Positions 1-64,000 of a stretch of DNA of 64,000 nt are shown here, one piece after another (within the stretch, counting starts at the first letter, position 1; each line of letters opens with the position of its first letter). The translations under genes and the position numbers were made by a program. A model generated the notes under the pieces. The model had not been told where the DNA came from, searched no databases, and saw only the letters and a list, made by a program, of their open reading frames with translations. Origin of the DNA: Actinoplanes utahensis (GTDB lineage Bacteria; Actinomycetota; Actinomycetes; Mycobacteriales; Micromonosporaceae); the NCBI RefSeq assembly GCF_016862455.1, contig NZ_BOMZ01000030.1, positions 1-64,000 of the forward strand, in the 5' to 3' direction.

Positions 1-190
1 CGGCGGAGGCCGTGCTGTCGAGGGCCGCGGGCGGCTCCTCCAGCGTGGTCTCCTCCGCGACCGTCACCGTCGGCCGCGGCCCGGAGCTCCGCCGCAACGC
101 GGCAAGCCCACACCCGGCGCCGGATGCGCCACAGCAGCCGGCAGCCGACCGGGCCTCGGTTTCACAGGCGGCGTTCGGTTCGGTGGTCAC
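1..190 (-). CDS. Partial hypothetical protein, coupled to kynU
   Basis: An open frame on the minus strand begins with GTG at 190-188. This GTG overlaps the kynU stop codon as GTGA, and the frame stays open for 63 codons to the window edge. The visible residues begin [18 protein letters not shown] and continue as an Ala/Gly/Thr/Glu-rich stretch with several cysteines. I recognise no domain. The GTGA overlap is the junction type used by most other co-directional pairs here and suggests a third gene in the kynA-kynU transcription unit. An opposite-strand frame over 3-248 is also open, but it would overlap the kynU 3' end by about 60 nt and has no coupling signal. The product is unknown and the gene call is moderate. 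Confidence 0.45.
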   Translation of the reverse strand, partial: MTTEPNAACETEARSAAGCCGASGAGCGLAALRRSSGPRPTVTVAEETTLEEPPAALDSTASA

Positions 191-1419
191 CGGCGGGCCT
201 TCTCCAGCAGGTCGCGGAGGACGGTCAGACCCTGGCAGACCTCGGTGAAGCTGGTGCTCAGCGGCGCCGGGCCGATGCGCAGCCCGTCCGGGCGGCGGTA
301 GTCCGGGATGACGCCGCTGTCCCAGAGCGGCTCCAGGAACTCCTGGAAACCGTCCCGCCGCAGCGTCACGTGGCCGCCCCGCCGGGCCGCCTCGCGGGGA
401 CCGGCGACCTCGACCCCGTACGGCGCCAGCCACTCGTCCGCGATATCCAGCACCAGGTCGGTGAGCAGCAGCGACTTGGCGCGGACCGCCTCGATGCCGG
501 CGTCGGCGAGCATGTCCAGGTTGGCGTGCAGGGGAACCATCGCCAGGATCGGCGGGGTGCCGCTGAGCAGCGCCCGGATCCCGGCCGCCGGCTCGTAGCC
601 GGGTCCCATCTCGAACGCCGCCCGGTGCCCCATCCAGCCCTGGATCGGCTGCCGCAGCTCGCCCTGCAGCTCGTGCCGCAGGTAGGCGAAGGCGGGCGCG
701 CCCGGCCCGCCGTTGAGGTACTTGTAGGTGCACCCGACGGCGAGGTCGACACCCCACTCGTCCAGGGCGATCGGCACCGAGCCGGCCGAATGGCACAGAT
801 CCCACAGGGTCAGCGCCCCGGCGGCGTGCGCGACCCGGTTGATCCCGGCGACGTCGGCCAGCCAGCCGGAGCGGTACGCGACGTGGCTGAACAGCACCAG
901 CGCGGTGTCGTCGCCGACCACCCCGGCGACCTGCTCGGCGGTGATGCCGGCGGCCGGGTCGGTCTCGATCCACTCCAGGCGCAGGCCGCGTTCGGCGGCG
1001 ACGCCCTCCAGGACGTACCGGTCGGTGGGGAAGTTGTCGGTGTCCAGCACGACGGTGCGGCGGCCGGGCCGGGCGTCGACCGCGGCCCGGGCCAGCTTGT
1101 ACAGCAGCACCGTGGTCGAGTCGCCGATCACCGTCTGGCCGGCGGACGCGCCGAGCGCCACCGCGCCGAGCCGGTCACCGAGGGTGAGCGGCCAGTCCAG
1201 CCAGCTCTCGTCCCAGCCGCGGATCAGCCGGCCGCCCCACTGCTTGCGGATGAACTCGCCGACCAGCTCGGCGGTGGCTTCGAGGGGCCGGCCGAGCGAG
1301 TTGCCGTCGAGGTAGGAGAGCAGTTCGCCGGCGGGCGGGGTGATGAACCGCGACCGGTGCCCGGCGAGCGGATCAGCCGCGTCCAGGGCGGCGGCGCGGT
1401 CGAGCGGGCCGACGGTCAA
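187..1419 (-). CDS. kynU: Kynureninase
   Basis: This is a PLP-dependent hydrolase of the kynurenine pathway, cleaving L-kynurenine to anthranilate and alanine (or 3-hydroxykynurenine to 3-hydroxyanthranilate) in the cytoplasm. The 410-residue product has the aminotransferase class V fold. Lys233 in [12 protein letters not shown] is the expected Schiff-base lysine, and [11 protein letters not shown] carries the cofactor-contacting Asp/His region. The length matches bacterial kynureninases (about 400-420). The frame is open upstream to 1572, but the TTG at 1419-1417 overlaps the kynA stop as TTGA. It immediately precedes the first family-like sequence ([18 protein letters not shown]), so translation is probably coupled to kynA. 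The family call is firm; the TTG start is inferred from the junction. Confidence 0.93.
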
Positions 1420-2267
1420 CGGGGCACTCCGATCTCGGTACGGACGGCGTACAGCTCGGGGAAGAATGTCAGATCGAGAGCGGCCTTCAGGAAGCCCACC
1501 CCGCTGGATCCGCCGGTGCCCCGTTTGAAGCCGATCGTCCGTTCCACCGTCTTGAGGTGCCGGAACCGCCACAGCTGGAAGTTCTCCTCCAGGTCGACGA
1601 GCTCCTCACAGGCCTCGTAGACGTCCCAGTTCTGATCGGCGTTCTCGTAGATGTGCTGGAAGACCGGGACCAGCTCGGGGTGGTACTCGTACGCCTCGGT
1701 GACGTCGCGTCGCAGGATCTCGTCCGGCACCTGGTGGCCGCGCCGGGCCAGGAAGTGCAGGAACTCGTCGTACACGCTGGGTGTGGCGAGCGCGTCGGCG
1801 AGCATCTCCCGCGCTTCCGGCTGGTCGTCGAAGATCTTCAGCATCTCGCGGTGCTTGTTGCCGAGCCGGAACTCGATCGCCCGGTACTGGTACGACTGGA
1901 AACCCGACGAGGTGCCGAGGAACGAGCGGAACTCCGCGTACTCCGACGGGGTGAGGGTCGCCAGCACCGACCACTGCTCGGTCAGGGTGCGCTGGATGTG
2001 CTTGACCCGGGCCAGCCCCTTGAGCGCGGGCCGCAGCTCGTCCTTGGCCAGGTGCTGCTGGACCGCACGCAACTCGTGCACGATCAGTTTCAGCCACAGC
2101 TCGGACGTCTGATGCTGCACGATGAACAACAGCTCGTCGTGGTGCTCCGGCACGCTGACCGGATGCTGAGCTCCGAGGATCTGCTCCAGGTGCAGGTACT
2201 CACCGTACGAGAGATTGACCTTGAAGTCCCTGACGATGCCGTCCTCGAGCGGCCGCTGTGCCGACAT
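1416..2267 (-). CDS. kynA: Tryptophan 2,3-dioxygenase
   Basis: This heme enzyme opens the indole ring of L-tryptophan to N-formylkynurenine, the first and committing step of tryptophan breakdown. The 283-residue product has the family signatures [20 protein letters not shown] near the N terminus (distal pocket and substrate carboxylate contacts) and [15 protein letters not shown] followed by [13 protein letters not shown] near the C terminus (proximal heme-ligand region and flexible lid). The length equals typical bacterial TDO. An AGGAGGTGG Shine-Dalgarno lies a few nucleotides ahead of the ATG at 2267. Its stop overlaps the kynU start. No kynurenine formamidase (kynB) is seen nearby, so that step must be encoded elsewhere. 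Confidence 0.95.
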
Positions 2268-2294
2268 GACGATCCACCTCCTGCCTCAAGGAGA

Positions 2295-2693
2295 TCACAG
2301 CGGCCCCCAGTAGACCCATCGGCCGTCGTGCCGGACGAACCGGCTCCGCTCCGCCATCACACCGGGCTGACCGCCATCGATGTAGTGTGCCCGGAACTCG
2401 ACGGTCCCCTCCGCGTCGAAGACGCCACCGCCGCCGTGGTCCAGCACCTCCAGGCGCGTCCAGCGCAGCCCGGGGTCGGGCGCCACGGCCCGCGGCCGCG
2501 TCTCCGGATGCCAGGTCCGGAGCACATACTCCCTGTTGTCCAGCGCGTAGGCGCTGAAACGCGAACGCATCAGGGATTCCGGATCGGCTGCGGCCGCGCC
2601 CTGGTGCAGGCTTCCACAACATTGCTGGTACGGGCCACGACCGCACGGGCACACCGCAGCGGCGGGCCGGGGCCGGGGAGATCTACGAGCCAT
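2295..2693 (-). CDS. YchJ family protein with SEC-C zinc-binding motif
   Basis: A 132-residue protein of the UPF0225/YchJ family. The N-terminal CPCGRGPYQQCC is a SEC-C type metal-binding motif, and the rest (SLMRSRFSAYALDNREYVLRTW, then the FRAHYIDG core) matches the NTF2-like YchJ fold. The biochemical role of the family is not established. The frame is open to 2729, but the ATG at 2693 places the SEC-C motif at the usual distance from the start. It ends 27 nt ahead of kynA on the same strand and may be co-transcribed, although nothing ties it functionally to tryptophan catabolism. Confidence 0.85.
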   Translation of the reverse strand: MARRSPRPRPAAAVCPCGRGPYQQCCGSLHQGAAAADPESLMRSRFSAYALDNREYVLRTWHPETRPRAVAPDPGLRWTRLEVLDHGGGGVFDAEGTVEFRAHYIDGGQPGVMAERSRFVRHDGRWVYWGPL

Positions 2694-2787
2694 GCCCGCC
2701 AGTCTCCCGCACCACCTCCGGCCGCCCACGAGTCGCCCGCGATCCCCCGCAGCCCGCGAGCCGCCCGCGGTCCGCGGCCGTCGCCGA

Positions 2788-3318
2788 TCAGCCGGCCTGT
2801 TGCTCGACCACGATTCCGCTGATCACTTTCTGACAGCGGTCGAGTTCCTCGATCAGTCCCTGCATCTCTTCGATGGCGGAGACCGCGTTCTGGGTGTCCG
2901 CCCGGATCCCACCGACCTGGGTCCCGATCTCGCTGGTCGCCGTGGCCGTCTCGTTGGCCAGGTCCTTGACCTCGCTGGCCACCACCGCGAAGCCCCGGCC
3001 CGCCTCACCGGCCCGGGCCGCCTCGATCGTCGCGTTCAGCGCGAGCAGGTTGGTCTGCTTGGCGATGGTCGCGATCAGCTGCACGACTTTGCCGATCTCG
3101 GTGCTGCTCGCCTCGAGCCGCTGGATCACCTGCACGGCCGTCTCGGCCGCCCGCACCGCCGCGTCGGTGGCCGCGGCCATGTCGTTGCTGACGTTCGCCA
3201 GCCGGTGCACGGAGTCGCGCTGCCGGTCCTGCGCCGACCAGTCCTGCTGGCCCCCACCGGCCGACCAGTCCTGCTGGCCCCCGGCCGACCAGCCGTCGCT
3301 CTGATCCCAGTCGGACAT
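2788..3318 (-). CDS. Minimal soluble methyl-accepting chemotaxis signalling protein
   Basis: A 176-residue protein made almost entirely of the MCP cytoplasmic signalling hairpin. The conserved tip reads [27 protein letters not shown] in two adjoining stretches, followed by [17 protein letters not shown]. No transmembrane segment, HAMP or sensor domain is present. The N terminus instead carries short repeats ([19 protein letters not shown]) ahead of the coiled coil. The C terminus ([21 protein letters not shown]) stops soon after the tip, so only a fraction of a normal 500-residue MCP is present. A GAGAGGGG element lies about 13 nt ahead of the ATG at 3318; an alternative ATG at 3357 cannot be excluded. 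No che genes lie in the window. It may act as a soluble cluster component, but its role is unknown. Confidence 0.75.
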
Positions 3319-3413
3319 GGTGATAGCGGCCCCTCTCTGCCCGTCGCCACACAACATCCCATCTCTCCCACCGGCCGCGCGGCGTTTTCCCCGATCCGGT
3401 CACCCCCACCCGG

Positions 3414-3467
3414 CCGGCTCTCACCGCTGTCTCACCGCGCCCGAGACAGCCCTCAGAACCAGCCCGG
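3414..3467. repeat. Intergenic palindrome family, copy A
   Basis: An imperfect inverted repeat with inner arms GCTGTCTC (3426-3433) and GAGACAGC (3443-3450). The outer ends are CCGGCT and AGCCCGG. It is the first of three tandem copies in the divergent region between the chemotaxis-like gene and the LacI gene. Related copies lie at 3487-3538, 3558-3614, 17251-17304 and 27311-27367. Confidence 0.7.
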
Positions 3468-3486
3468 CCTGACCCCGACCAACCAA

Positions 3487-3538
3487 CCGGCTGGCCCTCA
3501 CCGCTGTCTCGGCGCGGTCGAGACGACAGTCAGAACCA
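3487..3538. repeat. Intergenic palindrome family, copy B
   Basis: The same design as copy A: CCGGCTGG, then CTGTCTC (3504-3510), then GAGAC (3520-3524), then ACAGTCAGAACCA. The inner stem is weaker than in copies A and C, so it is probably a degenerating copy. Confidence 0.6.
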
Positions 3539-3557
3539 TCGGCGTAAGCCCGGCCAC

Positions 3558-3614
3558 CCGGCTGGCCGGCAATGCTGTCTCAGCCGCGCTGAGACAGCAG
3601 TGAGAACCGACTGG
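3558..3614. repeat. Intergenic palindrome family, copy C
   Basis: Inner arms GCTGTCTCA (3574-3582) and TGAGACAGC (3590-3598) pair perfectly across a 7-nt loop. The outer ends CCGGCTGG and ACTGG keep the family pattern. It ends about 60 nt upstream of the LacI promoter. Confidence 0.7.
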
Positions 3615-3628
3615 ATGGCCGCAAGATG

Positions 3629-3687
3629 CTGCAAGTGAGAGCAAGAAACGATTCGTTTTTTGCATGGGACTGACGTAGTATTGCGAA
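3629..3687 (+). promoter_or_regulatory. Promoter of the LacI gene with TTGCA-type sites
   Basis: A -10 hexamer TAGTAT at 3676-3681 puts the expected transcription start at about 3688, the GTG start codon itself, so the mRNA is probably leaderless. No Shine-Dalgarno is present. CTGCAAG (3629-3635) and TTGCAT (3660-3665) resemble the TTGCAR repeats known as operators of MalR/Reg1-type regulators in Streptomyces, which points to autoregulation. The -35 is weak. Confidence 0.55.
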
Positions 3688-4692
3688 GTGACGAAACGAC
3701 TAGCCGAGGTGGCGAAGAAGGCCGGCGTCAGCGAGGCGACGGTCAGCCGGGTGCTCAACGGGCGCACCGGCGTCTCCCAGGCCACCCGCACGTCGGTGCT
3801 GACCGCGCTGGACGTGCTGGGTTACGAGCGGCCCACCAAGTTGCGCGGCGAGCGGGCCCGGCTCGTCGGCCTGGTCCTGCCCGAGCTGCAGAACCCGATC
3901 TTTCCCGCTCTCGCCGAGGTGGTGACCGGCTCGCTGGCTCAGCGCGGGTTCACCCCGGCGCTGTGCGCCCGCACGATCGGTGGCGTCCCCGAGTCGGATT
4001 ATGTGGAGATGCTGCTGGACCACCAGGTGTCCGGGGTGATCTTCGCGGGCGGGTCCTATGCGCTGGCCGACGCCTCGCACGAGCACTATCTGCGGCTGGT
4101 CGAGCGCGGCCTGCCGGTGGTGCTGGTCAACGCGGGTGTCGACGAGCTGGGGTTTCCGCGGGTGTCCACCGACGACGCGGTCGCCGTCGAGCAGGCGTAC
4201 GGGCATCTCCGCTCCCTCGGTCACGAGCGGATCGGCATGGTGCTCGGCCCGGCGGGGCACATCCCGTCCCGCCGCAAGCTGAACGCGATGCTCTCGGTGG
4301 CCGGCTCGGCGACGGAGGCGGAGGCTCTGGTGGAGCGGTCCAGCTTCTCCATGGAGGGCGCCCGGGTGGCGGCGACCAAGCTGGTCGAGCGCGGCGTGAC
4401 CGGCATCGTCTGCGCCAGCGACGTCCTCGCGCTGGGCGCGATCCGGGCGGCTCGGCGGCTGGGCCGGGCGGTGCCGGGTGACGTGTCGGTGGTCGGGTTC
4501 GACGATTCGGCGTTCATGACCTGCACGGATCCGCCGTTGACGACGGTGCGGCAGCCGATCGAGACGATGGGCCAGGCGGCGGTGGACCTGCTGGTGAGCC
4601 AGATCGACGAGGGCCGCGAGTTCTCCGACGAGCTGCTCTTCGAGCCGGAGCTGGTGGTCCGCGGGTCCACGGGGCCGGCACGGAAGGACTGA
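3688..4692 (+). CDS. LacI family transcriptional regulator of the alpha-glucan locus
   Basis: A 334-residue repressor-type regulator. The N-terminal helix-turn-helix (residues 3-23, LAEVAKKAGVSEATVSRVLNG) and hinge are followed by a periplasmic-binding-protein-like effector domain (from about residue 58, ARLVGLVLPELQNPIFPALAE, through VVGFDDSAF and TTVRQPIETMGQAAVDLL). The product is full length for the family. Translation starts at GTG 3688, directly at the predicted transcription start. It is followed by a strong terminator, then by the importer and glycosidase genes on the same strand. It most resembles MalR/Reg1 regulators of maltose-type uptake. The effector is inferred to be a malto- or nigero-oligosaccharide and is not shown by sequence. 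Confidence 0.9.
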   Translation: MTKRLAEVAKKAGVSEATVSRVLNGRTGVSQATRTSVLTALDVLGYERPTKLRGERARLVGLVLPELQNPIFPALAEVVTGSLAQRGFTPALCARTIGGVPESDYVEMLLDHQVSGVIFAGGSYALADASHEHYLRLVERGLPVVLVNAGVDELGFPRVSTDDAVAVEQAYGHLRSLGHERIGMVLGPAGHIPSRRKLNAMLSVAGSATEAEALVERSSFSMEGARVAATKLVERGVTGIVCASDVLALGAIRAARRLGRAVPGDVSVVGFDDSAFMTCTDPPLTTVRQPIETMGQAAVDLLVSQIDEGREFSDELLFEPELVVRGSTGPARKD

Positions 4693-4709
4693 TCCACGGT
4701 ACGGCCCAC

Positions 4710-4737
4710 AGGCCGCCGACCACGTGGTCGGCGGCCT
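4710..4737 (+). terminator. Rho-independent terminator after the LacI gene
   Basis: A perfect 14-bp inverted repeat (AGGCCGCCGACCAC at 4710-4723 with its complement at 4724-4737) is followed by TTCTCG. It separates the regulator from the importer operon, so the importer needs its own promoter. Confidence 0.85.
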
Positions 4738-4780
4738 TTCTCGTACCCGCAATCGGTCCTGCCGTGCACTGGTCGCGTTT

Positions 4781-4830
4781 TTGCAATGGAAAATCGAAAC
4801 CTTGCGGACACATGCTCGCCTCGTTACAGT
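4781..4830 (+). promoter_or_regulatory. Promoter/operator of the sugar ABC importer operon
   Basis: A near-consensus promoter: -35 TTGCGG (4802-4807), 17-bp spacer, -10 TACAGT (4825-4830). Two TTGC sites, TTGCAA at 4781-4786 and CTTGCGG at 4801-4807, overlap or flank the -35, as expected for repression by the neighbouring LacI protein. Transcription would start near 4837, about 90 nt ahead of the first gene. Confidence 0.7.
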
Positions 4831-4926
4831 GACGCCACTCACTACGAGCGAGAAACACCCGTGGTGACCACAACGCGAATCAGCGATGGCCATGGATAGA
4901 ACACCCGTTCCCGAAGGGATGGACAG

Positions 4927-6306
4927 ATGTCCGTACCGCAGTACCGGAAGGTCGCGGCGCTGGCGCTCGTGGCCGGCCTGGGACTCAGCCTGACGGCATG
5001 CTCCACCAAGAGCGACGACGGCGGGACCGACGCCGCCGGCAAGGTCACCATCACGGTCGACTGCCAGCCGGTCGCCGCGCAGAAGGAGCTTCTGGACAAC
5101 TGGAACGCGGATGTCGCCGAGTTCCAGAAGCAGAACCCCGACATCGTGATCAAGAGCATCAGCGTCGGCCAGCAGTGCAACAACCCGCCGGACTTCACCG
5201 CCCGGCTGGCCGGGGGCACCACCACCGACGTGTTCTACGGCTACATGACCGACCTCCAGCAGGTGCTGGACTCCGGTCAGGCGATGGACATCACCTCGTA
5301 CGTCAGCAAGGACACCGTCGCCACCTGGGACAGCGTCGATCCGGCGCTGAAGGAGGTCTTCACCGACGGCGGCAAGCTCTACGGCGTACCGGTGAAGAAC
5401 TACTCGATGGGCCTGGTCTACAACAAGACGCTCTTCCGGAAGGCCGGCCTGGACGTCGACAACCCGCCGAAGACGTGGCCCGAGGTCCGGGCGGCGGCCA
5501 AGAAGATCAGCGCCACCGACAAGAGCGTGGCCGGGTACGCGGAGTACAGCGCCGGCAACACCGGCGGCTGGCACTTCACCTCGCTGCTCTACTCACAGGG
5601 CGGCCGGGTGCTGTCCGAGGACGGCAAGAAGGCCGCGTTCAACACCGCCGAGGGCAAGCAGGTCCTGCAGAACCTCAAGGACATGCGGTACGGCGACGAC
5701 AGCATGGGCAGCCGCCAGCTGCTGCAGTGGGGCGACCTGCTGACCAACGCCGCCGCCGGCAAGGTCGGCATGTTCATCGGCGCGCCGGACACCACCCAGG
5801 CGATCGTCAGCCAGTTCAAGGGCAGGTTCGAGGACTGGGCGGTCGCTCCGCTGCCGGGTCAGACCGACCTGGCCAAGACCACGCTCGGCGGCGGCGAGGG
5901 CTACTTCTTCAAGAAGGACCTTACCAAGGAGCAGGTGGAGGCCGGTCTGAAGTGGATCGCCTACCAGAAGCTCACGCCGGGCAAGGGCCAGTTCGACTAC
6001 GTCCGGGCCAAGCCGCAGAACTACCCGGTCGGCCTGCCCCAGCCGCTGCTGTTCGCCCCGGGCAGCGAGGCGCAGAAGCAGGAGGTCGAGCTGCGCAAGG
6101 CCAATGCGAACGTGCCGATCGAGAACTTCCAGCTGTTCGAGGACAAGCAGTTGCCGATCGTCGGCGAGCCGCGCGACGCCCAGGCGATCTACGCGATCCT
6201 CGACTCGGCGATGTCCGGGGTGCTGACCGACCCGAACGCGAACATCGACACGCTCCTCAAGACCGCCGAGGAGAAGGTCGATCAGCTGCTGGCGGCCGGT
6301 AGCTGA
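4927..6306 (+). CDS. Sugar ABC transporter substrate-binding lipoprotein
   Basis: A 459-residue extracytoplasmic solute-binding protein (family 1, maltose-binding-like). The N terminus is a lipoprotein signal (residues 1-25) with lipobox LTAC and Cys25 as the lipidated residue. The mature part has the MalE-like two-lobe pattern, including NPDIVIKSISVG, VPVKNYSMGLVYNKTLFRKAGLD and GGGEGYFF. It captures an oligosaccharide at the cell surface for the two permeases that follow. The likely substrate, from context, is an alpha-glucan oligosaccharide released by the GH87 enzyme downstream. No ATPase gene lies in the operon. As is usual for this importer class in actinomycetes, a shared MsiK-type ATPase encoded elsewhere is probably used. 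Confidence 0.93.
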   Translation: MSVPQYRKVAALALVAGLGLSLTACSTKSDDGGTDAAGKVTITVDCQPVAAQKELLDNWNADVAEFQKQNPDIVIKSISVGQQCNNPPDFTARLAGGTTTDVFYGYMTDLQQVLDSGQAMDITSYVSKDTVATWDSVDPALKEVFTDGGKLYGVPVKNYSMGLVYNKTLFRKAGLDVDNPPKTWPEVRAAAKKISATDKSVAGYAEYSAGNTGGWHFTSLLYSQGGRVLSEDGKKAAFNTAEGKQVLQNLKDMRYGDDSMGSRQLLQWGDLLTNAAAGKVGMFIGAPDTTQAIVSQFKGRFEDWAVAPLPGQTDLAKTTLGGGEGYFFKKDLTKEQVEAGLKWIAYQKLTPGKGQFDYVRAKPQNYPVGLPQPLLFAPGSEAQKQEVELRKANANVPIENFQLFEDKQLPIVGEPRDAQAIYAILDSAMSGVLTDPNANIDTLLKTAEEKVDQLLAAGS

Positions 6307-6308
6307 GC

Positions 6309-7241
6309 ATGGCCCTCCTCACCGCCCCCGCCCCGGCGCCGGTCGCCGAGGCGGGGGTCCTCAAGAAGCGCCGCAAGCTGCACGACGACCTGACCGGGCA
6401 CGGGTTCCTGATCGGGGCGGTGATCTGTTTCGCCGTCTTCATGTGGTACCCGATGATCCGCGGGCTGGTGATGAGCTTCCAGCGCACCCGCCGTGGTGTC
6501 ACCACCTGGGTGGGCTGGGACAACTACGTCCGGATCATCGACGACCCGAGCTTCTGGATCGCCTGGCGGAACACCTTCACCTTCACCGGGCTGGCCCTGG
6601 TCCTCGGGTTCGCGCTGCCGTTCGTCGTGGCGATCGTGCTCAACGAGTTCCGGCACGCGAAGGGTTACCTGCGGATCCTGGTCTACCTGCCGGTCATGCT
6701 GCCGCCCGCGTCGGCGCTCTACCTGTTCAAGTTCTACGCTTACGACCCGAGTGAGGCGGGCCTGTTCAACGCGCTGCTGACGGCGGTGGGCCTGCCGACG
6801 TCGGAGTGGATGCAGTCGCCGGCGATGACGATGCCGGCCATGGTGATCGCCTCGACCTGGATGAACATGGGCGGCGCGGTGCTGATCTACCTGGCCGCGC
6901 TGCAGAACATCCCGGGCGAGCTGTACGAGGCCGCCGAACTGGACGGCGCCGGCATCCTCAAGCGGATCTGGCACGTCACCGTCCCGCAGACCCGGCTGAT
7001 CCTGGCCCTGCTCGCGATGATGCAGATCGTCGCGACCATGCAGTTGTTCATCGAGCCGCTGATCCTGGCCAACGGGGCCGGCACGCAGGACTCGGCCACC
7101 TCGGTCGCGTACCTCATCTACCAGCACGGCTTCTTCCAGAACGACCTGAACGGCGCCGCCGCCCTCGGCGTGATCATGCTGGTCGTGCTGGCCGCCTTCT
7201 CCGCGATCTATCTGCGGCTGAGCACCCGGGGGGACTCATGA
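6309..7241 (+). CDS. Sugar ABC transporter permease (MalF type)
   Basis: A 310-residue membrane protein with about six transmembrane segments and the binding-protein-dependent transport signature EAAELDGAGILKRIWHVTVP (residues about 211-230), the loop that docks with the ATPase. The start lies 2 nt after the substrate-binding protein stop. Its own stop overlaps the next permease start as ATGA, so the two subunits are translationally coupled. It forms the importer pore together with the MalG-type partner. Confidence 0.92.
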   Translation: MALLTAPAPAPVAEAGVLKKRRKLHDDLTGHGFLIGAVICFAVFMWYPMIRGLVMSFQRTRRGVTTWVGWDNYVRIIDDPSFWIAWRNTFTFTGLALVLGFALPFVVAIVLNEFRHAKGYLRILVYLPVMLPPASALYLFKFYAYDPSEAGLFNALLTAVGLPTSEWMQSPAMTMPAMVIASTWMNMGGAVLIYLAALQNIPGELYEAAELDGAGILKRIWHVTVPQTRLILALLAMMQIVATMQLFIEPLILANGAGTQDSATSVAYLIYQHGFFQNDLNGAAALGVIMLVVLAAFSAIYLRLSTRGDS

Positions 7242-8104
7242 GCCGGACCCTCGTCTCGTCCACCCAGCTCCGGCGGGGCCGCGTCCTCTACTGGGGCCTG
7301 CTGACCCTGGTCGTGGTGGTGTTCACCCTGGTCTTCCTCGGGCCGCTGTACTGGATGGTGACCGGGGCGCTGAAGTCCGGCCAGGAGATCGCGCAGACCC
7401 CGCCGACGCTGTTCCCGAAGGATCCGCAGTTCGGCAACTACGCCGACGCGTGGAACCAGCTGGACCTGGCGAAGCTGCTGTTCAACACGGTGTACTACGC
7501 GGCCGGCGCGGTGCTGTTCCAGCTGGTGCTGGACACCTCCGCGGCGTACGCGCTGTCGAAGCTGCGCCCGGCCTTCGGCAACGCGATCCTCGGCGCGATG
7601 CTGGCGACCCTGCTGATCCCGGCGATGGTGCTGATCGTCCCGCAGTACCAGACGGTGATCGACCTGCCGGTGCTGAACCTCAGCCTGATCGACTCGCCGT
7701 TCGCGATCTGGCTGCCGATGGTCGCCAACGCCTTCAACATCTTCCTGCTCAAGCGGTTCTTCGACTCGATCCCGGACGAGATCATGGCGGCCGCGTTCGT
7801 GGACGGGGCGTCACCGCTGCGGACCCTCTGGTCGATCATCCTGCCGATGTCGCGGCCGATCCTCGGCGTGGTGTCGATCTTCGCGGTGACCGCGGTGTGG
7901 AAGGACTTCCTCTGGCCGCTGCTGGTCATGCCGCATCCGGAGACCCGCACGATCAGCGTCGGCATCTACGCGTTCGCGGCGGGCACGCCGCAGAACGTGG
8001 TGGTCGCGGCCTCGGTGATCGCCGCACTCCCGACCGTGATCATCTTCCTGATCTTCCAGCGCAACATCATGTCCGGCCTGACCACAGGCAGCCTCAAGGG
8101 ATGA
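7238..8104 (+). CDS. Sugar ABC transporter permease (MalG type)
   Basis: A 288-residue second permease subunit. It has an N-terminal transmembrane segment (LLTLVVVVFTLVFLGPLYWM), the MalG-like GALKSGQEI periplasmic segment and an EAA-type loop (AAAFVDGASPLRTLWSIILP). The open frame runs upstream to 6806, but the ATG at 7238 overlaps the preceding stop as ATGA and begins the family-like sequence MSRTLVSS. Its stop overlaps a possible ATG (8101) of the following glucosidase gene. It is part of one operon from 4927 to at least 9657. Confidence 0.92.
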   Translation: MSRTLVSSTQLRRGRVLYWGLLTLVVVVFTLVFLGPLYWMVTGALKSGQEIAQTPPTLFPKDPQFGNYADAWNQLDLAKLLFNTVYYAAGAVLFQLVLDTSAAYALSKLRPAFGNAILGAMLATLLIPAMVLIVPQYQTVIDLPVLNLSLIDSPFAIWLPMVANAFNIFLLKRFFDSIPDEIMAAAFVDGASPLRTLWSIILPMSRPILGVVSIFAVTAVWKDFLWPLLVMPHPETRTISVGIYAFAAGTPQNVVVAASVIAALPTVIIFLIFQRNIMSGLTTGSLKG

Positions 8105-8115
8105 AAGAGGTACCA

Positions 8116-9657
8116 GTGTCCACTCCTTGGTGGCGCGACGCGGTGATCTACCAGGTGTACCCGCGGAGCTTCGCGGACGGCGACGGGGACGGGGTCGGTG
8201 ACCTCGCCGGGGTCCGCGCGCGCCTCGGCCATCTGCGCGATCTCGGTGTCGACGCGATCTGGATGAGCCCGTGGTACCCGTCGCCGATGGCCGACGCCGG
8301 TTACGACGTGTCCGACTTCCGCGACATCGACCCGGCCTTCGGCACCCTGGCCGAGGCGGAGGCGCTGATCGCCGAGGCGCACGAGGCGGGCATCCGGATC
8401 ATCATCGACATCGTCCCCAACCACGTCTCCAGCGAGCACCCGTGGTTCCGAGCGGCATTGAAGGGTGGCAAGGAGCGGGACTACTTCTGGTTCCGTAAAA
8501 GCCAAAATATGCCTACAAAATGGATCGGGGAGTTCGGCGGTACGGCGTGGAGCCGGACCCCGGACGGCGAGGACTGGTACCTGCACCTGTTCACCCCGCA
8601 GCAGCCGGACCTGAACTGGGAGCACCCGGACGTGCGCGCGGAGTTCGAGAGCATCCTGCGGTTCTGGTTCGACCGGGGCGCCGACGGCATCCGGATCGAC
8701 TCGGCGGCCCTGCTGTTCAAGGACCCGGCGCTGCCCGAGGTCACCGACGGCGCGCCGCACCCGTTCCACGACCTGGACGCGGTGCACGACGTGTACCGGT
8801 CGTGGCGGCGGATCGCCGACGAGTACGACGACCGGGCGCTGATCGGCGAGGTGTGGATGCCGGACGTCGAACGGTTCACCAACTATCTGCGCGCGGACGA
8901 ACTGCACGCGGCGTTCAACTTCGACTTCCTCGGCTGCGCGTGGGACCCGTACCTCATGCGGTCCTGCATCGATCGCACCCTGGACGCGCACGCCCGCGTC
9001 GGCGCCCCGCCCACCTGGGTCCTGTCCAACCACGACGTGACCCGGCACGTCACCCGGTACGGCCGCACCGACACCACGTTCAGCTTCGAGAACAACCTCG
9101 ACGGCGTCCCGGTGGATCTCGAGCTGGGCACCCGGCGGGCCCGGGCGGCCGCGCTGCTGACCCTGTCGCTGCCCGGCGCGGCCTACCTCTACCAGGGCGA
9201 GGAGCTGGGCCTCTGGGAGAACGAGAACATCCCGGAGGACCAGATCCAGGATCCGATGTACGCCCGTCGCGGCCACACCCGGGACGGATGCCGGGTGCCG
9301 CTGCCGTGGTCCGGCGACGCGCCGCCGTACGGCTTCACCGAGGGCCGGCCGTGGCTGCCGCAACCGGCCGAGTGGAAGGACCGGACCGTCCAGGCGCAGA
9401 CCGGCGACCCCGGCTCGATGCTGGAGCTGTACCGCTCGGCGATCCGGCTGCGCACCTTCCGCGACCAGGGTTTCGCCTGGCTGCCCGGTGACGACCGGGT
9501 GCTCGCCTACACCCGCGGGCCGGAGTTCGCCTGCTACCTCAACCTCGCCGGCCGGCCCGTCAGGCTGCCGGACGGTTCCACCCCGATCCTGGCCAGCGGC
9601 CCTCTCGACGACGGATGTCTTCCCCCCGACACCGCCGTGTGGCTGCGAGCCAGGTGA
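8116..9657 (+). CDS. GH13 alpha-glucosidase
   Basis: A cytoplasmic 513-residue glycoside hydrolase of family 13, oligo-alpha-glucosidase type. Region I is DIVPNHVS. The nucleophile is Asp195 in DGIRIDSA, the acid/base Glu245 in LIGEVW, and the third carboxylate Asp307 in LSNHDVTR. It probably hydrolyses imported alpha-glucooligosaccharides to glucose. GTG 8116 is preferred because AAAGAGG (8104-8110) precedes it; ATG 8101 overlaps the permease stop and is the alternative. Residues 127-135 (RKSQNMPTK) are encoded by an AT-rich stretch with codons unlike the rest of the gene. No signal peptide is present, which fits intracellular processing of transported sugar. Confidence 0.93.
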   Translation: MSTPWWRDAVIYQVYPRSFADGDGDGVGDLAGVRARLGHLRDLGVDAIWMSPWYPSPMADAGYDVSDFRDIDPAFGTLAEAEALIAEAHEAGIRIIIDIVPNHVSSEHPWFRAALKGGKERDYFWFRKSQNMPTKWIGEFGGTAWSRTPDGEDWYLHLFTPQQPDLNWEHPDVRAEFESILRFWFDRGADGIRIDSAALLFKDPALPEVTDGAPHPFHDLDAVHDVYRSWRRIADEYDDRALIGEVWMPDVERFTNYLRADELHAAFNFDFLGCAWDPYLMRSCIDRTLDAHARVGAPPTWVLSNHDVTRHVTRYGRTDTTFSFENNLDGVPVDLELGTRRARAAALLTLSLPGAAYLYQGEELGLWENENIPEDQIQDPMYARRGHTRDGCRVPLPWSGDAPPYGFTEGRPWLPQPAEWKDRTVQAQTGDPGSMLELYRSAIRLRTFRDQGFAWLPGDDRVLAYTRGPEFACYLNLAGRPVRLPDGSTPILASGPLDDGCLPPDTAVWLRAR

Positions 9658-9717
9658 CTCGTCCAGGCGACGCGGCCTGGGTGCACCATCCCGTCCCGTA
9701 AGAAGAGAGGCGCTCCC

Positions 9718-12700
9718 ATGTCTCGACTACGGGTGCTCGCGGTCACCGCGGGCATCATCGCCGCACTCCTCCACGCACCGGCCGCCGCCACCGCGGCCGG
9801 TCCCAACCTCGCTGCCGGGAAGTCCTTCACCGCCGGCGGCCACTCCCAGGTCTACACCGCCGGCAACGCCGGTGACGGCAACGCGAACAGCTATTGGGAG
9901 AGCGCGAACGGCGCCTTTCCGCAGTGGATCCAGGTCGACCTCGGCGCCACCACCGAGATCGACCGGGCGGTCCTGAAGCTGCCGCCGGCCGCCGCCTGGG
10001 CCACCCGCACCCAGACGGTGACAGTCCAGGGCAGCACGAACGGCACCTCGTTCACCACCCTGAAATCCTCCGCCGGTTACACCTTCGACCCGGCCTCGGC
10101 GAACACCGTCACCGTCGGCCTCACCGCTGTCAGCGTCCGCTTCGTCCGGCTGACGTTCACGGCGAACACCGGCTGGCCCGCCGCGCAGCTCTCCGAACTG
10201 GAGATCTACGGGCCGGGCGGCGAAGAACCGCCGCCGCCGACCGGGACGAACCTCGCGGCGAAGAAGCCGGCCGAGGCGTCCTCCACGGTGCACACCTTCG
10301 CGGCGGTCAACGCCAACGACGAGGACACCGCCACCTACTGGGAGGGCGGCGGGCTGCCGGCCGACCTGACCGTCAAGCTTGGCGCGAACGCGGCCCTGAC
10401 CTCGGTGGTCGTCAAACTCAACCCGGCAGGCGCGTGGGGCGCCCGGACACAGACCTTCGCGGTCCTCGGCCGGGCACAGGACGGCTCCGGGTTCACCACG
10501 GTCGCGGCCGCCAAGGCGTACGCCTTCGATCCCGCCTCCGGCAACACCGTGACCATTCCGGTCTCGGCGACCCTCGCCGACCTGCGCCTCTCCTTCAGCG
10601 GCAACACCGGGGCGCCGAGCGGGCAGGTCGCGGAGGTGCAGGCGTTCGGCTCTCTCGCGCCCAACCCGGATCTGACCATCACCGGCACCGGCTTCTCCCC
10701 CGCAGCCCCGGTCGAGACGGACGCGATCACCGCGTCGGCCACGGTCCGCAACGCGGGCACGGCGCCGTCCGCCGCCACCAACGTCAACTTCTACCTGGGT
10801 ACGGCCAGAGCAGGGACCGTGGCCGTCCCGTCGCTGGCGGCCGGTCAGTCACAGACGGTGTCGGCGAGCATCGGGGTAAAGGACTCCGGCAGCTACCAGT
10901 TGTCGGCGAGGGTCGACGAGGCCGGCACAGTCGTCGAGACCAACGAGGCGAACAACGCGTGGACCCACCCGTCCGCGCTCGTCGTCACCCCGGTGAGCAG
11001 CGCCGACCTGATCGCCTCCACTGTCACGTGGACGCCGGCCACCCCGGCGCCCGGCGCCGCGGTGTCGTTCGCCGTCACGCTGCGCAATCAGGGCTCGGCC
11101 GCCACGTCGTCCGGCGCGCACGGCGTGACGGTGACGATCCTCAGCGGCTCATCGGTGGTCCGCACCCTGACCGGGTCGTACACCGGCACCCTGGCCGCCG
11201 GCGCCTCGACAGTCCTCAACCTCGGTTCGTGGACCGCGGCGAACGGCCGCTACACGGTCCGGACGGTGGTCGCGCCGGACTCCGCGGAGCTGCCGGTCAA
11301 GCAGGCCAACAACACCAGCGAGAAGCCGTTCTTCGTGGGCCGCGGCGCGAACATGCCGTTCGACTTCTACGAGGCCGAGGACGGCCAGACCGGCGGCGGC
11401 GCGGCAGTCGTTGGGCCCAACCGCAAGGTCGGTGACCTGGCCGGGGAGGCGTCCGGCCGCAAGGCGGTCACCCTGAACCAGACCGGCGCGTACGTCCAGT
11501 GGACCAGCCGGGCGGCGACGAACACGGTGGTCGCGCGGTTCTCCATCCCGGACGGCACGACCAGCTCGGTGAACGTCTACGTCAACGGCACCCTCAACCG
11601 GAGCCTGCCGCTGACCTCGAAATACGCCTGGCTGTACGGCAACGAGGCGGCCCCGCAGAACTCCGGGACCAACCCGCGGCACATCTACGACGAAGCGAAC
11701 ATCATGCTGACCGGATCGTTCCCGGCGGGCAGCACGATCAAGCTCCAGAAGGACGCCGCCAACGCCGGGCCGATCGCGATCGACTTCATCAACCTGGAGC
11801 AGGTCACGGCCATCGCCAACCCGGACCCGGCCCGCTACGTGGTGCCGACCGGTTTCGATCAGCAGTCGGTGCAGAACGCCCTGGACACCGCCCGGCAGGA
11901 CACCACCAAGGTCGGCGTCTACCTTCCGGCGGGCGACTACCAGACCTCCAACAAGTTCCAGGTGTACGGTCGGGCGCTCAAGGTCGTCGGCGCCGGACCG
12001 TGGTTCACCCGCTTCCACACGCCGTCCACCCAGACCGAGACGGACGCCGGCTTCCGGGCCGACGCCACCGCCAACGGATCGACGTTCGCGGACTTCGCGT
12101 TCTTCGGCAACTACACGATCCGCATCGACGGGCCCGGCAAGGTCTTCGACTTCGCCAACGTCAGCGGCATCACCATCGACAACATCTGGGCCGAGCACGT
12201 GGTCTGCCTGTACTGGGGCGCGAACACCGACAACATGGTGATCAGGAACGCGCGGATCCGGAACACCTTCGCCGACGGCGTGAACATGACCAACGGCTCG
12301 ACCGGCAACCTGGTCGACAACAACGAGGCCCGGGCCACCGGCGACGACAGCTTCGCGCTGTTCTCGGCGATCGACGCGGGCGGCGCCGACGAGATCAACA
12401 ACGTCTATTCCAACCTCACGTCGATCCTGACGTGGCGGGCCGCCGGCATCGCCGTCTACGGCGGGTACGCGAACACGTTCAAGAACATCTACATCGCCGA
12501 CACCCTCGTGTACTCGGGCATCACGATCAGCTCACTGGACTTCGGGTACCCGATGAACGGGTTCGGGGCCGACCCGCCGACCGTCTTCGACAACATCTCG
12601 ATCGTCCGGGCCGGCGGCCACTTCTGGGGCGACCAGGTGTTCCCGGCGATCTGGGTGTTCTCCGCGTCGAAGGTGTTCCAGGGCATCCGGGTCTCGAACG

Positions 12701-12993
12701 TGGACATCGTCGACCCGACGTACTCCGGGATCATGTTCCAGACCAACTACGTGGGCGGGCAGCCGCAGAACCCGATCAAGGACACGGTCTTCACCAACGT
12801 GTCGATCACCGGGGCGCAGCGCAGCGGTGACCAGTACGACGCCAAGTCCGGTTACGCGGTCTGGGCCAACCCGATGCCGGAGGCCGGCCAGGGTCCCGCG
12901 GTCGGCTCGGTGACCTTCAACAACCTGCAGCTCAGCGACAACTACCGGGACATCGAGAACCCGACCGGCACCTTCACCATCACCCGCAACTAG
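9718..12993 (+). CDS. Secreted GH87 alpha-1,3-glucanase / mycodextranase
   Basis: A 1091-residue secreted enzyme. A Sec signal peptide (1-27, ending ATAA) is followed by two discoidin/F5-8C-type domains (about 28-162 and 176-311), two CARDB adhesion-type beta domains (about 316-426 and 429-541), a CBM-like beta sandwich (about 546-698, starting FYEAEDG) and a right-handed beta-helix (about 707-1091). The helix matches GH87: FADGVNMTNGSTGNLVDNN then ATGDDSFALFSAIDAGGAD. Asp853, Asp876 and Asp877 have the D-x22-DD spacing I recall for the GH87 catalytic residues. GH87 members cut alpha-1,3-glucan (mutan) or alternating alpha-1,3/1,4-glucan (nigeran), both fungal or biofilm polymers. It starts 60 nt after the GH13 gene behind an AGAAGAGAGG element and is probably co-transcribed. 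The choice between the two substrates is open. Confidence 0.9.
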   Translation: MSRLRVLAVTAGIIAALLHAPAAATAAGPNLAAGKSFTAGGHSQVYTAGNAGDGNANSYWESANGAFPQWIQVDLGATTEIDRAVLKLPPAAAWATRTQTVTVQGSTNGTSFTTLKSSAGYTFDPASANTVTVGLTAVSVRFVRLTFTANTGWPAAQLSELEIYGPGGEEPPPPTGTNLAAKKPAEASSTVHTFAAVNANDEDTATYWEGGGLPADLTVKLGANAALTSVVVKLNPAGAWGARTQTFAVLGRAQDGSGFTTVAAAKAYAFDPASGNTVTIPVSATLADLRLSFSGNTGAPSGQVAEVQAFGSLAPNPDLTITGTGFSPAAPVETDAITASATVRNAGTAPSAATNVNFYLGTARAGTVAVPSLAAGQSQTVSASIGVKDSGSYQLSARVDEAGTVVETNEANNAWTHPSALVVTPVSSADLIASTVTWTPATPAPGAAVSFAVTLRNQGSAATSSGAHGVTVTILSGSSVVRTLTGSYTGTLAAGASTVLNLGSWTAANGRYTVRTVVAPDSAELPVKQANNTSEKPFFVGRGANMPFDFYEAEDGQTGGGAAVVGPNRKVGDLAGEASGRKAVTLNQTGAYVQWTSRAATNTVVARFSIPDGTTSSVNVYVNGTLNRSLPLTSKYAWLYGNEAAPQNSGTNPRHIYDEANIMLTGSFPAGSTIKLQKDAANAGPIAIDFINLEQVTAIANPDPARYVVPTGFDQQSVQNALDTARQDTTKVGVYLPAGDYQTSNKFQVYGRALKVVGAGPWFTRFHTPSTQTETDAGFRADATANGSTFADFAFFGNYTIRIDGPGKVFDFANVSGITIDNIWAEHVVCLYWGANTDNMVIRNARIRNTFADGVNMTNGSTGNLVDNNEARATGDDSFALFSAIDAGGADEINNVYSNLTSILTWRAAGIAVYGGYANTFKNIYIADTLVYSGITISSLDFGYPMNGFGADPPTVFDNISIVRAGGHFWGDQVFPAIWVFSASKVFQGIRVSNVDIVDPTYSGIMFQTNYVGGQPQNPIKDTVFTNVSITGAQRSGDQYDAKSGYAVWANPMPEAGQGPAVGSVTFNNLQLSDNYRDIENPTGTFTITRN

Positions 12994-13010
12994 AGACCCA
13001 CGGGGAGGAG

Positions 13011-13045
13011 CGTCGCCCGCGCAGCCGGCGCGGGCGACGTTCTTT
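13011..13045 (+). terminator. Rho-independent terminator after the GH87 gene
   Basis: A 12-bp perfect stem (CGTCGCCCGCGC at 13011-13022 with its complement at 13028-13039) has a 5-nt loop and is followed by TTCTTT. It closes the alpha-glucan operon. Its 3' flank overlaps the -10 of the next gene. Confidence 0.88.
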
Positions 13046-13056
13046 AACATTCATCG
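13045..13056 (+). promoter_or_regulatory. Leaderless-type -10 element
   Basis: TAACAT at 13045-13050 lies 7 nt ahead of GTG 13057, so the transcript would start at the start codon. No Shine-Dalgarno and no clear -35 are seen; the -35 region would fall inside the terminator hairpin. Confidence 0.4.
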
Positions 13057-13542
13057 GTGCATATCGAGTTCACCCACACCCGCACTCCTGAATACTTCCG
13101 GCGCCAGTTCGCCCGGGGCGCCGACATGATCGTCGGGCCGGTCCGGATGGTCGGCGTCATCGTCGCCTTCGCCGCGCTGTTCATCGCGCTCGCCGGGGAG
13201 TTCGCCCCGAAGGCCCTGTTCACCGGCGGCGCGCTGCTGGCGCTGGCGGCCGCGCTGTTCGGGTTCGCCTTCTGGCGATGGAAGCGTGCGGTGACCGTGC
13301 CGGAGAGCTGGCTCAACCCGCGGACCTGGGTGCTCACCACCACGAGCTTCACCTCGTCCACCGAGAACTCGTCCGCCGAGGTCGACTGGAGCGCGTTCGG
13401 GTCCGTGCAGGTGACCGAACAGGCCTACCTGCTCGTCACCAGACAGGCGAAGATCTACGACATCCCCCGCGAGCCGCTGACCGCCGAACAGGACGCCGAG
13501 CTCCGGGCGTTCCTGCACGACCTGGCGCCGGCCGCGGGATGA
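13057..13542 (+). CDS. Small membrane protein, YcxB-like
   Basis: A 161-residue protein with two closely spaced transmembrane helices (about residues 24-46 and 52-72) after a short cytoplasmic segment. A C-terminal soluble domain follows (WVLTTTSFTSSTENSSAEVDWSAF, AYLLVTRQAKIYDIPREPL), resembling the YcxB-like/PH-type domain of small bacterial membrane proteins. The function of that family is unknown. The stop overlaps the next start as ATGA, so the two similar proteins are coupled and may form a pair. Confidence 0.8.
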   Translation: MHIEFTHTRTPEYFRRQFARGADMIVGPVRMVGVIVAFAALFIALAGEFAPKALFTGGALLALAAALFGFAFWRWKRAVTVPESWLNPRTWVLTTTSFTSSTENSSAEVDWSAFGSVQVTEQAYLLVTRQAKIYDIPREPLTAEQDAELRAFLHDLAPAAG

Positions 13543-14030
13543 ACATCCAGTTCAGTCGCGAGGAGCCGCTGCGCATGCCCGGCCACGAGGGCTCCCGGCG
13601 CCTGATGTGGTGGTGGAACGGCGCGATCGCGATCCCCCTGCTGATCGTCGGCGCCGGCGGGACCTTCCTCGCCTGGCGTTCCCACTCGCCCGGCGACGTC
13701 AAGGCGGCGGCCGTGCTCTTCCTCACCGTCGGCACGATCGCCCTCACCCGTGCGCTGTACGTGTACCGGCGGGTCCGGCGCCTCGTCGAACCGCAGCCGG
13801 AGCACTGGCTCGTCACCGACGAGACGATCGAGGTCCGCACCATGGAAGGACGCCGTACCTGGAAGTGGGCCGGGATCCGGTCGGCCACGGTGCGCCCGGA
13901 CCGATATGTTCTCGCCGGCCCGCAGACGCTGGAACTGCCCCGCCCCGACGACGCCGCGGATCGTGCCGAACTGGACGAATTCCTCAGCCGGTTGACCCGT
14001 GCGGGGGATCAGCACGGTCGATCGAGTTGA
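13539..14030 (+). CDS. Small membrane protein, paralogue-like partner of the preceding gene
   Basis: A 163-residue protein with the same layout as its neighbour: a short N terminus, two transmembrane helices (about 28-48 and 55-75), then a soluble domain (HWLVTDETIEVRTMEGRRTWKWAGI, YVLAGPQTLELPRPDDAADRAELDEFL). The frame extends upstream to 13278, but the ATG at 13539 overlaps the preceding stop as ATGA and gives the membrane topology expected from the neighbour. It may form a heteromer with the 13057 product. No function is recognised. Confidence 0.8.
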   Translation: MNIQFSREEPLRMPGHEGSRRLMWWWNGAIAIPLLIVGAGGTFLAWRSHSPGDVKAAAVLFLTVGTIALTRALYVYRRVRRLVEPQPEHWLVTDETIEVRTMEGRRTWKWAGIRSATVRPDRYVLAGPQTLELPRPDDAADRAELDEFLSRLTRAGDQHGRSS

Positions 14031-14052
14031 TCCGGCGGGATAGCCTCGCACT

Positions 14053-14826
14053 ATGCAGCCCGATCCGCGCTGGCAGCGCCCACCCGTACCACCCGTCACG
14101 GGCTGGTGGTTCCTCGTGCCGCTGTTCACCTGCGGCTTCGCCACCCCGCTGATGGTGCTGATCGGCGGGTCGCGCCTGCGCTCCCGGTTCCACCAGATCT
14201 GCGCGGCCGGCTATCTCGCCCTGATCTTCGTGCTCTGCGGGCTCGCCAGCGTCCGCGACGACGGCGCCGAGACCGGTTTCCTCAGCGGGCTGTACGCGTT
14301 CAGCTACCTCACCCTGTGGATCGGCGGCACGGCGCACACCGCGGTCCTGCAGACCCAGGTCCGCAACGCCTTCTTCCGGTACGCCACCCAGCAGTACCCA
14401 CCGGGCGCCGGCCCCGCGCCGCACCACCCCGGGCTGACCTACTACCCGCAGACCCCGCCGGCCTGGCACCAGTCGCTGCGGGTCGATCCGGCGCTGGCCG
14501 CGGCGCAGTGGCGGGCCGCCCGTCGCGAGGAGGCCCGCCAGCTGCAGTCCAGTCAGCCGGCTCTGGCGTCCGAACTGATGATCGGACGCCCCGACCTGCC
14601 CGGCCGTCAGTACGACGACGGTGGGCTGATCGACGTCAATCACGTGCCGGCCGACCTGATGATGCGTCACCTGTCGATCGAGCGGCCGCTCGCGGAGCAG
14701 ATCGTCGCGGCCCGCGAGCTGCACAACGGTTTCACCGCCCCGGAGGAGCTGGTCGTCTTCTGCGACGGCCTCACCCCCAACAAGCTGGAGCTCTTCCGCG
14801 ACCGCCTGATCTTCATCCCTCGTTAG
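14053..14826 (+). CDS. Membrane protein with C-terminal helix-hairpin-helix domain
   Basis: A 257-residue protein. Three or four hydrophobic helices (about residues 17-35, 52-68 and 78-95) are followed by a Pro/Tyr-rich linker (YPPGAGPAPHHPGLTYYPQTPP) and a soluble C terminus. LIDVNHVPADLMMRHLSIERPLAEQIVAAR with GFTAPEELVVFCDGL resembles the helix-hairpin-helix module of ComEA-like proteins, which bind DNA or act in protein contacts. TAGCCT at 14041-14046 lies 7 nt ahead of the ATG, so the gene may be leaderless, but there is no good -35. The role is unknown. The ComEA resemblance alone does not show a competence function. Confidence 0.75.
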   Translation: MQPDPRWQRPPVPPVTGWWFLVPLFTCGFATPLMVLIGGSRLRSRFHQICAAGYLALIFVLCGLASVRDDGAETGFLSGLYAFSYLTLWIGGTAHTAVLQTQVRNAFFRYATQQYPPGAGPAPHHPGLTYYPQTPPAWHQSLRVDPALAAAQWRAARREEARQLQSSQPALASELMIGRPDLPGRQYDDGGLIDVNHVPADLMMRHLSIERPLAEQIVAARELHNGFTAPEELVVFCDGLTPNKLELFRDRLIFIPR

Positions 14827-15016
14827 CACTGCTACGGCGGTTGCCCGCCTCCGGTCCGCGGTGGTTCTCTCCCATCATGCTCCGGTACGGGCCACGCGAC
14901 GTCCCGTGCCTCGCGGCGGCCACGGCGGGCCTTCCCGCACGACCGTCCCCGGCTGCGGGTCATGCACGCCCGTCCCGGTCACCCCGGTCCGCCGCCGGGC
15001 ATCCGCCGTAGCGGTA

Positions 15017-17140
15017 TCAGGCCGCCGGCTGGGCGGCGACCGGGCGGGGGTCGTGGAGTGGGTCGAGCTCGTACATGCGGGCCTCGGCCAGGTCGAAGTA
15101 CATGCCGGCGAGGCGCAGACGGCCGGCGGACTCGGCGGCGCGGACCGTCGGGTAGGTCCGCAGGTTGGTGAGCTGCTGGAGGACGTTGTCGGCGCAGCAG
15201 CGTTCCTCGTCGGTGACGTCGCTGAACCGTACCGTGGAGAGATCCAGCCAGGCGCCGAGCGACGAGCCCGGACCGGCCGCGCCGTTCATCAGGGCCCGCA
15301 CCGCGCCGCAGCCGGAGTGACCGCAGACGGTGATGGTGGTGACGCCGAGGATGTCCACGGCGTATTCGACGGCCGCGCCGACCGACGTGTCGCCGGAGCC
15401 GTGCGCCGGGACGATGTTGCCGATGTTGCGGACGCAGAACAGGTCGCCGGGACCGCTCGCGGTGATCAGGTTGGGCACCACGCGCGAGTCGGCGCAGGTG
15501 ATGAAGAGCTGCTGCGGGCGCTGGCCGTCGCGGGCCAGGTCGGCCAGTTGGGGCCGGACCAGCGGGGCCACGTTGCGCTCGAACTCGGCGATGCCGACCG
15601 CCATGGCGTCCCTGCGCTGCTGGTCCATGTCCTGCCAGCGGGACCAGGAGCCGACCAGCCGCGGGGTGCGTTTGCCGCCGCCGAGCCGGCCCGAGGTGGC
15701 CTGGTGGAACCAGGAGTCGTGCACCTCCCGGATGGTCACCGAGCCGCCGGCCCGTTCGTACCCGGATCGCCAGTCCTTGATCGTCTCGAAGGCCCCGTGG
15801 TCCAGGTAGTCCAGGTGCAGCTCCAGGTCGACGGCCTGGCCGGGCGGCAGGGCGTGCAGCTCGCGGCTGAGCCGGGCCGACTCGACGAACGACAGGGTGC
15901 CGTTGATGGTGACCAGCCAGGAGCCGGGGGCGCGCTCGACCCGGCGGATGTCCGAGCGGGTGAGCCGCCAGAGGATCAGCGTGGCCGCGGTGATCATGCC
16001 GAGGGCGACGCCGGTGAGCAGGTCGGTGCAGACGACGCCGAGCGCGGTGATCAGATAGGTGGGCAGTTCCCGGTGCCGGGCGTAGGTGCGGATCTGGGCC
16101 AGGCTGACCAGCCGCAGCCCGACGACGATCAGCACGGCGGCCAGCACCGCCATCGGGATGGTCTCCAGCAGGTCGGCGAAGAGCAGCACGAACGCCGCGA
16201 TCCACAGACCGTGCATGATCGCTGACGCCCGGGTACGCGCCCCGGCCGCCACGTTCGTCGAGCTGCGCACGATGACCCCGGTGACCGGCAGGCCGCCGAG
16301 CAGCCCGCAGGTGGTGTTGGCGACGCCCTGGGCGACCAGTTCCCGGTTGAGGTCGGCGCGGGGGCCGTCGTGCATCCGGTCCACGGCGACGGCGGAGAGA
16401 AGCGACTCCACGCTGGCGACGATGGCGATGGTCAGCACCGCCACGGTGATCTCGCGCAGCGGGGCGTCCGGCCAGGCCGGCCGGATCAGGCCGGCCAGCG
16501 GTTCGTCGGGCAGGCGGACCCGTTCCACGTCGGCGCCCATGGCGGTGGCCAGCGCGGTCATCGAGACGACGGCGACCAGGGCGGCCGGCAGCAGGGAGAT
16601 CTTGACCAGGCGCGGCCAGATGATCAGGATCCCGACGGTCAGCGCCCCGAGCAGGGCGGCCGCGCCGTGGTGGGCGGCGATCTGACCGGGCAGGTCGATG
16701 AGGTTGTGCCAGGCCGAGCTCTGCGGGGCGCCGCCGAGCATCACGTGCACCTGGCTGAGCGCGATCACCAGGCCGATGCCGGCGAGCATGCCGTGCACGA
16801 CGGCGGGTGACAGGGCGAGGGCGGCACGGCCCAGCCGGGACGCGCCGAGGACGATCTGGACCAGGCCGGCGACCGCGACGACGGCGGCCGTGCCGGCGAA
16901 GCCGAATTCGGCGACGGTCCCGGCGACGATCACGGTGAGCCCCGCCGCAGGCCCACTGACCTGCAGCGGGGCGCCGCCTAACGCGCCCGCGACGATGCCG
17001 CCGACGACTGCGGCGACCAATCCAGCGAGTAGGGGAGCCCCCGAGGCCGCGGCGATACCCAGCGACAACGGGATGGCGATCAGGAACACGACGATGGACG
17101 CCGGCAAGTCCCGGCGCAACAACTGCGTCAAGTCGGACAT
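15017..17140 (-). CDS. SulP-type anion transporter fused to beta-carbonic anhydrase
   Basis: A 707-residue two-part protein. Residues about 1-400 are a SulP/SLC26 membrane transporter with about 11-12 helices (FLIAIPLSLGIAAASGAPL, GPAAGLTVIVAG). A short STAS-like segment follows (about 420-500, GTLSFVESARLSREL). The C terminus is a beta-carbonic anhydrase with zinc ligands Cys549, His608 and Cys611 and the Asp551/Arg553 dyad (CADSR, HSGCG). The fusion suggests bicarbonate uptake linked to CO2/bicarbonate interconversion; related fusions occur in mycobacteria. The frame extends to 17209, but the ATG at 17140 starts the typical SulP sequence MSDLTQLLRRDLPAS. The transported anion is inferred. 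Confidence 0.93.
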   Translation of the reverse strand: MSDLTQLLRRDLPASIVVFLIAIPLSLGIAAASGAPLLAGLVAAVVGGIVAGALGGAPLQVSGPAAGLTVIVAGTVAEFGFAGTAAVVAVAGLVQIVLGASRLGRAALALSPAVVHGMLAGIGLVIALSQVHVMLGGAPQSSAWHNLIDLPGQIAAHHGAAALLGALTVGILIIWPRLVKISLLPAALVAVVSMTALATAMGADVERVRLPDEPLAGLIRPAWPDAPLREITVAVLTIAIVASVESLLSAVAVDRMHDGPRADLNRELVAQGVANTTCGLLGGLPVTGVIVRSSTNVAAGARTRASAIMHGLWIAAFVLLFADLLETIPMAVLAAVLIVVGLRLVSLAQIRTYARHRELPTYLITALGVVCTDLLTGVALGMITAATLILWRLTRSDIRRVERAPGSWLVTINGTLSFVESARLSRELHALPPGQAVDLELHLDYLDHGAFETIKDWRSGYERAGGSVTIREVHDSWFHQATSGRLGGGKRTPRLVGSWSRWQDMDQQRRDAMAVGIAEFERNVAPLVRPQLADLARDGQRPQQLFITCADSRVVPNLITASGPGDLFCVRNIGNIVPAHGSGDTSVGAAVEYAVDILGVTTITVCGHSGCGAVRALMNGAAGPGSSLGAWLDLSTVRFSDVTDEERCCADNVLQQLTNLRTYPTVRAAESAGRLRLAGMYFDLAEARMYELDPLHDPRPVAAQPAA

Positions 17141-17171
17141 TTCGGCAATGTACCCAATGATGGTTAACGGG

Positions 17172-17199
17172 TCATTACGTAAACGCCCCTTACCGTCAA
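17172..17199 (-). promoter_or_regulatory. Candidate promoter of the SulP-carbonic anhydrase gene
   Basis: Reading the minus strand, TTGACG (17199-17194) and TAATGA (17177-17172) are 16 bp apart and lie 30-60 nt ahead of the ATG at 17140. The -35 is good and the -10 imperfect. Confidence 0.4.
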
Positions 17200-17210
17200 G
17201 ACACAGCAAA

Positions 17211-17239
17211 CTGCCGCCTGGCTGTCAGCCAGGCGGCAG
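17211..17239 (-). terminator. Hairpin terminator downstream of the epimerase gene
   Basis: A perfect 13-bp stem (17211-17223 with 17227-17239) has a 3-nt loop. On the minus strand it is followed by TTTGCTGTG. It would stop transcription from the epimerase gene before the SulP promoter. Confidence 0.75.
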
Positions 17240-17250
17240 GAGATGCAGGT

Positions 17251-17304
17251 CCGGCTGGTCGTCACGGCCGTCTCCGCGCGGAGACGGCCGTGACGACCAG
17301 CCGG
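17251..17304. repeat. Perfect 54-bp palindrome, intergenic palindrome family copy E
   Basis: Two 27-nt arms (17251-17277 and 17278-17304) are exact complements with no loop. The ends are CCGGCTGG and CCAGCCGG and the core contains GTCTC/GAGAC, the same ends and core as the copies near 3.5 kb and 27.3 kb. It begins 10 nt past the epimerase stop, so it may also help terminate that transcript. Confidence 0.85.
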
Positions 17305-17313
17305 GGTCGAACC

Positions 17314-18384
17314 TCAGCCCTTCCAGACCTCCTGGTTGGCCTCGTAGATCTCGCGCAGGATGGCCGGCACGTCGTAGGTGAGCTTCCAGTCCGGGTAGTG
17401 CTCCTCGAACCGGCCGGTGCCGCTGATCCACCACTGGTGGTCGCCCATCCGGTTCTGGTCGACGTACTCGGTGCGCGCCTCGAGACCGGTGATCTCCTCA
17501 GCGATCTTGAAGGCCTCGATGTGCGAGCAGTTGGAGAACCGGCCGCCACCCATGTTGTAGATCTCGGCCACCCGCGGCGCCTTGTGGAACGCCTCGAACG
17601 CGGTGATCAGGTCGTGCGAGTGGATGGCGTCGCGGACCATCTTGCCCTGGTAACCGAAGATCTTGTACGTCCGCTGCTCCATCACGCAGCGCATCACGTA
17701 CGCCAGGAAGCCGTGCAGCTCAGCCGCCGAGTGACCCGGACCGGTCAGCGTGCCGCCCCGGAACACCGCGGTCGGCATGTCGAAGTACCGGCCGTACTCC
17801 TGGACCATGATGTCGGCCGCGACCTTCGAGGCGCCGAAGACCGAGTGCATGCTGTTGTCGATCGACATCGTCTCGTCGATGCCGCCGTACCACCGGTGGT
17901 CCTCGGGCAGCTCCCAGCGCGTCTCCAGCTCGACCAGCGGCAGCGAGTTCGGGGTGTCGCCGTACACCTTGTTGGTCGAGGTGAAGATGAACGGGGCGTC
18001 CTTGGCGTAGCGCCGGGCCGCCTCCAGCATGTTGATCGTGCCGACCGCGTTGACGTCGAAGTCGGTGAACGGCTCGCGGGCGGCCCAGTCGTGGCTCGGC
18101 TGCGCGGCGGCGTGGATGACCAGGCCGATGTTCGCGCCGAGGCCGCTGAAGAGCCTGTCGAGGCCGTCCCGGTCCCGGATGTCGATGCTGTGGTGGGTGT
18201 ACCGGTCACCGACCTCCTTGGTCAGCCGCTGGAGGTTCCACTGGGTGGAGCCGTCGGCGCCGAAGAAGTAGCCGCGCATGTCGTTGTCGACCCCGACCAC
18301 GTCCATGCCGAGAGCGGCGAAGTGCCGGACGGCCTCGGATCCGATGAGACCGGCGGACCCGGTGATTACCACGACGCTGCTCAT
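17314..18384 (-). CDS. NAD-dependent sugar-nucleotide epimerase (CDP-paratose/tyvelose epimerase-like)
   Basis: A 356-residue extended short-chain dehydrogenase. The Rossmann motif is GSAGLIG (residues 9-15). [14 protein letters not shown] resembles CDP-paratose 2-epimerases, and the C-terminal half ([25 protein letters not shown], then [28 protein letters not shown]) is typical of that group. The catalytic YxxxK motif reads FGASK, with Phe183 where Tyr is normal and Lys187 kept, so chemistry may differ or use another residue. The ATG at 18384 follows a purine-rich GGAGGTCAGCA leader; the open frame extends to 18492 without family sequence. It stands alone, divergent from the ligase cluster. 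The exact substrate is unknown. Confidence 0.82.
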
Positions 18385-18581
18385 TGCTGACCTCCGGAGG
18401 TGTCTGGCGTCACCGGGCGAGACTACCGGTGAGCTGGAACAGTCTGGCCGCCGGTCGCCGGGTGTCGTGATCGTCATGTTCGACGGTGGCACGAAATGGG
18501 CACGTCACTGATTCGCCACATCCGATGGGAAGGCTCCTGCGGATACAAGGCCATTGCCGACAGATTGCGAAGGCGGTCGCG

Positions 18582-21158
18582 ATGACGGAGTCCCTGCAGG
18601 TTTCCAGCCCCCACACGTCCGGGCGGGCCGCATCGACGCTCGGCGTGGAGGAAGAGCTCCACGTCGTCGATCTCGGGACGCGGGAGCTCGTACCCCGGGC
18701 CCCGGAGATCCTGGACCGGCTGGACACCACCCACTTCTCCGCCGAGCTGCACCGCTCGGTCGTGGAGACCAACACCCCGGTGGCGGCCACCCTGGACGAG
18801 CTGCGCACCGGCATCACCGCCCGGCGCCGGGAGGCGATCGGCGTCGCCGAGGCGCTCGGGCTGGGCCTGGTCGCCGCGGGCACCGTTCCGCTCGTCGACC
18901 TGGACGCGCTGCCGGTGACGCCGACCTCGCGGTACCGGCGGATGCTGCACGAGTACCAGATGCTCGTCCGGGAGCAGCTGATCTGCGGCACCCAGGTGCA
19001 CGTGGGGGTGCCCGACCCGGACGAGGCGGTGTCGGTCGCGCAGCGGGTCACGCCGGTGCTGCCGGTGCTGCTCGCCCTCTCCACCAGCTCGCCCTACTGG
19101 ATGGGTGAGGACTCCGGGTACGCCAGCATCCGCTCGCTGGTCTGGTCGCGCTGGCCGACCGCCGGCGACAGCGGTCCGCTGCACTCGGCCGCCGAACACG
19201 AGGCGCTGGTCAGCGACCTGATCGCGTCCGGGACGATCAGCGACCCGAAGATGGTCTACTTCGACGTCCGGCCGTCCGCGCACGTGCCCACGGTGGAGCT
19301 GCGGGTCACCGACGCCAGCCCGGACGTGGAGACGGTGGTGCTGCTCGCCGGGGTCTTCCGGGCCCTGGTGCAGCGTGCCCAGGCCGAGCACCGGGCCGGG
19401 ATCGCGCTGCCCGTGTCCCGGCCGCCCCTGCACCGGGCCGCGATGTGGCGGGCCGCCCGCTCCGGTCTGGAGGGTGATCTGCTGGACCTGCCCCGCTCGC
19501 CGGTCCCGGTGCCGGCCGCCGTCGCGGTCGAGCGGCTGGTCGCCGACCTGCGCCCGGAGCTGGAGGAGACCGGCGACTGGGACCAGGTGTTCGACCTGAC
19601 CCTGCGGGCGCTGAGCCGGGGCAGTTCGGCGGCGCGGCAGCGGCGGGCGCTGGCCCGGCGCGGCCGTCTCTCCGACGTGGTGGACCTGCTGATCGCCGAC
19701 ACCCGCGGCGGGGTCACCGAGGCGGGCCCGGCCGGGACTCCGGCGCCGGCGCTTATCGAGGCGTACGCCGCCGACGGTGACGAGGCCTTCCCCAGCGGCC
19801 GGGTCGCCCCGGCGTACGCGGGGATCCTGCCGGTGCTCACCTCGCTGGGCGCGACCGGCCTGCGGCAGCGCGAGGACGCCCGCGACGACGAGCAGCGCGC
19901 CCGTGGCATCACGTTCAGCGTGGCCGGTGAGGCCGCCACCCGGCTGTTCCCGTTCGACCTGGTCCCCCGGATCGTCCCGGCCGCCGACTGGAAGCACCTG
20001 GAGCAGGGGCTCGTCCAGCGGGTCAAGGCGCTCGACGCCTTCCTCGGCGACGTCTACGGCGAACGGCAGGTGGTGGCCGACGGGATCGTGCCGGAGTGGG
20101 TCATCAACGGCTCTCCGGAGCTGCGGGCCAGCGGCGCGCTGATCAGCCGCCCGGCGGTCCGGACCCAGGTGGCCGGCGTCGACCTGGTCCGGGACGGCAC
20201 CGGGAAGTGGTGTGTGCTGGAGGACAACCTGCGGGTGCCGTCCGGGATCGCGTACGCCATGCAGAACCGCCGCCTGACCTGGAGCGTCCTGCCCGAGGTG
20301 CCGCGCCCCGCCGCGCTGATCTCGGTGGAGAAGACGCCGCAGCTGCTCAAGCAGGCGCTGCTGGAGGCGGCCGGCCCGGCCGCCGGGGACGATCCGGCGC
20401 TGGTGGTGCTCAGCCAGGGCCCGGACGACTCGGCCTGGTTCGAGCACCGGATGCTGGCCGAGGCGATGGAGGTCCCGGTCGTCCGCAGCACCGAACTGTT
20501 CGTCGACGAGGGGCGGGTGTGGCGCCTGCGGGACGGCCACCGGCACCGGGTCGACGTGATCTATCTGCGGATGGGTGAGGACAGCCTGGTCCACTCGCCC
20601 GGCGCGGACGGCATGCCGCTGGGCCCGAGCCTGGTCTCGGCGCTGCACGCGGACACCGTGGTGCTGGCCAACGCGCTCGGCAACGGCGTCGCCGACGACA
20701 AGGCGGTGTACGCCTACGTCCCCCAGCTGATCGAGTACTACCTCGGCGAGAAACCGCTGCTCGCCGACGTCCCCACCTACCTGTGCGGGATCCCGGAGCA
20801 GCGGGCCGCGGTGCTGGGGCGCCTGGACGAGCTGGTCTGCAAGCCGGTCGACGGGTACGGCGGCGACCGGATCGTGATCGGCCCGCACGCGACCGCCGAG
20901 GACCTGGACGCGCTGCGCCGGCAGATCAAGGCGGCCCCGCACCGGTGGGTCGCGCAGGAGGTGGTGCAGCTCTCCACCCATCCGGTCTTCGACGGCCACC
21001 GGCTCGCGCCGCGGCACGTCGACCTGCGGGCGTTCGTCTTCACCGGCAAGGAGTCGGTGGTCGCGCCGGCCGCGCTGACCCGGGTCGCCCCGGCGGGCAG
21101 CATGATCGTCAATTCCTCCCGGGGCGGCGGCTCGAAGGACACCTGGTTGCTCGGATAG
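18582..21158 (+). CDS. GCS2-type carboxylate-amine ligase fused to circularly permuted ATP-grasp ligase
   Basis: An 858-residue fusion of two peptide-bond-forming modules. Residues about 15-385 are a glutamate-cysteine ligase 2/YbdK-type domain (LGVEEELHVVD, ICGTQVHVGVPD, VEVR-like VELRVTDA). Residues about 430-858 are a circularly permuted type 2 ATP-grasp domain (WCVLEDNLRVPSGIAYAM, VIYLRMGEDSL, GNGVADDKAVYAYVP, CKPVDGYGGDRIVIGP, AQEVVQLSTHPV). Both would ligate a carboxylate to an amine at ATP expense. The ATG at 18582 has GAAGG about 8 nt upstream; the open frame reaches 18486. It ends 12 nt ahead of an N-acetylglutaminylglutamine-type amidotransferase, so the pair probably makes an amidated small peptide. 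The substrates are not deducible. Confidence 0.88.
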   Translation: MTESLQVSSPHTSGRAASTLGVEEELHVVDLGTRELVPRAPEILDRLDTTHFSAELHRSVVETNTPVAATLDELRTGITARRREAIGVAEALGLGLVAAGTVPLVDLDALPVTPTSRYRRMLHEYQMLVREQLICGTQVHVGVPDPDEAVSVAQRVTPVLPVLLALSTSSPYWMGEDSGYASIRSLVWSRWPTAGDSGPLHSAAEHEALVSDLIASGTISDPKMVYFDVRPSAHVPTVELRVTDASPDVETVVLLAGVFRALVQRAQAEHRAGIALPVSRPPLHRAAMWRAARSGLEGDLLDLPRSPVPVPAAVAVERLVADLRPELEETGDWDQVFDLTLRALSRGSSAARQRRALARRGRLSDVVDLLIADTRGGVTEAGPAGTPAPALIEAYAADGDEAFPSGRVAPAYAGILPVLTSLGATGLRQREDARDDEQRARGITFSVAGEAATRLFPFDLVPRIVPAADWKHLEQGLVQRVKALDAFLGDVYGERQVVADGIVPEWVINGSPELRASGALISRPAVRTQVAGVDLVRDGTGKWCVLEDNLRVPSGIAYAMQNRRLTWSVLPEVPRPAALISVEKTPQLLKQALLEAAGPAAGDDPALVVLSQGPDDSAWFEHRMLAEAMEVPVVRSTELFVDEGRVWRLRDGHRHRVDVIYLRMGEDSLVHSPGADGMPLGPSLVSALHADTVVLANALGNGVADDKAVYAYVPQLIEYYLGEKPLLADVPTYLCGIPEQRAAVLGRLDELVCKPVDGYGGDRIVIGPHATAEDLDALRRQIKAAPHRWVAQEVVQLSTHPVFDGHRLAPRHVDLRAFVFTGKESVVAPAALTRVAPAGSMIVNSSRGGGSKDTWLLG

Positions 21159-21170
21159 AAGGAGGATTTT

Positions 21171-22943
21171 ATGTGCGGGATCGCCGGAGAGATCGTTCAC
21201 GGCGACCGGCGGGCGGACCCCGAGGCGATCAGGCGGATGCTGCCGTGTCTCGAGTCCCGGGGCCCGGACGGCGAGGGGCTCTGGGACGGCGGGCGGATCA
21301 CTTTCGGCCATCGCCGTCTGCGGATCATCGACCTGTCGGAGGCCGGCGCCCAGCCGATGACGGACGAGCGGCTGGGCCTGACCGTGGTCTTCAACGGCTG
21401 CATCTACAACTATCGGGAGCTGCGCGACGAGCTGAGCAAGGACGGCTACGAGTTCTTCTCGACCTCGGACACCGAGGTGATCCTCAAGGCGTACCACCGG
21501 TGGGGCGCCGACTGTGTCACCCGGTTCCTCGGGATGTTCGCCTTCGCGATCGCCGAGCACGCCAGCGGGACCGTCACGCTGGCCCGGGACCGGCTCGGGA
21601 TCAAGCCGCTCTACCTGGCCGAGTCGCCGGGCCGGCTGCGGTTCGCCTCGACGCTGCCCGCCCTGCTCGCGGCGGGCGGGGTGGACACCACCATCGACAA
21701 GGTGGCGCTGCACCACTACATGACGTTCCACTCGGTGGTCCCGGCGCCCCGGACCATCCTGGCCGGGGTGCGCAAACTGCCACCCGCGACGGTACGGGTG
21801 ATCAGAGCCGACGGGACGTCCACCGAGCGGGTGTACTGGGAGGCGTCGTTCACCCGCCCGGTGCTGGCCTCGGAGCAGGATTGGATCGAGGCCGTCCGGG
21901 ACAAGCTCCGGCAGGCCGTGGAGCGGCGGATGGTCGCCGACGTGCCGGTCGGTGTGCTGCTCTCCGGCGGGCTGGACTCCAGTTTCATCGTGGCGCTGCT
22001 GGCCGAGCAGGGTCAGCGCGGGCTCACCACGTTCAGCATCGGGTTCGACTCGGGCGGCGGGGAGAGCGGGGACGAATTCGAGTACTCCGACCTCGTCGCC
22101 AAACAGTTCGGCACCGAGCACCATCAGATCAGGATCGGTCAGGAGCGGTTCCTGCCGGCGGTCGGGCGGACCGTCGCGGCGATGAGCGAGCCGATGGTGA
22201 GCCACGACTGCATCGCGTTCAATCTGCTCAGTGAAGATGTTGCGAAGCATGTCAAGGTGGTGCAATCTGGGCAGGGGGCGGACGAGATCTTCGCCGGTTA
22301 CAGCTGGTATCCGCCCCTCGACGGGGTGCCCCGGGAGCAGGCCGTCGAGGCGTACGCGAAGGAGTTCTTCGACCGCCCGCACCGCGACCTGACCCGGCAG
22401 CTCAACCCGGAATGGCTGGCCGACCGGGACGTCAGCCGCGAGTTCGTGGAGGCCGGCTTCGGCCGGCCCGGCGCCACCACCGCGGTCGATGCCGCCCTGC
22501 GCCTCGACTCGCAGGTGATGCTCGTGGACGACCCGGTCAAACGGGTGGACAACATGACTATGGCGTGGGGGCTGGAGGCACGCGTACCGTTCCTGGATCA
22601 CGAACTGGTGGAACTCGCGGCGGCCTGCCCGCCCGAGCTGAAACTGGCCCGTGACGGCAAGGGAGTGCTCAAGGACGCAGCCCGCGGGCTGGTCCCGGAC
22701 GAGGTCATCGACCGGCCGAAAGGCTACTTCCCGGTGCCCGGCATCCGGCACCTGGAAGGACCGGTGCTGGACCTGGTCCGCGACGCGCTGCACGCGCCGG
22801 CCGCCCGGGACCGGGCGCTGTTCCGGCCGGAGTACGTCGAGGCGCTGCTCGCCGACCCGAACACCCCGCGCACCACGCTCGGGGCGAACCAGTTGTGGCA
22901 GCTCGCGCTGCTGGAGTTGTGGTTGCAGAACAGGGGGATCTAG
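21171..22943 (+). CDS. Asparagine synthase-like amidotransferase (N-acetylglutaminylglutamine amidotransferase type)
   Basis: A 590-residue class II glutamine amidotransferase. Cys2 is the N-terminal nucleophile (MCGIAGEI), followed by the glutaminase domain (RGPDGEG, GHRRLRIIDLSEAGAQPM, FNGCIYNYRELRDEL) and a synthetase domain with the PP-loop LLSGGLDSS. Length and sequence match the NAGGN amidotransferase subgroup, for example HHYMTFHSVVPAPRTIL and RKLPPATVRVI, rather than housekeeping AsnB. In proteobacteria such an enzyme makes the terminal amide of the osmolyte N-acetylglutaminylglutamine amide. A strong AAGGAGG lies just ahead of the ATG. It sits between a double ligase and a peptidase, both different from those of the known pathway. 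Confidence 0.9.
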   Translation: MCGIAGEIVHGDRRADPEAIRRMLPCLESRGPDGEGLWDGGRITFGHRRLRIIDLSEAGAQPMTDERLGLTVVFNGCIYNYRELRDELSKDGYEFFSTSDTEVILKAYHRWGADCVTRFLGMFAFAIAEHASGTVTLARDRLGIKPLYLAESPGRLRFASTLPALLAAGGVDTTIDKVALHHYMTFHSVVPAPRTILAGVRKLPPATVRVIRADGTSTERVYWEASFTRPVLASEQDWIEAVRDKLRQAVERRMVADVPVGVLLSGGLDSSFIVALLAEQGQRGLTTFSIGFDSGGGESGDEFEYSDLVAKQFGTEHHQIRIGQERFLPAVGRTVAAMSEPMVSHDCIAFNLLSEDVAKHVKVVQSGQGADEIFAGYSWYPPLDGVPREQAVEAYAKEFFDRPHRDLTRQLNPEWLADRDVSREFVEAGFGRPGATTAVDAALRLDSQVMLVDDPVKRVDNMTMAWGLEARVPFLDHELVELAAACPPELKLARDGKGVLKDAARGLVPDEVIDRPKGYFPVPGIRHLEGPVLDLVRDALHAPAARDRALFRPEYVEALLADPNTPRTTLGANQLWQLALLELWLQNRGI

Positions 22944-22947
22944 CTCG

Positions 22948-24861
22948 ATGGAAGGTCAGCTCCACCGGATCGACGTGACCGTGCTGCCGTCGGGCTGGAC
23001 CCGGATCGAGTCGGTGATGGCCGGCAACTGGTCGCCGGCCCTGTCACCGGACGGGCGGCACATGGCGTACGTCTCCGACCGGAGCGGCTCGCCCGCGGTC
23101 TGGGTGCAGCCGGTCGGCAGTGAGCTGGCCTTCCAGGTCGACACCGGGCCCGAACCGGTGTCCGCGGTGCGATGGTCGTCCGGGGGCGGGTGGCTGGCCT
23201 GCCAGATCTCCCCCGGCGGCGCGCCCCGCCAGGAGGTGTGGCTGATCCGCCCGGACGGCACCGACCTGCACCAGGTCGCCGGGTTCGGCGCCGGCACCGC
23301 GGACAACATGCGCTGGCTGCCGGGCCGCCCGGTGCTGGCCCTCACCGAGAACCTGACCACCGCCGTGCTGATCGACGTGGTCGAGGGCAGGCGGACGGTG
23401 ATCGCGGAGGGCGACCTCCTCACCCTGCTCGACGTGGATCCGGCGGGGCGCTTCGCGCTGCTGCGGTACGGGCCCCGCGGCGCCCGGGACATCGTGCTGC
23501 GCGACCTGTCCACCGGTGCGGAGAAGCCGGTGACCCGCGGCGAACGGGCCGTCTTCAGCCCGGGCGGCGGCTGCGTCTACGCCCTCAGCCTGGACGGCGA
23601 GTTCCCCGCCCTGCTGCGCATCGCCGGCGACGCCGTCGAAGTCCTCGCCGGTTTCCCCACCACGTCCCACTCCGACGTCCCGCCGTCGTCCCCCGCCCCG
23701 ACTTCATCCCCGGCCGCGCCTTCCTCCGCCGTCCTGGCGGAAGCGACCGCGCCGGCCGGGCTGCCCGGCGAGGTGGAGGACTTCACGATCACCGCGGACG
23801 GGCGTACGGCCGCGGTGTTGTGGAACGTCAGAGGAGGCGAGTCCGAGGTCGCGCTGATCGGCCTGGACCACGACGCCGATCGCGCCCCGGCGCCGATCCC
23901 GGCCCTGCCCGGTCCGGTGGTCAGTGGGCTGACCTGGAGTTTCGACGGATCGGCACTGGGCTTCACCGCCGAAGGGCCGGGGCAGCCGCACGGTGTCTGG
24001 GTGTGGACGCGGGAGCCCGACGAGGTCCGGGCCGTCTCCGCCGAGCCGGCCGCGCCCGACGCGATCCGGCCCGTGCTCCTGAGCCTCCCGGCACATGACG
24101 GGCTGACGCTGACCGGATGGCTGTTCCGCCCGCGCACGCCCGGCCCCCATCCCACAGTGGTGTGGCTGCACGGCGGGCCGGAGGCGCAGGAACGGCCCGG
24201 GCACGGCCCGCTCTTCCAGACCCTCACCGACCGGGGCATCGCCGTCTTCGCCGCCAACGTGCGCGGCTCGTCCGGGTTCGGGCGGTCGTTCGTGAACGCG
24301 GACAACGGCGCGCTGCGGTACGGGGCGATCGAGGACGTCCGGACCTGCGTGGAGCACCTGCGCGGCAGTGGGATCGCCGGCCGGATCGGGGTGATGGGCC
24401 GGTCCTACGGCGGTTACCTCACCCTGGCGGCGCTGACCCGGTTCCCGGAGCTGTTCGACGTCGGCATCGACATCTGCGGCATGTCCGACTTCATGACCTT
24501 CTACCAGCACACCGAGCCGTGGATCGCCGCCGCCGCCGTCAGCAAGTACGGCCATCCGGTCCACGACGCCGACCTGCTGCACGACCTGTCGCCGATCAAC
24601 CGGATCGGCGACCTGCGGGCCCCGCTGATGATCGTGCACGGCGCCAACGACAGCAACGTGCCGGTCATCGAGGCGGACCAGGTCGCTGCCGCCCTGACCG
24701 AACGTGGTCACCCGCACCGCTACCTGCTCTTCCCCGGTGAGGGGCACGAGCTGCTGCACCGCTCGTCGCGCGAGACGTTCCTGACCGAGGTCCTCGACTG
24801 GCTCCACACCCACCTGTGTGTCGAGCCCGGCCCGAACGCCGACCCCGAATCCACACGCTGA
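22948..24861 (+). CDS. S9 family serine peptidase (prolyl oligopeptidase / acylaminoacyl peptidase type)
   Basis: A 637-residue cytoplasmic peptidase. An N-terminal beta-propeller (WSPALSPDGRHMAYVSDRSG and similar WD/PD40-like blades, about residues 28-370) is followed by an alpha/beta hydrolase domain (about 375-637). The catalytic triad is Ser486 in GRSYGGY, Asp568 in GANDSNVP and His600 in GEGHE. The start ATG is 4 nt after the amidotransferase stop, so the genes are co-transcribed. The frame is open upstream, but that part overlaps the amidotransferase. S9 enzymes act on short peptides, often blocked ones, so it may recycle the product of the upstream ligases, a role played by an M42 peptidase in the proteobacterial NAGGN cluster. 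Confidence 0.9.
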   Translation: MEGQLHRIDVTVLPSGWTRIESVMAGNWSPALSPDGRHMAYVSDRSGSPAVWVQPVGSELAFQVDTGPEPVSAVRWSSGGGWLACQISPGGAPRQEVWLIRPDGTDLHQVAGFGAGTADNMRWLPGRPVLALTENLTTAVLIDVVEGRRTVIAEGDLLTLLDVDPAGRFALLRYGPRGARDIVLRDLSTGAEKPVTRGERAVFSPGGGCVYALSLDGEFPALLRIAGDAVEVLAGFPTTSHSDVPPSSPAPTSSPAAPSSAVLAEATAPAGLPGEVEDFTITADGRTAAVLWNVRGGESEVALIGLDHDADRAPAPIPALPGPVVSGLTWSFDGSALGFTAEGPGQPHGVWVWTREPDEVRAVSAEPAAPDAIRPVLLSLPAHDGLTLTGWLFRPRTPGPHPTVVWLHGGPEAQERPGHGPLFQTLTDRGIAVFAANVRGSSGFGRSFVNADNGALRYGAIEDVRTCVEHLRGSGIAGRIGVMGRSYGGYLTLAALTRFPELFDVGIDICGMSDFMTFYQHTEPWIAAAAVSKYGHPVHDADLLHDLSPINRIGDLRAPLMIVHGANDSNVPVIEADQVAAALTERGHPHRYLLFPGEGHELLHRSSRETFLTEVLDWLHTHLCVEPGPNADPESTR

Positions 24862-25001
24862 GGTGACCGCACGCCGAGGTGACCGCGGCATTCCAGGCCG
24901 CACCCTCGAAGCCGCCGGGCTCGGACCTCGCACTCCGGGCCGCGCGCTCGAAGCCGCACGCCCGGCCACGTGCTCGGGCCGCACGCTCGAAGCCGCACGC
25001 T
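24861..25001. repeat. Imperfect direct repeats between peptidase and MFS genes
   Basis: Three copies of a roughly 20-24 nt unit of the form GGGCCGCACGCTCGAAGCCG start at 24896, 24937 and 24976, spaced 39-41 nt. An 11-nt repeat (GAGGTGACCGC) occurs at 24861 and 24877. The 257-nt gap otherwise holds no convincing gene. If read in the MFS frame the units give AARSKPHA-like repeats, but no start or ribosome site supports translation. Confidence 0.6.
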
Positions 25002-25118
25002 GCGAGTCGCCCGCTCCGGGCGGCCCGCTCGGGCGGCAGTGAGCAGACGCACGTTGCCGCAGGCCCCGGTAAGGGAGAAGTCTGGAAGGGCACGTTACCG
25101 ACGAGCGGAAGGCGTCTC

Positions 25119-26399
25119 ATGGGCCTGCGTCCCTGGGCGGTGTGGGCCGCGGGACTGGCCGCCTACATCGTCGCCGTGCTGCATCGGACCTCCCTCGGGG
25201 TGGCCGGGCTCGACGCGCAGGAGCGGTTCGGGGTCGGCGCGAGCGCCCTCGCCGTCTTCGCGGTGCTGCAGCTGGTGGTGTACGCCGGCCTGCAGATCCC
25301 GGTCGGCCTCCTTCTTGACCGCTTCGGATCACTGCGACTGGTGGTCGTCGGCGCGCTGGTCATGGCGGCCGGGCAGACCGTGATGGCGTTCGCCGACGGG
25401 CTGAGCGGGGCCATCCTCGCCCGGGTGCTGGTCGGCGCGGGCGACGCGATGACGTTCATCAGCGTGCTCCGCCTGGTGCCGCACTGGTTCCCGTCTCGCC
25501 AGGTGCCGGTGCTGACCCAGCTCACCGGGATCTTCGGGCAGACCGGGCAGGTGCTGTCGGCGATCCCGCTCGCCGCGCTGCTGGCCGGCCCCGGGTGGAA
25601 CCCGGCGTTCCTCAGCACCGCCGCCGCGGGGGTGTTCGTCGCGCTCGTCGCGCTCGCCACCTTGCGGGACACACCAGACCGCCGGATCAACAGCGGCACC
25701 ACGATGAGCTGGCAGCAGCTCGGCACCGATCTGGGCAGCTCGTGGCGGCATCCGGGCACCCGGCTCGGCCTGTGGGCGCACTACACCACCGCGTTCACCG
25801 GGGCGGTGTTCGCACTGATGTGGGGGGTGCCGTTCCTGATCGCCGGGGAGGGCCTGAGCCGCGGCACGGCTGGTGCACTGCTGACCGTCTTCGTGGTGAC
25901 CGGCATGGCGGCCGGGCCGATCCTGGGCCTGCTCACCCAGCGGCACCCGCGCCGCCGTTCCTGGCTGGTGCTCGGCATCGTCGCGATCATCATGGTCGCC
26001 TGGCTGATCGTGCTGGCCTGGCCGGGCCGGGCGCCGCTGCCGGTGCTGGTACTGCTGGTGGTGGCCCTGGGCCTGGGCGGCCCGGGCTCGATGATCGGTT
26101 TCGACTTCGCCCGCAGCTTCAACCCGCCGAGCCGCCTGGGCACCGCGACCGGTCTGGTGAACGTGGGCGGTTTCGTGGCCGCGCTGGTCACGATCGAGCT
26201 GATCGGCCTGATCCTGGACGCCCGGACCGGCGGCGGTAACGACTATCACATCGACGATTTCAAGGCGGCGATGTCGGTGCAGTTCCTGGTGGCAGCGGTG
26301 GGTGTGGCGGGCATTCTGCGCACCCGGCGCCTCGCCCGCCGCCGGGTCGAAGCCGAGGCGTCGGGTTTGGAGTCGGGCGTGGAGGTAAAGGCTTCCTGA
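25119..26399 (+). CDS. MFS transporter
   Basis: A 426-residue major facilitator with about 12 transmembrane helices. The first is WAVWAAGLAAYIVAVLHRTS, and motif A (GLLLDRFGSLRLVV) lies between helices 2 and 3. A cytoplasmic loop in the middle (RDTPDRRINSGTTMSWQQLG) separates the two halves. GGAAGG at 25107-25112 sits 6 nt before the ATG. The frame extends upstream to 24879 through the direct repeats, which is rejected as a start. The substrate cannot be inferred. Lying 257 nt after the peptidase gene on the same strand, it might export a product of that cluster, but a link is not shown. Confidence 0.85.
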   Translation: MGLRPWAVWAAGLAAYIVAVLHRTSLGVAGLDAQERFGVGASALAVFAVLQLVVYAGLQIPVGLLLDRFGSLRLVVVGALVMAAGQTVMAFADGLSGAILARVLVGAGDAMTFISVLRLVPHWFPSRQVPVLTQLTGIFGQTGQVLSAIPLAALLAGPGWNPAFLSTAAAGVFVALVALATLRDTPDRRINSGTTMSWQQLGTDLGSSWRHPGTRLGLWAHYTTAFTGAVFALMWGVPFLIAGEGLSRGTAGALLTVFVVTGMAAGPILGLLTQRHPRRRSWLVLGIVAIIMVAWLIVLAWPGRAPLPVLVLLVVALGLGGPGSMIGFDFARSFNPPSRLGTATGLVNVGGFVAALVTIELIGLILDARTGGGNDYHIDDFKAAMSVQFLVAAVGVAGILRTRRLARRRVEAEASGLESGVEVKAS

Positions 26400-26432
26400 T
26401 TCACGCAGTCCAGCGCAGGGATGCAGGAGGAC

Positions 26433-27221
26433 ATGACTGTTCAGGCGGAGGGCCGTTTCTGGTCCGGCATCGACATTCCGAAGACCGTCGCCGGCACACT
26501 CGCCGCCGTCTCGGCGGCCGTGCTCGGCTCCTTCCTCGGGGTCGCCGGGACTCTGATCGGGGCCGCCCTGGCCAGCGCGATCAGCTCGATCGGCACCGAG
26601 ATCTACCATCGTTCCATCGACCACGGCCGCAAGAAGCTCCAGTCCACGTTCACGGTCGCCCCGGCCGCGGCGGGCACCCCCGAGGTGCCGGCCGCCGAGG
26701 AGCCACCGTCCGGCGAGGCCCCGAGACGCATTCACTGGAAGCGGGTGGCACTGGTCGCCGGGGCGTTCTTCGCCCTCGGCATGGGCATTCTGACCACCGC
26801 CGAGATGTTCGCCGGCCGTTCCGCCGCCGACGTGACCAGCGGCCGGGACAGCGGCAGCCCCACCATCACGTTCCCGGTCGGCAGCGACGACCGCGACGAC
26901 CGCAACCAGGACGAGCAGGAACGACAGCCCGCTCCGGCCACGTCCGCGGAGGCACCGGCCACCACGACGACGGAGCAGCCGGCCCCCACCGATCCGGCGA
27001 CCACCGCTCCCACCGAGCCCGCCCCGGCCGATTCCGCCCCCACCGGCGCCACTCCCACGACCGGCGATCAGCCGGACACCGGAGGCGCTCAGCCGGAACC
27101 CACCGCTCCTGACGCGGGCACCGGCACCGGACAGGCGGGGAACGACGCGGGAACCGGCCCGGGACAGGCAGCGAACGACGCGGGCGGCGGCCCGGGACAG
27201 ACAGGGGAAACAGGGGAATAG
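26433..27221 (+). CDS. Membrane-anchored protein with long Pro/Thr/Ala/Gly-rich tail
   Basis: A 262-residue protein of no recognised family. A hydrophobic segment near residues 10-45 (TVAGTLAAVSAAVLGSFLGVAGTLIGAALASAISS) precedes a basic stretch, and a second membrane helix lies at about 105-125 (VALVAGAFFALGMGILTTAEM). The remaining ~130 residues are a low-complexity tail: acidic DDRDDRNQDEQE, then PT/PA repeats, then Gly-rich repeats of GTGPGQAxND type. GCAGGAGG at 26423-26430 is close to the ATG at 26433; ATG 26421 is an alternative. The tail probably spans or decorates the cell wall. Similar proteins are common and uncharacterised in actinomycetes. Confidence 0.75.
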   Translation: MTVQAEGRFWSGIDIPKTVAGTLAAVSAAVLGSFLGVAGTLIGAALASAISSIGTEIYHRSIDHGRKKLQSTFTVAPAAAGTPEVPAAEEPPSGEAPRRIHWKRVALVAGAFFALGMGILTTAEMFAGRSAADVTSGRDSGSPTITFPVGSDDRDDRNQDEQERQPAPATSAEAPATTTTEQPAPTDPATTAPTEPAPADSAPTGATPTTGDQPDTGGAQPEPTAPDAGTGTGQAGNDAGTGPGQAANDAGGGPGQTGETGE

Positions 27222-27238
27222 GACGGGTCCGCGTCCAT

Positions 27239-27284
27239 CGCTTCGTTCGGCGCGCCGCATCCGCGGACCGCGCCGAACGAAGCG
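27239..27284 (+). terminator. Stem-loop after the Pro/Thr-rich membrane protein gene
   Basis: A perfect 16-bp stem (27239-27254 with 27269-27284) has a 14-nt loop and no T-tract. It lies in the gap between two convergent genes and probably ends transcription from the left. Confidence 0.6.
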
Positions 27285-27310
27285 GTCCGCGGGTGGGGTC
27301 CGGTCACCGC

Positions 27311-27367
27311 TCGGCTGGTTGTCAGTGCTGTCTCAACGCAGCTGAGACAGCACTGACAACCAGCCGG
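27311..27367. repeat. Intergenic palindrome family, copy D
   Basis: The best-formed copy with a loop. The 23-nt arms at 27313-27335 and 27343-27365 are exact complements around the 7-nt loop ACGCAGC. The inner arms GCTGTCTCA/TGAGACAGC are identical to copy C at 3574-3598, and the outer ends are GGCTGG and CCAGCC. It lies between convergent genes, so it could also act as a bidirectional terminator. Confidence 0.85.
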
Positions 27368-27387
27368 ACCGAACCGGAACCCCGAAC

Positions 27388-28854
27388 CTAGGCGGAGGCG
27401 GGCTCGGAGAAGGGCAGCCGGACCAGGAAACGGGTGTCGCCGGGCTGGGACTCCACCTGGATGTCGCCGCCGTGGCTGTTGACCACGATCCGGTACGAGA
27501 TGTCCAGGCCGAGCCCGGTCCCCTCGCCCACCGCCTTGGTGGTGAAGAACGGCTCGAAGATCCGCTTGCGGACCTCGGGTGTGATCCCCGGGCCGCTGTC
27601 GCCGATCGACACGATCAGGCGGTCGTCCACGGCGTAGGTGCGGACCGTCAGCGTCCCGGAACCCGCCATCGCCTGGACCGCGTTGTCGATCAGGTTGGTC
27701 CACACCTGGTTCAGTTGCGCCGGGTGGGCCGGGATCTCGGGCAGGTCCCGGTCGTAGTCCTTGACCACCCGTACCCCCTCGCCGATCTTGTGGGCGAGCA
27801 TCACCAGGGTGCTGTCCAGACCCACGTGCACGTCGATCCACTGATGTGCGGACCGGTCCACGTGCGAGTACTGCTTGGCGGCGTGCACGAGTTTCGACAC
27901 CCGGCCGGTGGCCTCCTCGATGTCGCTCATCAGCTGCTCGGTCTCCAGCGCGTACCCGATCCAGTGGATCGCCTGGTCCAGCAGCTCCGGCGAGTCGAGC
28001 CGGGACTCCAGGTCGGTGAGGCAGCCGGTGTCGATGCCGCCCTGGGCGAAGACCGGCGCGAGGTCCCAGGCCGCGGTGATCTCGCGGTCCTCCATCCAGT
28101 CGCCGAGCTGATCCTCCAGGTCGGCCGTCTGCAAAGCGGTCATGGCGGGGGCTTTGGCGGCCCGTTCGATCACCTCCTCCTGCAGTTCGAGGAGGGCGGT
28201 GAGCCGGTCCGGGGCGACCTTGCCGGCGGCGAGCTTGCCGAGTTTCATCCGCATCGCGCCGACCCGCTGGCGCAGCGCCCCGGTGGCCCGGGAGGCGGCC
28301 GCGGCCGGGTTGTTCAGCTCGTGCATCAGGCCGGCGGAGAGAGCGCCGAGAGCGGCGAGCCGCTGCCGTTCCCCGATCGCCGCCTGCGAGCTCTGTATCC
28401 CGAGGGCGAGACCTTCGAGCAGGTGGATCGCCATCGGGAACCAGTCACGCATCAGCCCGCCGAAGTCGTCGGCGGAGAGCACGAAGAACTCGCTGTCCGA
28501 CAGCGCCCGCATCGACGCCTGGTAGGTGCGGGGGATCCCGTCGTCGCGCAGGTAGGCCTGGGTCGCGCCCATGTAGACGCCGCGCTGCTCGGTCCGGACC
28601 GTGGTCACCTCGTCCTGCCCGACCCGGCGGGTCAGCGTGATCGTGCCGGTGAGCAGCACGAAGAACGAGGTGGCCGGGTCGCCTTCGCGCAGGACCAGGC
28701 CACCGCCGGGCACCCGCATGGTGCAGCCGTGCTCGGCCAGCCACGCGAGCTGGTCGTCGGTGAGTTTCTCGAACAGGAACAGGGTGCGCAGCTCGGCAGG
28801 GGTGAGCCGGCCCGGTTCGCAGGGTTCGAGACGGATCTCGTCAGCGTCGGACAT
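27388..28854 (-). CDS. Histidine kinase with N-terminal cyclic-nucleotide-binding domain
   Basis: A 488-residue soluble sensor kinase. The N terminus (about 25-150) is a cyclic-nucleotide-binding/CRP-like domain (LREGDPATSFFVLLTGTITLTRR). A HisKA-like helix follows with the phospho-accepting His in LSAGLMHELNNPAAAASRATG. The C terminus is a HATPase domain with N box NLIDNAVQAM, G1 DSGPGI and G2 GEGTGLGLDI. No membrane segment is present. It begins 2 nt after the upstream gene's stop and probably phosphorylates the receiver domain of that fusion protein. The ligand of the N-terminal domain is unknown: the domain class also includes members that bind no cyclic nucleotide. Confidence 0.9.
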   Translation of the reverse strand: MSDADEIRLEPCEPGRLTPAELRTLFLFEKLTDDQLAWLAEHGCTMRVPGGGLVLREGDPATSFFVLLTGTITLTRRVGQDEVTTVRTEQRGVYMGATQAYLRDDGIPRTYQASMRALSDSEFFVLSADDFGGLMRDWFPMAIHLLEGLALGIQSSQAAIGERQRLAALGALSAGLMHELNNPAAAASRATGALRQRVGAMRMKLGKLAAGKVAPDRLTALLELQEEVIERAAKAPAMTALQTADLEDQLGDWMEDREITAAWDLAPVFAQGGIDTGCLTDLESRLDSPELLDQAIHWIGYALETEQLMSDIEEATGRVSKLVHAAKQYSHVDRSAHQWIDVHVGLDSTLVMLAHKIGEGVRVVKDYDRDLPEIPAHPAQLNQVWTNLIDNAVQAMAGSGTLTVRTYAVDDRLIVSIGDSGPGITPEVRKRIFEPFFTTKAVGEGTGLGLDISYRIVVNSHGGDIQVESQPGDTRFLVRLPFSEPASA

Positions 28855-28856
28855 GG

Positions 28857-30515
28857 TTATCGGGCCTCCAGGTAGCGGTGGACCAGCGCGACGGCCATCG
28901 CACCCTCGCCGACGGCCGAGGCCACCCGTTTCACCGAGCTGGCCCGGACGTCACCGGCCGCGAAGATGCCGGGGACACTGCTCTCCAGATAGAACGGATC
29001 CCGGTCCCGATCCCATCCCCGGGGCCGTTCCCCGTTGACGAGCAGGTCGGTACCCGTACGGATGAAGCCCTTGTCGTCTCGCAGCAGGGTGTCGCCGACC
29101 CAGTCGGTCCGTGGTTCGGCGCCGATGAAGACGAACAGGTAGCCGCATTCGACGGTGGTCTTGTTCCCGGCCTTGTTGTCGCAGATGGTGATCGCCTGGA
29201 GGTGGCCGTCGCCCTGCGCCCCGATCACCTCGCACCGGGTCCGCACCTCGATGTTGGGCACCTGGGCGAGCTGCTGGATCAGGTAGTACGACATGGACGC
29301 CTCGAGCGAGTCGCCGCGGACCAGCAACGTGACCGTCCGGGCGTACCGGGAGAAGAACAGCGCCGCCTGCCCGGCCGAGTTCGCGCCGCCGACGATGTAG
29401 ACGTCGGTGCCGGCGCAGGCCGGTCCCTCGGTCGACGCGGAGCCGTAGAAGACGCCGGAGCCGGTGAAGTCGGCGACCCCCTCCGCCAGCAGCGGGCGGT
29501 AGGAGACGCCGGTGGCCAGCACGATCGCATGCGCGGAGACCTCGCCGCCGTCGGCGAACGTGAGGGTGCGCGCCGACCCGTCGGCCCGCAGCCCGACCAC
29601 CTCCCGGGTGCTGATCGTCTCGGCCGCGAACTTGTCGGCCTGCCGCCGTGCCCGGTCGGTGAGCTGCGCGCCGGAGATGCCGTCCGGGAAGCCGAGGTAG
29701 TTCTCGATCCGGGAGCTCTGCCCGGCCTGCCCACCGACCGCCTGCCGCTCGATCAGCAGCGTCTTGAGCCCTTCCGACCCGCCGTAGACGGCGGCGCCCA
29801 GCCCGGCCGGACCACCACCCACGATGATCAGGTCGTAGAAGTCGCGTCCCGGGTTGGTGGCGAGCCCGGCCGCCTCGGCGACCTGCTGCACGGTGGGCCG
29901 GGACAGCGCTTTGCCGTCGGCGGTGACCACCAGCGGCACCGCCTCGGGGCCGGCCTCGGCGGCCTCCAGCAGGCGGCGGCCCTCCGGCTCGTCGGCGCCG
30001 AAGTACCGGTACGGCACCAGGTTGCGGGCCAGGAAGTCACGGATCCGGAAGGACGGCTCGCTCCACCGGTGCCCGACCACCCGGATGTCCGGCAGCTCCT
30101 TGTCGCCGGTGGCCTGCCACGCGTCGAGCAGCGCGTCCAGCACCGGGTACAGCTTCTCCTCCGGCGGGTCCCACGGCTTGAGCAGGTAGTGGTCGACGTC
30201 GACCACGTTGATCGCCTGGATCGCGGCGTCGGTGTCGGCGTACGCGGTGAGCAGGGCCCGCCGCGCGTGCGGGAACAGGTCCATCGCCTGCTCCAGGAAC
30301 TCGATGCCGTTCATGTGCGGCATCCGGTAGTCGGCGAGCATGACGGCGACCCGGCCGCCGCGCAGTTTCAGCTCGCGCAGCACCTCCAGGGCCTCGTCGC
30401 CGGAGGAGGCGCGCACCACCCGGTACCGGTCGGCGTAGCGGCGGCGTAGGTCACGCGCGATGGCGCGGGAGACGGACGGATCGTCGTCGACCGTGAGGAT
30501 CGCGGCTTGGCCCAT
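28857..30515 (-). CDS. Response regulator receiver fused to thioredoxin-reductase-like flavoprotein
   Basis: A 552-residue fusion. Residues 1-130 are a CheY-type receiver (ILTVDDD, phospho-acceptor Asp62 in LADYRMP, Lys in LLKPW). About 150-235 resembles a thioredoxin/glutaredoxin-like fold without cysteines (FLARNLVPYRYFG, VPLVVTADGKAL). The remainder is a thioredoxin-reductase-like FAD/NAD(P)H domain (LIIVGGGPAGLGAA, VYIVGGANSAGQAALF, IFAAGDVR). The redox-active CxxC is absent: where such enzymes have YCATCD this one has YGSAST. It probably binds FAD and a nicotinamide nucleotide but cannot do disulfide exchange by the normal route. The ATG at 30515 starts the receiver; the frame is open to 30575. 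The gene is preceded 14 nt upstream by an NAD kinase fusion. Confidence 0.9.
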   Translation of the reverse strand: MGQAAILTVDDDPSVSRAIARDLRRRYADRYRVVRASSGDEALEVLRELKLRGGRVAVMLADYRMPHMNGIEFLEQAMDLFPHARRALLTAYADTDAAIQAINVVDVDHYLLKPWDPPEEKLYPVLDALLDAWQATGDKELPDIRVVGHRWSEPSFRIRDFLARNLVPYRYFGADEPEGRRLLEAAEAGPEAVPLVVTADGKALSRPTVQQVAEAAGLATNPGRDFYDLIIVGGGPAGLGAAVYGGSEGLKTLLIERQAVGGQAGQSSRIENYLGFPDGISGAQLTDRARRQADKFAAETISTREVVGLRADGSARTLTFADGGEVSAHAIVLATGVSYRPLLAEGVADFTGSGVFYGSASTEGPACAGTDVYIVGGANSAGQAALFFSRYARTVTLLVRGDSLEASMSYYLIQQLAQVPNIEVRTRCEVIGAQGDGHLQAITICDNKAGNKTTVECGYLFVFIGAEPRTDWVGDTLLRDDKGFIRTGTDLLVNGERPRGWDRDRDPFYLESSVPGIFAAGDVRASSVKRVASAVGEGAMAVALVHRYLEAR

Positions 30516-30529
30516 GTTCTGGTTCGTCC

Positions 30530-31669
30530 TCAGCTCTCGGGATGGCGTACGAGATGACGTTTGATGTACGGACAAGTCGCGACGACGGCGATACCCCGTG
30601 ACCGGGCGTCGGCGAGGGCGGCGGCAGCGAGGCGCCCGGCCAACCCTCTCCCCGAGAACGCCTGGTCGACGTAGGTGTCCAGCAGGTCGATCTTCGCGTT
30701 GTCACGGGCGTAGGTGAGCGATCCGACGGCTTCCCCGCCGAGCAGCACCTCGTACCGCTGCTGCTCGAAGTTGTCGACGACCACGGCGTCGGCCGGGTCG
30801 TATGCCACCGCCTGAGCACTGCCCTCCACCCGCAACTTGCGCCGGGCCCGCTCATAGAAGGAAGTGCGGCCGAATCTGATCACCTGTGCCGCCGACGGGA
30901 CCGGCCTGATCTCCAGCGCGTCACCAGGCGACGCGTGGCCCTCGATGATGCCGTCCACCTCGATCGCCAGGCGGCCGCTGGACGGCAGCACGTCCAGAGC
31001 CACCTCCTCGCTCGGGTCCAGCACCAGCGAGCGGTTGAACGACGAGTGGGCGGCGGCCGCGCTCACGATCAGAGCCTGCACGTTCGGCGAGACGATCGGG
31101 CCGCCGGCGGAGAAGCTGTACGCCGTCGAGCCGGTCGGCGTCGAGACGATCACCGCGTCGGCCGCGTAGTTGACGAAACCCCGGCCCTCGACCCGGATCC
31201 CGACCGCGGCCAGGCCGTGACCCGGAACCCGTACCAGAGCGATGTCGTTGAAAGCGGACACCTCGCGCCCGTCGGGCAGCACCGTCCGCACCGCCGTCCG
31301 CGACTCCACCGTGTAGCGATGATCGTCGATCGCGGACAGCGCCTCCCCGAGGCCGGCCAGGTCCACCTCGGCGAGGAACCCGAGCCGGCCCACGTTGACC
31401 CCGAGCACCGGGGTCTCCCGCCCCTCGGCCAGCCGCATCGTGCGCAGCATGGTCCCGTCGCCGCCGAGGCTGACCAGCAGCCCGGCCCGCTCGACCAGCT
31501 CCTCGGCGCCGACCGCCTCGGCCGTGCACCCGCCGATCCGGCTGACCTCCTCCGGAAGACCGAGAACGGTCACGCCGCGCTCGGACGCCCAACCGGTGAT
31601 CGCCTCGATCGCGGCGCCGCAGTCCCGCCGCGGATGCAACACCAGCCCGACGACCTTGACCATGCCCAT
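30530..31669 (-). CDS. NAD kinase fused to GNAT-like N-acetyltransferase
   Basis: A 379-residue fusion. Residues 1 to about 280 are an ATP-NAD kinase with the GGDGTM nucleotide motif (LLVSLGGDGTMLRT), VNVGRLGFLAEVD, FNDIALVR and the STPTGSTAYSFSAGGPI site. The last ~95 residues are a small Gcn5-related, NATD1/YidJ-like acetyltransferase domain (DNFEQQRYEVLLGGEAVGSLTYAR, DTYVDQAFSGRGLAGRLAAAALADAR, VATCPYIKRHLVRHPE). The kinase makes NADP from NAD. The acetyltransferase may modify the kinase or a partner. The start is ATG 31669, or ATG 31663 two codons later. It sits 14 nt ahead of the thioredoxin-reductase-like fusion, linking NADP(H) supply with a flavoprotein sensor. Confidence 0.9.
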   Translation of the reverse strand: MGMVKVVGLVLHPRRDCGAAIEAITGWASERGVTVLGLPEEVSRIGGCTAEAVGAEELVERAGLLVSLGGDGTMLRTMRLAEGRETPVLGVNVGRLGFLAEVDLAGLGEALSAIDDHRYTVESRTAVRTVLPDGREVSAFNDIALVRVPGHGLAAVGIRVEGRGFVNYAADAVIVSTPTGSTAYSFSAGGPIVSPNVQALIVSAAAAHSSFNRSLVLDPSEEVALDVLPSSGRLAIEVDGIIEGHASPGDALEIRPVPSAAQVIRFGRTSFYERARRKLRVEGSAQAVAYDPADAVVVDNFEQQRYEVLLGGEAVGSLTYARDNAKIDLLDTYVDQAFSGRGLAGRLAAAALADARSRGIAVVATCPYIKRHLVRHPES

Positions 31670-31732
31670 GCCCGCCAGCCTTCCATGCCGAAGCGGTGAT
31701 CGGCGACCGGCAGGCACGTGGCGCCGCGCACG

Positions 31733-32242
31733 TCAGCCCGCGACGACCCGATTCGTGAACGCGGACAGGTTCGTCGACGCCCGCTCGATCCGCTCGTCCA
31801 GGCTGAGCGTCTCCTCCCGGCGGACCAGGCGCATCCTCGGATGCCGTTTCCCCCGCAGATAGAGCGAACAGGCCAGATCCGCGCACAGGTACTCACCGAC
31901 GCTGTTGCCGTTACGCCCCGCCGCACCCGCCAGCGGAGCCACGAACAGCGCCACCCCCGACGACGCGTGATCGGTCAGGCAGACCCGGCACATGCTCGAC
32001 CGCATCGCGCTCGCCCGCCGCGCCTCCGGCCGCCGCAGCACCACCCCGGTCAGCCCGTCCCCGGCCGGCACGACCAGCAGCGCCCGCAACGGCGCCCCCG
32101 GATCCGTCCACCCGAGAAAATCCAGGTCATCCCAGGGCACCGCGCCGTCGGAGAACCCCGGCGGCATCTTGATCCGGCTCGCCTCGCCCTTGCTGCAGTT
32201 GACGAAGGACCCGCGGATCTCCTTCTCATCGAGCGCTCGCAT
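31733..32242 (-). CDS. FBP-domain protein (elongation factor G-binding type, treble-clef zinc finger)
   Basis: A 169-residue protein. The N terminus LDEKEIRGSFVNCSKGEASRIKMP and the C-terminal four-cysteine treble-clef (MCRVCLTDH ... EYLCADLACSLYLRGKRHPRM) match the FBP/FusB-like family, some members of which bind elongation factor G. A TAGGTT -10 at 32255-32250 puts the transcription start at the ATG 32242, so a leaderless start fits. The frame is open upstream to 32473 without family sequence. It leads the NAD kinase fusion by 63 nt on the same strand and may head the operon. The cellular role here is unknown. Confidence 0.82.
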   Translation of the reverse strand: MRALDEKEIRGSFVNCSKGEASRIKMPPGFSDGAVPWDDLDFLGWTDPGAPLRALLVVPAGDGLTGVVLRRPEARRASAMRSSMCRVCLTDHASSGVALFVAPLAGAAGRNGNSVGEYLCADLACSLYLRGKRHPRMRLVRREETLSLDERIERASTNLSAFTNRVVAG

Positions 32243-32278
32243 TCCGGCGAACCTACGCCCGCGGACCTCGCCGGTCAT
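32243..32278 (-). promoter_or_regulatory. Candidate leaderless promoter of the FBP / redox cluster
   Basis: On the minus strand, TAGGTT (32255-32250) lies 7-8 nt before the ATG at 32242. A TGAC-containing -35 (around 32278-32273) lies about 17-18 bp further upstream. No Shine-Dalgarno precedes the ATG. Confidence 0.45.
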
Positions 32279-32558
32279 CCGCTTTTCCCCACACCCCTCC
32301 CAAGACCGCTTCTCCGGTACGCCGTGCGCCGCCCCGCCCCCCGTGACCCGTCCCGTGACCCCCGCGCGAGGTGAGCGCCACTGACGGACCGAAACGCGCC
32401 GCACGGGCGAAGCGGCCCCACCGCTCGCATGGCGACCCGCGCCACGGCTCGCCACGTTTCCGGGGCTGTCCACCGGGCGACGGCGGGCGCTGGCGGAAGC
32501 TGCGAACGTGGTGCCGTGACCGTCCCCATCAGCCCGGCCGGCGGTGAGTTCCCACGGG
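32279..32558. other. Intergenic gap, nothing recognised
   Basis: This is most of the 316-nt gap between the FBP gene start and the methyltransferase stop. The open frames through it are extensions of the FBP frame and opposite-strand frames without ribosome sites. No strong hairpin, tRNA or repeat is visible. Confidence 0.5.
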
Positions 32559-33536
32559 TCAGTGGCGGGTGGCCAGGGCGAGGAAGCGGGTGGGGGTGTC
32601 CTCGTAGCTGGTCAGGCGCCAGCCGGAGGAGGCCGCCAGCGGTCCCAGGCGCTCCTCGCTCAAGGGCTCGCCGGGGCGCAGGGTGCGGCCGTGGCGAGCG
32701 GCGAGCTGGGCGCGCCCGGTCGGCTGGAAGATCGCGAGGGTGCCGCCGGGGCGGGTGACACGGGCCAGTTCGGCGAGGCCGGCCTCCGGGTCGGGCAGGT
32801 GGTGGACCAGGCCCGCAGCGAAGATCACGTCGGCGGAGGCGTCGGCGACGGGGAGGCGTCGGGCGTCGGCCAGCAGCAGGGTGGCGCAGTCGTCGCGGCC
32901 GGCCCGGTGGGCGGCGGCGAGCATGCCGGGCGTGAAGTCCAGGCCGACGACCCGGCCGGTGGGGCCGGCGGCGGCGGCCAGGGCCGGCAGAGCGCGGCCG
33001 GTGCCGCAGCCCACGTCGAGGACGAGATGGCCGGGACGGACGCCGGCGAGCCGGACCGCCTCGGTGTAACGCGGCATGTCGTCACCGAACTTGGCGTCCC
33101 AGTCGGCGGCGCGGGCGGCGAAGAAGGCCCGGCTCTCCGAGAGGTACCAGCGGTCGACGTCGGCCAGGTCGGGATGCAGGCGACGGATCACCGGCCAGTC
33201 CGGGTCGCGATGGTCGATCACCACCTGGGCGCGGCGCTCGCCGTCCCCCTCGGCGAACCGGTGACGCGGGCCGCCGCGCAGGAAGACCAGGACACGGTCG
33301 GTGGCCGGTTCGAGGACGTTGAGCGCCGAGTCGAACATGCCGCCGCCGGGGCCGGTGAGGCCGAGGACCGCGTCGACCCGCCAGGCCCGGGCCGTGGCGG
33401 GGAAGGCGGCCGCGAGGTGGGAGGCGAACGTGGCCGCCGCTCCGGGGTCGCCGCCGTCGACGATCACGGTGAGCGGGGCACGCGGCGCCAGGACCTCGGC
33501 GAGTAGGGCGGTCACTTCGGTGATGCGTTCCGGCAC
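32559..33536 (-). CDS. SAM-dependent methyltransferase with N-terminal nucleoside-kinase-like domain
   Basis: A 325-residue protein. The C-terminal half (about 150-325) is a class I methyltransferase with motif I LDVGCGTG, VVGLDFTPGML, LLLADARRLPVADASADVIFAAGLVHHL and LARVTRPGG. The N-terminal ~140 residues (LTVIVDGGDPGAAATFASHLAAAF, VLVFLRGGPRHRFAEGDGERRAQVVIDHRDPDWPVI) resemble the uridine-kinase-like P-loop fold found in actinomycete proteins. The Walker A GxxGxGKS is degenerate (GGDPGAAA), so ATP use is doubtful. The long frame continues upstream to 34349, but GTG 33536 follows a GAGGG element and starts the family-like sequence VPERITEVTALLAEVLA. The methyl acceptor is unknown. Confidence 0.78.
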   Translation of the reverse strand: MPERITEVTALLAEVLAPRAPLTVIVDGGDPGAAATFASHLAAAFPATARAWRVDAVLGLTGPGGGMFDSALNVLEPATDRVLVFLRGGPRHRFAEGDGERRAQVVIDHRDPDWPVIRRLHPDLADVDRWYLSESRAFFAARAADWDAKFGDDMPRYTEAVRLAGVRPGHLVLDVGCGTGRALPALAAAAGPTGRVVGLDFTPGMLAAAHRAGRDDCATLLLADARRLPVADASADVIFAAGLVHHLPDPEAGLAELARVTRPGGTLAIFQPTGRAQLAARHGRTLRPGEPLSEERLGPLAASSGWRLTSYEDTPTRFLALATRH

Positions 33537-33882
33537 GCCCTCAGCATGCCGGGGCAGCTGTGACGTACGCAACGCCAGTACGCCTGATATTCCTCCACTT
33601 TTGTCCCGATCATTCCCTGCCATTGTGCTGTCTCGAGCCTGCTCACCCACTCCACCTCGGCCCCGGGAGGCCCATTCCGACGCAACGGCGGACACCGGCC
33701 GGGACGGTTCTCCGGGCCGCCGCAGCAGCAGCGTGGCACAACAGGCGACAGAGGCGAGGCGGTTCTGCGCCGGCGTGGCCGCCAGGCGGAACAGGCGGGA
33801 AGGGCGGGACGGTTCTCCGCCGTCGTGGCCACGTGGGGAGGCGGGTGGGAACCGGGGTGCGGGACGGGTGGTCCAAGGCCGC
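33537..33882. repeat. Intergenic region with three imperfect direct repeats
   Basis: A divergent 346-nt gap. A motif of the form GGACGGTTCTCCG followed shortly by CGTGGC recurs starting at 33702, 33759 (as GGCGGTTCTGCG) and 33807, about 48-57 nt apart, on the side nearer the ModA-like gene. The methyltransferase-proximal part is slightly richer in A/T (around TGATATTCC, 33587) and could hold promoters. No gene is supported. Confidence 0.5.
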
Positions 33883-34410
33883 ATGAGGAGATTGATGACT
33901 CTGGTCACGGTGGGAGTCCTGGCGGTGGGCGGATGCGCCGGGACGGACAGGTCGGCCGGGAACGAGGTGGACGTGGCGCCGGGAGCCGGGGCGAGCCGGG
34001 GTGGTGGCACGGCAGAGGCGGACGGTGGCACGGCAGAGGCGGGCGGTGGCACGGCGGAGGCGGGCGGTGCGCCGGTGCGGGTGCGGGTGTTCGCGGACGA
34101 GTCGCTGCGTGCGGCGCTGACCGAGGTGGAGAAGGGGTACGAGGCGTTCAATCCGAACGTCGAGGTCGTCCTCACGTACGGCCGCGGGGGCGAGACGGCC
34201 CGGCGGATCGCGGACGGCGAGAAGGCGGACCTCCTGATCTCCGACGAACCGTCGGGGACGGCGGCCGTGAGCGGGAAGCCGGAGCGGATCGGGCGGCTCA
34301 GTGTGCTCGATCTGGATCCGGCCGGAGGCCCGGCCGACGAGTTCGCCACCTTCCTGCGCGAGGGAGAAGGGAAGCGAATCCTGATCGATTCCGGTCTGCT
34401 GCGCCCCTAG
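33883..34410 (+). CDS. Short ModA-like lipoprotein (truncated molybdate-binding-type protein)
   Basis: A 175-residue predicted lipoprotein: signal MRRLMTLVTVGVLAVGGCAG with lipobox Cys18, then a GGTAEA repeat linker (about 41-61). The segment that follows resembles the start of ModA-type binding proteins (VRVRVFADESLRAALTEVEKGYEAFNPNVEVVLTYGRGGETARRI, ADLLISDEPS) and jumps directly to the ModA-like C terminus (ADEFATFLREGEGKRILIDSGLLRP). About 80-100 residues that normally build the second lobe are missing, compared with about 250 for ModA. The reading frame is clean, so this is a stable short form or an internally deleted relative. No modB/modC is adjacent. The stop overlaps the cbiZ stop on the other strand in CTAG. 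Confidence 0.7.
   Translation: MRRLMTLVTVGVLAVGGCAGTDRSAGNEVDVAPGAGASRGGGTAEADGGTAEAGGGTAEAGGAPVRVRVFADESLRAALTEVEKGYEAFNPNVEVVLTYGRGGETARRIADGEKADLLISDEPSGTAAVSGKPERIGRLSVLDLDPAGGPADEFATFLREGEGKRILIDSGLLRP
34003..34065. repeat. Three tandem 21-bp repeats inside the lipoprotein gene
   Basis: Units at 34003-34023, 34024-34044 and 34045-34065 begin GGTGGCACGGCAGAGGCGG, differ at one or two bases and encode GGTAEA(D/G). They form the linker between the lipidated Cys and the binding fold and could change in number by slippage. Confidence 0.9.
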
Positions 34411-35081
34411 CCGGTGCGGCCGGCCCGTGCCGACCAGGATCGGCCGGTGGCCAGGTTGGTGGCGCCGCCGGCCCCGACGGCCGCGTGGACGGCTCTGGCC
34501 AGCGGTGCGCCCCACCGGGAACGCGGGCCGCCGTACGGCGCCGGTACGCCGGTGAGCGGGCAGAGGACGCAGACCGCGTCGGTGGCGGTGCCGGTGGCGG
34601 CCAGGCCGAGATCGCGCAGAGCCTGCACCTTCGCCTCGGTGGCGGTGGCGACCGCGTTGATCAGCGCGCCGGCACCGAGCCGCTGCGGCACCCAGATCAC
34701 GATGTTGACCGTCCCCGGCCGGTGATCGAAGCCGGACTCGGCGGAGGCGGCCTGGATCGGGGCGCCGAGGCCGACCGTGGCGTAGACCTGGATGCCGTCG
34801 TCGTGTTCGGTGACCATGTCGGCCACGTCGACTCCGGTGAGCAGGCCGATTCCCGGCCCGGTCAGGCCCAGGCCGGCGGCGAGGGCGGCGAGGTGGGCGT
34901 CCGGGTCGGGGCGGGCGTAGGACATCGCGACCGACGCGTTGATCAGCCATTCGCGCGGCCCCGTGCCGCCGCCGTGCACCGCGCTGGAGGCGGCCAGCAC
35001 GGGCGCGGGGAACCGCCAGAGCAGCAGCGGGACGTCGAGGCCGTCCTTCCGCCGATGAGTCAGTGACGGTTCCGCGAACAT
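34407..35081 (-). CDS. cbiZ: Adenosylcobinamide amidohydrolase
   Basis: A 224-residue CbiZ-family enzyme that cleaves the aminopropanol side chain of adenosylcobinamide to adenosylcobyric acid, allowing salvage of imported cobinamides into B12. Family signatures are SVAMSYARPDP, GIGLLTGVDVADMV, VYATVGLGAPIQA, PGTVNIVIWVPQRLGAGALINAVATATEAK and TGTATDAVCVLCPL with YGGPRSRWGAPLARAVH. The product is full length for the family. No other cobalamin gene and no cobalamin riboswitch are seen here. It ends tail-to-tail with the ModA-like gene (4-nt overlap) and starts 10 nt after the stop of the acetyltransferase gene. Confidence 0.92.
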   Translation of the reverse strand: MFAEPSLTHRRKDGLDVPLLLWRFPAPVLAASSAVHGGGTGPREWLINASVAMSYARPDPDAHLAALAAGLGLTGPGIGLLTGVDVADMVTEHDDGIQVYATVGLGAPIQAASAESGFDHRPGTVNIVIWVPQRLGAGALINAVATATEAKVQALRDLGLAATGTATDAVCVLCPLTGVPAPYGGPRSRWGAPLARAVHAAVGAGGATNLATGRSWSARAGRTG

Positions 35082-35091
35082 TGTCCGGATT

Positions 35092-35631
35092 CTAGTTCCA
35101 TTCGTGGGCCAGGATCGCCCAGATCTCGGTGTCGTTGCGCTTGCCGTTCCACGGGTACGCCTCCCGCAGCAGCCCCTCCCGCTTCATCCCGAGGCGGCGG
35201 GCGACGTTGGAGCTGTCGACGTTGTCCGGGTTGCAGTGCCATTCGGCCCGGTGCAGGCCACGCGTCCGGAACGCCCAGTCGATCAGCACCCGCACGGCGC
35301 GGGTGACCAGCCCACGGCCGGTCGCGGCCGGCTCCAGCCAGACGCCGATCTCACAGTTGCCGACCTCGGCGTCGAACGCCACGAACATGGTTCCGCCGAC
35401 GAGGGTGCCGTCCAGCCAGATGCCGTACAGCCGCTGGGCGTCCCGGGCGGTGCCGTCGGCGTAACGCTGCAGGGTGGCGGTCGCGCTGGCCAGGTCGTGG
35501 CTGCGGCTGGCCCACGGGATCCACGGGTCGACGGTCTCCCGGGCCCGGTCCATGTGTGCCAGGAACTCCTTGGCCTGCCACGGTTCGAGCGGGCGCAACT
35601 GGGCACTCTCGGTGAGGTCGATCGAGAACAT
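35092..35631 (-). CDS. GNAT family N-acetyltransferase (RimJ/RimL type)
   Basis: A 179-residue acetyltransferase with RimJ/L-like features: LRPLEPWQAKEFLAHMDRAR at the N terminus, VGNCEIGVWLEPAATGRGLVTRAVRVLIDWAF carrying the acetyl-CoA pyrophosphate loop, and HCNPDNVDSSNVARRLGMKREGLLREAYPWNG. It would acetylate an amine, perhaps a protein N terminus or small molecule; the substrate is unknown. It lies immediately upstream of cbiZ on the same strand and is probably co-transcribed with it. Confidence 0.88.
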   Translation of the reverse strand: MFSIDLTESAQLRPLEPWQAKEFLAHMDRARETVDPWIPWASRSHDLASATATLQRYADGTARDAQRLYGIWLDGTLVGGTMFVAFDAEVGNCEIGVWLEPAATGRGLVTRAVRVLIDWAFRTRGLHRAEWHCNPDNVDSSNVARRLGMKREGLLREAYPWNGKRNDTEIWAILAHEWN

Positions 35632-35897
35632 CGGGGAAGCGTAACCGGCGCGCGAGCCCAGACGTGAGGCGCGAGGTGGTGGCGGCGGGGCGAGCGCAGG
35701 CCGGACGAATGCGGGGACCGGAGCCGAGCGGCGTCGCCTCGATCGGGTACCACAGAGTCACCACGTCCGCCCCTCTCAAAACGGGACAAGAGGGCCATGC
35801 TCCTACTTCTGTAAGGCATCCCACAGGGCCGATGACAGCATTGTGGATGATCGATAGCGTCCTCTGGGCAGACACGAGATGTGAGGGGACATCCACA

Positions 35898-36578
35898 GTG
35901 CGTCTTTCCCGAATGATCACCGGTGCCGTCCTGGCCGGCATCGCGGCCGTGACGGCCGTCGGCACGCCGGCTTCGGCGGCCCCGGCCACCGGCAGCCTCG
36001 CCGGCAAGGTCGTCGACACCACCGGAGCCGCCCTCGACGGCGCCCCGGTCCACATCTACACGGAGGGCGGCTTCTGGGATCCGGTGGCCTCGGTCACCAC
36101 CGATGCCACCGGCCGGTTCCTGGCGCCGGGACTGGCGGCCGGCAGTTACGAGATTCAGATCGGCCTGGCCGGCGGCTGGAGCGTCTGGGCACCGGGCGAC
36201 ACCGAGGTTCGCGAGGAGTCCACCAAGTATCAGGTCGTCTCCCGCCGGACCACCCGCGTCGCCAGCACCGTCCCCGCACCCGGAAAGATCACCGGCAAGG
36301 TGACCACGCCGGCCGGTGAGCCGGCGGCCGGCGTCTACATCGGCATCCAGGCCATCGACACTGGGGCCGGCGTGGAAGCCTTCACCGCCGCTGACGGCTC
36401 CTACACCGCCCGCGTCGATCCGAGCCATTCGTACGTCGTCTACTTCAGCAACGGCGAGGTGAGCCAGTACTCGCCGGGTGCCCCCGACCTCTCCAGCGCC
36501 GCCCGCTACCAGGTGGCGCCCGGGCAGACCCTCCAGGTGGACGAGCAGTTGTTGCCGGCCCCGGTTCCGGTCGGCTGA
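35898..36578 (+). CDS. Secreted protein with two carboxypeptidase-regulatory-like beta domains
   Basis: A 226-residue exported protein. The signal peptide is residues 1-29 (VRLSRMITGAVLAGIAAVTAVG then TPASAA cleavage). Two beta-sandwich units follow, GSLAGKVVDTTGAALDGAPVHIYTEGG... (about 33-110) and GKITGKVTTPAGEPAAGVYIGIQAID... (about 130-215), both of the carboxypeptidase regulatory/CNA-B-like type used as extracellular modules. GTG 35898 has GAGGGGA about 8 nt upstream; the frame is open to 35664 but without signal-like sequence. There is no catalytic domain, so it is probably a structural surface or matrix protein. The function is unknown. Confidence 0.8.
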   Translation: MRLSRMITGAVLAGIAAVTAVGTPASAAPATGSLAGKVVDTTGAALDGAPVHIYTEGGFWDPVASVTTDATGRFLAPGLAAGSYEIQIGLAGGWSVWAPGDTEVREESTKYQVVSRRTTRVASTVPAPGKITGKVTTPAGEPAAGVYIGIQAIDTGAGVEAFTAADGSYTARVDPSHSYVVYFSNGEVSQYSPGAPDLSSAARYQVAPGQTLQVDEQLLPAPVPVG

Positions 36579-36591
36579 CCTGCTTCCACCG

Positions 36592-36617
36592 CCCCGGACG
36601 GCCCGTGCCGTCCGGGG
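36592..36617 (+). terminator. Rho-independent-like terminator
   Basis: A perfect 11-bp stem (CCCCGGACGGC at 36592-36602 with its complement at 36607-36617) has loop CCGT. It lies 14 nt after the secreted protein's stop. No T-run follows, which is usual in such GC-rich genomes. Confidence 0.75.
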
Positions 36618-36757
36618 CATCCCGGCCGCTGGATCACGGCAGCGTTCGCCGACCCGGCGCCTCTGACATGTAGGCACAGGACGGCGATCCCCACCACTCC
36701 CAGCCGGTGAGGGGGGTGCGAGCATCCGTGCACACGACGGCGGAGGACGAGCCTAGA

Positions 36758-36768
36758 GGCCAAAGGCC
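36758..36768 (+). promoter_or_regulatory. Palindromic site GGCCAAAGGCC upstream of the nitroreductase
   Basis: An 11-bp palindrome centred on AAA, 37 nt ahead of the ATG at 36805. Acg-type nitroreductases are often under DevR/DosR-type control, and related boxes in other actinomycetes have GGCC half-sites around an A/T centre. The assignment is tentative. Confidence 0.35.
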
Positions 36769-36804
36769 GTACCTGATGCCGGGTGGAGGCAGCACCATAG
36801 AGAC

Positions 36805-37767
36805 ATGAACGACGACGAGGTCAAGCGCGCACTGGTCCAGGCGGCGGACGCGGCCCGGTTCGCACCGTCGATCCACAACACCCAGCCGTGGCGCTGGGTC
36901 GTCCGCGGGGACCGGCTGGAACTGCACGGGGTGGCCGAGCGCCAGCTGCGCGAGCAGGACCCGGACGGCCGGATGCTGCTGCTGAGCTGCGGGACGGCGC
37001 TGCATCACGCCCGGGTGGCGCTGGACGCCGAGGGCTGGCGGCACGAGGTGGAGCGGCCGGCGGGTGAGCCGCTGGCGGTCGTCCGTGCGGCCGAGCGGGT
37101 TCCGGCCCGGCCGGAGGCGACCCGGCACTTCCAGATGCTGCAGGTCCGGCGGACCGACCGGCGGACGGTGACCGACGAGCGGGTTCCCGAGGACACGCTG
37201 CGCCATCTGGTGAAGGTGACCGAGGAGGCCGGGGCACGGCTGCACGTGCTCGGCCGGGACCAGGTGCTCGAGCTGGCGGTGGCGGTGGGTCAGGCGCAGC
37301 ACGCCGAGGCCGGCGACGAGCGGATCACGGCGGAGACCGCGACCTGGGTCGGTGGCGACCGGGCCGAAGGCACCGGGATCCCGGCGTCCGCGCTGCCCGA
37401 GGAGGTGCCGCTGACCACCGTCGCCGAGCGGGACTTCCCGTCGCGGGGAACGCTCGCGGCCGGCGAGGGGCACGACGAGGCGGCGACGTACGCGGTGCTC
37501 TACGGCGAGGGTGACGAGGCCGCGGACTGGCTGCGCGGCGGCGAGGCGCTGAGCGCGCTGTGGCTGGCCGCGACCGAGCAGGCGGTGAACCTGCTGCCGC
37601 TGAGCGGCCCGGTGGAGATCCCGTTCACCCGGCAGGCGCTGCGCCGGATGCTCGGCGGCGTCGGCTTCCCGTTCCTGCCGGTGCGCCTGGGCACGCTCGA
37701 CCCGGCCCAGTCGGCGCCGCCGAAGACGCCCCGCCTCCCGGCGGGGCAGGTCATCGACGTGCTCTAG
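36805..37767 (+). CDS. Acg-type nitroreductase family protein
   Basis: A 320-residue flavin-fold protein of the Acg/Rv2032 group, made of two nitroreductase-like halves. Typical features are AARFAPSIHNTQPWRWVV near the N terminus, MLLLSCGTALHHARVAL, QVRRTDRRTVTDE and GGEALSALWLAATEQAVNLLPLSGPVEIPFTRQALRRML. Acg proteins lack the dimer partner site of classical nitroreductases and in mycobacteria are induced by hypoxia and proposed to sequester FMN. The gene is single and ends 5 nt from the convergent sulfatase gene. A possible DevR-like box lies just upstream. The enzymatic activity is uncertain. Confidence 0.88.
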   Translation: MNDDEVKRALVQAADAARFAPSIHNTQPWRWVVRGDRLELHGVAERQLREQDPDGRMLLLSCGTALHHARVALDAEGWRHEVERPAGEPLAVVRAAERVPARPEATRHFQMLQVRRTDRRTVTDERVPEDTLRHLVKVTEEAGARLHVLGRDQVLELAVAVGQAQHAEAGDERITAETATWVGGDRAEGTGIPASALPEEVPLTTVAERDFPSRGTLAAGEGHDEAATYAVLYGEGDEAADWLRGGEALSALWLAATEQAVNLLPLSGPVEIPFTRQALRRMLGGVGFPFLPVRLGTLDPAQSAPPKTPRLPAGQVIDVL

Positions 37768-37772
37768 CCAGG

Positions 37773-39443
37773 TCAGTGCGGGTCGCCTTCCGGGCCGAAG
37801 GCGGCCAGGAAACGGTCCCGGAAGGTGTCCATCCGCCAGACCGGGGCGGCCGGGTCCGGCTTGAGGCCGTCGGTCCAGCCCCAGGACGCGACCCGGTCGA
37901 GGATCTTCGGGTCCTTGGCGACGATCGTGATCGGCACGTCGCGGCTGGCGTTCGTGCCGACGATCACCGACGACGCCTGGTGGTCGCCGAGGAAGACCAT
38001 CACGGTGTCGTCGTTGCCGTACCTCTCCAGGTGGCCGAGCAGGCTGTCGAGGGAGTAGGCGACGGACTTGGCGTACTCCTGCCGGACCCGGGCGTCGTCC
38101 TTCCACACCTCCTTGGTGGACGGGACGGACGCGGCCATCGGGCCGTAGACGCTGCCGTCGCCGAGGGTGTCCCAGTCGAGCATGGTCGGGGTCGGCGCCC
38201 ACGGGGCGTGGCTGGAGACCAGGGTGATCTCGGAGAGCAGCGGGCCGCGGTTCGCCTTGCCGTACTCCCGCTTCTGGAACTCGGACATCACGTACTGGTC
38301 GGGCATCGGGGACCAGCCGAACTTGGGGCCCCGGTAGGCGAGGGCGTGTGAGTCGTAGATCTGGTCGTACCCGTAGAAGTCGCCTTCCGGCCAGGCGAAG
38401 ACCACCCCGGGCTCGACCCCGACCGTACGATGCCCGGCTTTCTTGAAGGCCTTGGTGAGGGTGAGCCGATCGGTGGCGACCAGGCTGCGGTAACGCTGCT
38501 CGTTGTCGATCCAGAGCCCGGACATGAAGGTGGAGTGCGCCAGCCAGCTCCCGCTGGTGATGGTGGGTGAGGTCAGGTAGCCGCTGCGGGCCGCGTAACC
38601 CTGCGCCGCCAGCCGGGTCCGGTGGGTGGCGAGGCTGTCCAGGATCGCGCCGTTGAACTCCGGGTTCTCGATCGAGGTGCGCCCGTAGCTCTCGATGAAC
38701 GAGATGGTCACGTCCTTGTCGCGCAGCGCGGTCAGCAACTGGGTGCCGGGCTGCTCCCGGTAGGCGTCGACCTGGACCTCGGCGGCGAACCGTTTCCGGT
38801 CGGCCAGGTCGTTGGGGATGGCGAGGGCGGTCTGCGCGGCCAGGTCGGCGGCGGCGTGCGAGGCGACCGGCAGCCCGGCGATCAGTTGTACGCCCAGCGC
38901 GGCGAGCGCCGTCCAGGCCGCGCCGGCCGCGCCGAGGCCACGCCAGGACCGGACCCGGTTCGCCCGCAGGACGGCGGAGAGCCGGACCACCGCACCGGTC
39001 ATCCCGGCCACCAGCGCGACGGTGAGGAGCCCGGCGACGGCGGTCAGCCCGATGGTCGCGGGTCTCCCGATCGAGTCGGTCAGGAAGTTGAACCCGTCGT
39101 CGATCAGGATCCAGTCGAGAACCGGGTTGAACGGCCGGGCCAGCACGGCGAAGAACCCGATGTCGATCATCTTGATCACGGTGAGCAGGCCGAGCAGCAC
39201 GCCCAGTCCGACGACGAGCGGTCGCCGGAACCGGCCGAGGCGCCCCCGTTCCGGTAGCAGGAGCAGGATCGCCCCGGCGATCAGCGCCTCGACCGGAACT
39301 CGCAGGAGCGCGGTGAAGACGGAGTTGCCGGGCGGCAGCCGGGTGATCTGGTCCGGGACGGTCAGGGCCAGAAAGACGATCAGCGCGGCGAATCCCGTGG
39401 TCACGTGCCTGAGGACCCGGCGGTACGACTTCGTTTGGCTCAC
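37773..39443 (-). CDS. Membrane sulfatase / phosphoglycerol-transferase-like protein
   Basis: A 556-residue protein. The N-terminal half carries about five transmembrane helices (AALIVFLALTVP, ALIAGAILLLLP, LVVGLGVLLGLLTVIKMIDIGFF, IGLTAVAGLLTVALVAGMTGAVV, AAGAAWTALAALGVQLIAG). The C-terminal domain has the alkaline-phosphatase-superfamily sulfatase fold (VTISFIESYGRTSIENPEF, LTSPTITSGSWLAHSTFMSG, LVSSHAPWAP, VMVFLGDHQAS). This is the layout of LTA-synthase and phosphoglycerol transferases, pointing to modification of a surface glycopolymer. GTG 39443 follows AAGGGA; the longer frame to 40043 runs through the divergent TetR gene and is rejected. The TetR operator lies in the shared divergent region. 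Confidence 0.85.
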   Translation of the reverse strand: MSQTKSYRRVLRHVTTGFAALIVFLALTVPDQITRLPPGNSVFTALLRVPVEALIAGAILLLLPERGRLGRFRRPLVVGLGVLLGLLTVIKMIDIGFFAVLARPFNPVLDWILIDDGFNFLTDSIGRPATIGLTAVAGLLTVALVAGMTGAVVRLSAVLRANRVRSWRGLGAAGAAWTALAALGVQLIAGLPVASHAAADLAAQTALAIPNDLADRKRFAAEVQVDAYREQPGTQLLTALRDKDVTISFIESYGRTSIENPEFNGAILDSLATHRTRLAAQGYAARSGYLTSPTITSGSWLAHSTFMSGLWIDNEQRYRSLVATDRLTLTKAFKKAGHRTVGVEPGVVFAWPEGDFYGYDQIYDSHALAYRGPKFGWSPMPDQYVMSEFQKREYGKANRGPLLSEITLVSSHAPWAPTPTMLDWDTLGDGSVYGPMAASVPSTKEVWKDDARVRQEYAKSVAYSLDSLLGHLERYGNDDTVMVFLGDHQASSVIVGTNASRDVPITIVAKDPKILDRVASWGWTDGLKPDPAAPVWRMDTFRDRFLAAFGPEGDPH

Positions 39444-39494
39444 ATTCCCTTCATACGCCACTTCGCCGGATCCGGTTCGAGCGCCATAACCCGT

Positions 39495-39531
39495 TTGTAT
39501 GAGTGAGCACTCGCTCATTACAGTGGCGGCC
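39495..39531 (+). promoter_or_regulatory. TetR gene promoter with operator in the spacer
   Basis: -35 TTGTAT (39495-39500), 18-bp spacer, -10 TACAGT (39519-39524). The spacer is almost filled by the palindrome TGAGTGAGCACTCGCTCA (39500-39517), a TetR-type operator with half-sites TGAG-N-GAG. Transcription would start at about 39531, at the ATG (39532), so the mRNA is leaderless. A protein bound here would block RNA polymerase. Confidence 0.75.
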
Positions 39532-40197
39532 ATGGAATCCCGACGCAGACGCGTCCCCGCGATGGCACCGGAGGAGCGCCGGGCCGCCCTCATCGACGCG
39601 ACCATCCCGCTGCTGCACGAACACGGGCTGGAGGTCAGCACCCGGCAGATCGCCAGCGCCGCCGGGGTCGCCGAGGGCACGATCTTCGGCGTCTTCGAGA
39701 GCAAGAGCCAGCTCGTCACCTGCTCGATCGTCAAGGCGCTCGACCCGCAGCCGACCCTGGACGGGCTGGCCGCGATCGACCGCACGCTCCCCCTGCGGAT
39801 CCGGGTCACCCTGGCCGCCGAGCTGGCGTACGCCCGGTTCGCCGAAAACGCCCACCTGCTCACCGCCGCGCGCCGGCTGATCCTGCTCGGTGAGAAGGAT
39901 CCCGAGACCAGAGCCCGGATGGCGGCCGGCCGGGAGGCCCTGGAGTCGGCGGTGGCCGACGTGTTCGCCCCCGACGAGGCCCGGTTGCGGGTTCCGCCGT
40001 GGCGTGCGGCCCGGCTGCTCCTGGCCTTCTGCGGCGCCAACACCTTCGGGCCCTACGCGGACGACACGTTCGATGCCGCCGACCTGGCGACACTGCTGCT
40101 CGACGGCATTCTCAACGGCCTGCCGGAGATCGACGTCGTGGCCGTCGCGCTCGACGAACTGACAAACAACGAACGGGGGGATCAGTCACCATGCTGA
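39532..40197 (+). CDS. TetR family regulator of the ABC exporter
   Basis: A 221-residue TetR repressor. The N-terminal helix-turn-helix (RRAALIDATIPLLHEHGLEVSTRQIASAAGVAEGTIFGVFESKSQLV, about residues 16-62) is canonical and the C-terminal ligand domain is typical. The upstream in-frame ATG at 39499 lies inside the promoter, so ATG 39532 is the start. Its stop overlaps the first exporter gene start by 7 nt, making regulator and exporter one transcription unit that the regulator probably represses until a toxic or signalling ligand binds. Confidence 0.92.
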   Translation: MESRRRRVPAMAPEERRAALIDATIPLLHEHGLEVSTRQIASAAGVAEGTIFGVFESKSQLVTCSIVKALDPQPTLDGLAAIDRTLPLRIRVTLAAELAYARFAENAHLLTAARRLILLGEKDPETRARMAAGREALESAVADVFAPDEARLRVPPWRAARLLLAFCGANTFGPYADDTFDAADLATLLLDGILNGLPEIDVVAVALDELTNNERGDQSPC

Positions 40198-41930
40198 TCA
40201 AACTGCTTCGCGTCCATCTGCGGCCGTACCGGACAGAGATCTCCCTCGTGGTGCTCTTCCAGTTCCTGCAGACGATCGCGACGCTCTATCTGCCGGCGCT
40301 CAACGCCGACATCATCGACAAGGGCGTGGTCCCCGGCGACACCGGCTATGTGCTGCGGGTCGGCGCCGGGATGCTCGGCATCACCGTGCTCCAGATCGCC
40401 GCGCAGGGCGTGGCGGTGTACTTCGGCGCCCGCACGGCGATGGCCGTCGGCCGCGACCTGCGATCCTCGATCTTCGACCGGGTGCAGACGTTCTCCGCGC
40501 GCGAGGTGGGCCAGTTCGGCGCCCCGTCGCTGATCACCCGGACCACCAACGACGTCCAGCAGATCCAGATGCTGGTGCTGCTCACCTTCACGCTGATGGT
40601 GTCGGCACCGATCATGTGCGTCGGCGGCATCGTGCTGGCGCTGCGCGAGGACGTGCCGCTCTCCGGCCTGCTGCTGGCGATCATCCCGATCCTGGTCACC
40701 GTGATCGGCCTGATCATCATGCGGATGCGGCCGCTGTTCCGGACCATGCAGGTGCGGATCGACCGGGTCAACCAGGTGATGCGCGAGCAGATCACCGGCA
40801 TCCGGGTGATCCGGGCGTTCGTCCGCGACGACCACGAGCGGGAGCGGTACGGCGTCGCCAACGACGAGCTGACCGACGTGTCGCTGCGGGTCGGCCGGAT
40901 CATGGCGCTGATGTTCCCGACCGTGCTGCTGATCGTGAACATCTCCAGTGTCGCCGTGCTCTGGTTCGGCGGTCACCGGATCGACTCCGGCGGCATGCAG
41001 ATCGGCGCGCTCACCGCGTTCGTCAGCTATCTGATGCAGATCCTCTTCTCGATCATGATGGCGACTTTCATGTTCATGATGGTCCCGCGCGCCGAGGTCT
41101 GTGCCGAGCGGATCGAGGAGATCCTGGGCACCTCGTCCAGCGTGACGCCGCCGAAGGCGCCGGTCACGACGCTGCCGCTGCGCGGCGAGCTGGAGCTGCA
41201 GGACGTCGGGTTCCACTATCCGGGGGCCGAGGCCGGCGTGCTTTCGGGGGTACGGCTGACCGCCCGCCCCGGGGAGGTCACCGCGATCATCGGCAGCACC
41301 GGCAGCGGCAAGACCACCCTGCTCAACCTGGTCCCCCGGCTGTTCGACGCCACCGAGGGCCGGGTGCTGGTCGACGGCGTGGACGTCCGGGAGATCGACC
41401 TGGACCTGCTGTCGAAGGTGATCGGCCTGGTTCCGCAGAAGCCGTACCTGTTCACCGGCACGATCGCCTCCAACCTGCGGTACGGCAACCCCGACGCCAC
41501 CGACGAGCAGCTCTGGGAGGCCCTGGAGATCGCCCAGGCCCGCGAGTTCGTCGAGTCGATGGAGGACCGGCTGGACGCGCCGATCGCCCAGGGCGGCACT
41601 AACGTCTCCGGCGGCCAGCGGCAGCGGCTCGCGATCGCCCGCACCCTGGTGCACCGGCCCGAGATCTACCTGTTCGACGACTCGTTCTCGGCGCTCGACT
41701 ACGCCACCGACGCGGCGCTGCGGGCGGCGCTGACCGAGCACATCGCGGACGCCACCGTGGTGATCGTGGCGCAGCGGGTCAGCACCATCCGGGACGCCGA
41801 CCGGATCATCGTGCTCGACGACGGCCGGGTCGTCGGGACCGGCGCCCACGACGAGCTGATGGAGACCAGCTCCACGTACCGCGAGATCGTCCTGTCCCAG
41901 CTCACCGTGGAAGAGGCGGCTACCCGATGA
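40191..41930 (+). CDS. ABC exporter half-transporter, degenerate-site subunit
   Basis: A 579-residue type IV ABC exporter: six-helix transmembrane domain (about 15-310) and nucleotide-binding domain (about 330-579). Walker A is GSTGSGKTT and the signature is VSGGQRQRL. In Walker B (IYLFDDSFSALD) the catalytic Glu after the Walker B Asp is replaced by Asp, the mark of the non-hydrolysing site in heterodimeric exporters. A GGGGGGAT element precedes the ATG at 40191; the frame is open to 39999 through the TetR gene. It is translationally coupled to both neighbours and forms a heterodimer with the next gene product. The substrate is unknown, perhaps a drug or lipid. Confidence 0.93.
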   Translation: MLIKLLRVHLRPYRTEISLVVLFQFLQTIATLYLPALNADIIDKGVVPGDTGYVLRVGAGMLGITVLQIAAQGVAVYFGARTAMAVGRDLRSSIFDRVQTFSAREVGQFGAPSLITRTTNDVQQIQMLVLLTFTLMVSAPIMCVGGIVLALREDVPLSGLLLAIIPILVTVIGLIIMRMRPLFRTMQVRIDRVNQVMREQITGIRVIRAFVRDDHERERYGVANDELTDVSLRVGRIMALMFPTVLLIVNISSVAVLWFGGHRIDSGGMQIGALTAFVSYLMQILFSIMMATFMFMMVPRAEVCAERIEEILGTSSSVTPPKAPVTTLPLRGELELQDVGFHYPGAEAGVLSGVRLTARPGEVTAIIGSTGSGKTTLLNLVPRLFDATEGRVLVDGVDVREIDLDLLSKVIGLVPQKPYLFTGTIASNLRYGNPDATDEQLWEALEIAQAREFVESMEDRLDAPIAQGGTNVSGGQRQRLAIARTLVHRPEIYLFDDSFSALDYATDAALRAALTEHIADATVVIVAQRVSTIRDADRIIVLDDGRVVGTGAHDELMETSSTYREIVLSQLTVEEAATR

Positions 41931-43843
41931 CTGCACCTGCTTCTCAGCGACGCGGGCCGGTTCCCGGTGGACCGCCCGCTGCCCGGATGATGATGGCGGG
42001 TGGGCCGCCGGAGAAACTCGAGGACTTCAAGGGGTCCACGAAACGGCTGCTCGGGCTGCTCAAGCCACAGCGGGTCTTCGTGGCCGGGGCGCTGGGGTTC
42101 GGCGCCGTCAGCGTCTTCCTGTCGGTGTACGGCCCCTACCTGCTCGGCAAGGCCACCGACGTGATCTTCGCCGGGGTGATCAGCCGGCTGCCGGACGCCG
42201 GCGCGGGCGACAAGTTCGCCGGTGTGGACGTGGTGCCCGGCCAGGGCATCGACTTCGACAGGCTGATGCGGATCCTCGGCTGGGTCGCGCTGATCTACGT
42301 GTTCGCCTGGATCTTCGGCGTCCTGCAGGGCCGGCTCACCACCCGGGCCGTCCAGGCCGCCGTCTTCGACCTGCGGCAGCAGGTGGAGGACAAACTGGGC
42401 CGGCTGCCCCTGTCGTACTTCGACAAGCAGGCCCGCGGTGAGGTGCTGAGCCGGGCCACCAACGACACCGACAACATCGCGCAGACCCTGCAGCAGACGT
42501 TCGCCCAGCTGGTCACGTCGCTGTTGATGATCGTGGGCGTACTCGGGATGATGTTCTGGATCTCGCCGTTGCTGGCGCTGATCGCGCTCGTCTCGGTGCC
42601 GGTGTCGATCTGGCTCACCACCGTGATCGGCAAGCGGTCGCAGGGCCAGTTCGTCGCCCAGTGGAAGACCACCGGGCAGCTCAACGGCCACATCGAGGAG
42701 ATGTTCACCGGGCACACCCTGGTCAAGGTCTTCGGGCGGCAGAACGAGGCGGCCGCGGTCTTCCAGGAGCACAACGACAAACTGTTCGCCTCCAGCTTCC
42801 GCGCCCAGTTCATCTCCGGGCTGATCCAGCCGGCCATGATGTTCATCAGCAACCTGAACTACGTGCTGGTGGCGGTCGTCGGTGGCCTGCGGGTGGCGTC
42901 CGGGACGCTGTCGCTCGGTGAGGTGCAGGCGTTCATCCAGTACTCGCGCCAGTTCAGCCAGCCGCTCACCCAGGTCGCCAGCATGGCCAACCTGGTCCAG
43001 TCCGGGGTGGCCTCGGCCGAGCGGGTGTTCGCCCTGCTCGACGCCGACGAACAGTCCCCCGAACCGGTTCCCGCCGAGCTCGGCGACGTGCGCGGCCGGA
43101 TCGCGTTCGAGAACGTGTCGTTCCGCTACCTGCCGGACAAGCCGCTGATCGAGAACCTCTCGCTGGCCGTCGAACCCGGTCAGACCGTGGCGATCGTCGG
43201 CCCCACCGGCGCCGGCAAGACCACGCTGGTCAACCTGCTGATGCGGTTCTACGAGGTGACCGGCGGGCGGATCACCCTGGACGGGGTCGACATCGCCACC
43301 ATGCCGCGGGAACAACTCCGCGAACAGATCGGGATGGTCCTCCAGGACACCTGGCTGTTCGGTGGCAGCATCGCCGACAACATCGGGTACGGCGCGCCCA
43401 CCGCGACCCCCTCATCGGAGTCGATCCGGGCGGCCGCCGAGGCGGCCCACGTCGACGGGTTCGTGCGGATGCTGCCCGAGGGATACGACACGAAGATCGA
43501 CGAGGAGGGGTCGAACGTCAGCACCGGCCAGAAACAGCTGGTCACGATCGCGCGGGCGTTCCTCGCCGAACCCAGCATCCTGATCCTGGACGAGGCGACC
43601 AGCTCGGTCGACACGCGTACCGAGGTGCTGATCCAGCAGGCGATGGCGACCCTGCGGAGCGGGCGCACCAGTTTCGTGATCGCCCACCGGCTGTCCACGA
43701 TCCGCGACGCCGACGTCATCCTGGTGATGGAGAACGGCACGATCGTCGAACAGGGCACCCACGACTCCCTGCTCGCGGCCGGTGGGGCGTACGCCCGCCT
43801 CTACTCCGCCCAGTTCGCCCAGGCCGTCGTCGAGGTCGACTGA
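41927..43843 (+). CDS. ABC exporter half-transporter, catalytic-site subunit
   Basis: A 638-residue partner of the preceding protein with a longer Pro/Gly-rich N terminus, six transmembrane helices and a nucleotide-binding domain. Walker A is GPTGAGKTT and Walker B is the canonical ILILDEATSSVD. The signature is altered to NVSTGQKQL instead of LSGGQ. In a heterodimer this altered signature faces the Asp-substituted Walker B of the partner, so both changes fall in the same composite ATP site and the other site is fully consensus. The start overlaps the partner's stop as ATGA. Confidence 0.93.
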   Translation: MTAPASQRRGPVPGGPPAARMMMAGGPPEKLEDFKGSTKRLLGLLKPQRVFVAGALGFGAVSVFLSVYGPYLLGKATDVIFAGVISRLPDAGAGDKFAGVDVVPGQGIDFDRLMRILGWVALIYVFAWIFGVLQGRLTTRAVQAAVFDLRQQVEDKLGRLPLSYFDKQARGEVLSRATNDTDNIAQTLQQTFAQLVTSLLMIVGVLGMMFWISPLLALIALVSVPVSIWLTTVIGKRSQGQFVAQWKTTGQLNGHIEEMFTGHTLVKVFGRQNEAAAVFQEHNDKLFASSFRAQFISGLIQPAMMFISNLNYVLVAVVGGLRVASGTLSLGEVQAFIQYSRQFSQPLTQVASMANLVQSGVASAERVFALLDADEQSPEPVPAELGDVRGRIAFENVSFRYLPDKPLIENLSLAVEPGQTVAIVGPTGAGKTTLVNLLMRFYEVTGGRITLDGVDIATMPREQLREQIGMVLQDTWLFGGSIADNIGYGAPTATPSSESIRAAAEAAHVDGFVRMLPEGYDTKIDEEGSNVSTGQKQLVTIARAFLAEPSILILDEATSSVDTRTEVLIQQAMATLRSGRTSFVIAHRLSTIRDADVILVMENGTIVEQGTHDSLLAAGGAYARLYSAQFAQAVVEVD

Positions 43844-43861
43844 CCGGGTCTCCGACGCGGA

Positions 43862-43889
43862 ACGGGGGCGGCCTTCCGGCCGCCCCCGT
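43862..43889. terminator. Bidirectional terminator between exporter and Calx-beta genes
   Basis: A perfect 12-bp stem (43862-43873 with 43878-43889) has loop TTCC. It lies between two convergent genes and serves both. Confidence 0.85.
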
Positions 43890-43906
43890 CTCGCGTTCTT
43901 ACCCGC

Positions 43907-46900
43907 TTACTTGATCGTCACGGACTTGCCCGCGGTGGTGGCCGCGTTGATGCCGGACGTGCCGGAGACCGTGGCCCGGACGGTGACCTTGGTCTTCGAC
44001 TTGATGCTGACGGTCTTGGTGAAGTTCGTCGCCGTCGTCGTGCCGGTGGTCAGGTTCACGTACTTGCCACCGGAGAGACGCTGGATGGTGACCTTCTGGC
44101 CGGCGGCCTTCGGGTTACCGGTGACCACGATCTTCAGCTTGCCCTTCGACGGCGAGCTGATCGACAACACCGGGTTCTGGGTCAGCTTGACCGTACGGAC
44201 CGCGGAGTACAGCTCGTTGGCTCGCACCGCGAACGCGTGGCCGGTCGTGATCGACCGCGTCACCCGGAAGTTGCCGCTGGCGTCCGACTTCACCGAGGTG
44301 AGGGACTTCAGGCTGCCCAGGGTGCTCGCCGGCAGCGGCGCGCCCCACAGCTCGACCGTGGTGTTCGGCGAGGTCTTACCGGTGATCGTGGCAGTGCCCG
44401 CGCCCCGGCTCGGACCGCTCACCGCGATGGTCGGCGTGGCCGGCTTCGGGTCACCCGGGTCGGTCGGCGTGGTCGGCGTACCACCGGCGTTCGCCTTGAT
44501 GGTGACGGTGGCGTCACCGTTGATCACCGAAGCGCCCAGCGGACCGGGAGCTCCGAGCCGCAGCGAGAAGTACTCGTCGCCTTCAGCGTGCCCGTCGTTG
44601 ATCAGCGGAACCTTGATGGTCCACTTCTTGACGTTCGCGGGAACCTCGGTGTTGCCCTTCGTGTACTTGAAGTCCTCGCCCGCCTTGGCGGTGCCGTCCG
44701 ACGTCCAGAACGGGATCGTGACCGGCTGCGAGCTGGAGTCGGCTTCACCGGTGAAGTCCAGGTTGACCGGAACCTCGGCGACGCCGGCCTTCTCGTCCAC
44801 CACGATGTCCGCGATGGAGACCGCCGGCGGCAGGTCCAGCGGGTCGTCGGCGACCTTCACGGTCGTGGACGACGTGGCGAAACCGGTGAGGATCGACGAG
44901 ATCTCGTTGGCGGTGATCGAGATGGACTCGTTCGGCTCGTCGATGGTGTCGTTCAGGATCTCGATGAGCTGCGCCGGGTAACCGTTACCGCCGGCACTCG
45001 CCGCGAACTTGCCACCACTCGCGGTGAGCAGACCCGACTCGCCCCGGCGTACCTCGATGTCGAGGGCTGCCAGGGTGTCCGGCACCTTGAAGTCCACGCC
45101 CGGGGTCGCCGGCTCTGACGCGCCGCCACCCACGGTGAGGCCGAGGTGGTAGGTGTACTCGGAGACGCCGACGACGGTGCCGGTCACCGGGAGCGTGCCA
45201 CCCTCGGTGACGGTGCCCAACTGGTAGGTGAGCTTCGGCTGGGCGTCGTCGTTGCCGACCGTCACCCGTGAGACCTTCACGGTGGTGTCCGGCGAGTCCT
45301 CCACATTGTTGGCCGAAGCCGTGGCCGTGGTCATGGCGAACGTGACGTTGAAGGTCTGGTCCTTCTCGAAGACCTCGTCGCCGTTGATCGGGACGTCGAG
45401 GTACCCGACCGTCTCGCCCGCCTTGACCGTCACGACCTTGTTGATCGGCTGGGTGTAGTCGTTGTCACCCGCACCGACGCCCGTGTCGTCGACCGCGCTC
45501 GCATCCGCGAACGTGGCGTCGAAGGCGACGTCGGCGGCTGCCGGACCGGTGAGCCGGACCGGAATCCGGGCCAGGGTCGTGCCGGTGTTGCCCTCCTGGA
45601 CCTTCGCGTCCTCGGTGGTCCAGAACGGCGCCGCGTCGTCGTCCGTGATGGTGAACTCCTGGTCGCCCAGAGAAGCCGCATCCACCACACCACTCGGGCT
45701 GGTCACCCGCAGAACGAACTTCTCGGTCGGCTCGGCCTGACGGTCCCCGATGACGGTGACCGGGATGGTCACCTCCTTCGTGGCGTCCTTCGGCACCGTG
45801 ACGGTTCCGGCCTTGCCCTCGTAGTCGCTGCCGGCCTTGGCCGTGCCGTCGACGAAGGTGTAGTTCAGCACCGCGTCAGCCGGCGAGTTCGTGTCGAACT
45901 TGACGTAGATCTTCTTCTCGACCGGACCGGTGCTGCCCTCGGCCCAGGTGTGAGCCGTATTGTCGGCGGGGCCGGTGGCGGTGCCGTAGTAGACCGTCTT
46001 GCCCGATCCGGCGTCGGTGATGGTCCCGTTCGCGTAGTCCTTGCCGAGCGATGCGGTCGGGCTGCTCGGAAGGCTGATCGTGGCCCGGACGCCTTCGGGG
46101 CCTTCGAAGTCCGGCCCGTCGTCGTACGTCGTCGTCAGCACCATCAGGTTGCTCGACGGGGCGTACGACGGAATGGTCGTAGGCGCACCTGCCGTCCAGA
46201 GGATGTCCTCCTTCGTGTCGCTGGAGGACAGGACCTTCGCCGCGGTCGTCCCGGCGATCGCCTCGCCGGCGACGGCGACCTCGACACCGACACCCTTCTC
46301 CGAAGGATTGGTGAGCGTCAGCGGGAAGGAGAGGTAGGTGCCCTCGACCGCCGGCTCGGCGTTGGCGATGCTGACTTCCGGCAGCTTGTCGTCGTCCCGG
46401 ATGCCGATCTTGACCTTGTCCTGGCCGCTGATCACGTTGCCGCCGAGGGCGGCGCTGGTCACACCACCGGCGAGGGTGATGCGGGCGGTGTCCTCGTTGA
46501 CGCTGAAGTTCTGGACGTCCGTCTCGTCGGCGTTGTCGTCCCAGAGCGTCACCGTCGTCGTTCCGGTGGTGCTGTTCGCCGGGATGGTGATGACGGCGTC
46601 GGCAGGCAGGGCCGTGTAGTCCCGGTTCGCCTCGCCTTCCGGCGTCGCCATGTCGGTCTTGAAGTCGGTGCTGCCGGTGACAGCGGCCGTCTTGACCGGC
46701 ACGATGACGTCACGGGTCTGCGGGAAGGTCTGCTTGGCGGTGATCGTCACCGTCTTCTGGACGCCGCCGGTCGCCGTCTCGTCGACAGTCGTCGCGCCGG
46801 ACAACGTGATGAGGTTGTTCGAGTCGGTCGCGAGGATCGTGCCGGTGCCGCTCTTCGTCAATCCGCCGGCGTCGGTCGCCGTCAGCGCGAGGGCCTCGGT

Positions 46901-47338
46901 CGCATCGGCGTCCTTCCTGGTGGTGACCGTCAGCGTCGCCTTGTACGACCCGCCCGCCGCCACAGCCGGGAACGAGATCTCGCGGGCGCTGACGCTGATG
47001 TAGTCGTTCGAAGCGGTCAGGTCCGCGCCACCGGTCGCGTCCGCGTCCCCACTGGCCGCGGTCAGGCCGGTGCTGAAGCTGAAGATGCCCGACGTGGAGC
47101 CGGTGTAGGTCAGGGTGAAGCTCAGCCTGCCGCCACCCCAGTTGGTGGCGTTCGAGATCGTCAGATCGTCGATGTTGCCGGTCGGTGTGGCGTGCGCGGG
47201 GGAACCCACCATGACCGCCGGGACCAGGCCGATGACTGAGGCGGCGACGGTGGCCAGGGTCGTCCGGATTCGTGTCCGTCCCCAGAGCGTGAACGGCACC
47301 CGCTCTCGCGGCGCCGCTTGGATTGGTCGATGACGCAT
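43907..47338 (-). CDS. Giant secreted Calx-beta repeat protein, 1143 aa
   Basis: A 1143-residue exported protein. The N-terminal ~55 residues form an extended signal peptide with the motif VPFTLW before the hydrophobic core (TTLATVAASVIGLVPAVMVGSPAHA). About seven or eight Calx-beta-type modules follow, recognisable by endings such as GIRDDDKLPE, FTITDDDAAPF and KVADDPLDLPP. An Ig-like C-terminal domain ends in KTKVTVRATVSGTSGINAATTAGKSVTIK. No LPxTG or other anchor is seen. Calx-beta modules bind calcium and occur in adhesins and matrix proteins. The ATG at 47338 has AGGAAGA a few nt upstream and is directly preceded by a cyclic di-GMP riboswitch, so expression probably follows the sessile/developmental second messenger. 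Confidence 0.88.
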   Translation of the reverse strand: MRHRPIQAAPRERVPFTLWGRTRIRTTLATVAASVIGLVPAVMVGSPAHATPTGNIDDLTISNATNWGGGRLSFTLTYTGSTSGIFSFSTGLTAASGDADATGGADLTASNDYISVSAREISFPAVAAGGSYKATLTVTTRKDADATEALALTATDAGGLTKSGTGTILATDSNNLITLSGATTVDETATGGVQKTVTITAKQTFPQTRDVIVPVKTAAVTGSTDFKTDMATPEGEANRDYTALPADAVITIPANSTTGTTTVTLWDDNADETDVQNFSVNEDTARITLAGGVTSAALGGNVISGQDKVKIGIRDDDKLPEVSIANAEPAVEGTYLSFPLTLTNPSEKGVGVEVAVAGEAIAGTTAAKVLSSSDTKEDILWTAGAPTTIPSYAPSSNLMVLTTTYDDGPDFEGPEGVRATISLPSSPTASLGKDYANGTITDAGSGKTVYYGTATGPADNTAHTWAEGSTGPVEKKIYVKFDTNSPADAVLNYTFVDGTAKAGSDYEGKAGTVTVPKDATKEVTIPVTVIGDRQAEPTEKFVLRVTSPSGVVDAASLGDQEFTITDDDAAPFWTTEDAKVQEGNTGTTLARIPVRLTGPAAADVAFDATFADASAVDDTGVGAGDNDYTQPINKVVTVKAGETVGYLDVPINGDEVFEKDQTFNVTFAMTTATASANNVEDSPDTTVKVSRVTVGNDDAQPKLTYQLGTVTEGGTLPVTGTVVGVSEYTYHLGLTVGGGASEPATPGVDFKVPDTLAALDIEVRRGESGLLTASGGKFAASAGGNGYPAQLIEILNDTIDEPNESISITANEISSILTGFATSSTTVKVADDPLDLPPAVSIADIVVDEKAGVAEVPVNLDFTGEADSSSQPVTIPFWTSDGTAKAGEDFKYTKGNTEVPANVKKWTIKVPLINDGHAEGDEYFSLRLGAPGPLGASVINGDATVTIKANAGGTPTTPTDPGDPKPATPTIAVSGPSRGAGTATITGKTSPNTTVELWGAPLPASTLGSLKSLTSVKSDASGNFRVTRSITTGHAFAVRANELYSAVRTVKLTQNPVLSISSPSKGKLKIVVTGNPKAAGQKVTIQRLSGGKYVNLTTGTTTATNFTKTVSIKSKTKVTVRATVSGTSGINAATTAGKSVTIK

Positions 47339-47357
47339 TCTCTTCCTGTCTCCTTCG

Positions 47358-47436
47358 GCGGCTGGGCTGCCTCCAGCGGGGAGGCCCCTGGCTTTGCGTC
47401 CCCGTCTCGCGACGGGTTTGCCTGTTCGGGTACCGC
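47358..47436 (-). ncRNA. Cyclic di-GMP-I (GEMM) riboswitch
   Basis: On the minus strand the leader carries the class I core. GGCAAACC (47422-47415) and a CCGTC/GACGG stem capped by the GNRA loop GCGA lead into GGGACGCAAAGCC (47402-47390). A second stem, GCCTCC/GGAGGC (47385-47380 with 47374-47369), ends in AGCCCAGCCGCC. The outer helix P1 is formed by GCGGT (47436-47432) with GCCGC (47362-47358). These are the conserved blocks of the GEMM family. The switch ends about 20 nt before the ATG of the 1143-aa Calx-beta gene, next to its Shine-Dalgarno, which suggests control of translation. Confidence 0.88.
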
Positions 47437-47524
47437 ACCTAGGGCGGTTCGGGGTGCCGGTTCGACCGGCCCTCAGCAGCGCAGACACCGGGTGCGAAGT
47501 TCCGCTTCAGGTGGCGCTAACTGC

Positions 47525-47530
47525 AATCTA
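47525..47530 (-). promoter_or_regulatory. -10-like TAGATT upstream of the riboswitch
   Basis: Reading the minus strand, CCGGTTAGATTGC gives a TAGATT -10. The transcript would start near 47518 and carry a 180-nt leader containing the riboswitch. The same GGTTAGATT string occurs at 59413-59406 before the largest Calx-beta gene. No convincing -35 is visible. Confidence 0.45.
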
Positions 47531-47694
47531 ACCGGCGTATCGGACCGTTCGCGGCGGAACGCGTTTTTCGGTAGAAAGACCTTCACATAGCCGGGTATCG
47601 GCCCGGTCGGGTGGCTCTGACCGGCCGCGATCAGCACCCTGACCAGCGGCGTACTGTACTCGCGGGTCGTACCCCCAGGGTTGGGGAACGGGGA

Positions 47695-47720
47695 AAGGGC
47701 GGCCCGATCGGACCGCCCTT
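47695..47720 (-). terminator. Terminator after the 1521-aa Calx-beta gene
   Basis: An 8-bp stem (AAGGGCGG at 47695-47702 with CCGCCCTT at 47713-47720) has a 10-nt loop. On the minus strand it is followed by TTTCCCC and lies 17 nt past the stop codon at 47737. It separates this gene from the riboswitch-controlled gene. Confidence 0.65.
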
Positions 47721-47736
47721 CGCACCGCCACGCCCC

Positions 47737-50700
47737 TTATTTCACTTTCACCGTCCGGGACGCCGAGGTTCCGGCGAGAATGCCGAGCGACGGCGTAGCG
47801 GTGATCACCGCCCGGAAGACCGCGGTGCCGCCGGAGGTGAGGCCGCGGACGGTGGTGGCGAACCGGCCCCTCGGGCCGAGCCGACCGTCGTCGACCTCCC
47901 GCCACTCGCCGCGGATCCGCCGCTGCACCCGCACCGTCTGGCCGCCCTCGTCCGGATCCCCGGCCACGGTGAGCGTGACCTGGCCGCGCGCGTTCGAGAC
48001 CGCGGTCAGGGACGGTTCCTGCCTGATCCGCACCACGCGCACCGGCGAGCTCAGACCGGCGGCACGGGTCTGGAACCGCACTCCGATGCCGATGGTGGGC
48101 TGGAACGTGTAGGCACCGTCGTCGTCGGCGACAGTCGTGCCGATCACCTTGAACGTGCCACCGGCGACCCCACCGGCGCTGAGCAGCTCCACCTTGGCGC
48201 CGGCCGCCGCGACACCGCTGAGCACCACCCGCCCGGAGCCGGCCTGGGTGGCAGGGGCGGTCAGGGTGGGCGCCGTCGCCTTGTCGTCGTCGGTGATGGT
48301 GACCGTGCCGGGCCCGCCGGTCACCGGCACCCCCGCGGGAGCGGCGGCGCCGAGGCGGACGGTGAAGCTCTGGGCCTTCTCGTCGCGGGTGTCGTCGATC
48401 AGCGGCACCCGGACGGTGGCGGAACCCGCGAGCGGGTCGATCGTGACGGCGCCACCCGACTTGCGATAGTCGCGGCCCGCCTCGGCCGTACCGTCCACGG
48501 TCTGCCACGGCACCGTGACGACCCGCTCGGTGGAGGCGGCGCCACCCCGGAAGTCCAGGGTGACCGGCAGCTCCGCCGCGTCGTCGTCCTCGCTGACCGC
48601 GGCATCGCCGATCGACACGGTGGGTGGCCGGTCGGCCGGGTCGTCGGTGATCCGGAATCGGATGACGCCGCCGGCGACGGTGAGTTCGGCGATCTCGTCG
48701 TCCTCGTCGATGCTGTCGTCGGCGAACCGGATGGTGCCGAGGGTGGTCGTGCTGCCGCTCGGCGTGCCGGCCGGAATGACGAGACCGTCGCCGAGGTCGT
48801 AGTCGGCGGGTTCGGCGCCGTCGTCGGCCAAGACACGTACGGCGGGCCCGCGTTCGACGACGAGCCGGCGCCTCTCCCCGCGCTTGACCCGGACGACGGG
48901 CCGGGTACGCGCCGTGGTGGCCGTCGCCTCGCCGTCACCGATCACGTAGTCCCGCTGCGGGGTGCCGGTGACCGTGCCTCTCACCTCGAGACTGCCGCCT
49001 TCGGCGACGGTGGCCGTGGTCTGCGCGAACGTGACGGTGGGTTCCGGATCGTCGTCGGTGATGGTCACCGCGGCCTGCTGCGAGGAGCCGCCCGCGGAGG
49101 ACACCGTCACCACGGCGGTCTCGTCACCCTCGTACACCTCGTCCTGCCGGATCGGCACGGTGATCAGCGCGCTCGACCGGCCCTCGGGTATCCGTACCGT
49201 GGTCGCGGGTTCGCCGTAATCCCTGGACGGGGTGGCGGTCCCGGACCCGATCGCGACGTCGAGGTCGATGTCGACGGGCGCGGGCTCGCTCAGGCTGACC
49301 TCGACGGCGGCGGAGCCGGACGCCTCCCCTGCCGTGACCGCGCCGGTCACCGCGAACGCCGGCACGGCCTTGTCGTCGTCGGTGATGACGATCCGGCCCT
49401 CGGCTTGATTGATCCCCACGCCGTCCGGGCTGGGCCCGAACACGCGCACCGTGACGCTTCCCTCAGGTTCGGCGCGCTTGTCGTCGACGATCGGCACCCG
49501 GATCACACTGTTCGTCTGGCCGGGCCCGAACTCGACGATGCCCGTCCTCGGCTCCGCCACGTCCTCGCTGCCGCCGAGCACCTCGTAGCCGGCCGAGACC
49601 CGTTGTTCGGTGCTCGTCGTATCGCCGCCGAGGAACTCCAGGGTGACGGGCACCTCGGCGAAACCCTGGTTCTCGGCGGCCGTCACCGAACCCACCGAGA
49701 CGGCGGGTGGCGAGTCCAGCGGATCGTCGCGGATCTCGTAGCGGGCTTCGGCAGGCGGGGCGGCAGGGTGCTCCAGGACGGCCTCGATGCTCTCGCTCGC
49801 CTCGTCGACGGTGTCGCCGGCCAGCTTGATCGAGTGCAGGGTGACGGGGCCGGTGCCGCCGCCGGGCACGGTGACCTTCACGTCGCCGCCGGTGAAGTCG
49901 GTCGCTTCGGCGGGGTCGGCGCCGCTCGTGTCACCGCTGAGGCGCAGCAGGTAGCCGATCGGGTCCTCGGCGATCCCGGCCGGGGTGGCGATCACGTCGA
50001 CGGTGCCGCCCTCGGTGCCGGACGCACCGGTGTTCAGGGTGAGCGCCGGCGGGGCGTCGTCGTTCTCGAGCCTCAGCTCGGCTCCCGCCGGGTCACCGAT
50101 GACGTTCGGGTCGCCGTCGCGCGGGGAGACCATGATCATCGCGGTCTCGGTGTCCTCCCAGACCGCATCGCCGTTGATGGTCACGTCGAACGTCTTGGTC
50201 TTCTCGCCCTCCTCGAAAGTCACCGACGAGGGCACGCTGTAGTCGGCGCCGGCAATCCCGCCCTCGGTCTGAACCGCGGTCTGATCCGCACCGGTGACGT
50301 CCAGAACGATCGGGCCGGGTGCGGGGTGGCTCAACTCCACGGTGAAGGGCGCCGTCTCGGTGGTGTTCCCTTCGTCCTCCACGTCGGGGTTGATGCCGTC
50401 GGGGAACTCCCGGGCGACCGAGGCGATGCTCGGGGCGCCGTCGTCGTCGACGATCCGGAACCGGTGGTCGCCGAGTCCGGTGGCCTCCACCCCGGTCAGG
50501 CCGGACAGCCGGATCGTGAAGGACTCACCGGCGCCCTCGTCCGAGGTGTCACCGTGAATCGGCACCATGAACTGCTGATAGGTGCCCGGGGGGAAGACGA
50601 GCGTGCCCGACACCGTGTCGAGGTCCACGTCGTCGGTGGTGTCGTGGAGTACCTGATAGTTCAGGCGTACCTCCTCGTCGACGTCGACGTTGAGGAGCAC

Positions 50701-52302
50701 GGCGAAGTACTGCTCGGTGACGCCGCTGTCACCCTCGGCGATCACTCCCTGCGTTCCCACGGCGATGGTCGCGTCGAGGACCGAGCCGGTGGCGGCGGGC
50801 GTCTCCGACCGGACCGCACCGCCGGCATCGGTGACTCTCAGGTCGAGGGTCTCGGGCTCGGTCTCCTGTTCGGTGTCCCGGATGGTCGGGACCTCGACGT
50901 GCTTCACCGTCTCGCCGGGGCCGAAGACGACGTCCTCGGTCACCGCGGTGTAGTCGCCGTCGGCGGTCGTGGCCGTACCGTCGGCTGTGGCGACACGCAC
51001 CGTGATGGGCTTGTCGCTGGCACCACTCAGCGTGACCGGGAACCGGAGCGTCTTACCTTCGGCGACCACCTTCGCGGCAGGTGTCCGCACCGAGACCTTC
51101 GGCGCGACCGGCGGGGCATCGCGGATCGTGACGGTCGTTTCGGCCGTGGACGTCTCCGGCCCTTCCCCGGAGTAGGTGACCTTGAATGACTCGGGGGTCT
51201 CGATCGCGGCGTCGGGCGTGGTGGGGATGGTGATCCGCCCTGAGGCCTCCCCGGCCCGGATCATCAGGTACCCGGAGGTGTCGCCGTAGTCGGCAGTGCT
51301 CGCCGAGCCGGCCTTGACGGTGTACTCGGAATAGATGTGCCTCTCGGTCGACGTCGCCGTGTTCCCGGGGATCGCCTTGAAGTCCAGATCAACCGGAATC
51401 GACGTCACCTCGCCTTCGGTGACCGAGACCTCGGCAGGGATCATCAGCTTCGGCAGCCGTTCACTCTCGGAGTCGCTGGACCCGACATAGGCGGTTCCGG
51501 TGCCCGCGATACCGCCGTCGATGACGACCTTGAGTGTCTCGTCCGCCTCGTCGATGCCGTCCACCACGAAGCCCAGCTGCGGCATGGTGATGTTCGTGTC
51601 GCCCGGCTTGATGGTGCCGCTGAGGGCCCTCTCCCCGAACCTGCCGAGGATGATGTCCTGAGGGCCGGCCGCGTCGTTGTCGGCGGCCTCGATCCCCTGC
51701 ACGGTCGCGGTCCAGGGAATCGGGTCGTCGGCGACGCCGGTCACGGTGAAGACGGGTCCCAGTGGCGCGCCCTCGGACGTATCGGCTCCGCCGTACATGT
51801 CGATGGTCGGCGGAGTGTCGTCGTCGGCGATGGCGAAGGTGTGTTCACGGTCGCCCTGGATCGTGTCGCTCAGGCCGGTGAGCGTCATCGTGAACGTCTC
51901 GTCCGCGCCCTCGTAGACCTCGTCGCCACGGATCTCCACCGGGACCTGCACCAGCGTCTGGCCGGCCTCGATCGTGACCGGTGTGGTGGGCACCGCGTCG
52001 AAGTCCTCGCCGTCGGTGGCGGTGCCGGCGGCGAAGGCGTAACCGAAGGTCAGGTCGGTTTCCAGCGGGGCGCTCAGCGTGATGTCGAAGGTCTGGGCGC
52101 CGGTGCCCGTACCACCGTCTCCCTCCTGGATCGTCCCGCCCAGCGGGGTCACCGTGAGGACCGGGTCGCCGGACCGGGCGGCCGCCGGCGACATCGGCAC
52201 GGCAACGGGCATCGCGAGGGCCATCGCCATCGACACCACCGCGTGCAGACGGCCCGGAGCCCACAGCCGGAACGGGACCTGCTCGCCGTCACGCATGGGC
52301 AT
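47737..52302 (-). CDS. Giant secreted Calx-beta repeat protein, 1521 aa
   Basis: A 1521-residue exported protein. The signal peptide contains VPFRLWAPGRLHA, then a hydrophobic core (VVSMAMALAMPVAVPMS) and AAARS. About eleven or twelve Calx-beta-like modules follow (ending in ADDDTPP, VDDDGAPS, ITDDDPEPT, ITDDPADRPP and similar). The C-terminal ~190 residues (APTLTAPATQAGSGRVVLSGVAAAGAKVELL ... GILAGTSASRTVKVK) are almost identical to those of the 2338-aa neighbour. The ATG at 52302 shares its A with the neighbour's TGA stop; ATG 52296 (MRDGEQVPF) aligns best with the neighbour's start and is the alternative. Its second half is collinear with the neighbour's second half, which indicates tandem duplication. 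It is probably calcium-binding surface or matrix material. Confidence 0.87.
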   Translation of the reverse strand: MPMRDGEQVPFRLWAPGRLHAVVSMAMALAMPVAVPMSPAAARSGDPVLTVTPLGGTIQEGDGGTGTGAQTFDITLSAPLETDLTFGYAFAAGTATDGEDFDAVPTTPVTIEAGQTLVQVPVEIRGDEVYEGADETFTMTLTGLSDTIQGDREHTFAIADDDTPPTIDMYGGADTSEGAPLGPVFTVTGVADDPIPWTATVQGIEAADNDAAGPQDIILGRFGERALSGTIKPGDTNITMPQLGFVVDGIDEADETLKVVIDGGIAGTGTAYVGSSDSESERLPKLMIPAEVSVTEGEVTSIPVDLDFKAIPGNTATSTERHIYSEYTVKAGSASTADYGDTSGYLMIRAGEASGRITIPTTPDAAIETPESFKVTYSGEGPETSTAETTVTIRDAPPVAPKVSVRTPAAKVVAEGKTLRFPVTLSGASDKPITVRVATADGTATTADGDYTAVTEDVVFGPGETVKHVEVPTIRDTEQETEPETLDLRVTDAGGAVRSETPAATGSVLDATIAVGTQGVIAEGDSGVTEQYFAVLLNVDVDEEVRLNYQVLHDTTDDVDLDTVSGTLVFPPGTYQQFMVPIHGDTSDEGAGESFTIRLSGLTGVEATGLGDHRFRIVDDDGAPSIASVAREFPDGINPDVEDEGNTTETAPFTVELSHPAPGPIVLDVTGADQTAVQTEGGIAGADYSVPSSVTFEEGEKTKTFDVTINGDAVWEDTETAMIMVSPRDGDPNVIGDPAGAELRLENDDAPPALTLNTGASGTEGGTVDVIATPAGIAEDPIGYLLRLSGDTSGADPAEATDFTGGDVKVTVPGGGTGPVTLHSIKLAGDTVDEASESIEAVLEHPAAPPAEARYEIRDDPLDSPPAVSVGSVTAAENQGFAEVPVTLEFLGGDTTSTEQRVSAGYEVLGGSEDVAEPRTGIVEFGPGQTNSVIRVPIVDDKRAEPEGSVTVRVFGPSPDGVGINQAEGRIVITDDDKAVPAFAVTGAVTAGEASGSAAVEVSLSEPAPVDIDLDVAIGSGTATPSRDYGEPATTVRIPEGRSSALITVPIRQDEVYEGDETAVVTVSSAGGSSQQAAVTITDDDPEPTVTFAQTTATVAEGGSLEVRGTVTGTPQRDYVIGDGEATATTARTRPVVRVKRGERRRLVVERGPAVRVLADDGAEPADYDLGDGLVIPAGTPSGSTTTLGTIRFADDSIDEDDEIAELTVAGGVIRFRITDDPADRPPTVSIGDAAVSEDDDAAELPVTLDFRGGAASTERVVTVPWQTVDGTAEAGRDYRKSGGAVTIDPLAGSATVRVPLIDDTRDEKAQSFTVRLGAAAPAGVPVTGGPGTVTITDDDKATAPTLTAPATQAGSGRVVLSGVAAAGAKVELLSAGGVAGGTFKVIGTTVADDDGAYTFQPTIGIGVRFQTRAAGLSSPVRVVRIRQEPSLTAVSNARGQVTLTVAGDPDEGGQTVRVQRRIRGEWREVDDGRLGPRGRFATTVRGLTSGGTAVFRAVITATPSLGILAGTSASRTVKVK
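47804..47931. repeat. Near-identical DNA tract shared with 52369-52496
   Basis: A 128-bp tract in the 3' part of the 1521-aa gene matches 52369-52496 in the 2338-aa gene with only two differences that I can count. Similarity continues more weakly on both sides. It encodes the conserved C-terminal domain. Confidence 0.85.
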
Positions 52303-55300
52303 CACTTCACCTTGACCGTGCGGGCCGCCGAGGCGCCGGCGAGGATGCCGAGCGACGGCGTCGCGGTGATCACCGCCCGGAAGACCGCGGTGCCGCCGGA
52401 GGTGAGGCCGCGGACGGTGGTGGCGAACCGGCCCCTCGGGCCGAGCCGGCCGTCGTCGACCTCCCGCCATTCGCCGCGGATCCGCCGCTGCACCCGGACG
52501 GTCTGGCCGCCCTCGTCGGGATCGCCGACGACGGTGACGGTCGCCTGGCCCCGCGCGCCGGACACGACGGTCACGACGGGTTCCTGGCGGATCTGCACGG
52601 CGCGGACCGGGGAGCTGAGGCCGGCGGCACGGGTCTGGAACCGTACTCCGATGCCGATGTTGGGTTCGAAGGAGTAGGCGCCGTCGTCGTCGGCGACGGT
52701 GGAGCCGATCACCTTGAACGTGCCACCGGAGGCGCCGCCGGCACTGAGCAGTTCGACCTTCGCCCCAGCAGCCGCCACGCCCTGGAGGATGGGCCGTCCC
52801 GCGCCGACGATGATGGCCGGGGCGGTCAGGGTCGGCGCCTTGGGTTTGTCGTCGTCGGTGATGGTGACGGTGCCCGGCCCACCCGTGACGGTCACGCCCG
52901 CCGGTGCGGGGGTGCCGAGCCGGACGGTGAACGCCTGATCCTTCTCGTCGCGGGCGTCGTCGAGCAGCGGCACCCGGATGGTGGCGGATCCGGCGAGCGG
53001 GTCGATGGTGACGGTTCCGCCGGCCCCGCGGTAGTCCTCGCCGGCGTCGGCCGTGCCGTCGACGGTCTGCCAGGGCACCGTGACGGTCCGTTCGGTGGAG
53101 GTGGCGTCGCCCCGGAAGCCCAGGGTCACCGGCACCTCGGCCGCCGTGTCGTCCTCGCCGGCGGACACGTCGCCGACCGAGACCGTCGGCGGCTGGTCCG
53201 CCGGGTCGTCGGTGATCGTGAAGGTGAGGACGCTGCCGCCGAAGGAGATCGTGGCCGTCTCGTCGTCCTCGTCGATGCCGTCGCCCCGGAACCGGATCGT
53301 GCCGAGGGAGAGCCGGCTGCCGCTGGGGGTGCCGGCCGGGATGACGAAACCGTCGCCGAGGTCGTAGTCGGCCGGTTCGGCGTCCTCCCCGGCCAGCGTC
53401 CGGACGATCGGCTTGCGCTCGACGACGAGCTTGCGCTTCTCCCCCTTCTTGATCTTGACGACGGCCTGGGTACGCACGCCGGGAGCCGCCGCGGCGGCGG
53501 TGGTCGACCCGCCGATCTCGACGTCCCGCTGCGCCGTCCCGTGCACCGTGCCGACCACCTCGAAACTGCCGCCCTCGGCGACCGTGGCGGCGGTCTCGGC
53601 GAGCGTGATCGACGGTTTCGGGTCGTCGTCGGTGATGGTGAGGGTGCTCCGCTGGGACGATCCGGCGGCGTCGAGTCCCCCGGCGGCGAGGGCGGCGGTG
53701 AGCACGGCGGTCTCGTCGCCCTCGTACACCTCGTCCGGCCGGATCGGGACGGTGATCTGCGCGCTGACCGCGCCCGCCGGGATCCGTACGGTGGCAGGCG
53801 GGTTCTCGAAGTCGGTCTCGCCCGCGGCGGCCCCGGCCGGGGTGGCGGTGCCGGGTTCCACGGCGACGTCGAGGTCCATGTCGCCGGGCGCCGGTTCGCT
53901 GAGCCGGATCTCGAAGGTGGCGGAGCCGCCCGCCTCACCGGCGGTGACGTCGCCGCTGACGGTGAACTCCGGCCGCGGCGCGTTCGCGTCGTCGTCGTCG
54001 ATGACGACCCCGGCCAGGCCGCCGCTGAGCCCGGCTCCCTCCGGCGCGGCCGAGAGCAGCCGCACGTAGAACGTCTCCGGGTTCTCGGCGCGGCGGTCGT
54101 TCACGATCGGCACCCGGATCACGCCGTTGCGCTGCCCGGCCGGGACGATCAGGGTGTTCCCGTCGTACGGCGGCTCGAAGTCGGTGGTGTCGGCGGTCTC
54201 CCCGAAGGTGTCGAAGGTGACCGAGACCGGCTGTTCGGTGCTGGTCGCGCCGTTGCCACCGAGGAAGTCGAGGGTGACCGGCACCTCGGCGAGGCCCTGC
54301 GCCTCGGAGACGGTCGCCCCGCCGATCGAGACCGCGGGCGGCAGGTCCCGCGGATCGTCGGTGATCCGGTAGCGGGCCTCGACCGGGGATCCGGGCGTGG
54401 TGACCCTCTCCAGGACGGCCTTGATCGTCTCGCCGGCCTCGTCGACGGCGTCGTTGCGGAGCGCGATCGAGTGCAGGGTCACCGGGGCGGTGCTGCCGCC
54501 GGGCACGGTGACGTCGACGGTGCCGCCGGTGAAGTCGTCGATCTCCGCCGCGTCGGCGCCGTTCGCGGCGTCGCCACCGAGCCGCAGCAGGTAGCCGATC
54601 GGGTCCTCGGCGACCCCGGACGGGGTGGCGATCACGTCGACCGTGCCGCCCTCGGCCCCGGACGCGGCATCGTTGAGGGTCAGGGTGGGCACCGGGTCGT
54701 CGTCGGTGACGGCCAGGGCGGCCGTTCGCGGGTCGCCGGCGGCGGCGGTCTCCCCCGGTGCGACGGCGACCGTGATCTCCGCGGTCTCGTTCTCCTCGTA
54801 GACGTCGTCGTCGAGGATCGGCACGCTGACCGTGCCGGTCTGCTGGCCCTTCAGGATCCGCAGGGTGCCGTTCGGCGTGGTGAAGTCGTCGCCGCCCGGC
54901 ACTCCGGCGCCGCGGCGGGCGGTGCCGTCGGCAGCGGTGACGGTGAGGTCGACGTCCTCGACGGCCGGCGCGTCGAGCCGGACGGCGAACTCGGCCGCGC
55001 CGGGCTGCCCCTCGGCCGCGGTCACGTCCGGGGTCACCGTGAAGGTGTGCGCAGGTCCCGCCTCGTCGATGGTCACGGTGGTCGAGGAACCGGCGCCGGA
55101 GGCGGCGTTGAGGGCGTTGCCGACGGTCACGGTGAAGGTCTCGCCCGCGTCCGCGACCAGGTCCGGCGGGATCGGCACGGTGATGGTCCGGGTCGTCTGG
55201 CCCGGCGGGAACGTCACCTGCCCCGGGGTGGCGTCGTAGTCGTCACCGGCGGTGGCCGAGCCCGGGGTGAAGGTGTAGTCGGCGGTGATGGTCTTCTCGG

Positions 55301-58300
55301 TCGCATCGGCCGTGGTGCCGAGGGGTTCCTCGAAGTCGAGGCCGACCGGGATCGTCACGGTCCCGTTCTCGGTGGCCGTCACCGACGCCGGGGTGTGGAT
55401 GCCGGGCGGGAGATGCGTGCTGAAGTCCTGGATGACGCCGAAACCGGTCGCGGTCTCCGAGCCCTCCAGCGTCACACCGATCTTGACGGTCTCGTCGAAC
55501 TCGTCGGCGGTGCCCTGGTCCAGGCCGATCGTGCCCAGGTCGAGGGTACGGGTCCCGGGCGCGAGGTCACCGTAGGTGATCAGGTTGGTGGCGTCGAAGT
55601 CCTCGGGCTCGGCGGGGTCGCTGGAGCCGTCGGAGCCGCCGGTCGCGGTCGCCCGCCAGACGATGGGCGCCTGTGCGTCGCCGGTGACGGTGGCCGTGAC
55701 GGCGACGCCGAGCGACCCTTCGGGCTTCGTGAAGCCGTTCACCGTGATCGTCGGCGGGTCGTCGTCGTTGACCAGGGTCAGCGTGCCGGACTGCGCTCCG
55801 CCGGCCACGTTCGGGTCGCCCTCCCGCGGGGTGACGACGATCGATGCGGTCTCGTCGCCTTCCAGGACCGTGTCGCCGTCGACCGTCACGTCGAACGTCT
55901 TCGAGGTCTCGTTCTCGCTGAACGTCACGGTCGCCGGAGTGGTGTAGTCGCCGGCGCCGACACCACCGGCGGGCTGGACCGCGGTCCCGCCGGCCCCGGT
56001 GACGTCCAGCACCGTGGTGCCGAGGGCCGGGTTGCTCAGCTTCACCGTGTACGTGGCCGTGCCCGCGCCGTCGCCCTCGGGCTGCGAGACGCTGCTGACC
56101 GAGACGATGCTCGGCGCGCCGTCGTCGTCGATCAGGGTGAAGGGGTGTTCGCCGAGACCGGACGCCTGCAGTCCGGTGAGGTTCGACAGCCTGATCTTGA
56201 AGACCTCGCCGGCGCCCTCGTCGTCGGCGTCGCCGTAGACCGGCACGATGATCTGCTGCTTCGTGGCGTTCGGCGCGAAGGTGAGCGTGCCGGACGTCGC
56301 GTCGATGTCCACGCCGCCGCTGGTGGTGGTGTCGTCGAGGATCTCGTAGTCGAGTGTCACCTCGGCGTCCACGGCGACGTTGAGGGTCACGTCGAAGAGC
56401 TGCTCGCGGCCGCCGGAGTTCCCTTCGACGATCTCACCGACCGGGGTCAGCGTGACGGCCCCGTCGACGATCTTGCCGGTGCCGGTCGCCGTGCCCGCGA
56501 CCGCGTCACCCGCGTCGGTCAGTTCCAGGGTGACGGTCTCCGGATCGCTCTCCGCCGTGCCGTCGGCCGTGGTGGCCACCTCGACGGTCGCGGTGGTGAC
56601 GCCGGGCGCGAAGGTCACCTCCTTGCCGGTCACCGCCGTGTAGTCGTCGCCGGCCACCGCCGTGCCGCCGGTCGTGCCGACCCGTACGCTGACCGGCGCG
56701 TCGCTCGGTGCTCCGAGGGTCACCGGGAACTTCAGAACACCGCCCTCCGGTACGGCCACCGCGTCGCCGAGATTCACCGTCGGCGCCGCGACGTCGTCGT
56801 CGGCGATGACGAAGGGGTGCTCGCGGTCACCGAGGACGGTGTCGCTCAGACTGGTGAGAACGATGGTGAACGTCTCGTCCGGGTCCTCGTGGACGTCGTC
56901 ACCACGGATCTTCACGGCGATCCGCGCCGACGTCTGCCCCGCCGCGATCGTGACCGGCATGGCGGACACCTCGTCGATGTCCTCATCGGCGGTGGCGGTG
57001 CCCGCGACGACCCTGTACTCGAAGTTCAGGTCGGCGCCGAGCGGCTTGTTCAGGGTGAGGTCGAAGTACTCGGTCGAGACGTCCGGTGAGTCGCCCTCGC
57101 CGACGGCGCCGTCCGAGGTCACGGTGAGCACCGGATCGAGGATCCGGCCCTCGGAGCGCTCGTTGCCCAGAGACACGCCCCCCGGGTCGAGGATCTTCAG
57201 GTGGACCGTCTCGCCCTCGCCCTCCGTCAGCGAGTCCGCCTGCGTCGCCACCTTCACGACAGCGGTCGACTCTCCCGCCGCGAAGTCCACCTGCCGCACG
57301 ATCGCCTCGTAGTCGGGGCCGGCGTTGGCGGTGGCGTCCGAGGTGGCGACCGTGACCGTGACCGGGTCCGGCGCCGGTTCGGAGAGGGTGACCGGGAACT
57401 CGAGCTCGTCGCTCTCGGCGACGGGTGCCGCGTCCCCGACGCTCACGGTGGGGATGGACTCGGCGATCGTCACGGTGGCCGTGTCGTCGCCGATCGTGGC
57501 GTTCACCGGGTTCGACAGGGTGACGGTGAAGTTCTCGCTGCCTTCCTCGTCCTGGTCGGCGGCCGTCGGCACCATCGCCCAGAAGACGTCGTCGGTCGGG
57601 AGGGTTCCGCTGGTCGCCGTGAAGTCGGTGCCCTGCTCGGCCGTACCCGAAGAGGTCCGGAAGTCGACCTTGACCTCTCTCTCGGAGGTGGTGGCGGTGT
57701 TGCCGTCGTGGTTGAAGTGCCACACCGGTGACACCTTGGCCGTCCCGCCCTCCAGCACCCTGGCGTCCATCGCCCTGAGCTCGGGCGGCAGATGGTTCGG
57801 GTCGTCGTGGATGACGCCGAACTCGCTGACCTCGTCGACGCCCGCCGCCTTGACCGAGAACTTGACGTGTTCGTCGTATTCGTCGGCGCTGCCGAGCGGC
57901 ACGTCCAGAGAGCCGAGATCGATCTTGGTGGCGTCGGACGGAAGGCCTCCGGCGAGTTCCAGTCCGGTCTTGTCGATGTCGTCGCCGAAGATCGGATAGC
58001 GCTCGTCGGTCAGGTCGGGACCGACCTCGGCGGTCCAGGGCAGGGGCCCCTCGAAGGCGCCGGAGACACTGAACGAGACGGGGACGTCCTCGGCGCCCTC
58101 GTTCGCCTCGAACCCGTCGAAGGTGATCACCGGCTGGGGATCGTCGTCGACGACGGTGATCGTCACGGACTCGCTCGCATCGGCGATGTGGGGCTCCTGC
58201 CCGCCCGACATGACGAGCTTGATCTCCTCCGTCCGCTCGAAGACCTCGTCGTCCTTGATCATCACGTCGATGGTGCCGGTGTCCGAGCCGGCCGGGATGG

Positions 58301-59318
58301 TGAGCGAGCCGGCGACCTCGAAGTCGTCCTGGCCGAGCGGGACCTGGCCGTCCTCGAAGAGCACGGCGGCCTTGGCGGTGCCGCCGGCGACGTCGTCCAC
58401 CGTCACGACGCCGTCGTACGCGAGCCTGCCGGTCAGTTTGACCGTGACGGTCACCGTCTCGTCGTCGTCCTCGGTCACCGGCCCGCCGACGGTCACCGAC
58501 TCGATCTCCGGGAGGGGCTCGTCCTCCGGGAACGGGAAGGACGTCGTGCCCAGACCCCTGATCCCGATGCCGTCGCCGGTGAAGTGGGCGAGAGTGACGT
58601 CGATCTTCCGGTCCGCCCTCTCGTAAAGGTCGTCGCCGGCGATGTCGATGGTGACGCGCTTCGTCGTCACCCCCGCCGGGAACGCCAGCAACGTCTCGTC
58701 GGCGCCGCCGCTGGTGGAACTGTGGGCTGCGATCGCGTAGGTGACCGACGTGTCGCGCTGGAAGGCGACGTTGAGGTTGATGTCGAAGGACTCCGTGGTG
58801 GGCCCGTCGGTCTCGGTGATCTCGTCGACCGGCTCCACCGAGATCACCGCGTCGATGATCTTCCCGGTCGCGGTGTCCGGGCCCGGCGTCGCGGCGCCGA
58901 AGTCGACGATCTTCAGCTCGACCGTCTCGGCCGTGTCCGCGTCGGTGCCCTCGTCCTCGTTGTCGGGACGGGTGGACACCTCGACGTACTGGGTGAGCTC
59001 GCCGTCCGGCTCGAACGTCAGTGGCTGGTTGTACAACGCGTTGATGTCGCCGGCCGCGGCCGATCCGGCATCCGTCGTGGACAACAGGAGCGTCAGCGAC
59101 GCGTCGGGCGCCTCGGCGAGGGTCACCGGGAAGCGGAGCGCCTCCCCCTCGGCGGCCGGCACGGGTGTGCCGATGCTCGCCGTCGGAGACGGCGCCGCGG
59201 GTACGGCGTACGCGACCCCCGGCGTGAGACCGACCGCCGCGACCACCGCGAGCGACACGAAGGCGTGGAGCCGGCCTGGCGCCCACAGCCGGAACGGAAC
59301 TTCCTGATCAACGCGCAT
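52302..59318 (-). CDS. Giant secreted Calx-beta repeat protein, 2338 aa
   Basis: A 2338-residue exported protein, the largest in the window. MRVDQEVPFRLWAPGRLHAF precedes the hydrophobic core VSLAVVAAVGLTPGVAYA of the signal peptide. About seventeen Calx-beta-like modules follow, with recurring endings such as VVDDDPQP, VIADDDVAA, LIDDDGAPS, VNDDDPPT, VTDDDPVPT, ITDDDPKPS and ITDDDKPKAP. The shared C-terminal Ig-like domain ends in ASAARTVKVK. It is Asp/Glu-rich and very low in Cys, as expected for a calcium-binding extracellular rod. A GGAGGAG element lies 8 nt before the ATG at 59318. The next gene starts at its stop codon, so the two are one transcription unit. It lacks a catalytic domain or recognisable wall anchor; an adhesin or biofilm scaffold role is inferred. 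Confidence 0.88.
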   Translation of the reverse strand: MRVDQEVPFRLWAPGRLHAFVSLAVVAAVGLTPGVAYAVPAAPSPTASIGTPVPAAEGEALRFPVTLAEAPDASLTLLLSTTDAGSAAAGDINALYNQPLTFEPDGELTQYVEVSTRPDNEDEGTDADTAETVELKIVDFGAATPGPDTATGKIIDAVISVEPVDEITETDGPTTESFDINLNVAFQRDTSVTYAIAAHSSTSGGADETLLAFPAGVTTKRVTIDIAGDDLYERADRKIDVTLAHFTGDGIGIRGLGTTSFPFPEDEPLPEIESVTVGGPVTEDDDETVTVTVKLTGRLAYDGVVTVDDVAGGTAKAAVLFEDGQVPLGQDDFEVAGSLTIPAGSDTGTIDVMIKDDEVFERTEEIKLVMSGGQEPHIADASESVTITVVDDDPQPVITFDGFEANEGAEDVPVSFSVSGAFEGPLPWTAEVGPDLTDERYPIFGDDIDKTGLELAGGLPSDATKIDLGSLDVPLGSADEYDEHVKFSVKAAGVDEVSEFGVIHDDPNHLPPELRAMDARVLEGGTAKVSPVWHFNHDGNTATTSEREVKVDFRTSSGTAEQGTDFTATSGTLPTDDVFWAMVPTAADQDEEGSENFTVTLSNPVNATIGDDTATVTIAESIPTVSVGDAAPVAESDELEFPVTLSEPAPDPVTVTVATSDATANAGPDYEAIVRQVDFAAGESTAVVKVATQADSLTEGEGETVHLKILDPGGVSLGNERSEGRILDPVLTVTSDGAVGEGDSPDVSTEYFDLTLNKPLGADLNFEYRVVAGTATADEDIDEVSAMPVTIAAGQTSARIAVKIRGDDVHEDPDETFTIVLTSLSDTVLGDREHPFVIADDDVAAPTVNLGDAVAVPEGGVLKFPVTLGAPSDAPVSVRVGTTGGTAVAGDDYTAVTGKEVTFAPGVTTATVEVATTADGTAESDPETVTLELTDAGDAVAGTATGTGKIVDGAVTLTPVGEIVEGNSGGREQLFDVTLNVAVDAEVTLDYEILDDTTTSGGVDIDATSGTLTFAPNATKQQIIVPVYGDADDEGAGEVFKIRLSNLTGLQASGLGEHPFTLIDDDGAPSIVSVSSVSQPEGDGAGTATYTVKLSNPALGTTVLDVTGAGGTAVQPAGGVGAGDYTTPATVTFSENETSKTFDVTVDGDTVLEGDETASIVVTPREGDPNVAGGAQSGTLTLVNDDDPPTITVNGFTKPEGSLGVAVTATVTGDAQAPIVWRATATGGSDGSSDPAEPEDFDATNLITYGDLAPGTRTLDLGTIGLDQGTADEFDETVKIGVTLEGSETATGFGVIQDFSTHLPPGIHTPASVTATENGTVTIPVGLDFEEPLGTTADATEKTITADYTFTPGSATAGDDYDATPGQVTFPPGQTTRTITVPIPPDLVADAGETFTVTVGNALNAASGAGSSTTVTIDEAGPAHTFTVTPDVTAAEGQPGAAEFAVRLDAPAVEDVDLTVTAADGTARRGAGVPGGDDFTTPNGTLRILKGQQTGTVSVPILDDDVYEENETAEITVAVAPGETAAAGDPRTAALAVTDDDPVPTLTLNDAASGAEGGTVDVIATPSGVAEDPIGYLLRLGGDAANGADAAEIDDFTGGTVDVTVPGGSTAPVTLHSIALRNDAVDEAGETIKAVLERVTTPGSPVEARYRITDDPRDLPPAVSIGGATVSEAQGLAEVPVTLDFLGGNGATSTEQPVSVTFDTFGETADTTDFEPPYDGNTLIVPAGQRNGVIRVPIVNDRRAENPETFYVRLLSAAPEGAGLSGGLAGVVIDDDDANAPRPEFTVSGDVTAGEAGGSATFEIRLSEPAPGDMDLDVAVEPGTATPAGAAAGETDFENPPATVRIPAGAVSAQITVPIRPDEVYEGDETAVLTAALAAGGLDAAGSSQRSTLTITDDDPKPSITLAETAATVAEGGSFEVVGTVHGTAQRDVEIGGSTTAAAAAPGVRTQAVVKIKKGEKRKLVVERKPIVRTLAGEDAEPADYDLGDGFVIPAGTPSGSRLSLGTIRFRGDGIDEDDETATISFGGSVLTFTITDDPADQPPTVSVGDVSAGEDDTAAEVPVTLGFRGDATSTERTVTVPWQTVDGTADAGEDYRGAGGTVTIDPLAGSATIRVPLLDDARDEKDQAFTVRLGTPAPAGVTVTGGPGTVTITDDDKPKAPTLTAPAIIVGAGRPILQGVAAAGAKVELLSAGGASGGTFKVIGSTVADDDGAYSFEPNIGIGVRFQTRAAGLSSPVRAVQIRQEPVVTVVSGARGQATVTVVGDPDEGGQTVRVQRRIRGEWREVDDGRLGPRGRFATTVRGLTSGGTAVFRAVITATPSLGILAGASAARTVKVK
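52369..52496. repeat. Near-identical DNA tract shared with 47804-47931
   Basis: The partner of the 47804-47931 tract (about 98% identity over 128 bp, offset exactly 4565 bp), at the matching place in the C-terminal domain. Identity far above the rest of the two genes suggests recent gene conversion or duplication. Confidence 0.85.
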
Positions 59319-59405
59319 GGTGACGACTCCTCCGGCGAAACGCCAGCGGTGGGAGGGGTACCGGCGCGCATCGGCCGTTACTACGGATGGGCGCACCGCA
59401 CCCGT

Positions 59406-59411
59406 AATCTA
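59406..59411 (-). promoter_or_regulatory. -10-like TAGATT before the 2338-aa Calx-beta gene
   Basis: On the minus strand GCGGTTAGATTACGG resembles the element ahead of the riboswitch (CCGGTTAGATTGC). Transcription would start near 59399, giving an 80-nt leader that does not contain the riboswitch core. Confidence 0.4.
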
Positions 59412-59447
59412 ACCGCCTGAAAAGTCGTTATTGAGAGGAATTCGGCT

Positions 59448-60065
59448 TTACAGGAGGCCGTGCCGCATGGCCGTGGTAACCGCCGCCGTCCGGTCCGCCA
59501 CGTCCAGCTTGTTGAAGACCCGCAGCAGGTGCGTCTTGACCGTGGCCTCGCTGATGAACAACCGCTTGCCGATCTCCGCGTTCGTCATCCCGCCGGACAC
59601 CAGGCGGAGCACCTCGGTCTCCCGCGCCGACAGGGCCGGCGGGGCCGGGCTGCGCACCTGCCGCACCAGCGTCGACGCGACGCTCGGCGCGAGCACCGTC
59701 TCGCCCCGGGCGGCGGCCCGGACCGCATCGGCCAGTTCGGCGGGCGAGGCGTCCTTGAGCAGGTAACCGGAGGCGCCGGCCTCGATCGCGCGCAGGATGT
59801 CCCGGTCCGATTCGTACGTGGTCAGGACCATCACCCGCACGCCCGGGGCGGACGCCAGGATCCGGCCGGTGGCCTCCACCCCGTCGCCACCGGGCATCCG
59901 CAGGTCCATCAGCACGATGTCGGGCCGCTCGGCGACGGCCACGGCGACCCCCTCCACACCCGAGGACGCCTCGCCGATCACGGTCAGGTCGGGTTCGGCG
60001 TCGAGCATGCCGCGCAGCCCCATCCGTACCACCGGGTGATCGTCGACGAGCAGGATGCGGATCAC
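59448..60065 (-). CDS. NarL/LuxR-type response regulator
   Basis: A 205-residue response regulator. The receiver domain (1-120) has the acidic pocket VDDHP, phospho-acceptor Asp in DIVLMDLRMP and the conserved Lys in GYLLKDAS. The C-terminal LuxR helix-turn-helix (about 140-200) reads LSARETEVLRLVSGGMTNAEIGKRLFISEATVKTHLLRVFNKL. Its start overlaps the kinase stop as ATGA. It lies at the end of an operon with two ABC exporter modules and just upstream of the Calx-beta genes. It may regulate the exporter, as DesR/LiaR-type systems do, or the adhesin genes 130 nt downstream. Confidence 0.93.
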   Translation of the reverse strand: MIRILLVDDHPVVRMGLRGMLDAEPDLTVIGEASSGVEGVAVAVAERPDIVLMDLRMPGGDGVEATGRILASAPGVRVMVLTTYESDRDILRAIEAGASGYLLKDASPAELADAVRAAARGETVLAPSVASTLVRQVRSPAPPALSARETEVLRLVSGGMTNAEIGKRLFISEATVKTHLLRVFNKLDVADRTAAVTTAMRHGLL

Positions 60066-61204
60066 GCGGGGATCTCCATTTCGATCATGGTGCCGGTCGA
60101 GGGGTCGCTGCGCACGGTCAGGACGCCGTCGACCTGCTCGGCACGGGACCGCATGCCGGCCAGACCGTAACCGTCGGCGGCGGCCGGATCGAACCCGCGC
60201 CCGTCGTCCCGCACGAGCAGCCGCACCGAGTCCGGCGTGTAGGCGAGCAGCACCGCCGCCTCGTTCGCCCCGGCGTGCCGCCGCACGTTGGTGAGCGCCT
60301 CCTGGGCGGCCCGCAGCAGCACCACCTCCACCCGGGTCGGCAGCTCACGGACGTCACCGGTGATCCGGACCGGGGCGGGCACGCCGGTCTCCTGGGTGAA
60401 TCGGGAGGCGTGCCGGCGTACCGCCTCCGGAAGGGTCGCGGAATCCAGGGCCGCCGGGGAGAGAGCCGCGATCAGGGCCCGGGATTCCGCCAGATTCTCC
60501 CGTGCGGTACGCACGGCGAGCGCCAGCCGCTCGTCGCGCAACTCCGGGTCGGACGCCTGGACCAGCGTGATGATGCTGGTGAAGCCCTGGGCGAGAGTGT
60601 CGTGGATCTCGCCGGCCAGCCGGGTCCGCTCGGCCAGCATCCCGGCCTCGTGCGAGAGCCGCTCCACCTCGGCGCGGTTGGCCTCCAGCTCGGCGATGAG
60701 CTGGGCCCGCTGTTCGCTCTGCGCGGCCATCCTGGTGATCCAGACGCCGATGCAGACGCCGCTGGCCGTGGAGATCGCCGCGATCACCACGTCGATCATG
60801 ATGCCCTCGACGCCGTAGCGGAGTTCGGCGGCGATCGGGATCAGGTTGACGACGAACACCAGGGCGACCGCCCGGCGCAGCGGCACCAGCATGAAGAACA
60901 ACGGGATGATCATGAACATCATCCAGGTGGCCAGGGGCACCGCGACGACCGCCACGGCGAACAGCGCCAGGAAGCCCAGGCTCGCCGCCATCGACGGCGA
61001 GCCCTGTTCGTCACGCTGGACCAGAGGGCGGGCGACGGCGGCGTACAGCGCGGCGATGGCGGCGATGGCGGCGGCCGCGACCGCCCGCGTACCGGCCGGA
61101 TAGCCGTCCACCAGGAAGACCACGGTCGCGATCGCCACCGCGACCACCAGGAAGTACAGGTCCCACAGCCGGATCGACGGCGACGGGGTCTCCACCGGTC
61201 TCAC
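60062..61204 (-). CDS. Sensor histidine kinase (NarX/DesK type)
   Basis: A 380-residue kinase. Five or six transmembrane helices occupy about residues 12-165 (LYFLVVAVAIATVVFLV, LGFLALFAVAVVAVPLATWMMFMIIPLFFMLVP). A short coiled coil (RAQLIAELEANRAEVERLSHEAGML) is followed by a HisKA_3 domain with the His in RTRLAGEIHDTLAQGFTSI and a HATPase domain (EALTNVRRHAGANEAAVLL, RDDGRGFDPAA, GYGLAGMRSRAEQV). There is no large extracellular sensor, so it probably senses through the membrane, like DesK or LiaS. GTG 61204 overlaps the permease stop as GTGA. It partners with the response regulator that follows. Confidence 0.92.
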   Translation of the reverse strand: MRPVETPSPSIRLWDLYFLVVAVAIATVVFLVDGYPAGTRAVAAAAIAAIAALYAAVARPLVQRDEQGSPSMAASLGFLALFAVAVVAVPLATWMMFMIIPLFFMLVPLRRAVALVFVVNLIPIAAELRYGVEGIMIDVVIAAISTASGVCIGVWITRMAAQSEQRAQLIAELEANRAEVERLSHEAGMLAERTRLAGEIHDTLAQGFTSIITLVQASDPELRDERLALAVRTARENLAESRALIAALSPAALDSATLPEAVRRHASRFTQETGVPAPVRITGDVRELPTRVEVVLLRAAQEALTNVRRHAGANEAAVLLAYTPDSVRLLVRDDGRGFDPAAADGYGLAGMRSRAEQVDGVLTVRSDPSTGTMIEMEIPA

Positions 61205-61989
61205 TTGTCTCGGGCGGTCCACCGGAACGTCACCAGGCACAGCACTGATCCGATCACACACCACGCGCCGAGCACCATGGCGACCGTGCCGAGCGCCCAG
61301 CTGCCGCCGATCTCCTGCACCTTCGCCTCGTCGGGCAGGAAGACGTAGCGGAAGCCCTGCGCCATCCAGCGGACCGGGAAGATCGACGCGACCTTCTCCA
61401 GCCAGTCCGGGAGCTGGCTCATCGGGTGGATGAACACACCGGACACGAACTGCAGCGCGACCACCGGCACGTTCAGGATGGCGCCGGCGTTGCGGGCGTT
61501 CTTGACCAGGCCGCTCACCGCGATGCCGAGCATCGAGCAGCCGATCACCGAGAGCAGGAAGATCCAGGCGAACGTCAGCCAGTGCTGCGCGTCGCCCGGC
61601 AGCGGCATGTCGAAGACCAGGACACCCACGCCGATCAGCACCGCGGCCTCGGCGATGCTCAGGGCCAGGACCAGAAGACCTTTCCCGACGAGGTACGCGG
61701 CCGCGGGCATCGGCGTACCCCGCAGGCGCTTGAGCGTCCCGTCCTCCCGGTCCATCGCCAGACCGGACCCCATCGTCACGAACGCCGTGTTCAGGATGCC
61801 GTAGGCGATCATGCTGGCCGTGAAGACCCGGCTGACCGACACCCCGGCCTCGGTCGACGTGCTGCCGAAGATCGTCCCGAACAGCAGCAGGAGCAGCGCC
61901 GGGAAGAAGAACGTGAAGATCACCGCGGTCCGGTCCCGCAGGAACTGCAGCAGCTCCACGTGACCACGGCTCAGGCTGACGGCGATCAT
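61201..61989 (-). CDS. ABC-2 type transporter permease
   Basis: A 262-residue permease of the ABC-2 family with about six transmembrane helices (VIFTFFFPALLLLLFGTIFG, ALSIAEAAVLIGVGVLVF, FAWIFLLSVIGCSMLGIAVSG, GTVAMVLGAWCVIGSVLCLVTF) and the conserved DREDGTLKRLRGTPMPAAAYLVGK and SGVFIHPMSQLPDWL. The ATG at 61989 overlaps the ATPase stop as ATGA, and its own stop overlaps the kinase GTG. It forms an exporter with the ATPase encoded at 61986-62822. The open frame to 62604 is an artefact running through the ATPase gene. The substrate is unknown. Confidence 0.92.
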   Translation of the reverse strand: MIAVSLSRGHVELLQFLRDRTAVIFTFFFPALLLLLFGTIFGSTSTEAGVSVSRVFTASMIAYGILNTAFVTMGSGLAMDREDGTLKRLRGTPMPAAAYLVGKGLLVLALSIAEAAVLIGVGVLVFDMPLPGDAQHWLTFAWIFLLSVIGCSMLGIAVSGLVKNARNAGAILNVPVVALQFVSGVFIHPMSQLPDWLEKVASIFPVRWMAQGFRYVFLPDEAKVQEIGGSWALGTVAMVLGAWCVIGSVLCLVTFRWTARDK

Positions 61990-62822
61990 CGGGAGGCTCC
62001 GATCAGGCTCAGGTAGGTGTCTTCGAGGGTGGGCCGGGTGATCGTCAGGGTGCTCAGGTCGGCGCCGTCGTGCACCAGCCGCCGGATCAGGTCGGTCGGG
62101 TCGGTGACCTGCTCGGTGCGGGCCGTCCCGTTCTCGACCCAGCTGACCCGGGCCTCGGCCCCGGACCGCCCGCCCAGCGTGGCCGGGGTGCCTTCGGCGA
62201 CGATCCGGCCGGCCGCGACCACCGCGAGCCGGTCGGCCAGGGCCTCCGCCTCGTCCAGGTAGTGGGTGGTCAGCACGATCGTGGTGCCGTCGGCGGCCAG
62301 GGTGCGGATCAGATCCCAGAACTGCCGGCGCGCCTCCGGGTCGAACCCGGTGGTCGGCTCGTCGAGGAAGAGCAGCTCGGGCCGGCCGATGATGCCGAGG
62401 GCCACGTCGACGCGGCGGCGCTGGCCCCCGGAGAGGGTACGGATCTTGCTGTTCCGTTTCTCGCTCAGCCCGACCCGCTCGATCACCTCGCCCGCCTTGT
62501 GCGGGTCGGGGTAGAAGCCGGCGACGTGGCCGACCATCTCCGACACGGTGAGGTCGGCGGCGTCTGCCGCGTCCTGGAGCACGATCCCGATCCGGGCCCG
62601 CCACGCCGACCCGGCCCGCCCCGGGTCCTCGCCGAGCACCCGCACGTCACCGGCGGTCCGGCGGCGGTGTCCTTCCAGGATCTCCACGGTGGTGGTCTTG
62701 CCGGCGCCGTTCGGGCCGAGCAGGGAGAAGATCTCGCCGCGGGCGACGACGAGGTCGATGCCCGCGACCGCGTCCCGCCCGCCGTACGTCTTACGAAGTC
62801 CGGTTACCTCGATGGCTTCCAT
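61986..62822 (-). CDS. ABC transporter ATP-binding protein
   Basis: A 278-residue ATPase of the drug/daunorubicin-exporter type. Walker A is GPNGAGKTT, the signature is LSGGQRRRV and Walker B is LLFLDEPTTGFD, followed by the H-loop (LTTHYLDEAEALADR). The C-terminal extension (TLTITRPTLEDTYLSLIG) is typical of this group. The start ATG 62822 begins MEAIEVTGLRKTYGG; the frame is open to 62876 without family sequence. It is coupled to the permease at 61201-61989. A 138-nt gap separates it from the other exporter module, so a separate promoter may lie there. Confidence 0.93.
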   Translation of the reverse strand: MEAIEVTGLRKTYGGRDAVAGIDLVVARGEIFSLLGPNGAGKTTTVEILEGHRRRTAGDVRVLGEDPGRAGSAWRARIGIVLQDAADAADLTVSEMVGHVAGFYPDPHKAGEVIERVGLSEKRNSKIRTLSGGQRRRVDVALGIIGRPELLFLDEPTTGFDPEARRQFWDLIRTLAADGTTIVLTTHYLDEAEALADRLAVVAAGRIVAEGTPATLGGRSGAEARVSWVENGTARTEQVTDPTDLIRRLVHDGADLSTLTITRPTLEDTYLSLIGASR

Positions 62823-62960
62823 GCCTCTGATCGTGCCGTCCTCCGAGGTGGAGAGGGACGACCGCGCGACTGTCACCGGTTGTCCACCGATCGGTGGACC
62901 CGAGCCCGGCGGGTGTCTTCCGGGCGGCGGCCGGACCGCACCCGCCGGTCCGGCGCCGGG

Positions 62961-63716
62961 TCACTCCCAGCGGAACTTGCGGGCGGCCAGGGCCGGCCAG
63001 ACGATCGCCCACGCGGCCAGGGCCAGCCAGACCCCGACCGGCACCGGGCCACCGTGCATCAGGGTCTCCCGCAGCGCCTCGGCGTGCGCGGCCAGCGGCA
63101 GCAGGAACCAGCCGGCGACGCCCAGGTCGGGCGCGCCGAACATGATCCCGCCGACCGACAGCATCACCACGTAGATCAGGGTGGCCGCGCCGGTGGTGGT
63201 CTCCGGCTTGAGGACGCTGGCCAGCAGCAGCGCCAGACCGCTGTAACCGGCGATGGCCAGCACGGTCACCCCCAGCGCGGGCAGCACCGCGCCGGCCTCC
63301 GGCCGCCAGCCGACGGCCAGTCCGACCAGCGCCAGCACCAGGATCTGCACCACGATCTGGACGGCGATCGCGGCGGTCTTGGCGAGCAGCAGGCCGGGCC
63401 GGGTCAGCGGCGAGGCGCCGAGCCTCTTCAGTACGCCGTAACTGCGCTCGTAGCCCGTGGTGATGGCCTGCCCGGTGAACGCGGTCGACATGACGGTCAG
63501 CGCCAGGACGCCGGGAACCACGTACCCGAGACGGTCCCCGGTCGGCAGGTTGGTCACGTCGAAGAGGCCGGCGCCGAGCAGGACCAGCAGCGGCACGCCC
63601 ATCGCGAGCACCACCGCCTCACCCCGGCGGGCCGTCAGCAGCAGCTCCATCCGGATCTGGCTGGACAGGATCGCGCGCATCGGGGCCCGTCCCGGCGCGG
63701 GGGCGAAGGTGCTCAC
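62961..63716 (-). CDS. ABC-2 type transporter permease (second module)
   Basis: A 251-residue permease with six transmembrane helices (AVVLAMGVPLLVLLGAGLF, VVPGVLALTVMSTAFTGQA, IVVQILVLALVGLAVGW, LGVTVLAIAGYSGLALLLASV, LIYVVMLSVGGIMFG, VWLALAAWAIVWPALAA) and YERSYGVLKRLGASPLTRPGLLLAK in the first cytoplasmic loop. Its ATG overlaps the stop of the ATPase gene that runs off the window, so these two form one exporter. It is a distant relative of the permease at 61201. The substrate is unknown. Confidence 0.9.
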   Translation of the reverse strand: MSTFAPAPGRAPMRAILSSQIRMELLLTARRGEAVVLAMGVPLLVLLGAGLFDVTNLPTGDRLGYVVPGVLALTVMSTAFTGQAITTGYERSYGVLKRLGASPLTRPGLLLAKTAAIAVQIVVQILVLALVGLAVGWRPEAGAVLPALGVTVLAIAGYSGLALLLASVLKPETTTGAATLIYVVMLSVGGIMFGAPDLGVAGWFLLPLAAHAEALRETLMHGGPVPVGVWLALAAWAIVWPALAARKFRWE

Positions 63717-64000
63717 TGGGCGGCTCCCACCGGGGTCGGCGTGGTCAGGGACAGGTAGACGTCCTCGAGGGTGCGGCGTCGGGTGTTCACCGCTGTCACG
63801 TCGGCGCCGGCGCTCGCGAACCAGGCCAGCACCTCGGCCAGCCCGGCGGTGTCCAGGGCGCCGGAGATCGCGTACTGCCCGGGGGTGGTCTCGGCGGCCG
63901 TCCAGCGGGCGCCCAGGCCGGTCAGGTCCAGGCCCGGGCCGGCGCGCAGCTCGAGCACCTCGATCGCGGCGGCGGAGGTCAGCTCGGCCGGTGTGCCGGT
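63713..64000 (-). CDS. ABC transporter ATP-binding protein, C-terminal part (gene cut by window edge)
   Basis: The last 95 codons of an ATPase gene whose start lies beyond the window. The frame stays open to position 64000. The visible part (TGTPAELTSAAAIEVLEL ..., then VNTRRRTLEDVYLSLTTP) matches the C-terminal extension of drug-exporter ATPases, including the TLEDVYLSL motif shared with the 61986 gene product. The ATPase core itself is not visible. The stop overlaps the permease start as ATGA. Confidence 0.85.
   Translation of the reverse strand, partial: TGTPAELTSAAAIEVLELRAGPGLDLTGLGARWTAAETTPGQYAISGALDTAGLAEVLAWFASAGADVTAVNTRRRTLEDVYLSLTTPTPVGAAQ

Follow-up and report, generated by a model that had tools for sequence, protein, structure and literature searches.

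The third of three consecutive genes for secreted Calx-beta proteins in Actinoplanes utahensis is, with a probability of roughly 0.7, the centre of a unit common to the genus Actinoplanes which, as read from its sequence, would consist of a promoter of its own, a leader with a cyclic di-GMP (c-di-GMP) aptamer and translational control of the gene. Transcription from the dedicated promoter, beginning at the predicted start site, would give gene 3 a leader of some 180 nt that folds into a class I c-di-GMP aptamer with its 3' strand entering the Shine-Dalgarno sequence. Binding of c-di-GMP, the presumed ligand, would then set the translation level of a secreted, adhesin-like protein built of Calx-beta and Ig domains, control at translation being the most likely mode since the aptamer runs into the ribosome-binding site. 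The two larger Calx-beta genes upstream, apparently translationally coupled, are preceded by a copy of the promoter core and have no riboswitch.

In the window, i.e. the whole stretch of 64,000 nucleotides that was analysed, the three genes are consecutive ORFs on the minus strand. Gene 1 (52302..59318, ATG start at 59318) encodes 2338 amino acids, gene 2 (47737..52302, ATG start at 52302) 1521, and gene 3 behind the riboswitch (43907..47338, ATG start at 47338) 1143. The Pfam profile PF03160 recognised them with E-values of 1.3e-103, 5.4e-63 and 5.1e-31, respectively, and all 19 Calx-beta matches of the genome (9.4 Mb in 161 contigs; 17 matches over the cut-off) lie inside these genes. The stop of gene 1 overlaps the start of gene 2 in the sequence TGATG, so that both genes probably form a single coupled unit. 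Gene 2 is followed by a 12-bp hairpin (47694..47721, minus strand), a possible terminator between two transcription units; a 41-nt fragment containing it was calculated to fold with -25.6 kcal/mol (z -3.0). The hairpin is absent from the list of a consensus scan, and its role as a terminator can only be presumed, since it is not followed by a U-run.

The Calx-beta proteins carry Sec-type signal sequences, as recognised by eye, and no T1SS family was found among the profile matches listed. T1SS adhesins of the LapA type are characterised by an N-terminal retention module and a C-terminal secretion signal; gene 1 matched the LapA domain profile with 50.7 bits, against a cut-off of 27, and gene 2 with 22.7 bits. 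A VPFxLW motif precedes the hydrophobic stretch of the signal peptide in the products of all three genes, with VPFxLR in many orthologues; a narrow DNA pattern for the VPF motif matched gene 3 alone. The last 200 residues of gene 3 (43910..44509, minus strand) share 29–30% identity with the ends of genes 2 and 1, and their structure model (pLDDT 89) is all-beta and most similar to tandem Ig-like domains. Comparison of this model with the PDB by Foldseek returned many Ig/FN3 proteins, including SiiE and another large adhesin. No C-terminal LPXTG-type motif was found in gene 3, the sole LPVTG being internal (residue 766 of the 1193-aa ORF), and no segment of transmembrane hydrophobicity occurs at its C-terminus; the product does not have the features of a sortase-anchored protein. 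An adhesin-like role of the Calx-beta proteins, at the surface or in a matrix, is plausible. The nearest named full-length protein, from A. octamycinicus, is 56% identical. Among 47 distinct complete ORFs of the riboswitch gene in the genus, most begin with MR and the N-termini are similar, having a motif like SVPFxLxG, with variants, ahead of the signal sequence; the C-termini are alike in 46 of them, the exception (L042/L099) ending in a different frame.

A cmscan search of the whole window gave a single RNA above the gathering score, situated at 47353..47431 on the minus strand, ahead of gene 3 and of no other gene in the array. The best model was RF03167 (c-di-GMP-I-GGC; 60.3 bits, E 1e-11, gathering cut-off 59), and RF01051 (c-di-GMP-I; gathering cut-off 35) reached 59.0 bits at the same site, i.e. 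1.3 bits less. The aptamer shares 3 nt at its 3' end with the ribosome-binding site AAGGAG (47350..47355, minus strand). Both the row of three secreted Calx-beta proteins and the riboswitch core directly ahead of the third ribosome-binding site only, as put forward in the original prediction, have thus been borne out by the ORF starts, PF03160 and a covariance-model hit above the cut-off; the label "class I" stands in so far as RF01051 is above its cut-off, while the top Rfam model is the GGC variant. The whole genome contains two such RNAs, and none was found in 14 control genomes. With 71 GGDEF matches, the genome is rich in enzymes of c-di-GMP metabolism.

The positions of the contact bases, with the Vc2 numbering placed on the window RNA by alignment and recall, are presumably 47422 for G20, 47395 for A47 and 47358 for C92. 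The RF03167 consensus and the window RNA have the 3' sequence GCCGAAG in common and differ at the presumed A47 position, which is G in the former and A in the latter. The name "GGC" presumably refers to this G, and, judged by its bases, the window RNA does not belong to c-di-GMP-I-GGC on that count. G20, A47 and C92 are the contact residues of the class I aptamer (PMC4744006), and A47 is described as a base that class I conserves and that binding requires (PMC9049102). Having A at position 47, the window RNA would be of the canonical type by the contact-base test, and its G/A/C set makes c-di-GMP the likely ligand. Helix P2 reads CCCGUC-GCGA-GACGGG. A P2 helix closed by a GNRA tetraloop is a feature of class I, and both this element and P3 are present in the window RNA. 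Compared with shuffled sequences, the aptamer alone did not fold better (z -0.64).

The RNA is widespread in the genus. A search of 100 genomes with stricter filters found RF03167 matches in 61, the genome of A. utahensis included, with 55 of 60 in the genus and 6 of 40 in other families of the order. The Calx-beta locus was read in 57 of the 60 genus genomes (G008 and G018, with no Calx-beta match, and G024, with one, were left out), and the RNA precedes the Calx-beta gene at 54 of these 57 loci, 52 being recognised by a sequence pattern and two (L045, L066) by cmscan. In genome G020 (L127, G020:C56) the aptamer is degenerate, and in G046 (L128, G046:C51) a deletion has removed the ligand strand together with the 3' portion of P2; promoter, gene and ribosome-binding site, the latter again AAGGAG, are kept in both. 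The Calx-beta gene of G005 has neither a leader of the riboswitch type nor the promoter or the N-terminal motif. From the aptamer to the start codon, the 52 distinct genus leaders hardly differ in sequence, parts of this region, including the ribosome-binding site, having been fixed by the pattern that collected them.

A total of 55 aptamers, that of G020 included, were parsed; the two loci unmatched by the pattern were the partly deleted one and the one without such a leader. Four of the 55 carry G at position 47, the other 51 carry A. In 45 aptamers P2 has 6 bp and a GNRA loop, its stem occurring in seven distinct versions; each position is paired in 42 to 45 of the 45, and at two positions both strands have changed. 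Of the ten others, nine have GCAACC instead of GCAAACC and the tenth is that of G020. The apical P3 pairing CCUC/GAGG occurs in all 55, both strands of the P3 core being fixed by the pattern. A consensus structure of the whole leader alignment (RNAalifold) was fragmentary, probably because of poor alignment of the 5' half of the leader, and was discarded. A pattern derived from the aptamer retrieved 30 records, i.e. 24 from Actinoplanes sensu lato (here including Paractinoplanes, Winogradskya and Symbioplanes), five from Chloroflexota MAGs and one from an "Actinobacteria bacterium". With the gene 3 protein as query for related loci, none of 31 candidate stretches was confirmed.

These data also bear on two other readings of the RNA. 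It might be a true c-di-GMP-I-GGC variant sensing another cyclic dinucleotide or a related signal instead of c-di-GMP, as RF03167 gives the top score, albeit just above its cut-off, G occupies position 47 in four of the 55 aptamers as in the GGC consensus, and a sister leader of the same genus has G, A or C at position 20. Such a variant is unlikely, however, in view of the A at position 47 and the canonical G20 and C92 of the window RNA, the RF01051 score of 59.0 bits against a cut-off of 35, and the G found at position 20 in all 55 parsed aptamers, a base that the pattern itself required. The leader might alternatively have lost its switching and survive as a structural element or a decaying relic, retained because it stabilises the mRNA or provides promoter context. 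The degenerate and partly deleted aptamers of G020 and G046, next to a persisting promoter, ribosome-binding site and gene, fit this idea, and so does the weak and mixed switching obtained by computation; the retention of the aptamer at 54 of 57 loci, the predominance of A47 and the P2 helix that stays paired despite two-sided changes nevertheless make a relic very improbable. The reading as a canonical c-di-GMP aptamer in control of gene 3 is preferred.

As to direction, expression being ON at high c-di-GMP is slightly favoured, because in the window leader the ligand strand, GACGCA, is complementary to the start region, UGCGUC; the two can pair in the unbound state, and the ligand would release the start region on binding. 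For the start codon of this leader, the predicted unpaired probability is 0.60 in the free state and rises to 0.89 once the ligand strand is blocked. The pairing of GACGCA with UGCGUC is not conserved throughout the genus, however, and other folds point the opposite way. In a longer fragment of the window with P1 forced, the unpaired probabilities of U and G of the start codon increase from 0.25 and 0.11 to 0.93 and 0.96, whereas those of the two G in the ribosome-binding site fall from 0.42 and 0.47 to 0.09 and 0.07, and the pairing of this GG would suggest OFF. The mean accessibility of the ribosome-binding site over 52 leaders was 0.55 in the free state versus 0.54 with the ligand strand blocked. 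An alternative pairing of an upstream GCGGY with GCCGC was seen in two of the three single folds shown. A conserved switch sequestering the start codon was discarded as a candidate, since no more than 6 of 52 leaders, that of the window among them, are predicted to form it. Among known riboswitches of the class, Vc1-gbpA is described as an ON case (PMC4744006).

Gene 1 and gene 3 are preceded by the same promoter core, found by pattern match as GGTTAGATTACGG ahead of gene 1 (59402..59414, minus strand) and as GGTTAGATTGCAG ahead of the riboswitch leader (47521..47533, minus strand). The 13-bp core GGTTAGATTRCRG has exactly two copies in the genome, those ahead of the two genes, and the distance from TTCC to GGTTAG, counted by hand, is 26 bp at both. 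The leaders of the genus share an element whose conserved end is GGTTAGATTACGG or a sequence close to it; a relaxed core pattern matched 54 of the 57 genus loci, with one-base variants in two more (L045 and L131). Over the 60 genus genomes, GGTTAGATTRCRG gave 39 matches in 36 genomes and a reversed control pattern one. Of these 39, four lie elsewhere and 35 at Calx-beta genes, namely 32 ahead of riboswitch genes, one ahead of gene 1 of the window and two ahead of the genes with a broken aptamer in G020 and G046. In a consensus scan of 47300–47900 no sigma-70-like site was found, and the one site resembling a terminator is at chance level and lies on the opposite strand.

Given the occurrence of so rare a core at both places, genes 1 and 2 probably share the promoter type of gene 3, and their being constitutive, as had been proposed originally for this pair, is unlikely. 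They are probably co-regulated with gene 3 at transcription and lack the RNA layer only; with the core and no riboswitch ahead of genes 1 and 2, transcription would be shared and the c-di-GMP layer confined to gene 3. No copy of the core was found ahead of the giant genes in seven other arrays, nor in L133, the L039 stretch stopping short of the first gene, so that the shared promoter has been seen in the window species only. By eye, the leader of gene 1 resembled what a deletion might have left of the riboswitch leader, but this origin was dismissed, as 88 of 500 dinucleotide shuffles aligned equally well.

The view of the array as a conserved arrangement did not hold. Extra upstream Calx-beta genes occur at 9 of the 57 loci (L035, L038, L039, L044, L054, L059, L062, L133 and the window), a lower bound because several stretches end at contig ends, and the riboswitch gene is the last one in each of the nine arrays. 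It follows that the gene with the switch is the conserved unit; the giant upstream genes are lineage expansions and the row of three is not a conserved unit. The largest expansion seen, in G029 (G029:C1:11199481-11228973), comprises four consecutive Calx-beta frames of 2682, 3178, 3164 and 1193 aa, measured from stop to stop, with 45 domain matches. Around the array of A. utahensis, a response regulator with a LuxR-type domain (59448..60065), a sensor histidine kinase (60062..61264) and an ABC transporter (61986..63716; ATPase 61986–62876, permease 62961–63716) are encoded upstream of gene 1 on the minus strand; the response regulator is one candidate for the factor that acts on GGTTAGATTRCRG. 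A further ABC transporter gene with membrane and ATPase domains (41927..43843, plus strand) is convergent and lies after gene 3; in many loci of the genus, too, the riboswitch gene is followed by a convergent ORF, which is often truncated where the stretch ends.

The second class I-type aptamer of the genome (L077, G000:C15:158147-158221, minus strand) precedes a 150-aa secreted protein without a family match and then a 1071-aa protein. The N-terminus of the latter is similar to signal peptidase I of the archaeal type, its 47.8 bits staying under the cut-off of 51.85, and matches the SipW model weakly (E 0.005); the protein also has a sub-threshold match to DUF5305. The gene adjoining this switch appears by eye to be thiC. 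In 13 leaders of the second type caught by the pattern, one of them (L087) from outside the genus, base 20 is G in seven, A in four and C in two. Seven of 11 RNA hits outside the genus were read; three are ahead of type IV pilins by eye (L079, L081, L082), the others ahead of secreted-looking proteins. In Chloroflexota MAGs (L100, L108, L109, L120) a hydrophobic peptide of 32–33 residues follows the RNA in four of five cases, the fifth being cut by a contig end. The common theme of the genes behind the RNA is exported or surface proteins.

Actinoplanes possess WhiG and lack the RsiG switch (PMC8325347), which makes the mode of c-di-GMP action there less clear and leaves room for other c-di-GMP outputs. 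One such output could be developmental, the RNA acting as proposed and the proteins belonging to the sporangium or spore envelope rather than to vegetative adhesion or a matrix. The sporangia of A. missouriensis have both a matrix and an envelope (PMC12691653, PMC13293333), and the presence of WhiG without RsiG accords with this role, which is nonetheless less likely than not; the main text of the A. missouriensis papers searched contains no mention of Calx or a riboswitch. A broader and rather unlikely proposal is that Actinoplanes, lacking RsiG, direct c-di-GMP to surface building via two class I-type leaders, one at the Calx-beta locus with G20 kept and a private promoter, the other ahead of the small secreted and signal-peptidase-I-like proteins with base 20 variable, related species reading different cyclic dinucleotides. 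In the preferred reading, with an adhesin-like product under c-di-GMP control, the riboswitch–Calx-beta unit is a concrete candidate target of c-di-GMP in Actinoplanes. G020 and G046 offer natural broken-switch species for comparison, and the rare promoter element predicts co-regulation of the upstream genes with gene 3.

Both the riboswitch class and the protein type are known, and their combination as switch and target was not found described in print. The literature searched, which mostly did not cover subscription papers, yielded no description of Calx-beta proteins in Actinoplanes and a joint mention of a c-di-GMP riboswitch with Calx-beta for Vibrio only. In Clostridioides difficile, c-di-GMP riboswitches lie directly ahead of adhesin and pilin genes, as at gene 3, but the aptamers there belong mostly to class II and come with terminators, and the proteins are mostly sortase substrates. 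The Calx-beta/cadherin adhesin FrhA of Vibrio cholerae is, like the proteins of the array, a giant surface protein, tied to c-di-GMP; unlike them, it is released by LapG-type proteolysis, and the riboswitch named in the description of its circuit acts on the regulator TfoY and not on the frhA leader (PMC6890996). The closest known counterparts of the window RNA are Vc1-gbpA and Vc2 of V. cholerae (RF01051), which have the same three-helix aptamer with G20, A47 and C92, and Vc1-gbpA is also the leader of a secreted adhesion-type protein, as at gene 3 (PMC4744006). In contrast to both, the window RNA is actinobacterial and GC-rich, has its 3' end inside the ribosome-binding site and precedes a giant Calx-beta target.
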